Shown here: one piece after another, positions 1 to 40,076 of the stretch | Layout: each line of letters opens with the position of its first letter | How positions within the stretch are numbered: position 1 is the stretch's first letter | IMG/VR virus record: IMGVR_UViG_3300028553_000066 | Location: 1 to 40,076 of that record | DNA length: 40,076 nucleotides | Strand: one strand, 5' to 3' | DNA from: a virus | Notes under the pieces: model-generated | Seen by the model: only the letters and a program-made list of their open reading frames with translations | Told to the model about the DNA's origin: nothing | Databases searched by the model: none | Position numbers and translations under genes: made by a program

Positions 1-180
1 TCCAAATTACCCAAAGTTTCAATTTGGGTATTACCTAAATTCAAATGACCCCCAACTGATTCCAAATTACCCAAACTTTTAATTTGGGTATCTCTTAAAT
101 ACAAATCCCTACCAACAGATTTAAGATTACCCAAACTTTTAATTGGGGTATTACCTAAATTCAAATCACCACTAATATAA
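1..180. repeat. 60-bp tandem repeat coding LRR units
   Basis: Three consecutive 60-bp units begin at 1, 61 and 121 and align without gaps. Each codes one 20-residue leucine-rich repeat of the minus-strand gene. The exact 60-bp register suggests expansion by unequal recombination or slippage. Confidence 0.85.
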
Positions 181-341
181 TAACCAGTATATATTCCACC
201 CTTCTTTTTATTAATATGTGTAAACATATTATCCCATTTATCAGAATCAGCATACATAAATGGAGTAAAATCTAACAGATTATCCTCACCCTCTGATTCA
301 ATAATCAATCTTAATTGTTCTTCAGTTATTATTAGTTTCAT
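1..341 (-). CDS. Tagged leucine-rich-repeat protein, C-terminus cut by window edge
   Basis: Read on the minus strand from ATG at 341 and open to the window edge, so the C-terminus is missing. The first 15 residues (MKLIITEEQLRLIIE) resemble the leaders of many other genes here and end in Ile-Ile-Glu. From about residue 55 the protein consists of roughly 20-residue repeats of the type LxSVGxxLxLxxTxIxSLGN, a leucine-rich-repeat pattern. Its start codon overlaps the stop of the upstream gene in an ATGA arrangement, so the two are probably translationally coupled. The repeats suggest a binding surface; the partner is unknown. Inference: a packaged or effector-like cargo protein. Confidence 0.75.
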   Translation of the reverse strand, partial: MKLIITEEQLRLIIESEGEDNLLDFTPFMYADSDKWDNMFTHINKKKGGIYTGYYISGDLNLGNTPIKSLGNLKSVGRDLYLRDTQIKSLGNLESVGGHLNLGNTQIETLGNL

Positions 342-991
342 AGATATATCTTCCCTTCAACATTTATTTTACTTCTTAATTCTTCTTCAGTTGTATTTTC
401 TAATAATGGGGTATTACCTAAATATAATTCCTCACCAACAGATTCCAATTTTGGTAATGATTCTATTTTACTATAATTTAAATCCAAAAACCCACCAACA
501 GATTCTAAATTTGGTAATGAGTTAATTTGACTTCTTTCTAAATCCAAACTCCCACCAACAGATTCTAATTCTGGTAATTCACTAATCTTACTTCTTCTTA
601 AAGTCAAATTACGACCAACATACCTTAATTTAGGTAATGAACGAACATCAACCATTGATAAAAGCATATCACCAGTCACCACCCTTAATTTGGGGAAACC
701 AATGGTGTAATTATTAACAACCCTCAAATCCCCATTCACCTCAACCAGTTCATCACAAAATTCAACAACACCAAATCCAATCTTATTGCCAAACCCTCTA
801 CTAAAATCAATATTACCAAGTAACTTTATACCAACGAAATTCTTCTTCTCCTTCTCAGTATTGTATAAATCCAAAATATCATCAAAAGATTCCCCATCAA
901 CAATCATATCAATCGTAATTGTTAATAGTCTTTCCTTTTTTACCCCATTCTCAACAATCAACCTCAATTGGCTTTCATTTATTATTATCAT
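338..991 (-). CDS. Tagged leucine-rich-repeat protein
   Basis: 217 residues. It starts with MIIINESQLRLIVE, a short leader ending in Ile-Val-Glu like the tag on other genes here. Residues 20-100 form a domain I do not recognise. From about residue 117 to 200 there are about four 20-residue repeats of the type LPxLxSVGxxLxLxxSxIxS, a leucine-rich-repeat solenoid. It ends in a short charged tail and its stop overlaps the start of the next LRR gene by 4 bp (ATGA). The two LRR genes are clear paralogues, probably from duplication. LRR proteins normally mediate protein-protein contact; the target is unknown. Confidence 0.85.
   Translation of the reverse strand: MIIINESQLRLIVENGVKKERLLTITIDMIVDGESFDDILDLYNTEKEKKNFVGIKLLGNIDFSRGFGNKIGFGVVEFCDELVEVNGDLRVVNNYTIGFPKLRVVTGDMLLSMVDVRSLPKLRYVGRNLTLRRSKISELPELESVGGSLDLERSQINSLPNLESVGGFLDLNYSKIESLPKLESVGEELYLGNTPLLENTTEEELRSKINVEGKIYL
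421..660. repeat. 60-bp tandem repeat coding LRR units
   Basis: Four units in 60-bp register (about 421, 481, 541, 601), each with a conserved centre (accaacagattc or a variant) and variable flanks. They code the leucine-rich repeats of the 338-991 gene and belong to the same repeat family as 1-180. Confidence 0.8.
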
Positions 992-1637
992 ATCACTCTA
1001 AACTTTATTCATATAAATACAATGATGTTATAATAATATACTCACTCCCCAACCATCATCCCACATTTTTCCCCCTCCCTTTCAGTCCAGGGAAAATCAC
1101 TATCGCTATGTGGGGTTGGTCGCTCATATATTATTATAACATTCCCCATATAAGACATTATCTATACCCATCCCTTACCAACACACCAATGGACATATAA
1201 AGTTTCCCCACACCAAAGAATTTATCATTATCCACCCAACTATATCCCAATAGGATACCTATGGTAATTCATTATGGTAATTTATCGTCACTATCAATGA
1301 TATTCTGAACTATCGTTCATTCCAATGATATTATAGTAAATTATATACAGGGAAATCATAATGTCCAATTATATGAACACTATGATACCCCATTGTATAA
1401 TCATTTAAACATTATACCACACCATCAAAGATGGGTTGAAAGTATATCCCTAAGACACTATCGTGTCCCCGCTAACTATTCCTTAACATATACATTTTTC
1501 TCTGAGAAATATATGTAGTAAAATATTATACCCTAATCATACCAATAATGGACATTATTTAGTCTGGGGATAGCAATAACCCAATATTCATATACACTTT
1601 TCTTAATATTATTTTATTATTATACTAGTTCAACTCT

Positions 1638-2057
1638 ATGTGGGGACTGTCCCCACCACCTGACATAATGACATTTCCAAATTTTTTAACACTTTTAACA
1701 TATATAATTCCCCCTCATATACTAATAAACCCATATACCCATATACAAATTATGAATCCCCATATACAAAATATACCGACAATAATAGAACCGGTAAACG
1801 AAGAATACATAATCATATACAAGATAAACGATTATATAGGGGGATGTACATATAAAAAGACATATACAAAATCTAAATTACAACCCCATCCCATATACAT
1901 CTTAACCGAAGTATCTATGATAGATATAATATCTTATATAAACGAAATATCCCCACTGAATGATGGGGACTTACCTGGACTACAAATGGATATACGTAAT
2001 CACTCACTAGGTATACTAAATAATTATCTGTCATCAGGATCTACATCACAGATATAA
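1638..2057 (+). CDS. Doubtful hypothetical protein
   Basis: An open frame of 139 codons in the otherwise gene-poor region. The first 38 residues are Pro/Ile-rich and look like translated non-coding DNA. An internal ATG at 1752 gives about 100 residues of more ordinary composition (for example EEYIIIYKINDYIGGCTY). No recognised domain, no tag and no clear promoter. It could be a real small gene starting at 1752 or a chance frame. Confidence 0.25.
   Translation: MWGLSPPPDIMTFPNFLTLLTYIIPPHILINPYTHIQIMNPHIQNIPTIIEPVNEEYIIIYKINDYIGGCTYKKTYTKSKLQPHPIYILTEVSMIDIISYINEISPLNDGDLPGLQMDIRNHSLGILNNYLSSGSTSQI
1640..1656. repeat. 17-bp perfect inverted repeat
   Basis: GTGGGGAC-T-GTCCCCAC: two 8-bp arms with a one-base centre. 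It overlaps the start of the doubtful ORF at 1638. It could be an operator; no regulator is identified. Confidence 0.6.
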
Positions 2058-2150
2058 CGTCTCCACCATATACTGAAGTTAGTCCTGGGGAACTTGGTTA
2101 CTATGATCCCCACCATATCTAAAATAATCATCACTAGTATCATATCATAT

Positions 2151-2166
2151 TGTTCCACGTGGAACA
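2151..2166. promoter_or_regulatory. parS: parS-type centromere palindrome
   Basis: TGTTCCACGTGGAACA is a perfect 16-bp palindrome. It fits the chromosomal parS consensus bound by ParB (TGTTNCACGTGNAACA), including the CACGTG core and the GTTCC/GGAAC arms seen in several bacterial phyla. A chance match in 40 kb of AT-rich DNA is very unlikely. It lies in the non-coding strand-switch region. No ParA or ParB gene is present in the window, so a partner would come from elsewhere in this genome or from the host. What is seen is the site; ParB binding is inferred. Confidence 0.75.
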
Positions 2167-2221
2167 TAAGGTAATATAATATAGCTCCCCCCCCTATTGT
2201 AAACGACATATTAATGTGTAT

Positions 2222-2336
2222 TATAGGGGGGCGTATACCCTATATACCCCTCCCCCCTCGTATATGCCGTATATGCTGGGTATCCCACCTCCCTCCCTGG
2301 GGGGGTATATGTCGTATATAGGGGGGACAATCCCCT
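2222..2336. other. Hairpin-rich G-run/C-run segment
   Basis: Runs of 5-7 G or C alternate with TATA-type steps. Pairable segments include TATAGGG (2222-2228) with CCCTATA (2238-2244), the six G at 2226-2231 with the six C at 2252-2257, and CCCTATATAC (2238-2247) with GTATATAGGG (2314-2323). These alternatives compete with one another. It lies just right of the parS-type site, where G/C strand bias flips. It could be an origin element, a strong terminator or a structured RNA. Confidence 0.45.
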
Positions 2337-2434
2337 AATTAAAGTGTGTAAAAAAATTCTAGGAAAAATTTTTGGGAAAAAATCTAAGAAGGGGGAATCA
2401 TAAGTGAAAATGAAAAAAAAATTTTGGGAAATTT

Positions 2435-2465
2435 TTTGGAAAAAGGGGAAGTAGTATTATCTTTG
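2435..2465 (+). promoter_or_regulatory. Bacteroidetes-type promoter
   Basis: TTTG at 2435-2438, a 19-bp spacer, then TATCTTTG at 2458-2465. This matches the Bacteroidetes housekeeping promoter (-33 TTTG, -7 TAnnTTTG, 19-21 bp spacer). It lies 19 bp upstream of the ATG at 2485. The same 31-bp layout recurs at 16515 and 37532. Confidence 0.8.
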
Positions 2466-2484
2466 TGAACATTAATAAAATTAA

Positions 2485-2967
2485 ATGTTTATGGAAAAAA
2501 AGGTATGTAAAAAGTGTGAGGTGAAAAAACCAGTAAGTGAATTTTACTTCAGAAAGGATACACAGAAATATAGGGCTGAGTGTACAGAATGTCATTTGAA
2601 ACAGAAGAAAGAGTATGGGGAAAAGAATAGAGATAAGAAGAATGAGTATATGAGACAATATAAGATAGACAATCCCACTAAGAACAAGGAGTGGAGGGAT
2701 AAAAATAAAGAACACGTTTTATCCAAATTAAAGGAGTGGAAAAGTAAAAACCCCCAAAAGGACAAAACAAATAAAAGAAACTCATATAAGAGGAAATTGA
2801 AAACTAATCCCATTTTTAGGTTACAAGAGAACATAAGAAGATTAATTAATTTATCATTTCAAAAACGTAATCTGAAGAAGGGTTGTAGCACATTTGATAT
2901 TTTGGGAATTGACATGGATGGGTTCAAAAAATATTTTGAAAGTAAATTCACAGATGGTATGGGGTGA
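2485..2967 (+). CDS. HNH-endonuclease-type protein, N-terminal part
   Basis: 160 residues. It begins with a zinc-ribbon pattern (CKKC near residue 8, CTEC near residue 35), followed by a long Lys/Asn-rich helical stretch and ends at FTDGMG. This order is typical of phage HNH homing-type endonucleases, where FTDGM is normally followed by the catalytic WxxxG...HIDH part. Here three in-frame stops (2965-2976) follow instead. The next 300 bp code the end of a different HNH class. So the gene has lost its nuclease domain, or was joined to a second, broken HNH gene. A host-type promoter precedes it, so it may still be expressed. A start at 2491 is also possible. Confidence 0.7.
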   Translation: MFMEKKVCKKCEVKKPVSEFYFRKDTQKYRAECTECHLKQKKEYGEKNRDKKNEYMRQYKIDNPTKNKEWRDKNKEHVLSKLKEWKSKNPQKDKTNKRNSYKRKLKTNPIFRLQENIRRLINLSFQKRNLKKGCSTFDILGIDMDGFKKYFESKFTDGMG

Positions 2968-3285
2968 TAGAAATAAGGGGGGGGTGAAATTAATAAGAAT
3001 GGTTATAGATTAGTATATTATAGAAATGAATCTAAATATAAACTAGAACATAGACATAATTACGAAAATTATTATAGTATAGAATTATTACCCCACCAAA
3101 ACATACATCATATAAATGGGATAAGGACTGACAATAGAATTGAGAATTTGGAGTTATGGGATACATCTCAACCTAAAGGACAAAAAATAGATGATAAGAT
3201 TAATTTTTATTTCAACTTATTGAAGGAATATAGGGAGCATCCATTATATAAAGAATTAATTGAGCAACAAATTGCGGAATTATAA
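2968..3285 (+). pseudogene. HNH_3-type endonuclease remnant without start
   Basis: In the same frame as the preceding gene but after its stops, codons 2977-3285 read like the end of an HNH_3-family nuclease: INKNGYRLVYYRN, LEHR, LPHQNIHHINGIRTDNRIEN and QPKGQKIDDK. These are the conserved GYR...EHR, VHHxNGxxxDNRxENL and QPxGQ blocks. No start codon serves this frame. The expected upstream residues (GDRNKGG) are found in the next frame, and the shift falls at a run of eight G (2977-2984); one more G would join them. It is therefore a frameshifted nuclease, or the run is a sequencing error. Confidence 0.7.
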
Positions 3286-3376
3286 TTTTCTCGTTATCAC
3301 TCGTATTCAATCCCCAGCCCCTTTTTTAATTTAAAAATATTTTGAGATTGATGGAACTAAATGGGGTGTTATGTGA

Positions 3377-3396
3377 TTATGTTAATATTATATCAC
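3377..3396 (+). promoter_or_regulatory. Shared upstream element, copy 1
   Basis: TTATGTTAATATTATATCAC lies 18 bp before the ATG at 3415. A close relative (TTATATTAATATTGAATCAC) lies before the ATG at 6476. Similar sequence at similar distance suggests a phage promoter or regulator site. It does not fit the host promoter pattern. Confidence 0.35.
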
Positions 3397-3414
3397 CAAT
3401 AAAAAAATAAGATT

Positions 3415-3966
3415 ATGCCAAGAGCAACGAAGATTCAAGGGTCAAACGTAAAGAAGGAGAAAAAACCAAGGGTAAAGAAAGTAAAAGAACCAAAGGTAAA
3501 GCCGGAGTTTAAAGATAGGCAGATTTGGAAGATGAATGAATTATATGAACTTTACAAAGTTAATTTACTTAGGTATCTAGTAATAAAAGATGATGAAGAT
3601 AAACTTAACAATTTCTGTTCAACTTTTCGTTCCCCAATTTTTGATTTATCTTTTTTGAAGACAGGGTTAATATCTGAGGCGGCAAAATTAGTTCCATATA
3701 ATATGAGGGCTAAGGATCATTACTACAATCGTACATTATCAAGTAAGTTTATATTTCAAGATATGGACTTAAATCGAGATATGACATTTGAAGAATTTGT
3801 TGTTATGATAAAAAAATATGGTTCAACAATTATGATAACAAAAGAAGAACATGCGAGATTTAAAAAAGATGCTCAAGGTATGTATTTAAAAACATATAGG
3901 GATTATGAGGATAGAGGTGTTGATGTTCCAGGTTTAAGGGAGTATAGTGAATCACACGGAAATTAA
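3415..3966 (+). CDS. Uncharacterised basic protein
   Basis: 183 residues, not recognised. The first 30 residues are very Lys/Arg-rich with KKEKKPRVKKVKEPKVK, likely disordered and possibly nucleic-acid binding. The rest is a mixed globular region with many aromatic residues and a Tyr/Asp-rich C-terminus. It lacks the leader tag. It follows the broken HNH region and is closed by a strong terminator at 3977, so it is probably a single-gene unit. Confidence 0.75.
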   Translation: MPRATKIQGSNVKKEKKPRVKKVKEPKVKPEFKDRQIWKMNELYELYKVNLLRYLVIKDDEDKLNNFCSTFRSPIFDLSFLKTGLISEAAKLVPYNMRAKDHYYNRTLSSKFIFQDMDLNRDMTFEEFVVMIKKYGSTIMITKEEHARFKKDAQGMYLKTYRDYEDRGVDVPGLREYSESHGN

Positions 3967-3976
3967 TGATGATAAG

Positions 3977-4009
3977 AACAATGTGTATTATTTGCACATT
4001 GTTTTTTTT
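3977..4009 (+). terminator. Rho-independent terminator
   Basis: Stem AACAATGTG / CACATTGTT (3977-3985 and 3995-4003), 9-base loop, followed by a T-run. It ends the 3415-3966 transcript. Confidence 0.85.
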
Positions 4010-4040
4010 ATTTCCCCCATCTTTGGTATTCAAATATAAT

Positions 4041-4048
4041 TATAAATA
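4041..4048 (+). promoter_or_regulatory. T4-late-like promoter motif TATAAATA
   Basis: TATAAATA followed by AAAA, 10 bp before the ATG at 4059. The T4 late promoter is the same octamer placed at -10. The same motif at a similar distance precedes several other tagged genes. The sequence is AT-rich, so a single copy proves little; the repeated position is the evidence. Confidence 0.45.
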
Positions 4049-4058
4049 AAAAATTGGT

Positions 4059-4850
4059 ATGAAGAGAATCATAAGATTAACTGAGGGGGACTTGGTTAAA
4101 TTAATTAAGAGGGTAATCAATGAGGGTGAGATAGATGAGATTGACATTGAGGGAACATATTTGGAGAAACCTAATACCGACTATTATAGGAAGAAGGAAT
4201 TGGATGATACTTTTGTAAAGGATTATGGTAATGTTTTCAAGGATGAGCCGATTACTCGTAGTAAGCCGTATGGATTGAAGTTCATAAATAAGGGTAACAA
4301 TTCATATGAGGTTATATTTCCCCCAAATTTTGGGATTAAGCATTTTCCATCTAGGGTTGATTTTGATTATAGTGGTTTATATGGGAATGAGCATTATGGT
4401 TTGGAGATTCCCGCAATGAAAAAAACAAATAGGGGAATAATAAAGAATGTTGATGAGATATTGAATGATTGGGGTGTTGTGATTGAAACTGAGGGTGAAC
4501 CTAGAAATAGGATACATTTTATTGGTGGGTTGCCATCAATTTTAATGGGAACTGGATTGGGTTATTTGATATATCAGGAGTTCATAAAATATTTGGGATG
4601 GGGTAGTTCAACTTCCAATGTCAGCGCGGAGTCTCAAAGAATTTGGACAAAACTTATTAAAGATCCTGATTTTTATAGTTTTTATATTGATGGTGAGATA
4701 TCATCAAGAATATTTGCAATATATAAGGGTACTGATAAAGACATTGTTAAAATTGTTGATGACAATTATACTGATGTTAATTTTATTAAATTTGATAAAG
4801 AATTATTAAATGATTATCCTGAATTAATAAAATATAAAAAAAATTATTAG
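4059..4850 (+). CDS. Tagged protein with possible GNAT-like domain
   Basis: 263 residues. It carries the clearest form of the leader, LTEGDLVKLIKRVINE at residues 7-22, ending in Ile-Asn-Glu before Gly. The body is unrecognised up to about residue 150. Then comes IHFIGGLPSILMGTGLGYLI, where the GTGLG turn followed by a helix resembles motif A of GNAT acetyltransferases, and SSTSNVSAESQRIWTKL follows. The acetyl-CoA-binding call is an inference from this motif alone. A TATAAATA motif lies 10 bp upstream. Its 3' end overlaps a second, orphan copy of the leader, pointing to recombination at this spot. Confidence 0.75.
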   Translation: MKRIIRLTEGDLVKLIKRVINEGEIDEIDIEGTYLEKPNTDYYRKKELDDTFVKDYGNVFKDEPITRSKPYGLKFINKGNNSYEVIFPPNFGIKHFPSRVDFDYSGLYGNEHYGLEIPAMKKTNRGIIKNVDEILNDWGVVIETEGEPRNRIHFIGGLPSILMGTGLGYLIYQEFIKYLGWGSSTSNVSAESQRIWTKLIKDPDFYSFYIDGEISSRIFAIYKGTDKDIVKIVDDNYTDVNFIKFDKELLNDYPELIKYKKNY

Positions 4851-4989
4851 ATTAACTGAGGGTGACTTGGTTAAATTAATTAAGAGGGTGATTAATGAGG
4901 GGGAAGAGGATGAGTTGGAGAAAATATTTAAGATATCCAGAGCTGATTATGAGCTGGCGGAGATGTTAATTAGTAATTACTATGGATGA
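4834..4989 (+). pseudogene. Orphan leader-tag copy without start codon
   Basis: A frame open from 4831 to the stop at 4987 codes KKIIRLTEGDLVKLIKRVIN, a full leader tag, followed by about 30 acidic/helical residues. The codon expected to be ATG reads ATA (4834). Over 53 bases (4849-4901) it matches the leader of the 4059 gene at 50 positions. The stop overlaps the ATG of the 4982 gene, which lacks a tag. The likely history is that the tag belonged to the 4982 gene and was separated from it by a frameshift and loss of the start. Confidence 0.75.
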
Positions 4990-5350
4990 GTTGTATCAAA
5001 AGATGGTTATCAAGATATTGGATAAATTGGGATTTATTGATATGGAAGAAGTGAGAATTATTGATAATAAAGAAACCATCCAAAACAATATCTTTGATAT
5101 CAAAGGGGAATTTTTGGTTTATTCAATAAAAGGTAAGAACTTTAAATATTTTGATGATAATTATTTGAGATTTCAGATTGAACTTGAAGGTAATTTAATA
5201 AATTTATTATTCTTCAATGAGAGTTATTCTGGGAAAGAGGTAGATTTTAATTTGAAATCAGAAATTTATAAATATATGTCTGAAAATTTGTATGACCCCT
5301 TATTTGAGGAGGGTATTGAACTAAAATTTGGGTATTTCATGTGGTTATGA
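4982..5350 (+). CDS. Uncharacterised protein, possibly truncated tagged cargo
   Basis: 122 residues from ATG at 4982. Not recognised. The composition is mixed alpha/beta, acidic, with many aromatic residues. An orphan leader tag lies immediately upstream in another frame and overlaps this start, so this is probably the body of a tagged protein that lost its leader. If translated from 4982 it would not be packaged by the proposed route. No clear start signal of its own is seen. Confidence 0.5.
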   Translation: MDELYQKMVIKILDKLGFIDMEEVRIIDNKETIQNNIFDIKGEFLVYSIKGKNFKYFDDNYLRFQIELEGNLINLLFFNESYSGKEVDFNLKSEIYKYMSENLYDPLFEEGIELKFGYFMWL

Positions 5351-5379
5351 TGATGTAACTGATGACTTTTATTAATATA

Positions 5380-5403
5380 ATCCCCATGTCTAAATAAGGT
5401 GTG
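5380..5403. repeat. 24-bp exact repeat, copy 1 (broken terminator)
   Basis: Identical to 7169-7192 over 24 bases. At 7169 the sequence is the left arm and loop of a good terminator; here the right arm is replaced by unrelated coding sequence. Just upstream, 5348-5364 also matches 6986-7002 inside the 6880 gene. The segment looks like a decayed, internally deleted copy of the 6880 gene and its terminator, and marks a recombination joint. Confidence 0.8.
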
Positions 5404-5578
5404 AAAATGGTAAATTCATAACTTATGATTCTGAGATAAGTGGCATTTTATTATCATTCAAGTTTTAAATGATAATAGATATAAATTAACATCAGCAAAT
5501 AATGATGGTGACGAGATAAAAAGTTGGGATGATATAATTAAGGTTGCTCCAGAATTAGCTGGGAAAAAGGATTTATTT
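5394..5578 (+). pseudogene. Frameshifted, start-less 5' part of the 5579 gene
   Basis: Codons from 5394 read protein-like sequence (ENGKFITYDSEISGILLSFK) to a stop at 5466. The frame of the next gene, read upstream of its ATG, continues LNDNRYKLTSANNDGDEIKS. One extra T in the T-run at 5463-5466 would join the two into a single frame. No ATG is present and the coding starts at the edge of the 24-bp repeat. So the gene at 5579 has lost its 5' end to recombination at the repeat and has also suffered a one-base deletion. Confidence 0.65.
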
Positions 5579-6400
5579 ATGTCTAGACCTATGACTGATA
5601 TTCAGTTGAAAAGGAGTTCTAAATTTTTGGATATGGCTACAGCCGGACAACCTAAAGGTTATCCACTTAAATTATCGGATGAAGACTTTGCGGAATTACC
5701 TTATATTGATAAAGAAGCTTATATTATTAATGTGGTTGAGAACCCTTATCAAAGCAATCCATTAACTGATAATCAATTTTTTAGTTTACCGGAGGATTTA
5801 AGAAATAAATATGTGAATTTGGTACGAACTTCAACGCATCCTAATTTTAAATTATCACCTAAATTGTTAAAACGTTATATTGATGTCTATAATAAGGCAT
5901 TTGAGGAACGAGTTTTACCTAAGATAAAGAATGATAAAGAAGATATTCTTAATTATTTACCACCCTGGGAATATAAATTTTTGAATGATGAAAATAAAAA
6001 GATTGCGGACGGATATTTGTATGAATCAATAAAGAATAAATTTAATTACTTGAAAAATCGTTTATCTAATAACAATAAATATAGTTTATGGAGTTACAAT
6101 TATATTGATAATGATTATAAATTTAATCAATTTATACGTACTAAATATAATACAATGTTAGAACATCCTGCAAGTATTTTTTATATAAAAAAATATATCC
6201 CAAAAGAATATATTCTCAATGATTTATCACTATTAAAACATATGATTTTTTATACATTATCAAAATCGGAGGATACTTTTGATGACTATATGAATTTTCT
6301 TGGGGCTGATTATAAAAAAGTCATATCAACTTTCAATAATGAGGAAAAGGAATTATATAATCAACTAATTTTAAAGATGTCCCCATATCCGATTGATTAA
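5579..6400 (+). CDS. Uncharacterised protein, 5'-truncated
   Basis: 273 residues from ATG at 5579, but coherent coding sequence extends upstream (see 5394-5578), so this ATG was probably internal (residues GKKDLFMSRPM). The product is Asn/Tyr/Lys-rich, mostly helical by eye, with phrases such as SDEDFAELPYIDKEAY and DNQFFSLPEDLRNKYVNLV that look like repeated units of about 40 residues. Function unknown. It may be a surviving fragment of a longer repeat protein. Confidence 0.55.
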   Translation: MSRPMTDIQLKRSSKFLDMATAGQPKGYPLKLSDEDFAELPYIDKEAYIINVVENPYQSNPLTDNQFFSLPEDLRNKYVNLVRTSTHPNFKLSPKLLKRYIDVYNKAFEERVLPKIKNDKEDILNYLPPWEYKFLNDENKKIADGYLYESIKNKFNYLKNRLSNNNKYSLWSYNYIDNDYKFNQFIRTKYNTMLEHPASIFYIKKYIPKEYILNDLSLLKHMIFYTLSKSEDTFDDYMNFLGADYKKVISTFNNEEKELYNQLILKMSPYPID

Positions 6401-6438
6401 TTAAAATGATTTTTTTGAACTATTGATAATGTCATATG

Positions 6439-6459
6439 GTTATATTAATATTGAATCAC
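6439..6459 (+). promoter_or_regulatory. Shared upstream element, copy 2
   Basis: GTTATATTAATATTGAATCAC, 16 bp before the ATG at 6476, resembles the element before the 3415 gene. It could be a phage promoter or operator. Confidence 0.35.
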
Positions 6460-6475
6460 ATTAAAATCTAATACT

Positions 6476-6883
6476 ATGATTGCGTTAATTGTTTTGGTTG
6501 TTATAATCTTGGGTGTATTTTTATTCAAGAGATTTTTGGATAAGCATGGGAAGTATATGCCATCCACATTATTGATAATGTTTTTGAAAAAGGTTAAGGA
6601 CATTGAGGAATTGGGTCATGGTGGTGTCATTATTCGGAAGGTTGGTAATTACAATGTAATTATCTTAAGTGAGGATGGAAAGATTGTTGATGCTATTAGT
6701 GTGGATATGGTTGATAACAAGATTTATTCTGGTGTGGTGAAGGACAACAAACCTGGTTTTGGTGACTTATTATTGCCAACTAGTTTACCTTATGGTTCTA
6801 AGGGTATTGATGAGTTGAGGGAGTTGGAGGATAAATTGGTTGATGAGGTTATTGATGTGATTGTTAAATATAAAATATTATGA
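6476..6883 (+). CDS. Small membrane-anchored protein
   Basis: 135 residues. Residues 1-18 form one hydrophobic segment (MIALIVLVVIILGVFLFKRF), a membrane anchor with the rest probably cytoplasmic because Lys/Arg follow it. The soluble part has alternating beta-like and acidic stretches, ending in a helix. Not recognised. Its stop overlaps the next ATG (ATGA at 6880), so the two are co-translated and may act together. Confidence 0.7.
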   Translation: MIALIVLVVIILGVFLFKRFLDKHGKYMPSTLLIMFLKKVKDIEELGHGGVIIRKVGNYNVIILSEDGKIVDAISVDMVDNKIYSGVVKDNKPGFGDLLLPTSLPYGSKGIDELRELEDKLVDEVIDVIVKYKIL

Positions 6884-7164
6884 ATTATTATGATTTTGAA
6901 TACGATGTTAATGAATTTCTGATAGTTAATCATTATTACATTAATCCAATGAGATTGGTGGAATTGGTTATTGAGTCATTTCTTGATGATGATGTAACTG
7001 ATGAGGTTATTAATAATTGTCTTATTATAAAATTGAAGGGTGTTGATTTGATTAAGGTATATCTGACGGATGATTATGGATATGACTATGGTAAAAATTC
7101 AATTGAGTATAATGCTCAGTTTTTTTTAAATAAGGGTTTGTGTGATGAACATTTAATTGGATAA
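6880..7164 (+). CDS. Small acidic protein coupled to membrane partner
   Basis: 94 residues, rich in Asp and Tyr, unrecognised. It starts inside the stop of the preceding membrane-protein gene (4-bp ATGA overlap) and ends just before a strong terminator. A 17-base piece of it (6986-7002) recurs at 5348-5364 beside the second copy of that terminator, so a related gene once stood upstream. Confidence 0.65.
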   Translation: MNYYDFEYDVNEFLIVNHYYINPMRLVELVIESFLDDDVTDEVINNCLIIKLKGVDLIKVYLTDDYGYDYGKNSIEYNAQFFLNKGLCDEHLIG

Positions 7165-7165
7165 T

Positions 7166-7200
7166 AATATCCCCATGTCTAAATAAGGTGTGGGGATATT
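7166..7200 (+). terminator. Terminator hairpin
   Basis: Stem AATATCCCCA / TGGGGATATT (7166-7175 and 7191-7200) with a 15-base loop. It ends the 6476-7164 pair. Its left arm and loop (7169-7192) are repeated at 5380-5403. Confidence 0.75.
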
Positions 7201-7208
7201 TCATTATG

Positions 7209-7236
7209 ACCATCTCGTCCATTTACACGAGATGGT
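7209..7236 (+). terminator. Second tandem hairpin
   Basis: Stem ACCATCTCGT / ACGAGATGGT (7209-7218 and 7227-7236), loop of 8, followed by TATTTATT. It lies directly after the previous hairpin and may be a back-up terminator or a processing site. Confidence 0.6.
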
Positions 7237-7296
7237 TATTTATTATAATCATATATTTGGGGGTTTATTAATATTTATTAATAAGAATTATAAAAA

Positions 7297-7935
7297 ATGA
7301 AGCGATTAATAATAATTGAAGGGGAAAAAATTGAGATTCTTTCATTATATAACTTGAGTGAGGAAACGTCAGTTCCGGGATATACTGGGATTACTGATTA
7401 TCCTGGTGATGCTTGGGAGTTTGAGAAACCATCATATTCTCCATTCATTAATTACCCTGACAATTGGCGTTTAATGTCATCTCAAGACAAATTGGTGTTT
7501 GTTGCAAAACAGATGGCTGAAAAGAAAATAGATGTATCAAGACAGCCAAAAGGAACAAAAGAGACAATTTGGAAGAATGTAACAGGACAAGAGGAGTTTA
7601 AATCTAATACTTGCGTTAAGGGGGTTTGTGACATATATAAAAATGCTGGGTTAACATCTGGAATTCCTACAGATGTTTTGGACAATAGAACATTTAAACA
7701 AAATCACGGACAATATGGGTATAAAATAGTTCCAAATAAAGAATTAAAACCTGGTGATTTGATTCAGTATGTTTGGTCTTCTGAAAATACGTATCCATAT
7801 CATATTGGGGTTTATGTAGGAAACAATGAATATGTTAGTGATGGGTCAGCTGATAAACCAATAATGAAACAAAATATATATAAAACGGAAGACGGTGAAA
7901 ATAAAGACCCGTTTATTGTTTATAGAAAAAAATAA
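7297..7935 (+). CDS. Tagged NlpC/P60- or CHAP-like cysteine peptidase
   Basis: 212 residues. The leader runs to about residue 22 (YNLSE, a Leu-Ser-Glu site). From about residue 100 there is a cysteine-peptidase pattern: SNTCVKGVCDIYKNAG with C106 as likely nucleophile (C111 nearby), then KPGDLIQYVW and PYHIGVYVG with H169 as the general base. This KPGDL...HIGxYxG order is typical of NlpC/P60 and CHAP enzymes that cut the peptide part of peptidoglycan. The tag suggests loading into the virion and wall cutting at entry rather than at lysis. Which bond it cuts cannot be told. The next tagged gene begins 4 bp after its stop. Confidence 0.75.
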   Translation: MKRLIIIEGEKIEILSLYNLSEETSVPGYTGITDYPGDAWEFEKPSYSPFINYPDNWRLMSSQDKLVFVAKQMAEKKIDVSRQPKGTKETIWKNVTGQEEFKSNTCVKGVCDIYKNAGLTSGIPTDVLDNRTFKQNHGQYGYKIVPNKELKPGDLIQYVWSSENTYPYHIGVYVGNNEYVSDGSADKPIMKQNIYKTEDGENKDPFIVYRKK

Positions 7936-7939
7936 AATT

Positions 7940-8359
7940 ATGAGAAGAATAATAAAATTAACTGAGGGTGACTTGGTGAGATTAGTTAAGAGGGTAATCA
8001 ATGAGGATGACTTTGAAATTAAATTAAAAAGTATCTTTGACAAATTTATGAAAAAATACACCGATTTAATTCAAGATGAAAAAGAATATGAGGATATAGA
8101 TTACAATATATATACCTCTCTTGTATTTTTTAAAAAAAATGAAGATGGTGACATTGATGAGGATGATTGGGAGGATGATTTATTTGTTTTCAAATTAATT
8201 CCAATTGATGATTATGGTAATGATTTATTATTGGAATATGACGTTATATTTTTCTCCCCCATTATGGGATCATTTGGTGATATGTTTGATTCTTTATTAA
8301 AGGAATGGTTTGAGGAACATTATAAATATAAAATTAGTAAAATATCTGGAGTGAGATAA
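7940..8359 (+). CDS. Tagged small acidic protein
   Basis: 139 residues from ATG at 7940; an upstream in-frame ATG at 7895 lies inside the previous gene and is not used here. The leader LTEGDLVRLVKRVINE ends in Ile-Asn-Glu before Asp. The rest is acidic with DEDDWEDDLFVFK in the middle and a short helical C-terminus. Unrecognised. Its size, leader and acidity resemble T4-type internal proteins, which are small and diverse. It follows the cysteine peptidase by 4 bp, so they are probably co-transcribed. Confidence 0.75.
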   Translation: MRRIIKLTEGDLVRLVKRVINEDDFEIKLKSIFDKFMKKYTDLIQDEKEYEDIDYNIYTSLVFFKKNEDGDIDEDDWEDDLFVFKLIPIDDYGNDLLLEYDVIFFSPIMGSFGDMFDSLLKEWFEEHYKYKISKISGVR

Positions 8360-8364
8360 AAATT

Positions 8365-8523
8365 ATGAAAAACAAATCAATTTGGGATTGGGATTTGTAT
8401 CATAAGATAAAAGGAACAAACAACTTAATTACCAACAAAATAAAAAAGGAAATGTTGGATGAAAATAATTTGAAAGAATTAATTAAACGAGTTATTGATG
8501 ATAATAAAAAATCCCAAAGATAA
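8365..8523 (+). CDS. Very small protein with tag-like C-terminus
   Basis: 52 residues from ATG at 8365 (MKNKSIWDWDLYHKIKG...). Its last 20 residues, NNLKELIKRVIDDNKKSQR, resemble the helix of the leader tag (LVKLIKRVINE), but here it is at the C-terminus. It sits 5 bp after the 7940 gene and before the next TATAAATA motif, so it is likely the last gene of a small operon. It could be a decayed tagged gene or a small partner of the packaging machinery. Confidence 0.5.
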   Translation: MKNKSIWDWDLYHKIKGTNNLITNKIKKEMLDENNLKELIKRVIDDNKKSQR

Positions 8524-8552
8524 TGTGAGGTTTTTTGTTTGTGGGATATATT

Positions 8553-8560
8553 TATAAATA
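8553..8560 (+). promoter_or_regulatory. T4-late-like motif TATAAATA
   Basis: TATAAATA with ATATT before and AAAAA after, 9 bp before the ATG at 8570. Confidence 0.45.
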
Positions 8561-8569
8561 AAAAATAAT

Positions 8570-9136
8570 ATGAAACATTTATTAAATGATTTAAATAATT
8601 CTGAGAAAAACAGAATATTAGAACAATACAACAACTCATTAATTGTTGAGACTAAAAAATTTAACAAATTAATTAATTCTAAACTTGGTAATGTTAAACC
8701 TTTATTAGTTGAGGGGGAAACACATACTGGTGAAAGTTTGAGATGGGAAATTGATAATGACAAAATATTATATTTTCCTGGTGTAACAACAATTGAGGGT
8801 AGAAAAGACGAAGACAAGAAAGGTAAATTAAAAAAAAGTACAAAACCAGGATTAAAAGGAAAATTTACTGAAGGAATAGGTATGCTCTATTTTAATCAAG
8901 ATTATCAACCTAATGGAGTACAATTGAATTATAAGTTTGATTATAGTATTGATGATGAGATTAAAACCAATGACATTATTATCGGAACTTTTGAAAAAGA
9001 GGGTTTGATTAGTGGTAAATTATATAGGAGTCTTGAATCAGGAGTTTTTGGTGAACCTGCTTGGGATTTAGATAATCCAATTACTTTAGATTTAAAAGCC
9101 CCAGAAGCATCGTCTAATGTTGATTTTAATGGTTAA
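8570..9136 (+). CDS. Tagged protein of unknown function
   Basis: 188 residues. The leader is of a second type (NNSEKNRILEQYNNSLIVE) ending in Ile-Val-Glu at about residue 27, with a further LLVE near 48. This N-terminus with EKxRILEQY resembles that of the 28061 gene. The body is probably beta-rich, with FTEGIGMLYFNQDYQPNG and a Lys-rich stretch around residue 80. Unrecognised. It is a single unit between a TATAAATA motif and a strong terminator, consistent with a late cargo gene. Confidence 0.75.
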   Translation: MKHLLNDLNNSEKNRILEQYNNSLIVETKKFNKLINSKLGNVKPLLVEGETHTGESLRWEIDNDKILYFPGVTTIEGRKDEDKKGKLKKSTKPGLKGKFTEGIGMLYFNQDYQPNGVQLNYKFDYSIDDEIKTNDIIIGTFEKEGLISGKLYRSLESGVFGEPAWDLDNPITLDLKAPEASSNVDFNG

Positions 9137-9141
9137 ACTAT

Positions 9142-9172
9142 AAAACCCCATCTTTTATAGATGGGGTTTTTC
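9142..9172 (+). terminator. Rho-independent terminator
   Basis: Stem AAAACCCCATC / GATGGGGTTTT (9142-9152 and 9160-9170), loop of 7, followed by T. It closes the 8570 gene. Confidence 0.9.
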
Positions 9173-9259
9173 TTTAATAAGGGTTTTCAATGTCATTTAA
9201 TATATTTATAATGTAATAGGGTTTAATGAATTGTGGTTCAACCTAAAAACAAAAACATT

Positions 9260-9862
9260 ATGAAAAGAGTAATTGCAATTCTTTTGGGTTTATTATTTAC
9301 CTCATTTGAATATAGAAACACCCAAAACATTTCAGTTTCTTCGGAAGATGAAAAAATGGTTCACAGTGATATTATTGCTGAAGACATATCGTACAGTGTG
9401 AATTTTAAACAAAAACACCCCTACGCCAAATTCTGTGAAGAATACGGGGGTGTTACCATCCAACATCAGTTAGAATGTGGAGTGCCAGCTAGTATTCAAT
9501 TAGCACAAGCTATTACTGAGAGTGGAGGAGGAAGATCAGATATTGCTAAACATAGTAATAATCTGTTTGGTATGAAGTATTATAAAGAATTGTATGTTGG
9601 AGGTTATTATGAAACTTCTAGTGGATCAAGATGGAGAAAGTATGACAACTTTGAAGCTTCATTCCAAGACCATGCAGAATTCTTGAATAAATTTTATCCA
9701 AACGCCATTGGAAAAGACTGGGAATATTGGTCAAACAATTGTACTGGTTATGGTGGTGAAGGTTATTGGAAACACATTGGGATGGTTGTGGAGAAGTACG
9801 AGTTGTGGAGATATGATGACTTGGTAAGTGATTACCAAAAACGTCAGCGGTATAAATTATGA
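9260..9862 (+). CDS. Secreted glucosaminidase (GH73/FlgJ-like)
   Basis: 200 residues from ATG at 9260; a GTG 27 bp upstream would put charged residues before the signal peptide and is unlikely. Residues 1-16 (MKRVIAILLGLLFTSF) are a signal peptide or membrane anchor. From residue 55 it reads as an N-acetylglucosaminidase-type peptidoglycan hydrolase: GVPASIQLAQAITESGGGRS with E88 as the catalytic acid, then HSNNLFGMKYY, a hallmark of GH73/FlgJ-like enzymes, and FQDHAEFL. It lacks the leader tag and is exported instead, so a role in lysis or wall remodelling from outside the membrane fits better than virion entry. Its 3' end overlaps the convergent membrane gene by 19 bp. Confidence 0.85.
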   Translation: MKRVIAILLGLLFTSFEYRNTQNISVSSEDEKMVHSDIIAEDISYSVNFKQKHPYAKFCEEYGGVTIQHQLECGVPASIQLAQAITESGGGRSDIAKHSNNLFGMKYYKELYVGGYYETSSGSRWRKYDNFEASFQDHAEFLNKFYPNAIGKDWEYWSNNCTGYGGEGYWKHIGMVVEKYELWRYDDLVSDYQKRQRYKL

Positions 9863-10335
9863 CTTTTTCTTAATTTATCCAAATTATGTTTATAAATAAG
9901 TATTGTTAAATGGTATGACCCTAGTATTAAAACACAATAAATTTCGAACCACAACATACCTGATAACAATAAAACCAATATTGACAATATATATAAAAGA
10001 CCAAAGAATTTAAATCTTTTTAATGTCAATAGTGGATAAATACAAGATAAGAAAAAACATCCCGCGAAAACATTATGAATGGTGGGATACATCTCTAAAG
10101 AGAACGCGGTCAGAAGTAATAAAAAAATTGAAGGTATTACCCATCGGTCAGTACTGAAAAAGAAATAACTTGTGGCCGTGTTTACAATAATAAACATAGG
10201 TTGGAGTGGGGTTTTCCAATAATTTGATATAGACCACAACTCACCACATATTGACATTAAAATAAATGGTTGTATTATTGATAATAAGATTACCATTAAT
10301 TTAATTTGAAAATCATATTTTTGGATTAAATTCAT
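9844..10335 (-). CDS. Polytopic membrane protein
   Basis: 163 residues with about five hydrophobic segments (around residues 12-31, 45-60, 64-80, 87-103, 112-142) and a basic C-terminal tail (YKHNLDKLRKSHNLYR). No family recognised. It is the only minus-strand gene between 9.3 and 10.9 kb. It converges on the GH73 gene with a 19-bp overlap. Possibly an inner-membrane protein altering host physiology or superinfection; this is a guess from topology alone. Confidence 0.7.
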   Translation of the reverse strand: MNLIQKYDFQIKLMVILLSIIQPFILMSICGELWSISNYWKTPLQPMFIIVNTATSYFFFSTDRWVIPSIFLLLLTAFSLEMYPTIHNVFAGCFFLSCIYPLLTLKRFKFFGLLYILSILVLLLSGMLWFEIYCVLILGSYHLTILIYKHNLDKLRKSHNLYR

Positions 10336-10357
10336 ATAAAAATAAATACTAAATATT

Positions 10358-10543
10358 ATGACAACAGAACAAAAAGGACAGATTTACGGAAATTTATTAA
10401 ACGAACACACAAAATGTTTTAATCAAATAAATTCAATAAAAGGTGAAAGTATTGAATTAAATCAAGAACAACGTTTAAGGATTCAACAATTGGAACAAAG
10501 ACAACAACAGATAATGGATGAAGTAAATAAGTTATTGAGCTAA
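10358..10543 (+). CDS. Small coiled-coil protein
   Basis: 61 residues, Gln/Glu-rich with heptad-like spacing over residues 30-58 (NQEQRLRIQQLEQRQQQIMD). It probably forms a coiled coil. It is divergent from the membrane-protein gene and followed by a terminator, so it is an independent small gene. Function unknown. Confidence 0.65.
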   Translation: MTTEQKGQIYGNLLNEHTKCFNQINSIKGESIELNQEQRLRIQQLEQRQQQIMDEVNKLLS

Positions 10544-10548
10544 ATTTA

Positions 10549-10574
10549 AAAACCTATCTATTTTGATAGGTTTT
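10549..10574 (+). terminator. Terminator hairpin
   Basis: Stem AAAACCTATC / GATAGGTTTT (10549-10558 and 10565-10574), 6-base loop. The T-tail is short. Confidence 0.8.
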
Positions 10575-10580
10575 AATATT

Positions 10581-10588
10581 TATAAATA
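10581..10588 (+). promoter_or_regulatory. T4-late-like motif TATAAATA
   Basis: TATAAATA followed by AAAG, 9 bp before the ATG at 10598, the same layout as at 4041 and 8553. Confidence 0.45.
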
Positions 10589-10597
10589 AAAGTTAAT

Positions 10598-10963
10598 ATG
10601 TCTTATAGAAAAACAAGGTTAATTCAAGAAAGAAATCTTTTATTGGAACGTAAATATATTTTGGAACAAGCTCCTCCAGGTCCATTACCGCCAGCTCCAC
10701 CACCTATGGGTGGAACTCCCCCATCTCCACCTCCTCCAGTATCAGGGGGAACACCTCCGCCACCATCAACTGGCACGACTTCAGATCAAACAAAAAAATT
10801 TAATGAGAAAGACATTAAAACCGCAACCCATTGTTCTAGGAAGGGATTTAAAATTGATTCCGTCAAATATGAAAAGAAAGAAGAAAAAATAAATGGGGTA
10901 GACTATGTTTATTATCTTAATGAAAAGAAAGATATGATATTATGTAGGGATAAACCAAAATAA
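10598..10963 (+). CDS. Tagged proline-rich protein
   Basis: 121 residues. The leader ends in KYILE, an Ile-Leu-Glu site at about residue 23. It is followed by a Pro/Gly/Thr-rich linker (about residues 25-62, with runs of three to four Pro). The last 55 residues form a small charged domain with two Cys (THCSRKG and ILCRDK). The design is leader, flexible linker, small head. Unrecognised. It converges on the GH19-like gene with only 1 bp between stops. Confidence 0.75.
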   Translation: MSYRKTRLIQERNLLLERKYILEQAPPGPLPPAPPPMGGTPPSPPPPVSGGTPPPPSTGTTSDQTKKFNEKDIKTATHCSRKGFKIDSVKYEKKEEKINGVDYVYYLNEKKDMILCRDKPK

Positions 10964-10964
10964 T

Positions 10965-11771
10965 CTACTCTTTTATTTTCTTGTAGTATTGTTGAGCTTT
11001 TCCTCGTTTAAGTGGAATCCCTTGTACTGCAACAGGATTATTACTACTAGCATAATACGCAAAACTATTACCTGGACCCGCGTTATAACGAAAAGCTTCT
11101 TGGAACGCTTTTTCAAAATCTGAAATACCTTTAATCGGTTTAAAATAACAAGCCAATGCTTTTGCAGCATATTTTGGGTCTTCCATTAATTCAGGTCTCC
11201 CAACAAAATCAATACCCGTACAATTTTTCGCTAATTCATAATTTCCCTTGAATGTGATTCCATTGAACCCTCTACCCACGTATTTATACCCTTCATTGGG
11301 GGCATTTCCGTGTTGTCCCCCATAAACAGCGTTGAAAAAATTCTCATTTGATTTTTTTAAGCCATCTAATTGGGGGTCAGTATAATTACTCACTCTTGCC
11401 CCAAAAATAGCCCTAATCCTATCATTTGATGTTGTCCCATAACCAGCTTCTTTGAATGTTTTAAAACCGCTCTCGCCTCCAACAACACCCATTACAGCCG
11501 CCGTAGCCTCATCAGTGAACCCATCTGTTTTTAATTGATTAAATACAATATTTTCATTGTCATTTAATTCTTTTATTGGGTCAGTTGGTGTACTTGAATT
11601 ACTTGAATTTGTTGTATCATCCTCACTTTTTTTATCGGACGAATCACTCTTAAACTTATTTACTAATTGATCTAAAGCTTGTAACGCTTTTGCAGAATCA
11701 ATCTCAGTTATATTATATAATTTTTTAATTTGATTGCGTTCTGATTCTGTTATTAAAAATTTGTTGTTCAT
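10965..11771 (-). CDS. Tagged GH19/lysozyme-like muramidase
   Basis: 268 residues. The leader (KFLITESERNQIKKLYNITE) ends in Ile-Thr-Glu at residue 23 and continues into IDSAKALQALDQLVNK, a stretch shared with the genes at 12210 and 12827. A Ser/Asp/Thr-rich linker follows (42-65). The catalytic part has AAVMGVVGGESGFKTF with E100 as likely general acid, and YKYVGRGFNGITFKGNYELA, the GRG...GNY block of GH19 chitinases and related phage lysozymes. The substrate is probably peptidoglycan. The tag suggests a virion-borne entry enzyme. Its stop is 1 bp from the convergent 10598 gene. Confidence 0.8.
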   Translation of the reverse strand: MNNKFLITESERNQIKKLYNITEIDSAKALQALDQLVNKFKSDSSDKKSEDDTTNSSNSSTPTDPIKELNDNENIVFNQLKTDGFTDEATAAVMGVVGGESGFKTFKEAGYGTTSNDRIRAIFGARVSNYTDPQLDGLKKSNENFFNAVYGGQHGNAPNEGYKYVGRGFNGITFKGNYELAKNCTGIDFVGRPELMEDPKYAAKALACYFKPIKGISDFEKAFQEAFRYNAGPGNSFAYYASSNNPVAVQGIPLKRGKAQQYYKKIKE

Positions 11772-11817
11772 ACTTTTATTTTATAAATATTTTAGAATAA
11801 TCAAAATATTTATAAAG

Positions 11818-12207
11818 ATGAAAATAAAAGTTATTTATAAAGATTCTTCATTAAAGAAAGGTAAACATAAGTTCATTCATGATTACATTAAATTTCTTTA
11901 TAAGAACTACCCAATTAAAAATGAATTAATAATACACTTTTTACCCAATAGAGTTGGGGGAATGACAACTGGGTCAAGAAGTTCGTTAGGTGAGATAAAC
12001 ATTCTATCCAAAGGTAGAATGTTAAGAGATATTTTGAGAACATTAGGTCATGAATGGGTTCACGAATACCAATTAGGTGTTATGGGCAGAGAAATGGGTC
12101 CTGGTATTGGGGGAATTAACGAAGATGAGGCTAATTCAATATCTGCAAAATTGTTAAAAATATTTGAGAAAACTAATCCATACATGGAATATATGATGTA
12201 CGAGTAG
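11818..12207 (+). CDS. HExxH zinc metallopeptidase
   Basis: 129 residues from ATG at 11818; an ORF start 84 bp upstream would overlap the divergent gene. The motif GHEWVHEYQ gives H78, E79 and H82 of a zinc peptidase. A Gly-rich stretch and NEDEANSISAKLL follow, where E102 or E104 is the likely third zinc ligand, as in minimal gluzincin-type peptidases of phages and ImmA/IrrE relatives. No leader tag and no signal peptide, so it acts in the cytoplasm or during assembly. Target unknown. It is a plus-strand gene set between two minus-strand tagged hydrolases. Confidence 0.75.
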   Translation: MKIKVIYKDSSLKKGKHKFIHDYIKFLYKNYPIKNELIIHFLPNRVGGMTTGSRSSLGEINILSKGRMLRDILRTLGHEWVHEYQLGVMGREMGPGIGGINEDEANSISAKLLKIFEKTNPYMEYMMYE

Positions 12208-12209
12208 TC

Positions 12210-12809
12210 TTAGGATATATAATCCCTTAATTCTAAATTCCAAGGTAATCCAATATGTACATGTTCAATGTCAGATGGATGACCTTCCCATTCTGAAATT
12301 TCACCAATAATATCACCGACATCAATTGTTTGACCTACTGTTAAGTTTACATTTTTTAAGTGAGTATAAAAAATATTTGGATATTCATCCGTACCTTTAA
12401 TTGAAATTCCCGTTCCATACACTTTAGAACGTTTTTGCCCATAATTTTTTATTTTAGTGACTATTCCTTTTGTTATTGACTCAACCTTTGTACCAGCTGG
12501 GGCGAATAAATCCCAAGCATTATCAGATTCCCAATTACCAAAAGCTCTTTTTTTATGTCCTTCATTTCCACCTTCTAAATCAACATTAAATTTATTTTTA
12601 AATTTTGGTTTGTAACCTTCTGGTTTTTTTATGTTTGAAACTTCAGTTTCTGTTGATGATGTAGTGTCAGTTGACATTAAACTAGCATCAGATTTATCAA
12701 CAAGTTTAATTAAAGCTTCTAATGCTTTTGCAGAATCAATCTCAGTTATGTTATATAATTTTTTAATTTGATTGCGGTCTGATTCTGTTATTATAAATTT
12801 CTTGTTCAT
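12210..12809 (-). CDS. Tagged M23-type endopeptidase, atypical site
   Basis: 199 residues. The leader and following stretch (residues 1-37) are nearly the same as in the 10965 gene. After a Ser/Thr linker, residues 85-190 form an M23 (LytM/lysostaphin) fold: WESDNAWDLFAPAGTKV, FYTHLKN and IEHVHIGLPW. D100, H150 and the HVH pair (H183, H185) are present. The His normally four residues before the Asp (HxxxD) is Asp here (D96), so zinc binding may differ or be weak. M23 enzymes cut peptide cross-links of the wall. The tag again suggests entry. It ends 2 bp from the convergent metallopeptidase gene. Confidence 0.8.
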   Translation of the reverse strand: MNKKFIITESDRNQIKKLYNITEIDSAKALEALIKLVDKSDASLMSTDTTSSTETEVSNIKKPEGYKPKFKNKFNVDLEGGNEGHKKRAFGNWESDNAWDLFAPAGTKVESITKGIVTKIKNYGQKRSKVYGTGISIKGTDEYPNIFYTHLKNVNLTVGQTIDVGDIIGEISEWEGHPSDIEHVHIGLPWNLELRDYIS

Positions 12810-12826
12810 GTTTTTTTTAAATTAAT

Positions 12827-14086
12827 TTACATTTCTTTTCCGTATTTCTTAAAGAATACTTCAGGCATCGAATTATGGTTGTATGAATTAGATGCAATTA
12901 ATTCAGAAGTCCCAGTTGATTCCATTTTATTCAATACATCTCTAACTGATGGGTATCCAGACCAGTTATTTCCCCTTGAAATCATTTTTACATTATTAGG
13001 TAAAGTCGTATATACTTGACTAATAAAGGGGTCAATCAAACCAATAAAATCATATTTACCTAAGTTCATGGCTTCAATTGTTTTAGGCCCACCTCCTGAA
13101 AACCCACTAACCGATTTAATTTTACCATTAGGATTAATTGATTTTAATTCTTGTTCAATACTTGATATTGGTATTTCATTATTAGCATAAATCATATTTT
13201 TGTTTAGTATTGACGCACCTTGTTCGTACATAAATTTAGCGCCATATTTACTACTAGGAGTTCCACCATAAACTAAACCATATTCATTTGAGGATGAATT
13301 TACTGTGTCAATAATCACACCTTGTTTACTAAACATTTTATCTGATTTTTTTTCACTCCTTTTAGTCGGGCTTTTACTTGGCATGTCTCCAATTCCTCCT
13401 TTATCTGTCACTGGGAATACAAATTCAATATGTACAGAACCATTACTTTTTTCTCTTAACACTTTTTTAATCCCTGAGTTACCTTTTTTCATTAATTTTT
13501 CGGCTGTTGATGCGAATTTTTCACTATATGGTGTTATATCAATAGCCAATCCAGATAAGTGATTACTCATTAATCCCCCACGTTTTTTATATCGGTCTTT
13601 TAAATAATCAGCATATTCTTGTTGAGTCATTTGTCCTGCTTTATATTTATCCCAAACTTGTACGACATCACTACCATACCACGCTCTAATGTTCTCTCTA
13701 CTATTTTGTAAATTAACCCTTGCTTGATCTTCGTATGTTCGTAATGTACTAGAAATTTTTAATTCTGGTGTATCGGCTTCAGTAAAAATACTTTTTAATA
13801 ATTTTTCAGCATCTTTATTTAATTTAATAGCGTTGGGAAAATAATTTAATGTTATTGAGTCGGCGTTAGGGTGAACAAAATAATCTTTAGTATTGACATT
13901 TGTATCTAAATTAGTGGCTGATGACGAATCCGAACTACTTGACGAATCTGAACTACTTGAAGTAGTTGATTTATTTACTAAATCCTCAAGACCTTTTAAG
14001 GCTTTATTTGAGTCTATTTCATTTAATCTATATAAATGTCTAATATGTTTTTTGTCTTCTTCAGTAATTAAAAGTCTTTTCATCAA
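12827..14086 (-). CDS. Tagged M15 peptidase fused to alpha/beta hydrolase-like domain
   Basis: 419 residues. The leader (LLITEEDKKHIRHLYRLNE) ends in Leu-Asn-Glu at residue 23, followed by IDSNKALKGLEDLVNK and a Ser/Asp linker (40-58). Residues 80-225 read as an M15 D-Ala-D-Ala/L-Ala-D-Glu peptidase: STLRTYEDQARVN, SNHLSGLAIDIT (H176, D183) and SVHIEFVFP (H219, E221), the full zinc set. Residues 255-419 form a second domain with SVSGFSGGGP (S330 in a nucleophile elbow), IDPF (D352) and SYNHNSMP (H404), a candidate esterase/lipase-like triad. So one polypeptide may carry two lytic activities. It is the third enzyme with the same N-terminal module. Confidence 0.8.
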   Translation of the reverse strand: MMKRLLITEEDKKHIRHLYRLNEIDSNKALKGLEDLVNKSTTSSSSDSSSSSDSSSATNLDTNVNTKDYFVHPNADSITLNYFPNAIKLNKDAEKLLKSIFTEADTPELKISSTLRTYEDQARVNLQNSRENIRAWYGSDVVQVWDKYKAGQMTQQEYADYLKDRYKKRGGLMSNHLSGLAIDITPYSEKFASTAEKLMKKGNSGIKKVLREKSNGSVHIEFVFPVTDKGGIGDMPSKSPTKRSEKKSDKMFSKQGVIIDTVNSSSNEYGLVYGGTPSSKYGAKFMYEQGASILNKNMIYANNEIPISSIEQELKSINPNGKIKSVSGFSGGGPKTIEAMNLGKYDFIGLIDPFISQVYTTLPNNVKMISRGNNWSGYPSVRDVLNKMESTGTSELIASNSYNHNSMPEVFFKKYGKEM

Positions 14087-14114
14087 ATATTTTTATTATA
14101 AATATCCCTAAAAA

Positions 14115-14142
14115 AAAATGGTGTCCATTTGAACACCATTTT
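14115..14142 (-). terminator. Bidirectional-looking terminator
   Basis: Stem AAAATGGTGT / ACACCATTTT (14115-14124 and 14133-14142), 8-base loop. On the minus strand it is followed by nine T, so it ends the transcript of the 14146-15811 genes. Confidence 0.85.
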
Positions 14143-14145
14143 GAT

Positions 14146-15372
14146 TTATTTTATTATCTTATAAGTTTCTGTATTTCCATTTGTTTTTATAACTACGTTA
14201 TATATCCCCGGACTTAAATCTTTGGTATTGATTTCCATTTTATTGATAATACCGAATTGGAATGATTGTGATATAACTTCTTTACCGACAACATCGTAAA
14301 TTTTAATTTCACAAAGTCCATAATAATCACCAAGATTTTGAACTTTAATATAGTCGTTAAATGGATTTGGGTGAACAATTATTTTGTTAACAAAATCTTT
14401 AACTTCAACAACTGAAACATTTGAATAGTTGTAGGTAGAATTTTCAACCATCTTCAATCTATAATAGGTATAACCATTGTAAATTGGTGACTCATCCACA
14501 AATTGGAAATTATTTGTACCAATTTCAGTTGGGTAAACAATACCTATTGAATCAAAAGTATAAGAGTCAAGTGATTTCTCAATTATGAAATATTCACCTA
14601 ATTCGGTTGTGGATGCCCTCCAACTAACTATTACATCTTTGTTGTTTTTATCATATTCTGTACCGAAATAAATAAGTTCAATGGGGAATATTGTACAATT
14701 GTATATTTCTTCAAGAAGAACATTATCAATCCACCACTCCTCACCAAAGGCATTAACACGACAAAGTATGTCAACAGCGATTTGAGTTGGTCCAGGTGGA
14801 ATTGTTAACTGTATTACAGAAAACCCATCACCAGTTGCAGTTCTATTACCTCCAGCGATTGGGGTATAAAAGGTTGTAACACCATTGACAGTTTTACTGG
14901 CGACGCCTAAAGTATTGTAATCCCAAGTTGCGTTACTAAAACCACGAATACGCATTTCACCAAAATAGGTTATTCCACCATCAGTACTGAGTTGAACTTC
15001 TACAAAATCAGTATTATCCACCCCACGTGTTGCTGCTGCGGGACTTGAGAATACATAGGATCCCAATCTAAAAGAGAATCTATGTGTTGAAGTTGGGTTT
15101 AATCCATTAATATTCGGCATAACGTACCAATCTTGTTCTACACCAGAAGAACCATTACCGGCTCCGTAAATTACCGCACTAACATTTGGTGAAACTGAAG
15201 CGTTATTAAAAAAACCAGTATTAGTGGTTGTGGTATTTGGAGGGGTTCTCCACCAATCACCACTCCAATTAAAAGTTTCCATATTATCAAAAGCGATAGT
15301 ATCAATACAAGTTTGAGACTTTCCAAAGAAACTTGTTAGACATAATAGTAATAAAAAGATTGTTTTTTTCAT
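14146..15372 (-). CDS. Secreted protein with type IX secretion sorting domain
   Basis: 408 residues. Residues 1-20 (MKKTIFLLLLCLTSFFGKSQ) are a signal peptide with the SQ end common in Flavobacteriia. Residues 22-225 look like a beta-sandwich/MAM-like or carbohydrate-binding domain (WWIDNVLLEE at its end). Residues 228-325 resemble the Fn3-like module (FPIELIYF...VSWRASTTELGEYFIIE...YYRLKMVE) that precedes T9SS signals. Residues 327-408 are a type A T9SS C-terminal domain: VHPNPFNDYIKV, IKIYDVVGKEV, LSPGIYNVVIKTNG and YKIIK. T9SS carries such proteins across the outer membrane of Bacteroidetes. No leader tag. It looks host-derived; finding it among phage genes is unusual. It lies 13 bp after the FKBP gene and shares its terminator. 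Confidence 0.85.
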   Translation of the reverse strand: MKKTIFLLLLCLTSFFGKSQTCIDTIAFDNMETFNWSGDWWRTPPNTTTTNTGFFNNASVSPNVSAVIYGAGNGSSGVEQDWYVMPNINGLNPTSTHRFSFRLGSYVFSSPAAATRGVDNTDFVEVQLSTDGGITYFGEMRIRGFSNATWDYNTLGVASKTVNGVTTFYTPIAGGNRTATGDGFSVIQLTIPPGPTQIAVDILCRVNAFGEEWWIDNVLLEEIYNCTIFPIELIYFGTEYDKNNKDVIVSWRASTTELGEYFIIEKSLDSYTFDSIGIVYPTEIGTNNFQFVDESPIYNGYTYYRLKMVENSTYNYSNVSVVEVKDFVNKIIVHPNPFNDYIKVQNLGDYYGLCEIKIYDVVGKEVISQSFQFGIINKMEINTKDLSPGIYNVVIKTNGNTETYKIIK

Positions 15373-15385
15373 AGGTTAGTTTTTT

Positions 15386-15811
15386 TTAATAAATATTAGT
15401 AACTTCTACTTCAAAAACTAACTTTTGTCCGGCTAATGGGTGGTTGGCATCAATAGTTACGGTTTCCTCATCAACTTCCCATACTTTTACGATAATCGGA
15501 CCATTTGGGGAATTTCCTTGTAATGTTTCACCAGCTTGAACATTAGGCGGGAATAGATTGCGTTCAATCTTTGTTTTAAGTTCAGGATTGTATAATCCAT
15601 ACGCTTGTTTAGGTTCAATTTCAATAGTTTTGGATTCCCCAATACTCATTTCGAGTAATCCATTTTCAAATCCTTCAATTAATTGTCCTTGTCCCAATGT
15701 GGCACTTAATGGTTCTCTTCCTTCAGTAAGAGATGTGTCGAAAATTGAACCATCTTCCAATTTTCCTGTGTAGTTGACTGTTACGTTGTCACCGAGTTTA
15801 ACTTTTCTCAT
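15386..15811 (-). CDS. slyD: FKBP-type peptidyl-prolyl isomerase (SlyD-like)
   Basis: 141 residues. VTVNYTGKLEDGSIFDTSL, LGQGQLIEGFENGLLEMSIGE and EIEPKQAYGLYN are FKBP-fold core blocks, and IDANHPLAGQKLVFEVEV is the SlyD-family return strand after the inserted flap domain. SlyD proteins speed proline isomerisation and hold unfolded chains. The usual His/Cys-rich metal-binding tail of enterobacterial SlyD is absent, as in many short homologues. It is transcribed ahead of the T9SS protein gene, so it may help fold that protein or other phage products. With DnaK it makes a second chaperone in the window. Confidence 0.9.
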   Translation of the reverse strand: MRKVKLGDNVTVNYTGKLEDGSIFDTSLTEGREPLSATLGQGQLIEGFENGLLEMSIGESKTIEIEPKQAYGLYNPELKTKIERNLFPPNVQAGETLQGNSPNGPIIVKVWEVDEETVTIDANHPLAGQKLVFEVEVTNIY

Positions 15812-15844
15812 TTTTTAATGTTTTTAATAATTATAAATAATATT

Positions 15845-16117
15845 TTAGAGTAAATCAAATGAAATGTGAATCATTATTTTTTCATTTCTCATCCCCATAA
15901 ATGACAATGATTTTTGGATTAAGTAATTAAGACCAGTTTCACCCAATTCTTGATATAAATTAGCGTCACCAATATTTAATATACACTTGAATACATACAT
16001 CCTTTTTCTTTTACTATAAAAAATCTCAGTAAAATCCACAGAACTACCATCGCCATATAGTAATTCCAAGTCTTTTTTGTAAACCTTATTTAATAAAACC
16101 CAAAATCCTTTTTCCAT
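15845..16117 (-). CDS. Small protein of unknown function
   Basis: 90 residues, mixed composition, with FYSKRKRMYVFKC in the middle and no domain I recognise. It starts 10 bp after a minus-strand TATAAATA motif (16128-16135) and is divergent from the 16165 gene. No leader tag. Confidence 0.65.
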   Translation of the reverse strand: MEKGFWVLLNKVYKKDLELLYGDGSSVDFTEIFYSKRKRMYVFKCILNIGDANLYQELGETGLNYLIQKSLSFMGMRNEKIMIHISFDLL

Positions 16118-16127
16118 TGTGAAATTA

Positions 16128-16144
16128 TATTTATAATATAAATA
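16128..16144. promoter_or_regulatory. Divergent pair of TATAAATA motifs
   Basis: Minus-strand TATAAATA at 16128-16135 (10 bp from the start at 16117) and plus-strand TATAAATA at 16137-16144 (20 bp before 16165) lie back to back. One site thus seems to serve two divergent genes. Confidence 0.45.
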
Positions 16145-16164
16145 AAAAACAAATCATAATAAAG

Positions 16165-16512
16165 ATGACAAAAATATTAATTACAGAAAAACAACTAGAA
16201 AGATTGTTGGAAGAATATGACAAAAACGAATTGGTTAATAAGGTAGAAAATTTCCTAGAAAATAACTTTGAAGTGTCTGGGGATATTCAATACCATAAAT
16301 TAACTGATGGTAGAGGTAAAATGATTACATTTAAATATGGTGATGAATATTTTATATATAATGGTAATAAAAAATCATTGAAAAATAAAATTGTAAATTA
16401 TATTGGAGATGTTTCAAAAATAGAGAAGATTTTAAAAGATGTTGATTCTAACGAGAAGAATACTATTTTGAATACTGCGGTTAAAAATTTTATTGATAAA
16501 AACATCAAGTAA
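16165..16512 (+). CDS. Tagged small protein
   Basis: 115 residues. The leader ILITEKQLERLLE ends in Leu-Leu-Glu at about residue 16. The body is a small Lys/Asn-rich protein with FKYGDEYFIYNGNKKSLKN in the middle, mostly helical at the C-terminus. Unrecognised. It is preceded by a TATAAATA motif and followed at once by a host-type promoter for the next gene, so it is a separate unit. Confidence 0.75.
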   Translation: MTKILITEKQLERLLEEYDKNELVNKVENFLENNFEVSGDIQYHKLTDGRGKMITFKYGDEYFIYNGNKKSLKNKIVNYIGDVSKIEKILKDVDSNEKNTILNTAVKNFIDKNIK

Positions 16513-16514
16513 AA

Positions 16515-16545
16515 TTTGAGAATTAAACTTTAAATCCTATTTTTG
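16515..16545 (+). promoter_or_regulatory. Bacteroidetes-type promoter
   Basis: TTTG at 16515-16518, 19-bp spacer, TATTTTTG at 16538-16545. Because the -7 box ends at 16545, the GTG there cannot be the start of the next gene. The ATG at 16587 is the first usable start. Confidence 0.8.
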
Positions 16546-16586
16546 TGTCACAATCATTAGTTCACCACATAAAACTTCTATCAACT

Positions 16587-16838
16587 ATGAAAAGAGATTC
16601 TTTGGATCAGTACACTTGGCTTATGAAAGTTCTTGATTCTTGCGAAAACACTGCTCAGATTGAAACTTCTGAGAGACTTTTTGAGTTGTATATGAAAAAG
16701 TGGAAAAAGGACATAAGTGAAAACAATGTAACCCTCCTTTCAAATAACTTTGAAAAAGAAAAGAAGGGGCAACTTTCAAAAGTAACAAGAAAGAATAAGT
16801 CGTTTTTCGCCAAAATGTCACAATTTTTTTTATTCTAA
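16587..16838 (+). CDS. Small basic protein, likely early gene
   Basis: 83 residues from ATG at 16587, set by the promoter just upstream. Residues 1-45 are helical and acidic/mixed (DQYTWLMKVLDSCENTAQIE); the C-terminus is basic and aromatic (KVTRKNKSFFAKMSQFFLF). No family recognised. It precedes the 16850 gene by 11 bp, and both probably share the host-type promoter. Confidence 0.65.
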   Translation: MKRDSLDQYTWLMKVLDSCENTAQIETSERLFELYMKKWKKDISENNVTLLSNNFEKEKKGQLSKVTRKNKSFFAKMSQFFLF

Positions 16839-16849
16839 AACACAAAATT

Positions 16850-17407
16850 ATGAGTTACAATTATACTTGGTATGGTAGATTATATTCATACCTATTTAGA
16901 GACCTACCCAACTTCTTCAAAAACATTTGGAAGTTCAGAAAAGCCTTATGGAGTCATCATTGGTGGGATTCTTATGGAACTTTATTCTTTATTGAGATTG
17001 GAGTTGAAGACATATCCAAAAATCTTGAAACCAAAGGTATTGAAGTTGAACATAGTAAACTTAAGAAAGTTGAAAAAATGAATAGGGTTGTTGAAATCTT
17101 AAAAAATATCCGTGAATCTAGATATTTTGATATTGTTGAAACTGAATTGGGTCGTAAATATGATACAAAAAATATAAAATTTATTCCATTTGAAGGGGAC
17201 TCAGAGTTACATGAATTGGTTGATTATAATAATGAAGAACAAAAAGAGTTCAACAGAAAATTTTTCAAAAGGGTAACTGAATTGGAAGAACAAGAATGGA
17301 TTGAACTTTGGGAAATAATGAAAGGACAAGACTACGATAAATTTGATAAAGAAAAAGATTTTGATGAACAATTTGACGGATCTGGTCTAAGAGGTTGGTG
17401 GGACTAA
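16850..17407 (+). CDS. Phage-type conserved protein of unknown function
   Basis: 185 residues. The N-terminus is aromatic and amphipathic (FRDLPNFFKNIWKFRKALW, SHHWWDSYGTLFF), then a Lys/Glu helical region, and it ends in DGSGLRGWWD. The pattern of Trp/Arg-rich N-terminus, KKVEKMNRVVEILKNIRES and a terminal GWWD is one I associate with a protein recurrent in T4-like and other large phages, with no known role. No leader tag. It lies in a two-gene unit with 16587 behind a host-type promoter, so it is probably made early. Confidence 0.75.
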   Translation: MSYNYTWYGRLYSYLFRDLPNFFKNIWKFRKALWSHHWWDSYGTLFFIEIGVEDISKNLETKGIEVEHSKLKKVEKMNRVVEILKNIRESRYFDIVETELGRKYDTKNIKFIPFEGDSELHELVDYNNEEQKEFNRKFFKRVTELEEQEWIELWEIMKGQDYDKFDKEKDFDEQFDGSGLRGWWD

Positions 17408-17450
17408 AAAAAACAATTACATTTTTTAACTATATTAAAATTTATTTATT

Positions 17451-17984
17451 ATGAGAATTTTAATTTTAAATCTTATTTTTTTAGTCTCTTTCCCAATTTT
17501 ATCACAAACGAGTATTAATGTAGAATTTTGTGAATATATAGTGAATCAAAATTCTTTAAATACTAAGATTAATTTTGATACGACAAAGGTTAAGATATTA
17601 ATTGATACTCTTAAAAAATATGTAATAGAAAAAAAACAATTAGAACTACCGATTAATTGTTCTACATACAACTCAAATCTTTCAGACGATTTGAATGATT
17701 ATATGAATTGTTTTACAGGTAGTTTTTTGAGTTTTGGGATATTACTATATTATCATTTTCCTATTGAGGGGGAATGCGATAAAAATTTGGTGTTCTCAAA
17801 TTTTAATGAGTATATTAAAAATAATTATAATTTGGATTTACTACCCTACACTAGGGTGTATTGTGATATCTTTGAGTTTGAACATGAGAACATTACAACA
17901 ATATATAATCCTGATGATTTTACTGAAACTAAAATTAAAGAGACTACAAACAATTACTTTATTTTCTTTATATCTTATTTGTAG
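17451..17984 (+). CDS. Exported protein of unknown function
   Basis: 177 residues. Residues 1-19 (MRILILNLIFLVSFPILSQ) are a signal peptide with a likely cut after SQ, like that of the 14146 protein. The mature part has five Cys (FCEY, NCST, MNCF, ECDK, YCDI) that could form disulfides outside the cytoplasm. The motif after the Cys-rich part is not recognised. The stop codon lies inside the stem of a terminator. It would act in the periplasm or at the surface, perhaps in superinfection exclusion. Confidence 0.65.
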   Translation: MRILILNLIFLVSFPILSQTSINVEFCEYIVNQNSLNTKINFDTTKVKILIDTLKKYVIEKKQLELPINCSTYNSNLSDDLNDYMNCFTGSFLSFGILLYYHFPIEGECDKNLVFSNFNEYIKNNYNLDLLPYTRVYCDIFEFEHENITTIYNPDDFTETKIKETTNNYFIFFISYL

Positions 17985-17987
17985 TCT
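17941..17987. terminator. Hairpin overlapping stop codon, between convergent genes
   Basis: AGACTACAAA (17941-17950) pairs with TTTGTAGTCT (17978-17987) across a 27-base loop. The right arm contains the TAG stop of the 17451 gene. No long T-run follows, so termination strength is uncertain. Confidence 0.5.
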
Positions 17988-18001
17988 CAAATTAATTTAT
18001 A

Positions 18002-18625
18002 TTAATGTTGCTTAGTTCCTACTTTTTGTTCAACACCCTTAATTCCTCCATATTTTACTGGATTTTTATGGACATGAGCTGTCAGTGGTGAATCTGTTAA
18101 TTCAGGATTCGCATCTAAAAAGGATTTGAAGAAATCAATCAGACAAAGAACTAATGACTGTAAAGTTGCAAGTCCAACAATACCATCCGCCCATTCTGTT
18201 TTACCACTGTCAGTTTCTAGTTCATTCTGTCCTTTGGCTTTAGATAAAACTAATTTTTGAAATTTTACAACACATTTATCTTCAGGAGTTATTCCTTGAG
18301 CGACACACAAATCTTGTATTTTTTTAAACATTTGATTAGTTGTCCTACTCACTTTTGACATTTCTTGTTGAAGTGTAGTATTAAGTTGGTTTAAATCCCT
18401 TAAAAACCCACCCAATGTTCCTGTTTTACTATAAGTTGCGTAATCGCTACCACTAATTAACATACTGATAACATTTCTTAACCTAACAATAATATCTGAA
18501 CATTGAGAATCGGCTCTCATCTCAGCAAATATTTGTCCCATTACTGAGGGTGTTTGGTTTTCCTTAATAACTCTTTTTACTAATCTGATTAAATCGGATT
18601 CTGTTAATCTTATAATTTTTTTCAT
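18002..18625 (-). CDS. Tagged protein of unknown function
   Basis: 207 residues if started at the ATG at 18625; a second in-frame ATG at 18637 only repeats MKKI before the tag. The leader LTESDLIRLVKRVIKE ends in Ile-Lys-Glu before Asn. The body is helical with several Cys (QCSD, DLCVAQG, DKCVV, LVLCLIDFF) and a hydrophobic stretch around residues 160-175. The C-terminus is basic (HKNPVKYGGIKGVEQKVG). Unrecognised. The doubled MKKI start suggests slippage or start-site drift at the tag. Confidence 0.75.
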   Translation of the reverse strand: MKKIIRLTESDLIRLVKRVIKENQTPSVMGQIFAEMRADSQCSDIIVRLRNVISMLISGSDYATYSKTGTLGGFLRDLNQLNTTLQQEMSKVSRTTNQMFKKIQDLCVAQGITPEDKCVVKFQKLVLSKAKGQNELETDSGKTEWADGIVGLATLQSLVLCLIDFFKSFLDANPELTDSPLTAHVHKNPVKYGGIKGVEQKVGTKQH

Positions 18626-18667
18626 AATTTTTTTCATAATTTTTTGATAATTGATTTTATTATATCA

Positions 18668-18675
18668 TATAAATA
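18668..18675 (+). promoter_or_regulatory. TATAAATA motif and possible -35/-10 pair
   Basis: TATAAATA lies 29 bp before the ATG at 18705. TTGATA at 18644-18649 stands 18 bp before it, so this could equally be a sigma70-like promoter (TTGATA-N18-TATAAA). Confidence 0.35.
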
Positions 18676-18704
18676 GTTTATTTTTATAAAAAAAACACAA
18701 TAAA

Positions 18705-19424
18705 ATGAAAATTACATTTATATCAGATACTCATAGTAAACATAAACAAGTTGAAAGGGATTTACCATGGGGTAATCTACTTATTCATGCTGGAGATATG
18801 TCTTCTATGGGTTACAATCACGAGATACAAGATTTCTGTCAATGGTTTGATGGATTGGACTATGATTTCAAAGTGTTCATTGCAGGAAACCACGATTGGG
18901 GTTTCATTGATAGAGAACCATTCTTTGTTCATGGTAGCGTTCTAATACCTAGACGTACCGAAGAAATATTAAACAGCTATAAGAACTTTGAATACCTAAG
19001 AGATAGTTCAGTAGAAGTCCAAATTGGCGATGAAAAACCAGTGAAAGTATATGGTAGTCCTTGGCAACCAGAATTCTTTGATTGGGCATTTAACTTACCA
19101 AGAAAAGGTGAGGAACTAAAACGTAGATGGAGTAATATCCCAACTGATGCTGACATCCTTATCACTCACGGACCTGCGTATGGTTATGTTGATCAAGTTA
19201 TTGGTAGAACAGAACATCTAGGTTGTGAATTATTGGCCGAAAGAATCAAGGAAATTAAACCAAAGATTCACGTTTGTGGTCATATTCATACTGGCTATGG
19301 TTATGTATTTGATGGTGATACTCATTATATCAATGCAAGTGTATTGAATGAAAGATATGAGTATAAAAACAAACCATTGACTGTGGAATGGAATCAAGAA
19401 ACTAATGAACTTGTATTCTTATAA
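18705..19424 (+). CDS. Calcineurin-like metallophosphoesterase
   Basis: 239 residues with the full set of metallophosphoesterase blocks: FISDTH (D8, H10), HAGDMS (D31), AGNHDWG (N62, H63), LITHGPAYG and VCGHIHTGYG. These hold two metal ions that cleave phosphate esters. The overall pattern resembles the UPF0046/MPPED2-like group, whose members are phosphodiesterases of uncertain substrate. No leader tag and no signal peptide, so it acts in the infected cell, perhaps on nucleotides, 2',3'-cyclic ends or signalling molecules. It is a single gene closed by a shared terminator. Confidence 0.85.
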   Translation: MKITFISDTHSKHKQVERDLPWGNLLIHAGDMSSMGYNHEIQDFCQWFDGLDYDFKVFIAGNHDWGFIDREPFFVHGSVLIPRRTEEILNSYKNFEYLRDSSVEVQIGDEKPVKVYGSPWQPEFFDWAFNLPRKGEELKRRWSNIPTDADILITHGPAYGYVDQVIGRTEHLGCELLAERIKEIKPKIHVCGHIHTGYGYVFDGDTHYINASVLNERYEYKNKPLTVEWNQETNELVFL

Positions 19425-19427
19425 TAA

Positions 19428-19454
19428 AAAGCCCCACCTAAAAAGTGGGGCTTT
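19428..19454. terminator. Bidirectional terminator
   Basis: Stem AAAGCCCCAC / GTGGGGCTTT (19428-19437 and 19445-19454), 7-base loop, A-run and T-run on the two sides. It serves the convergent genes 18705 and 19459. Confidence 0.9.
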
Positions 19455-19458
19455 ATTT

Positions 19459-20262
19459 TTAAAGTAGCAATAGTTTTTCAAATCTTTTGAATTCTGATTT
19501 TCTGTGTTGGAGTCCGTTATCACCTCCATTTACTCTTCTACTTACTCTTGTTACAACTTCTTCTGATAAACCTTCATCACATATCGGCCAAAGATTATTT
19601 TTATAAAAGAAATGAGCAGCTGAAGACAATGGGTATGTTGTTGCAACTAAGTCTGGATTAGATACCAAATCAACATTTAAAAAATCACCTAATATTTGGT
19701 AATTTTGTTTGCCTGTTACTTGCAAAAATCCGCGACCACGAAATTTCCACCCCTCTTTAGATGTTTCATCCCCATTACCCATTCTACTCCCATAAACACG
19801 AGAAGCAATCTTCTCAGGTTGGTGTGCGTATGATTCAGCCAAGTTACCAGGGAAATAACCAGGGAAAATTTTCATTAAACCAGATGTGGAATAATTTAAA
19901 TTCTCAAGGGTTAGTTTAAAGTTACCTGATTCAGTTGAACATTGAGCTAAAAAGTGACACAATCTTAAATTGGTAATGATTCCAAATTTATCGGCAATCA
20001 TTGCGATTTCCGAAATTACGGCATTAGGTATTTGACCTTTAAGTTTATCCAATTTTAGGTCTTCTTTTTTTATAGTTGGGATTTCAATTCCCATCTTTGA
20101 CAAAGTAATAGGTCCAGCAACTCCATCTGAAATTAGTCCATTTTTAGTTTGCCATTCTTTTAGTGATTTTTCAGTCATAGGACCGAAATCACCATCAGCG
20201 GTTACTCCCAACTTTTCTTGAAGTTGTTTCACCAAATTTCCTTTTGATCCGATTTTTAACAT
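19459..20262 (-). CDS. GH19 endolysin with peptidoglycan-binding domain
   Basis: 267 residues. Residues 1-57 are a PG_binding_1 domain (GSKGNLVKQLQEKLGV, DGDFGPMTEKSLKEWQ). Residues 75-267 are a GH19 chitinase-type domain: HFLAQCSTESGNFKLTLENL with E111 (and E120 as the second acid), then FRGRGFLQVTGKQNYQ and RRVNGGDNGLQHR. This domain order is that of many phage endolysins that cut the glycan strand. It has no leader tag and no signal peptide, so it would need a holin to reach the wall. The next gene upstream in the operon is a membrane-anchored protein. This is the best candidate for the lysis enzyme. Confidence 0.9.
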   Translation of the reverse strand: MLKIGSKGNLVKQLQEKLGVTADGDFGPMTEKSLKEWQTKNGLISDGVAGPITLSKMGIEIPTIKKEDLKLDKLKGQIPNAVISEIAMIADKFGIITNLRLCHFLAQCSTESGNFKLTLENLNYSTSGLMKIFPGYFPGNLAESYAHQPEKIASRVYGSRMGNGDETSKEGWKFRGRGFLQVTGKQNYQILGDFLNVDLVSNPDLVATTYPLSSAAHFFYKNNLWPICDEGLSEEVVTRVSRRVNGGDNGLQHRKSEFKRFEKLLLL

Positions 20263-20269
20263 ATTTTAA

Positions 20270-20875
20270 TTATTGTTTTAAGTGATTCATTAATACCCCA
20301 CCAAGAGTTCCAGCATAAACTGACAAATGATTGATTGCTTCGGGGTTTAATTTTGTTTTCTTTTTAGTAAAATCAATTCCTAATGTCCCAATGAATTTAT
20401 TATCAATTGATTTAATTGCAAAAGCGTAATGTGACATACAACCAATTTCTTCAGCTATATATTTTAGTCCGTATGTTGCTGTTGTTATATCCTCAAAATC
20501 ATAAATTTCAATAATATCATTTTCCAACAATTGATTGATTGATTTACTGAATAAATTAACTGGAATGTTTTGGAAATTAGTTTGTTTTGACACAACACTA
20601 TGTCCAACACTTTCATACATAATACTAAATTTAGCCATTGATTTTCCTGTTGGGTAAAAATTCCCTCCATTATGGAACTGAGTAATAAAAACTCTATCGC
20701 AACGTATTTCTTCTCTTAGTGATTCGATTTTTGTTGTTACCAATTCGCTAACTTTTAAGGTTTCTTTAACCGTATCAGGTTTTCTCTTTCTTTTATCTAT
20801 AAAAGCCTTTGCATAAATTAGGGATAGAGGTCCCATAACACCAGTTATAAAAGCTACAATAATTTCAGTTGACAT
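20270..20875 (-). CDS. Membrane-anchored GAF-like protein, possible holin partner
   Basis: 201 residues. Residues 3-24 (TEIIVAFITGVMGPLSLIYA) form one membrane segment followed by KAFIDKRKRK, so the rest is cytoplasmic. Residues 48-195 look GAF-like (CDRVFITQFHNGGNFYP, HYAFAIKS, FIGTLGIDF, INHLSVYAGTLGGVL). GAF domains bind small molecules or sense state. It stands 7 bp upstream of the endolysin gene on the same strand, so it is probably co-expressed and may time or place lysis. Calling it a holin is a guess. A TATAAATC motif lies 7 bp before its start. Confidence 0.7.
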   Translation of the reverse strand: MSTEIIVAFITGVMGPLSLIYAKAFIDKRKRKPDTVKETLKVSELVTTKIESLREEIRCDRVFITQFHNGGNFYPTGKSMAKFSIMYESVGHSVVSKQTNFQNIPVNLFSKSINQLLENDIIEIYDFEDITTATYGLKYIAEEIGCMSHYAFAIKSIDNKFIGTLGIDFTKKKTKLNPEAINHLSVYAGTLGGVLMNHLKQ

Positions 20876-20923
20876 TTACTTTGATTTATAAATTTATTTT
20901 ATGATAATAAATATTATAATAAT

Positions 20924-21121
20924 TTAAAAAGGGGTCGAATTCGACCCCTTTTTTAATTTACTGAACTTTGGTTCTCCTTTGTAAATGTTTTCCACCTCAT
21001 AAGCGTTCTTACCATATTTTTTATCATATCTCCATATTTGGATTATATCTCCACAATCAAGGACATATTCATATTTGGTACTTTTTGTTTTTGGTGTTTC
21101 CACATTTTGTTTCTTTGCCAT
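20924..21121 (-). CDS. Small basic protein
   Basis: 65 residues, Lys-rich N-terminus (MAKKQNVETPKTKSTKYEY), then DIIQIWRYDKKYGKNAYEVE and a basic tail. Not recognised. It follows the AsnA-like gene by 2 bp, so the two form an operon. Its last codons lie inside the terminator palindrome. Confidence 0.65.
   Translation of the reverse strand: MAKKQNVETPKTKSTKYEYVLDCGDIIQIWRYDKKYGKNAYEVENIYKGEPKFSKLKKGSNSTPF
20926..20953 (-). terminator. Perfect palindromic terminator
   Basis: 28-bp perfect inverted repeat centred between 20939 and 20940 (arms AAAAAGGGGTCGAA / TTCGACCCCTTTTT). It ends the asnA-like operon on the minus strand. Confidence 0.9.
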
Positions 21122-21123
21122 AA

Positions 21124-21957
21124 TTAAGCGATTTCTGCACTAAGTTTTTTTTGAAGATTCAATTCATACGCTCTTGCCAATCTGGTCATACCACAACCCC
21201 AACCAAATCTTGGGAAGAAGTCCAAAGATAAGAATTCTTCCAATTCTTTTTCTACTCTTTCCTTACCAAATAATTCAAAAAGTTTTGCTGAATAGTTTCC
21301 ACCTTCAATTGTGTAGAACATTTCCTTCATTCCTTCTTTGTCACAAGAACGTTCAGCAGAACCAATTGTCTCTTGTCCGAATAGAATAACATCAACCTTT
21401 TGGAATTTGTCACCTTCACCCTTTTGCATATTCCAGAATGGGTTTGTTCTTAGTGGGAAGTTTTGTAATGAAATAGAATCACCGATTTCATTCCACATTT
21501 TTGTTTCGTGTTCAGCTTCAAGGATTTCTGTTCCGTATTTTTTACAAAGTTCATTGTAGTCAGCGACAGTTGGGGTATTAAATCCAAGATATTCTAACAT
21601 TTCGGCTTGAAGTTTAACCATATCTTCTTTTGTACCTTTTGTCTCAACCTCAAACATTTGAAAAATGAGTTCATGTCGGCCAACTATTGGTGTTTTCTCT
21701 TGTCTATAAGATGTTGAAATACAATATACTCCAGGATATTCAGGGTTTTTGAGTAATTCATACTCCAACCACATCTGACCTGTTTGTGGTAAAGGCCAAA
21801 TTTGTCCTAAATATTCAAATTTAGTGATTGAATGTGGATTTTCACACGCAGCGAGGATTGATAATCTTGATTGTGTTGGTACTTCCAAGAATCCTTTTGC
21901 TTGGAAGAAAGTTCTCATTTTTTGAACTAGTTCGTTGTAGATTTTTGTGTTTTTCAT
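21124..21957 (-). CDS. AsnA/AspRS-like class II ligase without anticodon domain
   Basis: 277 residues. It has the catalytic core of the Asp/Asn/Lys class II tRNA synthetases: LEVPTQSRLS and LPLPQTGQMWLEYELLK-like N-terminal part, motif 2 as YRQEKTPIVGRHELIFQMFE (R85, E87) and motif 3 as GWGCGMTRLARAYEL near the C-terminus. It lacks the N-terminal OB-fold that reads the anticodon. Short stand-alone forms of this core in archaea and some bacteria are asparagine synthetases that make Asn from Asp with ATP. So an Asn-making enzyme is the best guess; an amino-acid ligase acting on another acceptor is possible. Two to three bp before the small 20924 gene; a terminator-like hairpin stands upstream. 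Confidence 0.75.
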   Translation of the reverse strand: MKNTKIYNELVQKMRTFFQAKGFLEVPTQSRLSILAACENPHSITKFEYLGQIWPLPQTGQMWLEYELLKNPEYPGVYCISTSYRQEKTPIVGRHELIFQMFEVETKGTKEDMVKLQAEMLEYLGFNTPTVADYNELCKKYGTEILEAEHETKMWNEIGDSISLQNFPLRTNPFWNMQKGEGDKFQKVDVILFGQETIGSAERSCDKEGMKEMFYTIEGGNYSAKLFELFGKERVEKELEEFLSLDFFPRFGWGCGMTRLARAYELNLQKKLSAEIA

Positions 21958-21987
21958 TTTTAAAAATTTAAATTTATTGGTTAATTA

Positions 21988-22020
21988 TAAAAAAAAATCC
22001 CCCTAAAAACAAGGAGGATT
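21988..22020 (-). terminator. Terminator upstream of the AsnA-like gene (possible attenuator)
   Basis: On the minus strand, AATCCTCCT pairs with AGGGGGATT (21996-22004 and 22012-22020, one G-U pair), 7-base loop, then nine T. It lies about 40 bp before the ATG at 21957 and just after a tiny ORF, so it would stop transcripts before the gene unless read through. Confidence 0.65.
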
Positions 22021-22024
22021 GTAT

Positions 22025-22060
22025 TTAATCTTTTAATATGTTGAATAAGTTGATGTCCAT
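22025..22060 (-). CDS. Possible 11-residue leader peptide
   Basis: MDINLFNILKD followed by TAA, 5 bp before the terminator at 22020. Of 11 residues two are Asn and two are Asp, the product and substrate of the downstream AsnA-like enzyme. That is the layout of an attenuation leader, but the peptide is short and could be chance. Confidence 0.3.
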   Translation of the reverse strand: MDINLFNILKD

Positions 22061-22109
22061 AATTTTTCATTTAGGAATAAATACAAATAAATTTTAAAAA
22101 AGTCATAAA

Positions 22110-22126
22110 ACTGACAATTTGTCAGT
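22110..22126. promoter_or_regulatory. 17-bp operator-like palindrome upstream of dnaK
   Basis: ACTGACAA-T-TTGTCAGT, perfect arms of 8 bp. It stands about 50 bp before the dnaK -35 box in the divergent asnA/dnaK region, so it could control either gene. It is not CIRCE (the HrcA site). The binding protein is unknown. Confidence 0.6.
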
Positions 22127-22174
22127 AAAAAATTTATTGGTTTAATTTTTATATATGGGATAGTAAGTTGGGGG

Positions 22175-22203
22175 TTGACTCCATAAAAAATAAAACATAT
22201 AAT
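22175..22203 (+). promoter_or_regulatory. sigma70-like promoter of dnaK
   Basis: TTGACT at 22175-22180, 17-bp spacer, TATAAT at 22198-22203; ATG at 22225. This is the classic sigma70 layout, not the Bacteroidetes pattern found at 2435, 16515 and 37532. Confidence 0.65.
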
Positions 22204-22224
22204 TAAACAAAAAACATTTAAATT

Positions 22225-24084
22225 ATGAGTAAAATTTTGGGTATTGACCTAGGGACTACAAATTCATGTGTAGCGATTATGGAAAATGGTGAACCAGTAA
22301 TTATCACCAATTCGGAAGGTAAAAGAACTACCCCATCTATTATTGGATTTATAGATGGTGGAGAAAGAAAGGTGGGTGATCCCGCAAAAAGACAAGCTGT
22401 AACAAATCCAGAGAAGACAATCTATTCAATTAAACGATTTATGGGCTCAAGTTATGACGAAATCAAGTCTGAGGTTAAGAGAGTACCATATAATGTCACA
22501 AAAGGGAAAAATAACACCCCTAAAGTTAAGATTGATGGTAAGGAATATTCTCCACAAGAACTTTCAGCAATGGTTTTACAGAAAATGAAACAAACTGCTG
22601 AGGATTACTTGGGTCAAACCGTAACTGAAGCGGTTATTACAGTACCAGCATACTTCAATGATGCTCAAAGACAAGCAACAAAGGAAGCTGGAGAGATTGC
22701 GGGTTTAAATGTTAGACGTATTATCAATGAACCAACAGCCGCAGCATTGGCTTATGGTCTTGATAAGAAGAATAAAGACTCAAAAATAGTTGTCTTTGAT
22801 TGCGGCGGTGGGACACATGATGTGTCTATCCTTGAATTAGGTGGTGGCGTGTTTGAAGTATTGTCAACTGATGGAGATACTCACCTTGGTGGTGATGATT
22901 TTGACAACGCAATAGTTGATTGGTTGACATCTGAGTTCAAAAATGACAATAATGGTTGGATTGAAGATTCTATGGCTATTCAGAGACTTAGAGAGGCATC
23001 AGAGAAGGCGAAAATTGAACTTTCATCATCTCAAAGTACGGAAATTAACTTACCTTACTTTATGGTGATTGATAATCAACCGAAACACCTTATCAAGACC
23101 CTCACAAAGTCAAAATTTGAACAAATTATTGACAAATTGGTACAAAGAACCATTGACCCATGTAAATCAGCTCTAAAGAACGCTGGATTGACCCCAAATG
23201 ACATTGATGAAATCATTTTGGTGGGGGGTTCTACTAGAATACCAGCAATTCAAGAGGCGGTTAAGAAATTTTTCGGAAAAGAACCATCAAAAGGTGTAAA
23301 TCCCGATGAAGTTGTAGCTTTAGGTGCCGCTATTCAAGGTGGTGTGTTGGCTGGGGATGTAAAAGACGTCCTTTTGTTGGATGTAACCCCACTTTCACTA
23401 GGAATTGAAACAATGGGGGGTGTATTTACTAAATTAATTGAGGCAAATACCACAATTCCGACTAAAAAGTCACAAATTTTCTCTACTGCGGTAGATAATC
23501 AACCAACTGTTGAAATTCATGTCTTACAAGGGGAAAGATTAATGGCAAAAGACAATAAAACCATTGGTAGATTCCATTTGGATGGGATTCCAACCTCAAT
23601 GAGGGGGATTCCACAGATTGAGGTGACCTTTGACATTGATGCTAATGGTATTATCAGTGTGTCGGCATTGGACAAAGGTACGAATAAACAACAGACCATC
23701 AGAATTGAGGCGTCATCAGGTCTTTCACAAGAAGAAATTGACAGAATGAAGAAAGAGGCTGAAGAAAATGCTGAATCTGATATAACCGCTAAGGAAACTG
23801 CTGAAAAATTGAATGAAGCTGATAGTGCCGTATTCAATATTGAGAAAACATTGAAGAATCTAGATGAAAAAATCAGTGAAGAACAAAAAGAAGAGGTTAA
23901 ACAGGGTTTAACTGAACTTAAAGAGAGTATGAAGTCTAATGATATTGATACAATTGACAAAGCATTAGATAATGTTAATATGTCAATGCAAAAGATTACT
24001 CAAGAATTGTATAGTAATGTAAATCAAACCGAAAATACCGATGGTTTTAGTGGTTCTGACGTTGAATTCGAGGAAGTGAAGTAA
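22225..24084 (+). CDS. dnaK: Hsp70 chaperone DnaK
   Basis: 619 residues, close to the usual bacterial length of about 610-640. It has the ATPase blocks ([55 protein letters not shown]), the interdomain linker [19 protein letters not shown], the substrate domain ([17 protein letters not shown]) and the helical lid, ending EFEEVK like bacterial DnaK. One odd place is [12 protein letters not shown] where most DnaK have FDLGGGTFDVSI (Leu to Cys, Phe to His) beside the phosphate loop. It refolds proteins using ATP with DnaJ and GrpE, neither of which is in the window. It lacks the leader tag. Palindrome and sigma70-like promoter lie upstream, terminator downstream. Probably taken from a host. Confidence 0.97.
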
Positions 24085-24115
24085 TTATCATTTCGTTGAC
24101 ACCAACAAAACGATA

Positions 24116-24150
24116 AATAACCCCCAACTCATCATTGGGGGTTATTTTTT
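24116..24150. terminator. Bidirectional terminator
   Basis: Stem AATAACCCCCAA / TTGGGGGTTATT (24116-24127 and 24135-24146), 7-base loop, then T-run. It serves dnaK and the convergent 24149 gene. Confidence 0.9.
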
Positions 24151-24451
24151 AGTTAATTGAATCTTGTGTTTCTTCAGTTGGGGTTTCAGATTTCTTTTCT
24201 TTTTGAATTTGGTGGATAATATATCCTGAGATAGCAAATTCAACACCAGCCCACATGATTAAATCGGTCATAGTCAATGATGAGTTTTTTTCTAATAGGA
24301 AGAAAATCATACCCCATTGTGCAACAATAAATGCAATACCGGATTCAATTCTTTTTTTGGAAAATACTGAGTTTTTTGATGAATAGATTTTACCAAGTTC
24401 TCTAAACAACCATTTTGTATTTTCCCATCCAAAAAATAGTTTAGTTTTCAT
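24149..24451 (-). CDS. Two-span membrane protein, holin candidate
   Basis: 100 residues. Two hydrophobic segments (about residues 38-54, GIAFIVAQWGMIFFLLE, and 63-81, DLIMWAGVEFAISGYIIHQ) are joined by a short loop, with a basic N-terminus (SSKNSVFSKKRIESG) and a charged C-terminal tail (KEKKSETPTEE). Size and topology fit a class II holin, which opens the membrane for endolysin. I associate this WENxKWLF...FFSKKRxESGIAF pattern with a conserved small protein of large phages. It is 4 kb from the endolysin gene, so the pairing is not proven. A TATAAATA motif lies 6 bp upstream of its start. Confidence 0.7.
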   Translation of the reverse strand: MKTKLFFGWENTKWLFRELGKIYSSKNSVFSKKRIESGIAFIVAQWGMIFFLLEKNSSLTMTDLIMWAGVEFAISGYIIHQIQKEKKSETPTEETQDSIN

Positions 24452-24457
24452 AGTTTT

Positions 24458-24465
24458 TATTTATA
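24458..24465 (-). promoter_or_regulatory. T4-late-like motif TATAAATA
   Basis: Minus-strand TATAAATA followed by AAAA, 6 bp before the start at 24451. Confidence 0.45.
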
Positions 24466-24478
24466 AATACCGATAAAA

Positions 24479-24510
24479 GAAAAAGAGGACGTAGCGATGT
24501 CCTCTTTTTT
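24479..24510 (-). terminator. Terminator after the 24559 gene
   Basis: Stem AAAAGAGGAC / GTCCTCTTTT (24481-24490 and 24499-24508), 8-base loop, with A-runs and T-runs on both sides. It lies downstream of the minus-strand gene 24559-25086. A second small hairpin (GTTAC...GTAAC, 24512-24529) is adjacent. Confidence 0.8.
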
Positions 24511-24558
24511 TGTTACCATAACTAGTAACGGTCCTAAAAGTCCTCCTAAGAGGTTAGA

Positions 24559-25086
24559 TTATTCCCCTTTAGCCAAAGCTAAACATCTTTTTAGATATTC
24601 TTTAGCTCTTGGTGAGGGTGTGTATTCATCGTCTTTTGTTTGAAGATTTAAAACTCTTTCAATGTCCTTAACAAGTTCAGTTCCGTGTTCATTTTCTTTG
24701 TATAATTCAATTATTTTGTCCATTGCTTTGTTACATTGATTGGATGTTTCATCATAATAGTTCTTATTTCTGAACTTATTTAAATGGTGCATCATATTGT
24801 AAGCCAAATGTGAACCACCATCTTTAACATCATTGAATAGTCTTATATTATTAAGAATCCCCAAGGTATCAACCATTGAATTCACACCTAATTTTCTTTT
24901 ACTTACACCTTTTGCATAATCAACATATTCATCAGCAGTACCAACAATTTCATCTAATGGTATTACATTTTCAGGAACACAACGAGGAGCTTGTTTTTGT
25001 TCCTTTTGTTCCATTCCCATTTCTTCTTTAATTGTCTGTCTTAATACTCTTCTAATGTCAGATTCTTTAACGATATATTTTCTCAT
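24559..25086 (-). CDS. Tagged helical protein
   Basis: 175 residues. The leader KYIVKESDIRRVLRQTIKE ends in Ile-Lys-Glu at residue 21. After a Gln/Lys-rich link the body is helical, with MMHHLNKFRNKNYYDETSNQ in the middle and three Cys (RCVPEN, NQCNKA, KRCLAL). Unrecognised. The start is preceded by a TATAAAG-type sequence close to the late-like motif. It is a single-gene unit with its own terminator. Confidence 0.75.
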   Translation of the reverse strand: MRKYIVKESDIRRVLRQTIKEEMGMEQKEQKQAPRCVPENVIPLDEIVGTADEYVDYAKGVSKRKLGVNSMVDTLGILNNIRLFNDVKDGGSHLAYNMMHHLNKFRNKNYYDETSNQCNKAMDKIIELYKENEHGTELVKDIERVLNLQTKDDEYTPSPRAKEYLKRCLALAKGE

Positions 25087-25125
25087 AAATTTTTTCTTTA
25101 TAAATATACCAAAAAATAGAAAATT

Positions 25126-25377
25126 TTATTGTAGAGTTATGTCGTTATTGTTTTTAATTTCTTTTTTATTTGGTAACATAGATATTAACCAAATATCAAA
25201 AATTAAAAAATATATCCACCAAGTTAATGAATTAATATCGTGGGATTCTGGATAGTAATAAGTCATACATAAAAGGTAAAAAACCTTAGCAAATACATAT
25301 AATCGTATTATTATGTAAGTAAAGGAGTAAAGAAATAAAAATATATTAGTCATATTGTTCAAGTTATTAAATTTCAT
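25126..25377 (-). CDS. Small membrane protein
   Basis: 83 residues from ATG at 25377; an ATG at 25353 is also possible. Two hydrophobic segments (FLFLYSFTYIIIRLYVFA and LTWWIYFLIFDIWLISM) flank a polar Tyr-rich loop (TYYYPESHD), with a Lys/Asn-rich tail. No family recognised. It is divergent from the 25415 gene with about 37 bp between starts. Confidence 0.5.
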   Translation of the reverse strand: MKFNNLNNMTNIFLFLYSFTYIIIRLYVFAKVFYLLCMTYYYPESHDINSLTWWIYFLIFDIWLISMLPNKKEIKNNNDITLQ

Positions 25378-25414
25378 AATAATAGTAGTGATATTTATGG
25401 GTAAATCAAAATTT

Positions 25415-26041
25415 ATGAACAAAAATCTAGATAACCTAATTAAAAAAGTTTTGAGAGAAAGTGTAGACAATTCGATGAGATTAACTCAACCAAGTATGAT
25501 TTCTGAAGAATTACAATACCATTTAAGTAATAAAATCCCATTATCTGAAAATGTATTTAGAATTTATTCTGACAAATATTTCAAATTAATCAATGAAGTT
25601 AGAAATTTATATTACGAAAATAAAATCACTTTGAATGGTGATGACACTTGGTTAGTTGAATCTGACTTGGGTAAGAAAGTATTATTGGAAAATGGTGATG
25701 AAGTTTGGCTGGATGCCCCAATGTATGAAGAAGAAGTTGAGGAGTTATTGTCTGAAGCTAAACATAGAGGAAAAAATGTTAACCTAAATTCTCCATTCAG
25801 AACACCTGGGGGTCCAAAGAAATTTGCGGTATATGTTAAAACACCAAAAGGCACAATCAAGAAAGTTACATTTGGTGATCCAAATCTTAAAGTAAGAAAT
25901 AGAAACCCTAAAGCAGCAAAATCATTCAGAGCAAGACATAATTGTGCTCAAAAGAAAGATAGAACTATGGCTGGGTACTGGAGTTGCAATGTGGGGAGGC
26001 ACGCTAAGAAATTAGGTCTTAAAAGTTCAAAATCTTGGTAA
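25415..26041 (+). CDS. Tagged protein with SFRARHNC-type C-terminal domain
   Basis: 208 residues from ATG at 25415; an ATG at 25397 would add six residues. The leader NKNLDNLIKKVLRE ends in Leu-Arg-Glu at residue 15. A helical/acidic middle is followed from about residue 125 by a basic domain: SPFRTPGGPKKFAVYVKTP, KVTFGDPNLKVRNRNPKAAK, SFRARHNCAQKKDRTMAGYW and SCNVGRH. This FGDPN...SFRARHNC...YWSC block is one I associate with a module widespread in marine and other environmental phages, of unknown role; its Cys/His could bind a metal. The tag suggests it is packaged. The next gene starts within its stop codon (TAATG). Confidence 0.8.
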   Translation: MNKNLDNLIKKVLRESVDNSMRLTQPSMISEELQYHLSNKIPLSENVFRIYSDKYFKLINEVRNLYYENKITLNGDDTWLVESDLGKKVLLENGDEVWLDAPMYEEEVEELLSEAKHRGKNVNLNSPFRTPGGPKKFAVYVKTPKGTIKKVTFGDPNLKVRNRNPKAAKSFRARHNCAQKKDRTMAGYWSCNVGRHAKKLGLKSSKSW

Positions 26042-26310
26042 TGGAAAACCTGCCATATCAACAACAAATAATTGATAATAAAAAACTAAGAGTATTCTCC
26101 CCAAACGTTGATTCAGAAGAACTGAAATGGCATCGTGACAGAGAGAATAGACTTGTTGAAGTATTGGAAGGTGATAATTGGTATTTACAAATGGATGATG
26201 AACTACCTAAGAGGTTGACCGTTGGAGAAAAATATTATATACCAGTAGGGGTTTATCATAGAGTAATTAAAGGTGATGGGGAATTGAAGGTATTGATAAC
26301 TGAAATGTAA
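26041..26310 (+). CDS. Small cupin-like protein
   Basis: 89 residues from ATG at 26041, sharing one base with the preceding stop (TAATG), so the two are co-translated. The pattern ELKWHRDRENRLVEVLEGDN...LPKRLTVGEKYYIPVGVYHRV is a single-domain cupin, with H and E of the first block and H of the second as possible metal ligands. Small cupins of this kind recur in phages next to the SFRARHNC-type gene; their substrate is unknown. Its stop directly abuts the stop of the convergent IMPDH-like gene. Confidence 0.7.
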   Translation: MENLPYQQQIIDNKKLRVFSPNVDSEELKWHRDRENRLVEVLEGDNWYLQMDDELPKRLTVGEKYYIPVGVYHRVIKGDGELKVLITEM

Positions 26311-27336
26311 TTATTTGTAATATCTGTTTAAAGCATTTTGGGTAATAAAAACATATTCAGTTTCTTTGAATTCTTCCAAAGTTCTTGAGTTAGTATAAGA
26401 CATTGCTGACTTTAAGTAGTCTTCAAAGTTTTCAATCCATTTTTCCATTGTATATTCAACTTTGTTATACTTAACAATACCCTCTGATGTTGTTAATTTC
26501 TGTTTCCCCCACTTTTTCTGAACTTCTTTGGTGCTCATACCTCTGAATTTCTTAAACATAAATCTCCTCAAAAATTTAAGGTTATCCCACATATATTTTG
26601 ATGTTGATTTATTCAATGGAATTAGTTTTCCAAAATAAACTGGGGAACAAGATTCAAGGGATTTATTTAAAACACCACCCAACATCACATAATCAGCACC
26701 TAGAGCCAATGCTTTGATTATGTCATCATAATTTCTGAATCCACCATCGGCAATAATCTTCGTATGGTAGTTTCTATTCTTTTTGATTTGATAACATTCT
26801 GAAATTAGGGAAGCCATTGGGTAATGTATTCCGGTATTTGCTGATGTAAGACAACCAGATCCTCCACCAATACCAACTCGGACATAATCAACCCCCAATT
26901 CTGCAAACTTTTCATAGGTTGTGGGATTGGCAATATTCCCAATCATCAATTTATGATTTGTTTTGATTTCATTAACAAAATATTTGCATAAATCATATAA
27001 TTTTGTCATATGACCATTGGCGATATCAACCAATATTTTGGTTTCAATGGGTTCTACTTCAAAACGTTTGTGTTTGTCAATCATTAATTCAAATTCTGTT
27101 AATGATATTGATGTAAACCCATCGTATTCATCTAATCTTTCGTTTCTTGGTAAACATACTTCCATTTTCATATCTGAGAATATGGAATAGTTGTTATAAT
27201 CAATAACAGTGTCCATTGGACTGACTATTATTGGTAATTTGTTGTTTGAATTTTTAATATCAATCTCATTTCTTGATGAAATTGAGGAGAGGGCTTCTGG
27301 AACTAATGTAATGTCTTTAAAATCGAACTTTTGCAT
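26311..27336 (-). CDS. IMP dehydrogenase / GMP reductase family enzyme
   Basis: 341 residues, a TIM-barrel of the IMPDH/GMPR family. Seen: IVSPMDTV, VDIANGHM, RVGIGGGSGCLTS with catalytic C162, then NTGIHYP, IIADGGFRNYDDIIKALALG (D197), MLGG and FRGMSTKE. There is no CBS domain. Length and lack of CBS fit GMP reductase (GMP to IMP) or a small IMPDH (IMP to XMP). The exact reaction cannot be told from the motifs. Either would shift purine pools during phage DNA synthesis. No leader tag. It is a single minus-strand gene. Confidence 0.85.
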   Translation of the reverse strand: MQKFDFKDITLVPEALSSISSRNEIDIKNSNNKLPIIVSPMDTVIDYNNYSIFSDMKMEVCLPRNERLDEYDGFTSISLTEFELMIDKHKRFEVEPIETKILVDIANGHMTKLYDLCKYFVNEIKTNHKLMIGNIANPTTYEKFAELGVDYVRVGIGGGSGCLTSANTGIHYPMASLISECYQIKKNRNYHTKIIADGGFRNYDDIIKALALGADYVMLGGVLNKSLESCSPVYFGKLIPLNKSTSKYMWDNLKFLRRFMFKKFRGMSTKEVQKKWGKQKLTTSEGIVKYNKVEYTMEKWIENFEDYLKSAMSYTNSRTLEEFKETEYVFITQNALNRYYK

Positions 27337-27388
27337 ATTAACCTTATTTTTTAAAAAGGATAATCATTAAAAATGGATAGTTCAAGTT

Positions 27389-28012
27389 CTATCCCTTGAA
27401 TCGCCTCACCATTTTGGATAATAGTTCTTTGAAGATAATGCCAGATAATGTTAATCCAGTGAATCCAATGATTCTGATAGCAAATTCTTTCAAATCAAGG
27501 CTAGTTACCAATCCATCTGTAACCATTTGATATATTAGGGGGATTAATGGTATGATGAAAGTATAACTCATCATATTTGTAATTTTATGAAAGGTCACAC
27601 CCAGACCATCAACAAAATCAAGGAAAGTATTCCTTAATAAATCACTCTTTTTTAATATATTTTCAAATTGTTTGACAATTCCTTCATCTTTAATTTTGTT
27701 ATAGATTTTTGTTAAGAATTTTTTATTCTCAACAAAATAGGTTGCAATAACACCAATCAAAATAAGGTTAAGTTGTAACTCAGAAAGACTTGGGTATTTT
27801 CCTCTAACAAAATCTTCAATTGGACCCATAAAGCCACCAATACCAGCCCCCCAAGTTAACAAGAATTGAAGGTTAAGTCCTATTTGTGATTTGGCCTCCT
27901 CAATTATTTTTTTAACCCTTTCGGCATTTTGTTTAATGATACCACCTAGTTGTTCTCCAGTACTTTCTCTAAGTAGTATTCGTCTTTGACTTTCTGTTAT
28001 TATAATTTTCAT
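27389..28012 (-). CDS. Tagged membrane protein
   Basis: 207 residues from ATG at 28012; the longer frame upstream runs through non-coding DNA and the divergent start. The leader IIITESQRRILLRE ends in Leu-Arg-Glu at residue 16. The body has several hydrophobic stretches (LQFLLTWGAGIGGFMG, LILIGVIATYF, TFIIPLIPLIYQMV, IIGFTGLTLSGIIF) between charged helices. A tagged, packaged protein with membrane segments would suit a pore or channel used when DNA enters the cell. That role is an inference. Not recognised by family. Confidence 0.7.
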   Translation of the reverse strand: MKIIITESQRRILLRESTGEQLGGIIKQNAERVKKIIEEAKSQIGLNLQFLLTWGAGIGGFMGPIEDFVRGKYPSLSELQLNLILIGVIATYFVENKKFLTKIYNKIKDEGIVKQFENILKKSDLLRNTFLDFVDGLGVTFHKITNMMSYTFIIPLIPLIYQMVTDGLVTSLDLKEFAIRIIGFTGLTLSGIIFKELLSKMVRRFKG

Positions 28013-28060
28013 AATGATAAATATTTTAATAAATACATTATATTTATGAATAAAAAGATT

Positions 28061-28618
28061 ATGAACGCATATTTTTTCAAAATGAATCAAGCAGAAAAGA
28101 ATGATATTCTTGACCAACATAGACAAGTGTATGATGGTTATGTAACAACATATGGTCAACAGATAAATCAACAACCATTATATGTACAAGATTTCGCTAA
28201 TGACAAGGTTGGCTTGGTTGTTAATAATAAGGGTGTTGTTAAGCCATATTCTAATATGAGAATAAATGAAATGAGACATGATGGTATGGATATCGGATTG
28301 TTTTCTGACGAGGAAGACATTTATATGACACCAACAGACGAAGATTTTGATGGATTGGATATGATTGGTGACGGTCCCAATGATTTGGAATATGGTACAA
28401 TGGGTGATTCATCTGAAGAAGATGAGACATATTTAAAGGATATTGATGAAGAAGAATATTCTGAAGAAGATGAGACATATTTAAAGGATATTGATGATGA
28501 AGAATATTCTGAAGATTATGAGACATATTTAAATGATGTTGATGAAGATATGATTGAACCACTTCAAGAACAAGTAAATAAAACTTTGGATATGTTTAAA
28601 CGATTTAAAAGATACTAA
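28061..28618 (+). CDS. Acidic phage-type protein with tandem repeats
   Basis: 185 residues from ATG at 28061, which follows TATGAATAAAAAG, a late-like motif; 28046 and 28082 are alternative starts. The N-terminus NQAEKNDILDQHRQVYDGYV resembles the second type of leader (compare the 8570 gene), but no clear Ile/Leu-x-Glu is seen. PLYVQDFANDKVGLVVNNKG is a stretch I associate with conserved phage proteins. Residues about 120-168 are three 16-residue acidic repeats (DETYLKDIDEEEYSEE). It begins a plus-strand run of genes to 33882. Possibly a virion protein. Confidence 0.7.
   Translation: MNAYFFKMNQAEKNDILDQHRQVYDGYVTTYGQQINQQPLYVQDFANDKVGLVVNNKGVVKPYSNMRINEMRHDGMDIGLFSDEEDIYMTPTDEDFDGLDMIGDGPNDLEYGTMGDSSEEDETYLKDIDEEEYSEEDETYLKDIDDEEYSEDYETYLNDVDEDMIEPLQEQVNKTLDMFKRFKRY
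28421..28564 (+). repeat. 48-bp tandem repeat, three units
   Basis: Units begin at 28421, 28469 and 28517. The first two are nearly identical and the third has diverged. Each codes 16 acidic residues of the 28061 gene. Confidence 0.85.
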
Positions 28619-28619
28619 A

Positions 28620-28913
28620 ATGGAAATTATTGAGATTATTACATTTCATATTAACAAATTGGAGGAAGTTTTGGAGGTTTCGTTTAGAACAAACTCTGAT
28701 AGTGACGAAGAATGTCGAGAAGGAAAAATACCGTTTATTGAAATTGACGATTTCGGATATACGTTTCACACAGAAATAGACGAATTTAGTTCTTCCGATG
28801 AATATGATGACATTGACGATGACTTATTTGTTGATGAGAATGAAATTCAATCATTTTTGAATGAATACTATGTATTATTTATGGATAAATTACCAAAACC
28901 AGAATTATTCTAA
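28620..28913 (+). CDS. Small acidic protein
   Basis: 97 residues, about a quarter Asp/Glu, with FSSSDEYDDIDDDLFVDENE in the middle. It starts 1 bp after the preceding stop and its own stop shares one base with the next ATG (TAATG), so it is part of a tight operon. No domain recognised. It may be a DNA mimic or an assembly protein; there is no direct evidence. Confidence 0.65.
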   Translation: MEIIEIITFHINKLEEVLEVSFRTNSDSDEECREGKIPFIEIDDFGYTFHTEIDEFSSSDEYDDIDDDLFVDENEIQSFLNEYYVLFMDKLPKPELF

Positions 28914-29173
28914 TGGGAGTACACGAAATTGACAAAATTATTAATACGATGAGAAAATATACCACCAATGTCCATACCGATAGTAAAGAAACTGATGATG
29001 GTGAATTGGATGAACAGGAAGCTGCGGCTAGTGGTAGTGGAGATAAACCAGCTTATCCAACAGTGACAAAATGGGAGTCTGGTGCGACTAGAGGACCTGC
29101 AAATCAAATCGGATTAACAAAATGGAGAGATATTGTTAAAGTTACTAGAGGTAAAGCTAATACTTTATTGTAG
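28913..29173 (+). CDS. Phage-type small virion-associated protein
   Basis: 86 residues. The middle is acidic and Gly/Ser/Ala-rich (DEQEAAASGSGDKP), and the C-terminal half reads AYPTVTKWESGATRGPANQI followed by TRGKAN. The KWESGxTRGPAN block is one I associate with a small protein conserved in many T4-like environmental phages, often near structural genes; role unknown. It lies directly upstream of three large putative internal virion proteins. One-base overlap with the preceding gene. Confidence 0.7.
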   Translation: MGVHEIDKIINTMRKYTTNVHTDSKETDDGELDEQEAAASGSGDKPAYPTVTKWESGATRGPANQIGLTKWRDIVKVTRGKANTLL

Positions 29174-29202
29174 TATGATATATTTATATTTAAATAAAAA
29201 AA

Positions 29203-30633
29203 ATGATAACTAAAGGTTTTGCAATTTCTGAAAATTTTAATTATATTTTTACACCTAAAGGAGTTGTTAAAGTTTCCAACGAAGAAAATAATCCTAGGTT
29301 CAAAAAAATAATACCATATACTATGGATAACATAGATATAGCTTTTAATATTTTAAAAGAAAATTTATTATGCAAATATCAAAATAAAAAAATGGACTTG
29401 GTTGAGTATTCAAATTATCCTAGGAAAGTTTTATATAAAATGGTAGAAATATTCAAACCTAGTAATAATTTGAGTATAATAAGTGAGTGGGAAAAAAAAT
29501 ATGGTAACAAACTATTATTAATTAATGAATCTACAGATAAATCAATTATCTTAGAAAGAGTAAATAATTCAATAAACCATATAAAAACAATTGTTGAACA
29601 ATGGTATAATCCATTTTCAAAGGATTTTGTTGTAGCTCAAGCAGCAAGAAATGTTAAAGATGCTGCAGTAAGTGCTGGGAAATGGGTTGTAGACCAAGGT
29701 AAACAAATTGGTGAAAAAGGTTTATTAAATTATGTTGGAGAAAAGGCAAAATCGGCTTGGAATTATATTAGTAATGGCATAGCATCCGCTTGGAATTGTG
29801 TTACTTCAGGTGTTGAGTGCATTATGGAAGGTATTCGTTCTATGCTATTTAGTGCAGTTGGAGTAGGAATTATGGCTGGGTTTTCTACTTTGATACCAGT
29901 TGTTGGTCAAATTGCAAATGCTGTTTTATATGGAGCTCTATTGATTTGGGATATATACAAAATGTTAAGTGGAAAATACGAAAGTGGAAAATACCAATGG
30001 AGTTATCTTGATATTTTTATGGATATAATAGCAATGATTCCTAGTATGCAACTGATAGCAAAATCAGCTAGAACAGTTTTTGCTGGGGCACGGTCGTTTT
30101 TAGATATTGGTAAGATTGCTGCGAAACAAGGAGGCGTATTTGCTGGAATGGTAAACGCCATAAGAGGTGGTATTAATACAGTAATAGGTTTAATAGCTCA
30201 AGCTGCATCATTTTTTGGTAATACATTAGGTATCAAATGGTTGGCTGATTGGGGAGGTAAAACTACCGCTAAGGTTAAACAATTCGTTGATGATTTAGCA
30301 GCTGGAGCTAAGGGAGGTACTCAGACAACAACATCAATAGTTAAAAATTTAAAACAAAAATTAAAACAAATATGGGCTAAAGAATTAACACAAAAAGGAG
30401 GAACTTTAGGTCAAGCGGGAAAAACAACATTGTCAGCTGCAGTAAAACACGCTTTATTTTGTGCTGCTATGGGGGTTGATAATCCTATAACTTGTCGTGA
30501 AAAAGAACAAGCAAATGAATTTACAGCCGAACAAAAAGCTAACGCTAAAGTTGAGGTTGATAAAGCGATGGCTGAAATGGCAAAAGAGATGGGGGGTAGC
30601 TTAGATAATGTTGAATTAACTGGTGAATTATAA
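29203..30633 (+). CDS. Large Ala/Gly-rich, membrane-active-looking protein
   Basis: 476 residues. Residues 1-145 are a soluble, Lys/Asn-rich part that contains LLLINE near residue 112. Residues 145-420 are a long Ala/Gly-rich amphipathic region with hydrophobic stretches (MLFSAVGVGIMAGFSTLIPV, NAVLYGALLIW, MDIIAMIPSMQLIA). The C-terminus is charged (QANEFTAEQKANAKVEVDKA). No enzyme motif. Such composition is seen in phage internal or pilot proteins that form a channel on ejection. No short N-terminal tag; if cut at INE the first 112 residues would be lost. First of three neighbouring large genes. Confidence 0.65.
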   Translation: MITKGFAISENFNYIFTPKGVVKVSNEENNPRFKKIIPYTMDNIDIAFNILKENLLCKYQNKKMDLVEYSNYPRKVLYKMVEIFKPSNNLSIISEWEKKYGNKLLLINESTDKSIILERVNNSINHIKTIVEQWYNPFSKDFVVAQAARNVKDAAVSAGKWVVDQGKQIGEKGLLNYVGEKAKSAWNYISNGIASAWNCVTSGVECIMEGIRSMLFSAVGVGIMAGFSTLIPVVGQIANAVLYGALLIWDIYKMLSGKYESGKYQWSYLDIFMDIIAMIPSMQLIAKSARTVFAGARSFLDIGKIAAKQGGVFAGMVNAIRGGINTVIGLIAQAASFFGNTLGIKWLADWGGKTTAKVKQFVDDLAAGAKGGTQTTTSIVKNLKQKLKQIWAKELTQKGGTLGQAGKTTLSAAVKHALFCAAMGVDNPITCREKEQANEFTAEQKANAKVEVDKAMAEMAKEMGGSLDNVELTGEL

Positions 30634-30648
30634 AATATAAAAAATATT

Positions 30649-32034
30649 ATGGAAAAAAAATTAATATCAGAAGAAATTGCGAGATTTAAACTTTTAAGTA
30701 ATTACAATTCTAATTTAACTTTAACGGAAAATGAATCAAAGTTAGAGATAAATGAATTTGCTGAATTAGGGGAACAAACAAAAAAACAATTTTTGAAGAT
30801 TTTCAACGTCGGTTTAAATAAAGCTGATGATGTCGCATTTTCAAATAGTGGAAAAAACTATGCAGATTTTATTAAAGGTGCAAGAAACGCTGAATATCAA
30901 GCTGCAAAAAATTTGTTAGATAAAGTAACTAGTAAGGTAGGCGGAATCACACTCAAAGGTGGGGGTGTTGCGAGCTCAACTGATGAGATTTTAAACGCTC
31001 TTAAAGCTGGAACTATAACGGCAAATGGTTTGAGTAATTTAGCCAAAGGTTTACTAAAATCAGGTTCGTTTCCTTCCGGTAGTCCAATCAGAACCGCTCT
31101 AGTTGATAAAGCGGCTACTTTAAGTATAAAAACCGCACAATTTGCTGATGAGTTATCAGAAAAAGCTATTGCTAAGATATTAAAGGGTAAAGGTTACGCT
31201 GATGATGTAGCGGATGATATTGCGGTTCGTATTAAGTCAAAACAAGGTGGAAGTCCTCGTCCTGGCCCTGGCCCTGTTCCAACACCTCCACCACCACCTC
31301 CACCACCAAAACCTTGGGTACAGAGATTATGGGCCAACAAAACCTTTAGATATGCCTCAATTGCTGCAGCTGGTGCGGGAGGATTAGCACTATTACAATG
31401 GTGGTTTTCAGATGGACATAAAGATCCTGAAATTGAATGGGTTCCCGATTGTTTAAAGGTTATTTATGCTAAAGGTTCTAAAGGATTAACAGAAGACGAT
31501 TTAAAAACTCTTTCAGAAAAAGGTAATCCTAATATGTTACCAATGGCAAATCCAAATACAGTTGATTCAAATGGAGAACATGTCCCATTTCCTGACTCAG
31601 TATTCAATAAAGATCGTAGTTTTGTTTCATCAAAAGGGAAAGGAAATTGGTTGGTACAAGGTGATAAAATAATAATAAACCAAGATGGTAATGTTTATTT
31701 TATTGATTGTAGTTTGACTATTAATGTTACACCTAAACCAGTACCTCCAGTACCACCAGTTAGTGGATGTAAACCATGTAGTGGATTCCCTCAAGGATAT
31801 TATTGTAGAAGTTCTGAAATTGAAGAAATTCAAGGTTGTGTTGGTGCTTCAGTAGATGGTTGTTTAGGCCCTGAAACAGCTCGTAAGACTGGTGAGTTCT
31901 TAGGTACTAGTCCAGTTAAAACAATAACTAAAGATATTTATGATCAGGTTAAGGCTAAATGTGGAAAATCAACAACAACAACAACAACTTCAATTACTTC
32001 TGGTGGTGATACATCAGTCATTGATAATATGTAA
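30649..32034 (+). CDS. Tagged large protein with poly-Pro linker, membrane span and Cys-rich end
   Basis: 461 residues. The leader EKKLISEEIARFKLLSNYN leads to LTLTE at residue 27 and LEINE at about 36, both possible cut sites. Residues 45-200 are Ala/Lys-rich and helical. A Pro/Gly linker (about 205-225, with a run of eight Pro) is followed by a membrane span (YASIAAAGAGGLALLQWWF). Residues 370-445 are Cys-rich (CKPCSGFPQGYYC) and contain EIEEIQGCVGASVDGCLGPE, which looks like a peptidoglycan-binding repeat. The protein could span membrane and wall during DNA ejection. It starts 15 bp after the preceding gene. Confidence 0.7.
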   Translation: MEKKLISEEIARFKLLSNYNSNLTLTENESKLEINEFAELGEQTKKQFLKIFNVGLNKADDVAFSNSGKNYADFIKGARNAEYQAAKNLLDKVTSKVGGITLKGGGVASSTDEILNALKAGTITANGLSNLAKGLLKSGSFPSGSPIRTALVDKAATLSIKTAQFADELSEKAIAKILKGKGYADDVADDIAVRIKSKQGGSPRPGPGPVPTPPPPPPPPKPWVQRLWANKTFRYASIAAAGAGGLALLQWWFSDGHKDPEIEWVPDCLKVIYAKGSKGLTEDDLKTLSEKGNPNMLPMANPNTVDSNGEHVPFPDSVFNKDRSFVSSKGKGNWLVQGDKIIINQDGNVYFIDCSLTINVTPKPVPPVPPVSGCKPCSGFPQGYYCRSSEIEEIQGCVGASVDGCLGPETARKTGEFLGTSPVKTITKDIYDQVKAKCGKSTTTTTTSITSGGDTSVIDNM

Positions 32035-32061
32035 AATAAAAAAATAGATAAATAATTAATT

Positions 32062-33882
32062 ATGAAAATATTAAAAGAATCTAATGAGACTTTGGGGTTT
32101 GGGGATCCGTTATTGGCTGCGGCGTATGATAATAATTGTTTCCGTGATTTCCCAGCTAGTACCGTTGACTACGATGGAAAAAAAGCTTTAACTAGACCAT
32201 CCAGAGATGGACTTTCAACCCTTTATCTTGTATCCGCAGGTTTTGGTGAACAAGTCGGTAACTCCGTTTATTATACATTATATGTTGTTAATAATGAAAC
32301 AAAAAAGGTTACGTTAACAAAAAATAAATTAACTTGTCAAGGAACTGTTAATACTTTCTATGACCCTTTGAACTTATCCGGTACAAGGAAAACAGCGTAC
32401 GAGACTTTAATTCATAACGATAATAATTTTGTAACCTGGAAAGATATTAATGATAAGAAACTTAATTTGTCTAATTATACCTTAGTTGATATTGGTACAG
32501 ACCCTGATGCCCAAAAACTCGTTCCTGCTACTACATATCCACAATTATTAACGGGGCAAAAACTTACATTATGGAAATTTAAGGGTTTGACGCAAGCGGC
32601 TAGAAATCTGTCTGAGGATCAAACCAATATTATAAATTACTTAAAAAAACCGCCGTTTAATTTTGTTGATTTTAGTGAAGGGGATGCAACTAAAATGAAC
32701 GAATACGATAAATTTAATCTAAGAGATTTCAATAGCTACCCTAGAGAATTAAGTAACTATAATTATAGTTCTTATTTTAAGACTGACTATTTCATGCTTC
32801 GTCCTAAAAATACAACAATAGGTGGTTCTGACCCATCACTAAATCAAAAATTATTCAAAGAGAATAATACTATTCAATCTTGTGTGGATCAAATTGTAAC
32901 TTACAGTGAGGCTTATACTGACGCACTAACTAATAAAAGTAACGCAAGTCCAGATGCTGAAGATAAGGATAAGTCATTACAGTGTATTAAAAATTATGGC
33001 TTAGAGGGATTTAAAAAAGCAATGCAAAAAGGTATTATTAGTAAAAATCGTACTTATACTGAATTTGAAGCCAAAATAATAGACCCACTTTTTGCCGCAT
33101 CACCAGTTCACTTAGCGGCTTGGAAACTTGGTAAGAACAAAGAACAGTATAGGCAAGCTAAAACATATATTGTTAATCCAAACCGAGTAAAGGAAGATGT
33201 TTTATTAAAAAATATAATATCTGAAAATTTAAACAAATTAAAACGAAACAAACAAGAGTCGTTAAGTGAAGAAATGATAATCAAAAAACACCTACATATT
33301 TTAACTGAAGGTAGATACATTAAAAAAAAAAGTGAATTAAATAATTTATTTGGTGATCTTCTGAATGAGGTTGTTTATCTTAATTCAAAAGGATATGATG
33401 AAAAAATTATTTCAGAAGAAGTGTTAAACAGCCTTGCAGGTCTATTCGGTGGGACTATTTTCGGCGGGGCTTATAGCTACTTCAAAGAGTATATTATGAA
33501 ATGGGTTGTTGAGAAATTAGGGATAGATTCTAAAGGATGGTTAGGTAATATAATTATTGTCGGTTTAGGTAATTTAAAAATTGGTGATTTATTGACAATT
33601 TGGAAATGTGATAAATTTGTGTCATTTATGGGTGGAACAATAAGTGAGGCTATAATTAGAAAATACACATCAAGTAAAAATATGGAAGGACCACTTGAGG
33701 GTGTGTTAAGGAATTCAATCACTAAAATGTTGGCTAGTACTCATTTTATTAAAGCAATTGAGGAGGGGTTAGAAAACGCCATATGTCCAATGTTGTCTGA
33801 CTTGGGTTCTAAAATTGATGAGGTTTCAACCTCATTAGCTAATAAAGAACCAAGGGAAACTCCAAGTGAAACTAATACATAA
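32062..33882 (+). CDS. Large putative internal virion protein
   Basis: 606 residues. It opens with MKILKE (a Leu-Lys-Glu site at residue 6, a minimal leader). The N-terminal 300 residues are mixed alpha/beta with a possible small glycan- or peptide-binding fold (GDPLLAAAYDNNCFRDFP). Around residues 395-460 there is a block SLSEEMIIKKHLHILTEGRY, NNLFGDLLNEVVYLNSKGYD, which itself resembles the leader tags and is followed by Gly-rich hydrophobic helices (LAGLFGGTIFGGAYSYF, WLGNIIIVGLGNL). Tag-like segments in the middle suggest it may be cut into parts by the prohead protease. No enzyme motif is seen. Third of the large gene cluster. Confidence 0.7.
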   Translation: MKILKESNETLGFGDPLLAAAYDNNCFRDFPASTVDYDGKKALTRPSRDGLSTLYLVSAGFGEQVGNSVYYTLYVVNNETKKVTLTKNKLTCQGTVNTFYDPLNLSGTRKTAYETLIHNDNNFVTWKDINDKKLNLSNYTLVDIGTDPDAQKLVPATTYPQLLTGQKLTLWKFKGLTQAARNLSEDQTNIINYLKKPPFNFVDFSEGDATKMNEYDKFNLRDFNSYPRELSNYNYSSYFKTDYFMLRPKNTTIGGSDPSLNQKLFKENNTIQSCVDQIVTYSEAYTDALTNKSNASPDAEDKDKSLQCIKNYGLEGFKKAMQKGIISKNRTYTEFEAKIIDPLFAASPVHLAAWKLGKNKEQYRQAKTYIVNPNRVKEDVLLKNIISENLNKLKRNKQESLSEEMIIKKHLHILTEGRYIKKKSELNNLFGDLLNEVVYLNSKGYDEKIISEEVLNSLAGLFGGTIFGGAYSYFKEYIMKWVVEKLGIDSKGWLGNIIIVGLGNLKIGDLLTIWKCDKFVSFMGGTISEAIIRKYTSSKNMEGPLEGVLRNSITKMLASTHFIKAIEEGLENAICPMLSDLGSKIDEVSTSLANKEPRETPSETNT

Positions 33883-33891
33883 TTCATTAAA

Positions 33892-33949
33892 GATACCTGT
33901 GAGGTAGGACTTACATGGGATAAACTCAACTAAAAGAAAGGGAGGTATC
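33892..33949 (+). other. Possible structured RNA element
   Basis: GATACCT (33892-33898) can pair with AGGTATC (33943-33949), enclosing 44 purine-rich bases with no ORF, just after the stop at 33882 and before a terminator. GGTAG (33903) and CTACC (33956) offer an alternative pairing. It could be a 3' UTR or small RNA. Weak evidence. Confidence 0.25.
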
Positions 33950-33960
33950 CAACATCTACC

Positions 33961-33984
33961 AAAAGGACGTTTTTACGTCCTTTT
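33961..33984. terminator. Bidirectional terminator
   Basis: Stem AAAAGGACGT / ACGTCCTTTT (33961-33970 and 33975-33984), 4-base loop. It separates the large virion-protein cluster from the convergent HNH gene. Confidence 0.85.
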
Positions 33985-33988
33985 GTGT

Positions 33989-34480
33989 TTAATAGAATGT
34001 CGTTTTGAAATCTTCCCACATATCACCAACAGAAGAATTAATTATCTCTGAGAATATATTTGGTTCATAGGGAAGAATATTCATTTTCATATTTGCTTGT
34101 TCTGGTGTTCTATCATCTTTTAATCTGTTACAAGGAGAACAACAAGTTATTAGATTCATCCAAGTATTCTGACCACCCTTTGATTTTGGGATGATGTGGT
34201 CAATTGTTAAATTCTTTTTACTGCCACAATATGTACATTCGTGGCCATCTCTTCTGTATAATCTGTGTCTGTTAATCTTCAATTTATTAACTCTGAACTT
34301 AACAAAGTTGAATAAACGGATGATTAAGGGACGAACAAATTCTTTGACTCCAGTACATAAGGGGGTTTTGCTTGCCTTCAAGATTTCAGCCTTTCCTTTG
34401 TTAACCAAGGTAAATCCTTTATATACAGTGGTGACATTTATTGGGGTGAAATCAGCATTTAATACTAATACTTTTTCCAT
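33989..34480 (-). CDS. HNH endonuclease
   Basis: 163 residues from ATG at 34480; a start 36 bp upstream would add a non-conserved hydrophobic stretch. MEKVLVLNADFTPINV is the usual opening of this HNH group. The nuclease core reads ECTYCGSKKNLTIDHIIPKS followed by KGGQNTWMNLITCCSPCN and RLKDDRTPE: two CxxC zinc knuckles, the DHI catalytic His and the N of HNH. Such proteins cut or nick DNA and occur in phages as stand-alone or packaging-linked nucleases. Intact, unlike the HNH pieces at 2485-3285. Confidence 0.9.
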   Translation of the reverse strand: MEKVLVLNADFTPINVTTVYKGFTLVNKGKAEILKASKTPLCTGVKEFVRPLIIRLFNFVKFRVNKLKINRHRLYRRDGHECTYCGSKKNLTIDHIIPKSKGGQNTWMNLITCCSPCNRLKDDRTPEQANMKMNILPYEPNIFSEIINSSVGDMWEDFKTTFY

Positions 34481-34535
34481 ACTATTTATTTTATATACAA
34501 TATAAATATTTAACAATCACTATGTCAAATTTTTT

Positions 34536-35213
34536 ATGAAAATAAAAATAGTTTATTTTGCCTATCTTAAACCTGGTATTTGGGAACCAATTTTTTTAGA
34601 ACAATTATCACAATTAAAAAATTGTGGATTATATGATTTAGCAGATAATGTATACATTAGTTTAAGTTGTAATACTGATGACTTAAAACGAGCTAAACAA
34701 TTAATTTGGGCAAAATTCAAAAAGGTTCAAATTATAAATTTATTTTCTGATAATTTATATGAATATCCGGGAATAAAAGCAGTGTACGATGTATCATTAG
34801 GGGAAGACTCAGTAATTCTATATTTTCATACTAAAGGAATGACATCGGGTGAAAAAAATAATGGTAATCACACTCTTCGTAAAATATTATTCAAAAATGT
34901 TATTGAAAACTTTAATTTATATCTAGACGAATTCAAAAAAAACGACTCATTAGATGTTGGAACTATCTTGCCTAGTGAGTTTGGTTTTGCATGGTATAAT
35001 TTTTTTTGGGTTAGGAGTGGATATGTACAAAAATATTGTATACCTCCAGAATTTACCTCTCATAGGTATTATTGGGAAAGATGGTTGGGTAACGAACATT
35101 CAACAAAAAAAAATATTGTAACTTATAGTCCTTTTCTTGGATACAATAAACTAAAAAATAGAGTGGATTTAAACAATAAAAGATCCATCATTTTTAAACA
35201 AACTAAATTATGA
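34536..35213 (+). CDS. Glycosyltransferase-like protein
   Basis: 225 residues from ATG at 34536; an ATG at 34522 gives only five codons. IKIVYFAYLKPGIWEPIFLE at the start, VILYFHTKGMTSGEK in the middle, and WYNFFWVRSGYVQ and YYWERWLGNE toward the end match a pattern I associate with glycosyltransferase-like proteins of large phages and giant viruses (YxHTKG, FWxRxxY, ExWLG). The donor and acceptor are unknown. It starts a three-gene glycosyl-transfer operon with the next ATG overlapping its stop (ATGA). Confidence 0.65.
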   Translation: MKIKIVYFAYLKPGIWEPIFLEQLSQLKNCGLYDLADNVYISLSCNTDDLKRAKQLIWAKFKKVQIINLFSDNLYEYPGIKAVYDVSLGEDSVILYFHTKGMTSGEKNNGNHTLRKILFKNVIENFNLYLDEFKKNDSLDVGTILPSEFGFAWYNFFWVRSGYVQKYCIPPEFTSHRYYWERWLGNEHSTKKNIVTYSPFLGYNKLKNRVDLNNKRSIIFKQTKL

Positions 35214-35821
35214 ACCATATAATTGTAACTAGATGTTATTTTACTGATGAAGAAAAATTCAACTCATATTTTGAGGTGATGAAACAAACTTTTATTCCAG
35301 CAATAAATAATCAAACAAATAAGAATTTTAAACTAGCCTTAATTTCCAAACCACATCATTTTTCATTAATTAAAGAAAAATTAAATACAAATATTGATGT
35401 TTTGAGATTTGAAAGCACAAAAGAAGATTACAAAAAATATGTTATTGATAATAACATAACTTTACAAACTAGGCACGATTGTGATGATATCATGGTAGAA
35501 AATTATATTGAGTATATCCAAAATTTATACCAAAGAAATAGTAACCTATATGATAATTTTATTATCACCTTTCAACCAACAAAATATGAATTAAACACAA
35601 AAAAGGAATATAAACATAGTAGAGATTACTCAAAAGTTTGTTCAATGTTTTCAACATTAATTCAAAAAAAAGTCAATTCAGGTATTTTTGATGTTGTTCA
35701 CGATAGATTAAAAACTATAAGTAATAACATCATATATGTTAAAGAAACTTATGTTAAGTTGGTTATTCATGGAAATAACACACTATCCAAATTAAATCCA
35801 AATGACGTTTTAATTAAATAA
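35210..35821 (+). CDS. Putative rhamnosyltransferase-like glycosyltransferase
   Basis: 203 residues. VTRCYFTDEEKFNSYFEVMK, FIPAINNQTNKNFKLALISK and TLQTRHDCDD resemble the putative rhamnosyltransferase group, in which a TRxxxD-DD block replaces the DxD motif that holds the sugar nucleotide. Overlaps the preceding gene by 4 bp. It would act with its neighbours on phage or host surface glycans, or on modified DNA bases; the sequence does not decide. Confidence 0.6.
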   Translation: MNHIIVTRCYFTDEEKFNSYFEVMKQTFIPAINNQTNKNFKLALISKPHHFSLIKEKLNTNIDVLRFESTKEDYKKYVIDNNITLQTRHDCDDIMVENYIEYIQNLYQRNSNLYDNFIITFQPTKYELNTKKEYKHSRDYSKVCSMFSTLIQKKVNSGIFDVVHDRLKTISNNIIYVKETYVKLVIHGNNTLSKLNPNDVLIK

Positions 35822-35827
35822 TTTATT

Positions 35828-37516
35828 ATGATTTCAATTATTGTTACCGCTTACAAAAATACATCATATATCAAAGAAACATTAGAATCAATCATAAATT
35901 CTTGTGGCGATTCGGAATATGAAATACTGATTGGAATTGATAATTGTATTGAGACAATGAAATTCTTAATGTCAATTAAAAATCAATTATCTGATAAAGT
36001 AAAAATATTATTTTTCACTAAAAAAGTAGGCACATATATAATCAGAAATACTTTGGTTAAAAACTCTAGTTACGAAAAATTATTATTTTTTGATTCCGAT
36101 GATGTTATGACATCAACCTTAGTTTCTAATGTTGTAAACACATTAGATAATTATGAATATGTAAGGTATCGTTATATTACATTTAGAGATAACTATGTAA
36201 ATTATATTAACAATACTCCGGTCAATCATTATCATGTTGGTACTTTTGGTATCAATAAAAAGGTATTTATGTCATTAAATGGTTTTGAGCCTTGGGATTG
36301 TGCTGCGGATGGTGAATTTTTTTGGAGAGTTACTGCGAACAAGATTAGAATTGAAACCTTGGATAGTGTTGGTTTATATTATAGGAAACATGGTGAAAGT
36401 TTAACATCAAACCCTAGTACTGGTATGAACTCACCAATACGAAAATACTATCACGACAAAAAACATAAAAAACAAAGTAATAATAATTTTGGTCCTTTAG
36501 ATAATTTAGTAATCTCTGACTTTATTCTTTATGTGAATGATGACTCATTTTTGTTAGAGTATTTAGTTAGGCCAAAAATATCCATCCTCGTCCCCACATT
36601 CAAAAACCCAACAATGTTATCTGAGTGTTTAAATAGTATTAGAGGGTACTCTGATTGTGAAATCTTGGTAGGAATTGATGGATGTGAGGAAACATTAGAA
36701 TATGTTAAGAAAAACAAATACAATGAAGACATAAGATTTTTTTATTTTGACAAAAACAACGGACCATATATTGTTAGAAACTCATTAGCCAAAATATCCA
36801 ATTCAGATATATTACTTTTCTTTGATTCAGACGATATAATGAAAGAAAATATGATTTCAGATATATTAGGAAGAATGAGGACAAACGATTTTGTCAAACC
36901 AATGTATTCTGATTTTACAAATACACCAAATTATAACATTACCAGATCAAACACATATGGTGAAGGTGTCTTTGCAATCAAAAAGGATTTATTTTTATCA
37001 ATGAATGGATTTGAACCTTGGCCAGTCGCCGCAGATTCAGATTTTATGGGAAGACTTTATAAAAACAATAAGAAATTCAGTTATACAAATGATGTTGTAT
37101 TTTATAGGAGAGTACATCCAAATAGTTTAACCCAAAGAAAAGAAACTGGATTATCATCACCATTAAGAGGTAAATATTACTCAATGAGTAAACGTAAAAG
37201 TAATTTTGGTCCATTACAAGAATTGGTGACTAGTACTTTTAATGAGGTTAATACAAATAAAATATACAATACTGACCCATACATTGAGATCACCCCCAAA
37301 AAAGATATTTCCGCAATATTAACTCATCCAAAAACAATTGATTATGATAGAATCAATGAAATATTAGGAAAGAAACCAGAACAAAAGGTATTGCCAAATC
37401 AAAAACCTGAAAAACCTCAAGTCCAACAAAATAAACCAATATCAAGGAATGTTGTTAATGACAATAAGAACTTACAACGACATAATTTGGCAAAATTGAG
37501 TATTAAGAAAAAATAA
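35828..37516 (+). CDS. Tandem GT2 glycosyltransferase
   Basis: 562 residues with two GT-A family 2 domains. Domain one (1-235): ISIIVTAYKNTSYIKETLES, LFFDSDDVM (D89-D92) and LNGFEPWDCAADGEFFWR. Domain two (250-470): ISILVPTFKNPTMLSECLNS, LFFDSDDIM (D333-D336) and MNGFEPWPVAADSDFMGR. The two halves align throughout, so the gene arose by internal duplication. Both keep the DxD sugar-nucleotide site, so both may be active, adding one sugar twice or two sugars in turn. The last 80 residues are a Gln/Lys/Pro-rich tail. Third gene of the glycosyltransferase operon. Confidence 0.85.
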   Translation: MISIIVTAYKNTSYIKETLESIINSCGDSEYEILIGIDNCIETMKFLMSIKNQLSDKVKILFFTKKVGTYIIRNTLVKNSSYEKLLFFDSDDVMTSTLVSNVVNTLDNYEYVRYRYITFRDNYVNYINNTPVNHYHVGTFGINKKVFMSLNGFEPWDCAADGEFFWRVTANKIRIETLDSVGLYYRKHGESLTSNPSTGMNSPIRKYYHDKKHKKQSNNNFGPLDNLVISDFILYVNDDSFLLEYLVRPKISILVPTFKNPTMLSECLNSIRGYSDCEILVGIDGCEETLEYVKKNKYNEDIRFFYFDKNNGPYIVRNSLAKISNSDILLFFDSDDIMKENMISDILGRMRTNDFVKPMYSDFTNTPNYNITRSNTYGEGVFAIKKDLFLSMNGFEPWPVAADSDFMGRLYKNNKKFSYTNDVVFYRRVHPNSLTQRKETGLSSPLRGKYYSMSKRKSNFGPLQELVTSTFNEVNTNKIYNTDPYIEITPKKDISAILTHPKTIDYDRINEILGKKPEQKVLPNQKPEKPQVQQNKPISRNVVNDNKNLQRHNLAKLSIKKK

Positions 37517-37531
37517 TTCATTCGTTGGAAC

Positions 37532-37562
37532 TTTGTTTAGTCAATAGTAGTTCTTATATTTG
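37532..37562 (+). promoter_or_regulatory. Bacteroidetes-type promoter
   Basis: TTTG at 37532-37535, 19-bp spacer, TATATTTG at 37555-37562, 22 bp before the ATG at 37585. Same layout as at 2435 and 16515. Confidence 0.8.
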
Positions 37563-37584
37563 TAACATCAAAAAATAAACAACT

Positions 37585-38289
37585 ATGAACGACTTAATCA
37601 AAATTGCCGTTGTTGCTCTTATCGTATATTTTGTTTGGGATTATATGAAAGAAAAGAAACTCACATTGTCTGAAATGTTTGTGATTCATCCCCACAATTC
37701 ATTTAACCAACCAACAAACCCAATTGCTATTACAATTAATAATCAAAAGGAAATTGACAATAATAATATCAATAATGAATATGTTGTTGATAATAAAACT
37801 CAAGTTGAAACGATAAATCATTCTGAGTTTCCAAATAAAACAATTGTTATCAAATCTTTGGGGAATGTTGATTATAGTGATATTACTGATGCCGTTAGGA
37901 TTATCAAAGGTTTTTATGGATTTAATTGTATTATTGGAGATAATGAACCGATAAGTGATGATATGTACATAAAAGGTGCGAATCATATCCTTAATGCCGA
38001 TATTTGTTTGAATAAACTTTTTAGTCAACAAAATGTTCTATATATTGTTGATAAAGAATTATGGGCTAGAGGTGATTATTTAAGAGGTTATGCCGCAGTG
38101 AATGGTGGGACTGCTATAGTTAGAGGTGAAAAATCTTTCCTCCAAGAAACTATCATTCACGAATTGGGTCATACATTAGGTTTAGGTCATTGTGGTGATT
38201 TATCTTGTGTTATGGCGATAGATAATGATGTGTATGATAGTGGTAATTTTTGTAAAAATTGTAAAAGAAGACTAAACATCTATGAGTAA
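37585..38289 (+). CDS. Membrane-anchored archaemetzincin-type metalloprotease
   Basis: 234 residues. One membrane span at residues 4-19 (LIKIAVVALIVYFVWDY) and an Asn-rich linker (50-80) lead to an archaemetzincin-like domain. The zinc motif HELGHTLGLGHCGDLSCVM gives H192, E193, H196, H202, C203, C208 and M210, then CKNC (C223, C226): the HExxHxxGxxHCx4CxM...CxxC signature, with 12 residues between Met and CxxC rather than the usual 17. The enzymes bind two zincs and cut peptides; targets are unknown. A membrane anchor is not usual for the family. Behind a host-type promoter, so likely early. Overlaps the next gene by 8 bp. Confidence 0.85.
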   Translation: MNDLIKIAVVALIVYFVWDYMKEKKLTLSEMFVIHPHNSFNQPTNPIAITINNQKEIDNNNINNEYVVDNKTQVETINHSEFPNKTIVIKSLGNVDYSDITDAVRIIKGFYGFNCIIGDNEPISDDMYIKGANHILNADICLNKLFSQQNVLYIVDKELWARGDYLRGYAAVNGGTAIVRGEKSFLQETIIHELGHTLGLGHCGDLSCVMAIDNDVYDSGNFCKNCKRRLNIYE

Positions 38290-38665
38290 AAAATCTATAA
38301 ATGAAAAACTCCGTGATCATTATGAAAAACACGGTATTATCAAATTGAACAAGATGTCTTCAATCTCAGTTAAAGACCTGTGTGAGATGTTGGACTTAAA
38401 CTTTAAGGTATTTGAGGATATTGAATTCAGACCCCATCCATATATTGGAGGTGTTGTAAGTAGAATTATGTTTGACAATGGGTATGGAGCTTCAGTAGTG
38501 TGTAATGAAAGTTCATATGGTGGACAAAAAGGGTTATATGAATTAGACGTACTTGACAAAGATGGAAAACTTACTTATGGTACACCAATTACTAGTGATG
38601 TTGTAGGTAATCTAACACCAGAAGAAGTAACAAATATATTAATTCAAATACAAGATTTAAAATAA
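38282..38665 (+). CDS. Phage-type conserved protein of unknown function
   Basis: 127 residues. The N-terminal 40 residues are helical and basic. The C-terminal part (FRPHPYIGGVVSRIMFDNGY, SSYGGQKGLYELDVL, GTPITSDVVGNLTPEEV) is a compact block I associate with a small conserved phage protein of unknown role. Starts 8 bp inside the archaemetzincin gene, so it is translated with it. Confidence 0.65.
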   Translation: MSKKSINEKLRDHYEKHGIIKLNKMSSISVKDLCEMLDLNFKVFEDIEFRPHPYIGGVVSRIMFDNGYGASVVCNESSYGGQKGLYELDVLDKDGKLTYGTPITSDVVGNLTPEEVTNILIQIQDLK

Positions 38666-38668
38666 CCC

Positions 38669-38697
38669 TTGACAACCTCAATCTAATATTCTATACT
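38669..38697 (+). promoter_or_regulatory. sigma70-like promoter
   Basis: TTGACA at 38669-38674, 17-bp spacer, TATACT at 38692-38697; ATG at 38724. Like the dnaK promoter, this is the sigma70 pattern rather than the Bacteroidetes one. Confidence 0.55.
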
Positions 38698-38723
38698 TTC
38701 AAAACAAATTAAATAAAAAGATT

Positions 38724-40076
38724 ATGAACTTCTTAGACGCATTACAAACAGAAGACACATTTACTGAAAATGGTATGGTTACAAATTCATCAACTCTTAA
38801 TGAGTGTGTGAATTTATTCTTCACCATTGGAGCAATGAGAGGACAAGACAAACAAAGATTGTTGAGTAATTTCTCAAAGGCATTTAATGAAAATCCATTG
38901 ACTGCGATGCGTATTCTATTTTGGTCAAGAGATGTTCGTGGAGGTGCTGGTGAAAGACAAATATTCCGTGATATAATCCAATTCTTAGCAGAAACGGATT
39001 CAGAAGTATTGGCAAAGAACATTAAGTTCATCCCAGAATTCGGTCGTTGGGACGATTTAACTGTCCTATTCAACACCAAAGTGAATAACGATGCGATGGC
39101 GACAATAATCCAGGGATTAGAATCCCGTAATGGATTGTGTGCAAAGTGGATGCCAAGAAAAGGGGTTATATTTAACTCCATCAGAAAGGCTATGGGTCTG
39201 ACACCAAAATCTTTACGTAAAATGTTGGTTGAACTTTCCAACACCGTAGAACAAAAGATGTGTGCAAATGAGTGGTCAAATATTGAATACTCTAAACTAC
39301 CATCTTTATCTATGGGAAGATATTCAAAAGCGTTTCCAAAACACGATAGTCTTGGGTTTGGTCAATATATTCTCGCCCTTAAAAATGGTGAGACTAAGGT
39401 AAATGCAAGTGCAGTTTATCCTTATGATGTTGTCAAAACCTTGAACTTAGGTAATAGAGAATTAGCTATTGAACAATGGAAAGCTCTTCCAAATTTTATG
39501 GAAGGATGTACCGAAAGAATACTACCTGTTGTGGATGTTTCAGGATCTATGATTAGCAGTGTTGGTGGAAACGCCAATGTTACTTGTATGGATGTTGCAA
39601 TATCATTGGGATTGTATATTTCTGAGAGAAATGAGGGTGTATTCAAAGATAGTTTTATTACTTTCTCTGAAAAACCTGAACTACAAAAACTAAGTGGTGA
39701 TTTGTATCAAAGATATACACAACTTAGTCGTTCTGATTGGGGTATGAGTACAAACCTTGAGAAAGTGTTTAGAGTAATCCTTGGTCAGGCAGTGAAACAT
39801 AATGTCTCTGAGAATGAAATGCCAACGAAAATCCTTATCTTGTCTGATATGGAATTTAATCAAGCAACAAACCTACCTTTAACTGCAATGCAGATGATTC
39901 GTAGGGAGTACGAACAACACGGATACACTTTACCTAGTATCGTTTATTGGAATATTCAATCAAGAAATAAGAACTTCCCAGTTCGTTTCGATGAAAAGGG
40001 AACATCATTGATTTCTGGTTTGAGTCCTGCAATAATGAAATCAGTTTTGGTAGGAAATATTGATTCACCAGAATCA
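38724..40076 (+). CDS. DUF2828 (TROVE/VWA-like) protein, 3' end cut by window edge
   Basis: 451 residues visible from ATG at 38724. Residues 1-250 are a helical-repeat part (FTIGAMRGQDKQRLLSNF, ARDVRGGAGERQ-like SRDVRGGAGERQIFRDI, IPEFGRWDDL), of the kind found in TROVE-related proteins that bind structured RNA. Residues 265-450 are a von Willebrand A domain with the metal site VVDVSGSM, then FITFSEKPELQKLSGD, WGMSTNLEKVFRVIL and ILSDMEFNQA. This domain order is DUF2828. TROVE proteins such as Ro60 bind Y RNA and misfolded RNA; a phage copy could handle host RNA or tRNA. Role unproven. Single transcription unit as far as seen. Confidence 0.85.
   Translation, partial: MNFLDALQTEDTFTENGMVTNSSTLNECVNLFFTIGAMRGQDKQRLLSNFSKAFNENPLTAMRILFWSRDVRGGAGERQIFRDIIQFLAETDSEVLAKNIKFIPEFGRWDDLTVLFNTKVNNDAMATIIQGLESRNGLCAKWMPRKGVIFNSIRKAMGLTPKSLRKMLVELSNTVEQKMCANEWSNIEYSKLPSLSMGRYSKAFPKHDSLGFGQYILALKNGETKVNASAVYPYDVVKTLNLGNRELAIEQWKALPNFMEGCTERILPVVDVSGSMISSVGGNANVTCMDVAISLGLYISERNEGVFKDSFITFSEKPELQKLSGDLYQRYTQLSRSDWGMSTNLEKVFRVILGQAVKHNVSENEMPTKILILSDMEFNQATNLPLTAMQMIRREYEQHGYTLPSIVYWNIQSRNKNFPVRFDEKGTSLISGLSPAIMKSVLVGNIDSPES

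What the first reader, a model, noticed from the sequence alone, without database searches (positions are those of the whole stretch)
4074..8008. The tag is also a DNA-level cassette that moves between cargo genes
Bases 4074-4126 and 4849-4901 are identical at 50 of 53 positions, although the coding sequence on either side differs; the tag at 7955-8007 is a further relative. The copy at 4849 sits without a start codon directly after one cargo gene and before another that lacks a tag. A conserved leader with unrelated bodies gives short homology tracts that could let recombination swap cargos.
Basis: partly seen in the sequence, partly recalled or inferred. Interest (0 to 1): 0.7.

Follow-up and report, generated by a model that had tools for sequence, protein, structure and literature searches.

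The report
Phage leader where cargo genes swap
A group of large T4-like viruses of bacteria starts many unrelated proteins with the same 22-residue leader, and comparing related viruses shows that different genes have repeatedly been exchanged behind this leader, so it acts as a common socket for swapping proteins that are probably packed into the virus head and injected into the host.

Summary
In detail: 4074-4126 and 4849-4901 match at 50/53 (shuffled windows reach 32-34), and 7955-8007 matches at 47/53. The 4849 copy lost its start codon (ATG to ATA at 4834). G010 carries the 7940 leader with 0.7 kb of upstream DNA at 97%, but identity stops 20 nt past the leader and the cargo is gone; the same cargo sits in G006 behind a different leader. 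Next to a conserved phosphoesterase, five cargo families and an empty site alternate. In 118 IMG/VR stretches, upstream homology entering tagged genes stops within the first 110 nt in 141/175 cases, against 62/617 for untagged genes, peaking at the leader end. 192 tagged genes have about 140 unrelated bodies. Related records encode T4-type prohead protease and gp23, and the leader ends in a gp21-like site, so it is most likely a capsid-targeting propeptide. The exchanged unit is larger than the leader (5' region plus leader), and many crossovers cannot be placed exactly inside it. This resembles T-even internal-protein loci and PeSL shuffling on a much larger scale: a new variant of a known kind.

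The parts
4059..4124 (+). Leader copy 1, MKRIIRLTEGDLVKLIKRVINE
   Evidence: identical at 66/66 to the G006 ortholog, 59/66 to the G010/G004 orthologs
4125..4850 (+). Cargo body of leader 1; orthologs in five phages, no Pfam or PHROG match
   Evidence: mosaic of G006-like and G010-like sites
4040..4058 (+). AT-rich box TTATAAATAA and start region, shared with G006 but not with G010/G004/G011
4834..4899 (+). Leader copy 2, orphan, start codon ATA instead of ATG; frame open to 4989
4837..4845 (+). Junction tract AAAAAAATT, common to the 3' end of the preceding gene and the 5' end of a leader; homology with all five relatives ends here
4982..5350 (+). Untagged ORF directly behind the orphan leader, no relative found in 11 related records
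5381..5403 (+). 5' part of a hairpin element, 3' arm lost (another junction)
7166..7201 (+). Intact copy of the same hairpin (terminator-like), reused in G006
7940..8005 (+). Leader copy 3, MRRIIKLTEGDLVRLVKRVINE; 65/66 to G010:7865
8006..8359 (+). Cargo body of leader 3; absent behind the G010 leader, present in G006 with another leader
18560..18625 (-). Leader copy 4, MKKIIRLTESDLIRLVKRVIKE, at the locus with five cargo families and an empty site
18002..18559 (-). Cargo body of leader 4, replaced in G006, G002, G011, L201; absent in G010 and L202
18705..19424 (+). Conserved metallophosphoesterase gene used as flank for the allelic series
   Evidence: PF00149, 3e-15

Best explanation
These are cargo genes of a T4-like phage group whose N-terminal leader is most likely a capsid-targeting propeptide: it would carry proteins into the prohead and be cut off after the conserved Glu22 by the phage's gp21-type protease. 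The 5' region (probably promoter and 5'-UTR) and the leader together form a conserved DNA module of about 100-130 bp that recurs in front of unrelated genes. Homologous or short-homology recombination between these modules (and at other repeats, hairpins and A-tracts) swaps, inserts or removes cargo bodies while keeping reading frame, expression and packaging signal. The leader at 4849 is a stranded module that lost its ATG at such a junction. Shown: shared leader, unrelated bodies, junctions at the module, swapped and empty alleles, gp21/gp23 homologs in related records. Inferred: packaging, cleavage, injection, and that the phage's own recombination machinery does the exchange.
For: W7940 leader plus 0.7 kb upstream 97% identical to G010, ending 20 nt past the leader; that cargo in G006 starts right after a different leader. 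G010:5363 and G004:14609 share 2.4 kb at 94% ending inside the leader, bodies unrelated. G010:10158 and G004:18090 share 1.07 kb at 97.8% ending at the leader start, with the 68-bp end also present before the next tagged gene in G004, as expected for insertion or pop-out of one cargo between repeats. Phosphoesterase locus: five cargo families or none. Statistics: breaks in the first 110 nt 141/175 tagged vs 62/617 untagged; turnover 122 swapped to 12 kept vs 404 to 380; peak of block ends at +60 to +75, 33/122 vs 4/404; 21 of 23 distinct cargo pairs have no body homolog in the partner's next 3 kb. L123 repeats a 68-bp exact tract (tRNA-Leu 3' end, 5' region, leader start) before two unrelated cargos. 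W4059 is an intragenic mosaic: 13/13 informative sites G006-like from -23 to +71, last 11 G010-like (runs p 0.0004). Leader identity in swap pairs 0.83 vs 0.73 for unrelated pairs. gp21 (PF03420) and gp23 (PF07068) in G001, G007, G010; gp23 of G010 has LINE before ATADG and the preceding scaffold-like ORF ESLNE, resembling the leader end VINE.
Against: Leaders are alike through protein conservation, so alignments can run through them even when the crossover lay upstream; in some pairs (L166/L032) flanks are 97-100% identical but the leaders only about 82-91%. No virion proteomics or cleavage data. Gene turnover is also high for untagged genes in these regions (404 of 784). No RecA/UvsX match over the cut-off in eight long records. 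All sequences are metagenome contigs; a chimeric assembly at single junctions cannot be excluded.
Confidence: 0.75

Rival explanations
1. Whole tagged genes, with their own leaders, are replaced by crossovers in intergenic DNA; the leader resemblance is only protein-level conservation and plays no part in the recombination.
For: Leader identity is below flank identity in several swaps (L166/L032, L049/L067); cargo turnover is also common for untagged genes.
Against: W7940/G010 keep 65/66 of the leader and 20 nt more while the body is gone; the W7940 cargo has another leader in G006; G010:5363/G004:14609 switch inside the leader; L123 repeats non-coding DNA plus leader.
Confidence: 0.2
2. The three TEGDL copies are an ordinary tandem gene duplication whose bodies diverged beyond recognition.
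For: Copies 1 and 2 stay weakly alike for about 24 nt past the leader.
Against: Bodies in the same genome show no similarity while the 66-nt leaders are 83-88% identical in DNA; orthologous bodies are 91-94% identical between phages, so body divergence is not fast enough; the syntenic comparisons show abrupt junctions.
Confidence: 0.04
3. Exchange is driven by a dedicated enzyme, for example HNH homing endonucleases near the loci or a tRNA-directed integrase, rather than by the leader homology.
For: HNH gene remnants beside the locus in the window (2485-3282, PF13392) and in G010 (5913-6461, PF13395 below its cut-off); tRNA fragment at the L123 repeat.
Against: Swaps are spread over many loci and records with no common target sequence seen beyond the module itself; presence of endonucleases at the other loci was not checked.
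Confidence: 0.08

Closest known systems
T-even phage internal proteins (IPI, IPII, IPIII) with capsid targeting sequence
   Same: Short N-terminal peptide as the only conserved part of otherwise unrelated proteins, cut by a gp21 protease, variable between related phages (PMC3012670, PMC9026906, PMC12373910; Repoila et al. 1994 cited there, not held).
   Different: Leader here is 22 residues with its own sequence (MKKIIRLTESDLxRIVKRVIxE), 3-17 copies per record in nine IMG/VR records of 60-304 kb, about 140 cargo families in the sample, probable Bacteroidota hosts; packaging not demonstrated.
PeSL cassettes (promoter early stem-loop) of T4-like phages, Arbiol 2010 and Comeau 2014, as cited in PMC4503421
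   Same: Repeated regulatory DNA with stem-loops between shuffled genes, mediating modular exchange; hairpin copies occur here too.
   Different: The shared tract here runs through the start codon into a coding leader, so that exchange also keeps a protein targeting signal.
T4 short-homology recombination
   Same: T4 recombines at homologies of 2-10 bp (PMC9391042), so a 66-bp leader or the 9-bp A-tract at 4837-4845 would suffice.
   Different: No recombinase was identified here.

Membership tests
T4-type capsid targeting sequence / internal protein | Same short N-terminal peptide on proteins with unrelated bodies | tested here: met
   192 tagged genes, about 140 body families; the 90-member alignment is conserved only in the first 22 columns
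T4-type capsid targeting sequence / internal protein | Peptide ends in a gp21-type cleavage site (L/I)xE | tested here: met
   Glu22 in 90% or more, preceded mostly by VIx; a sequence match only, cleavage not shown
T4-type capsid targeting sequence / internal protein | Phage encodes gp21-type prohead protease and gp23 capsid | tested here: met
   PF03420 and PF07068 over cut-off in G001, G007, G010; the other eight records are shorter fragments without a match; the window itself was not searched with these models
T4-type capsid targeting sequence / internal protein | Sequence homology of the leader to the T4 CTS | not tested
   No T4 IP sequence was aligned; the 24-aa leader had no tblastn match in the phage collection
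T4-type capsid targeting sequence / internal protein | Protein found inside virions, processed and injected | not testable with these tools
   Needs virion proteomics
PeSL regulatory shuffling cassette | Stem-loop terminator repeated between shuffled genes | tested here: met
   Hairpin at 7166-7201, -17 kcal/mol, z -3.6, truncated copy at 5381, copy in G006
PeSL regulatory shuffling cassette | Early promoter next to the stem-loop | tested here: inconclusive
   A TATTTAT box is enriched before tagged genes (64% vs 26%, around -21); its promoter class is unknown

The most novel reading that the evidence does not exclude
A promoter-plus-leader module serves as a general docking port across a lineage of large Bacteroidota phages: any gene that recombines in behind it becomes expressed with the head genes, packaged and injected, giving each phage an interchangeable load of injected proteins drawn from a shared pool.
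Probability: 0.5. Interest if true: 0.78.

Novelty: new variant of a known kind. Interest (0 to 1): 0.62.

Why it matters
T-even internal proteins are a handful of injected anti-restriction factors sharing one leader. Here the same principle appears in uncultured phages on a scale of well over a hundred cargo families, with visible exchange junctions. The leader is a search tag for probable injected proteins, almost none of which match known domains, and so a list of candidate counter-defence genes. It also makes the question of how phages trade such genes testable, because junctions can be counted at a defined 66-bp sequence.

Tried and rejected
PHROGs and Pfam on the window cargos gave nothing usable apart from NlpC/P60 for 7297-7935. 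The leader alone had no match in the 50,697 named phage records, and Flavobacterium phage immuto and Rhodothermus phage RM378, among the nearest isolates by gp23, have none. No intact relative of the orphan leader's gene (4834-5350) was found in 11 related records. The structure prediction of the 4059 protein was of low confidence (pLDDT 45), so no fold search was made. A RecA (PF00154) search gave only sub-threshold matches. Codon-level conservation alone was considered as proof of a DNA cassette and set aside: the excess is real but modest (0.62 same record, 0.56 other records, 0.49 expected), and leaders of orthologous 4059 genes are no better conserved than their bodies, so there is no sign that the leader DNA is itself under special constraint. 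Block-end statistics were repeated with longer flanks and per unique gene to limit double counting; the tagged/untagged difference stays (33/45 vs 36/254 genes at 200 bp or more upstream).

Full report
OBSERVATION. The full leader is 66 nt (22 codons). The 4849 copy begins in frame at 4834 with ATA in place of ATG and runs to a stop at 4989, overlapping the start of an untagged ORF. A fourth leader lies on the minus strand at 18560-18625. Most identity is due to the shared peptide, but the three TEGDL copies also agree in synonymous codons (z 2.0 to 3.1), unlike the fourth.

RELATIVES. A degenerate-DNA scan of IMG/VR gave 11 stretches in 10 records; further scans gave 99 more stretches and further orthologs. 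Four records are close, syntenic cousins: G004, G006 (with its near-duplicate G009), G010 and G011. I collected 192 tagged genes whose bodies fall into about 140 families. Of 90 representatives almost none match Pfam, PADLOC or PHROGs; exceptions include one thioredoxin, one GNAT acetyltransferase and one glucosaminidase. In the 90-member alignment only the leader is conserved.

JUNCTIONS IN THE WINDOW. (A) 7940: 789 bp of window DNA (7237-8025) is 97% identical to G010 and includes the upstream NlpC/P60 gene and the whole leader; identity stops 20 nt after the leader, and G010 continues with a nearby stop codon and then an untagged gene. The window's cargo occurs in G006 at 55% protein identity, aligned from the third residue after the leader, but there it starts MRIEKTIKIILRE. 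So: same leader without the cargo, and same cargo with another leader. (B) 4059: orthologs in five phages end at the same place (window 4845) and are followed by different DNA in every lineage except the G010/G004 pair; in the window the follower is the orphan leader, joined within AAAAAAATT, a tract common to the gene end and to leader starts, which removed the ATG. Within this gene, all 13 informative sites from -23 to +71 are G006-like, then four are G010-like, and the last 11 are all G010-like (runs test p 0.0004). (C) The hairpin copy at 5381 has lost its 3' arm compared with the intact copy at 7166-7201, so the 4834-5400 stretch looks like a zone of exchange scars. (D) At 18625 (minus) the divergent phosphoesterase gene is conserved, and behind the leader position stand five cargo families in different phages; G010 and L202 have no cargo there.

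JUNCTIONS ELSEWHERE. G010:5363 and G004:14609 share 2.4 kb at 94% that ends inside the leader. G010 and G004 share 1.07 kb at 97.8% that ends at the leader start of two different cargos, and the shared end is repeated before the next tagged gene of G004, as expected for insertion or pop-out of one cargo between repeats. In L123 a 68-bp exact repeat, running from the 3' end of a tRNA-Leu through the 5' region into the leader start, precedes two unrelated cargos in one genome.

STATISTICS. Among blastn blocks that enter a gene from upstream, 141 of 175 at tagged genes end within the first 110 nt, against 62 of 617 at untagged genes. With blocks of 200 bp or more reaching the start region, tagged genes are swapped in 122 cases and kept in 12; untagged 404 and 380. 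Block ends of tagged swaps peak at +60 to +75 (33 of 122; untagged 4 of 404). 21 of 23 distinct cargo pairs have no homolog of the body in the partner's next 3 kb. Limits: pairs are not independent; leaders resemble each other, so the alignment end marks the downstream limit of the crossover, not its exact place. Leader identity in swap pairs (0.83) is above that of unrelated pairs (0.73) but not always equal to the flank, so part of the crossovers fall upstream of or inside the leader.

MODULE. Upstream of tagged ATGs a TATTTAT box around -21 is found in 64% against 26% for untagged genes, and upstream DNA is more alike among tagged genes of one record than between tagged and untagged (record grouping merges a few close relatives such as G004 and G010). 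The shared unit is therefore 5' region plus leader. That the box is a promoter is inference.

FUNCTION. G001, G007 and G010 encode the T4-type prohead protease and gp23. The leader's near-invariant Glu22 preceded by VIx fits the gp21 rule, and the G010 head genes carry similar sites (FLINE before ATADG in gp23; ESLNE in the preceding scaffold-like ORF). In T4 the first 10 residues of IPIII suffice for packaging (PMC9026906), and the internal proteins share only this leader (PMC3012670, PMC12373910). A capsid-targeting propeptide is thus the best reading, not proven. Nearest named capsids include those of Flavobacterium phage immuto (38%) and Rhodothermus phage RM378 (33%), so hosts are probably Bacteroidota; a published set of large freshwater Bacteroidetes phages with prohead proteases (PMC9723584) may overlap this clade, untested. 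The leader was not found in immuto or RM378.

VERDICT. It is a larger and differently built version of a known principle, T-even internal-protein loci combined with PeSL-like shuffling.

Noticed in passing
11656-11788, 12694-12826, 13971-14103 (minus strand): A second leader type (M..KFLITESERNQIKKLYNITEIDSAKAL) is shared as DNA, 86% and 68% over 133 nt, by three genes whose later parts look different; same behaviour as the tag studied here.
   Followed up: no
2485-3285: HNH endonuclease gene apparently split into two frames (PF13392 hit in 2980-3282), next to the exchange region; G010 has an HNH-like ORF at 5913.
   Followed up: partly
8365-8523: Small ORF whose C-terminus resembles the leader (LKELIKRVIDDNKKSQR*), conserved in G010 at L046:13756; L079 has a full leader motif at the C-terminus of a protein.
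   Followed up: no
L123:4119-4193 and 4840-4870: tRNA-Leu gene and, 0.7 kb on, a fragment of its 3' end, each followed by the same 5' region and leader; the contig stretch holds ten tRNA genes.
   Followed up: partly
18608-18637 (minus): ATGAAAAAAATT is tandemly doubled at the start of the fourth leader gene (MKKIMKKII), not in the G004 ortholog.
   Followed up: no
3278-3333 and relatives: Intergenic element CTCGTTAT..ATCAATCCCCAGCCCCTTTTT stands before different genes in window, G010, G006 and G004; a further repeated tract in the shuffled region.
   Followed up: partly
1-991 (minus): Two genes with ITES-type starts and 60-nt repeats that look like leucine-rich-type repeats, with many copies in G010 and G004.
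   Followed up: no

Follow-up and report, generated by a model that had tools for sequence, protein, structure and literature searches.

The gene at positions 14146–15372 of the DNA analysed here (a complete IMG/VR record of 40076 bases, called the window in the following) probably encodes a cargo protein that is made by a large tailed, T4-like phage and exported by the type IX secretion system (T9SS) of its Bacteroidota host, in which we presume a T9SS. The protein belongs to a conserved family with a predicted MAM-like domain. This family, which is found across many T4-like phages, the compact variant of its C-terminal tail and its SprB-type neighbours are new here.

The reading frame occupies exactly these positions on the minus strand, starts with ATG and encodes 408 amino acids (Table 1). 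A type A T9SS sorting domain at the C-terminus had been proposed in a first-pass annotation, and two family models agree with it. Por_Secre_tail (PF18962) matches residues 333–407 with an E value of 1e-10 and 42.2 bits (cut-off 27), and TIGR04183 ("T9SS type A sorting domain") matches residues 333–408 with an E value of 7e-10 and 38.7 bits (cut-off 23). Since both scores exceed the cut-offs, the match is well beyond chance, and this family match makes export by the host T9SS likely. The N-terminus, MKKTIFLLLLCLTSFFGKSQ, combines charge with a hydrophobic run in the manner of a Sec signal peptide, as judged by a hydrophobicity heuristic only; by the same heuristic, each of the 25 distinct family members begins with a signal-peptide-like stretch. 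The annotation had also listed an Fn3-like module. Although the fn3 Pfam models gave no match in the 408-residue protein, this label is fair, because the region forms a beta-sandwich in the predicted structure and Foldseek matched it to FN3 proteins. The module is homologous across all relatives (hhalign, E = 2.8e-18).

Table 1. Features of the T9SS-tagged gene and other genes in the window.
Feature	Position	Strand	Basis or remark
T9SS-tagged protein, whole gene, 408 aa	14146..15372	-	ORF call; PF18962 and TIGR04183 matches
Signal-peptide-like N-terminus, residues 1-20, MKKTIFLLLLCLTSFFGKSQ	15313..15372	-	sequence, hydrophobicity heuristic
N-terminal conserved domain, residues 21-228, predicted MAM-like jelly-roll	14689..15312	-	identity among relatives, Foldseek
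Fn3-like module, residues 229-328, PIEL...YYRLKMVE	14389..14688	-	modelled beta-sandwich, hhalign E 2.8e-18
T9SS type A C-terminal sorting domain, residues 329-408	14146..14388	-	PF18962, TIGR04183
FKBP-type peptidyl-prolyl isomerase	15386..15811	-	PF00254 6e-21; 13 bp upstream of T9SS-tagged gene
Aspartate-ammonia ligase-like protein	21124..21957	-	by reading; conserved in related phage contigs
DnaK, full length	22225..24084	+	conserved in related phage contigs
IMPDH/GMP reductase-like protein	26311..27336	-	conserved in related phage contigs
DUF2828/DUF7788 protein	38724..40076	+	runs off contig end

Residues 21–228, which the first reading had left unremarked, are the conserved part of the protein. 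No Pfam, NCBIfam or PHROG model matched this region above cut-off. A structure model was built from the 25 distinct members and reached a mean pLDDT of 72, with loops below 50; it replaced an earlier model built from five rows, which was too poor (pLDDT 56). The predicted structure is almost entirely beta, and the best Foldseek matches among solved structures were the MAM-Ig-FN regions of the receptor phosphatases PTPmu and PTPRK (E about 1e-9), with TM-scores that are low for the multi-domain chain and a model of the conserved domain that is moderately confident only. Because the MAM Pfam model did not match residues 21–228, the likeness is a resemblance of the predicted fold and not membership in the MAM family. 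A PDB sequence match of the conserved domain to an antibody (40 residues, E = 0.002) was rejected as chance.

Relatives of residues 21–228 were found at 39 IMG/VR loci, some of them near copies, with identities of 46–93% (90–93% for the nearest relatives, 46–62% for the others). Of the 28 IMG/VR records tested, 8 carry the major capsid gene gp23 on the contig that bears the family gene, the remaining records being possibly fragments. Two scans of 84,980 GTDB genomes for exact peptide words, which may miss distant relatives, detected no cellular relative, and tblastn, for which a relative's conserved domain served as the query, found none in GenBank phages and plasmids. Between the window and its relative G002 (IMGVR_UViG_3300034101_003554, 141 kb), identity amounts to 91% in residues 21–228, 52% in the Fn3-like module and 29% in the sorting domain. 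The corresponding omega values are 0.06–0.07 in residues 21–228 and 0.23–0.26 in the Fn3-like module and sorting domain, the latter being rough, with dS near saturation. For the whole gene, omega against G001 was 0.09, similar to DnaK and AsnA. These low values indicate that the gene is kept by selection, chiefly in its first domain, where purifying selection is strong.

That the gene and its flanks belong to a phage, as had been suggested for this DNA, is supported by collinearity with G002. More than 20 window genes recur there in the same general order, with identities of 88% for DnaK, 92% for AsnA, 95% for the reading frame at 3415–3966 and 78% for the last reading frame. G002 bears T4-type head genes: terminase TerL (PF03237, 2e-12), portal (PF07230, 4e-76), prohead protease (PF03420, 3e-22) and the major capsid protein gp23 (PF07068, 2e-73). 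On the grounds of this collinearity, the window very probably comes from the genome of a T4-like phage. A bacterial chromosome that was miscalled as viral would fit the window in so far as no head gene (capsid, portal or terminase) was recognised within it and as it carries DnaK and IMPDH-like metabolic genes, but a bacterial origin of the contig is refuted by the gene-by-gene match to G002 and its head genes, and we give it practically no weight.

The C-terminal part exists in two forms. TIGR04183 matches five of the 25 distinct members (the window, L020, L023, L048 and L027). The other form, a compact tail with the pattern KxxNxLGQEVDxxxxGxxIEIYDDGTxKKVxR, ends the remaining 20 and scored below all T9SS models tested, which counts against the export reading. 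It is preceded by the same Fn3-like module and occupies the equivalent position, and the tree of the first domain requires at least two changes between the tail types. In profile comparisons, the Fn3-containing versions of the full-tail and compact-tail proteins align strongly. Homology between the tails themselves is unsupported, because comparison of the tails alone gave just a 17-column match with 11.7% probability. A tail search gave no match over the tail itself in plasmids and matched one huge phage (LR745206) among phages. Proteins sharing the Fn3-like module occur in four huge uncultured phages of 462–642 kb (LR756504.1, LR756500.1, LR745206.1 and LR756502.1), and some of these proteins also have a sorting domain or the compact tail. 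The compact tail may be a minimal sorting signal, and the coexistence of full and compact tails offers a naturally occurring test of which signal the T9SS recognises.

Upstream, at a distance of 13 bp and in the same orientation, lies an FKBP-type isomerase gene, and the first-pass annotation had taken the two genes to be co-transcribed. The adjacency itself is real, and it is restricted to the window and G001. In G002 the FKBP gene stays at its collinear place (21527–21952) and the T9SS-tagged gene is found about 114 kb away (135708–136922), so that the suggested operon is a local arrangement and FKBP was rejected as a functional partner. The family gene follows gp23 in L026, L032 and L041–L044, in L026 with one small gene in between, and this position suggests expression late in infection. 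In G002 its flanks are glycosyltransferase-like genes on one side and a gene for a large tail-region protein on the other, both roles being assigned by reading and not by a model. In G026 its neighbour encodes 1850 aa that combine SprB repeats and PKD domains with a type A sorting domain, and the gene for a CHU_C (type B) protein is close by. This locus (L056, positions 13226–21691, minus strand) comprises five successive signal-peptide-like genes including the family gene and its 1850-aa neighbour; the remaining three are short, the last with CHU_C and another with PKD, and may be one broken gene. Directly behind the family gene of L031 in G010, a 737-aa protein with CHU_C (type B) and an SprB repeat is encoded at positions 31034–33247 (minus strand), and CHU_C proteins are also present in G012 and G022–G024. 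Several members of this phage group thus carry two or more presumptive T9SS cargo genes, and such proteins can apparently go together. No SprB or separate CHU_C partner was found within the window itself.

Many unrelated reading frames of the window begin with a similar motif of about 20 residues (e.g., MKRIIRLTEGDLVKLIKRVINE and LITESERNQIKKLYNITE), among them those at 338–991 (-), 4059–4850 (+), 12827–14086 (-), 16165–16512 (+) and 18002–18637 (-). The motif is several-fold enriched at N-termini, where it was counted in 5 of 53 reading frames of the window, 21 of 153 of G002 and 15 of 86 of G001, compared to internal rates of 1–3%. It is reminiscent of the capsid-targeting propeptide found on the internal proteins of T4. 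G002, in which the motif is common, encodes a prohead protease. The T9SS-tagged protein lacks the motif.

Considering these features, the following course of events can be proposed. The cargo protein would be made during infection, probably late, and its signal peptide would direct it through Sec to the periplasm. The host T9SS would then read the C-terminal beta-sandwich, move the protein across the outer membrane and remove the tag, followed by attachment of the protein to the surface or its release. MAM domains mediate adhesion, and the exposed MAM-like domain could bind a surface glycan or protein, the nature of this target being speculative. The phage would benefit if the receptor surface were masked or altered in this way, so that infected cells and debris absorb no further phages. 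Receptor masking or superinfection exclusion as the function is speculative, and we put it forward with considerable reserve.

The main alternative role to exclusion starts from the same export: the protein could make infected cells adhere or aggregate, or bind particles or neighbouring hosts for the progeny. The MAM-like fold is shared with homophilic adhesion domains, and genes beside it in G026 and G010 encode SprB repeats, known from the gliding adhesin, which would suit such a role; on the other hand, no SprB or separate CHU_C partner was found in the window itself. We rank adhesion slightly behind exclusion and regard it with similar reserve. A wider view, in which a virus-specific family remodels the host surface via the T9SS across many T4-like Bacteroidota phages and the compact tail is a new, interchangeable minimal signal, strikes us as somewhat unlikely.

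Two further explanations dispense with a function at the host surface. The protein could be part of the virion, decorating the capsid or a fibre, with the C-terminal domain as a mere beta-sandwich building block. Phage particles often bear Ig-like domains, the gene stands directly behind gp23 in several relatives and in G002 it is located beside tail-region genes. Yet every distinct member has a signal-peptide-like start, which would lead it out of the cytoplasm, the site of virion assembly, the genomic position is not fixed, and T9SS-specific models recognise the C-terminal domain; we therefore consider a virion protein improbable. It could also be a host surface gene that was captured recently and is useless to the phage, as the combination of Fn3 module and C-terminal domain is typical of Bacteroidota T9SS cargo (the plasmid matches are so annotated). 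A decaying captured gene was rejected because of the low omega in the conserved domain (about 0.06); in addition, the gene is found in many distinct phage lineages and exact-peptide scans of GTDB found the conserved domain in no cellular genome, which leaves capture without use very improbable. Export as a T9SS cargo is the reading we favour. If it occurs, phages infecting a major bacterial phylum use the host's own secretion machine to remodel its surface, and the many conserved relatives offer a good choice of test proteins.

The idea of phage-borne T9SS cargo and exclusion is not new, since it was already proposed for Cryophage in 2020. This phage encodes proteins with T9SS type A sorting domains, for which the authors proposed secretion via the host system and possible superinfection exclusion (PMC7468147, Nat Commun 2020). 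As in Cryophage, type A sorting domains are found here on phage-encoded proteins, the gene lying within a phage genome by its collinearity with G002, but the Cryophage cargo consists of an endoglucanase, a GH39 protein and a PA14 protein encoded by highly variable genes (PMC7468147), whereas the family described here has a MAM-like domain that is strongly conserved in many phages. Crass-like cluster 2 phages also carry proteins with T9SS sorting domains near their head genes (PMC6949934, Viruses 2019); they resemble our phages in this position in Bacteroidota phages and differ in that the domains are found with BACON-domain proteins of gut phages (PMC6949934). Two further proteins of uncultured Caudovirales phages are known as database entries only: A0A6J5PHN9 (UniProt/BFVD) is the one BFVD entry that matches the whole model, at 34% identity, and the name of A0A6J5M2J1 refers to a secretion system C-terminal sorting domain. 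Among Bacteroidota T9SS type A cargo, a Hymenobacter protein (WP_166075228.1) shares the Fn3-like module and C-terminal region, while the N-terminal conserved domain was not found in the plasmids searched or in the GTDB peptide-pattern scans. Thus, phage-borne T9SS cargo has been described before, and the well-conserved phage family is new.
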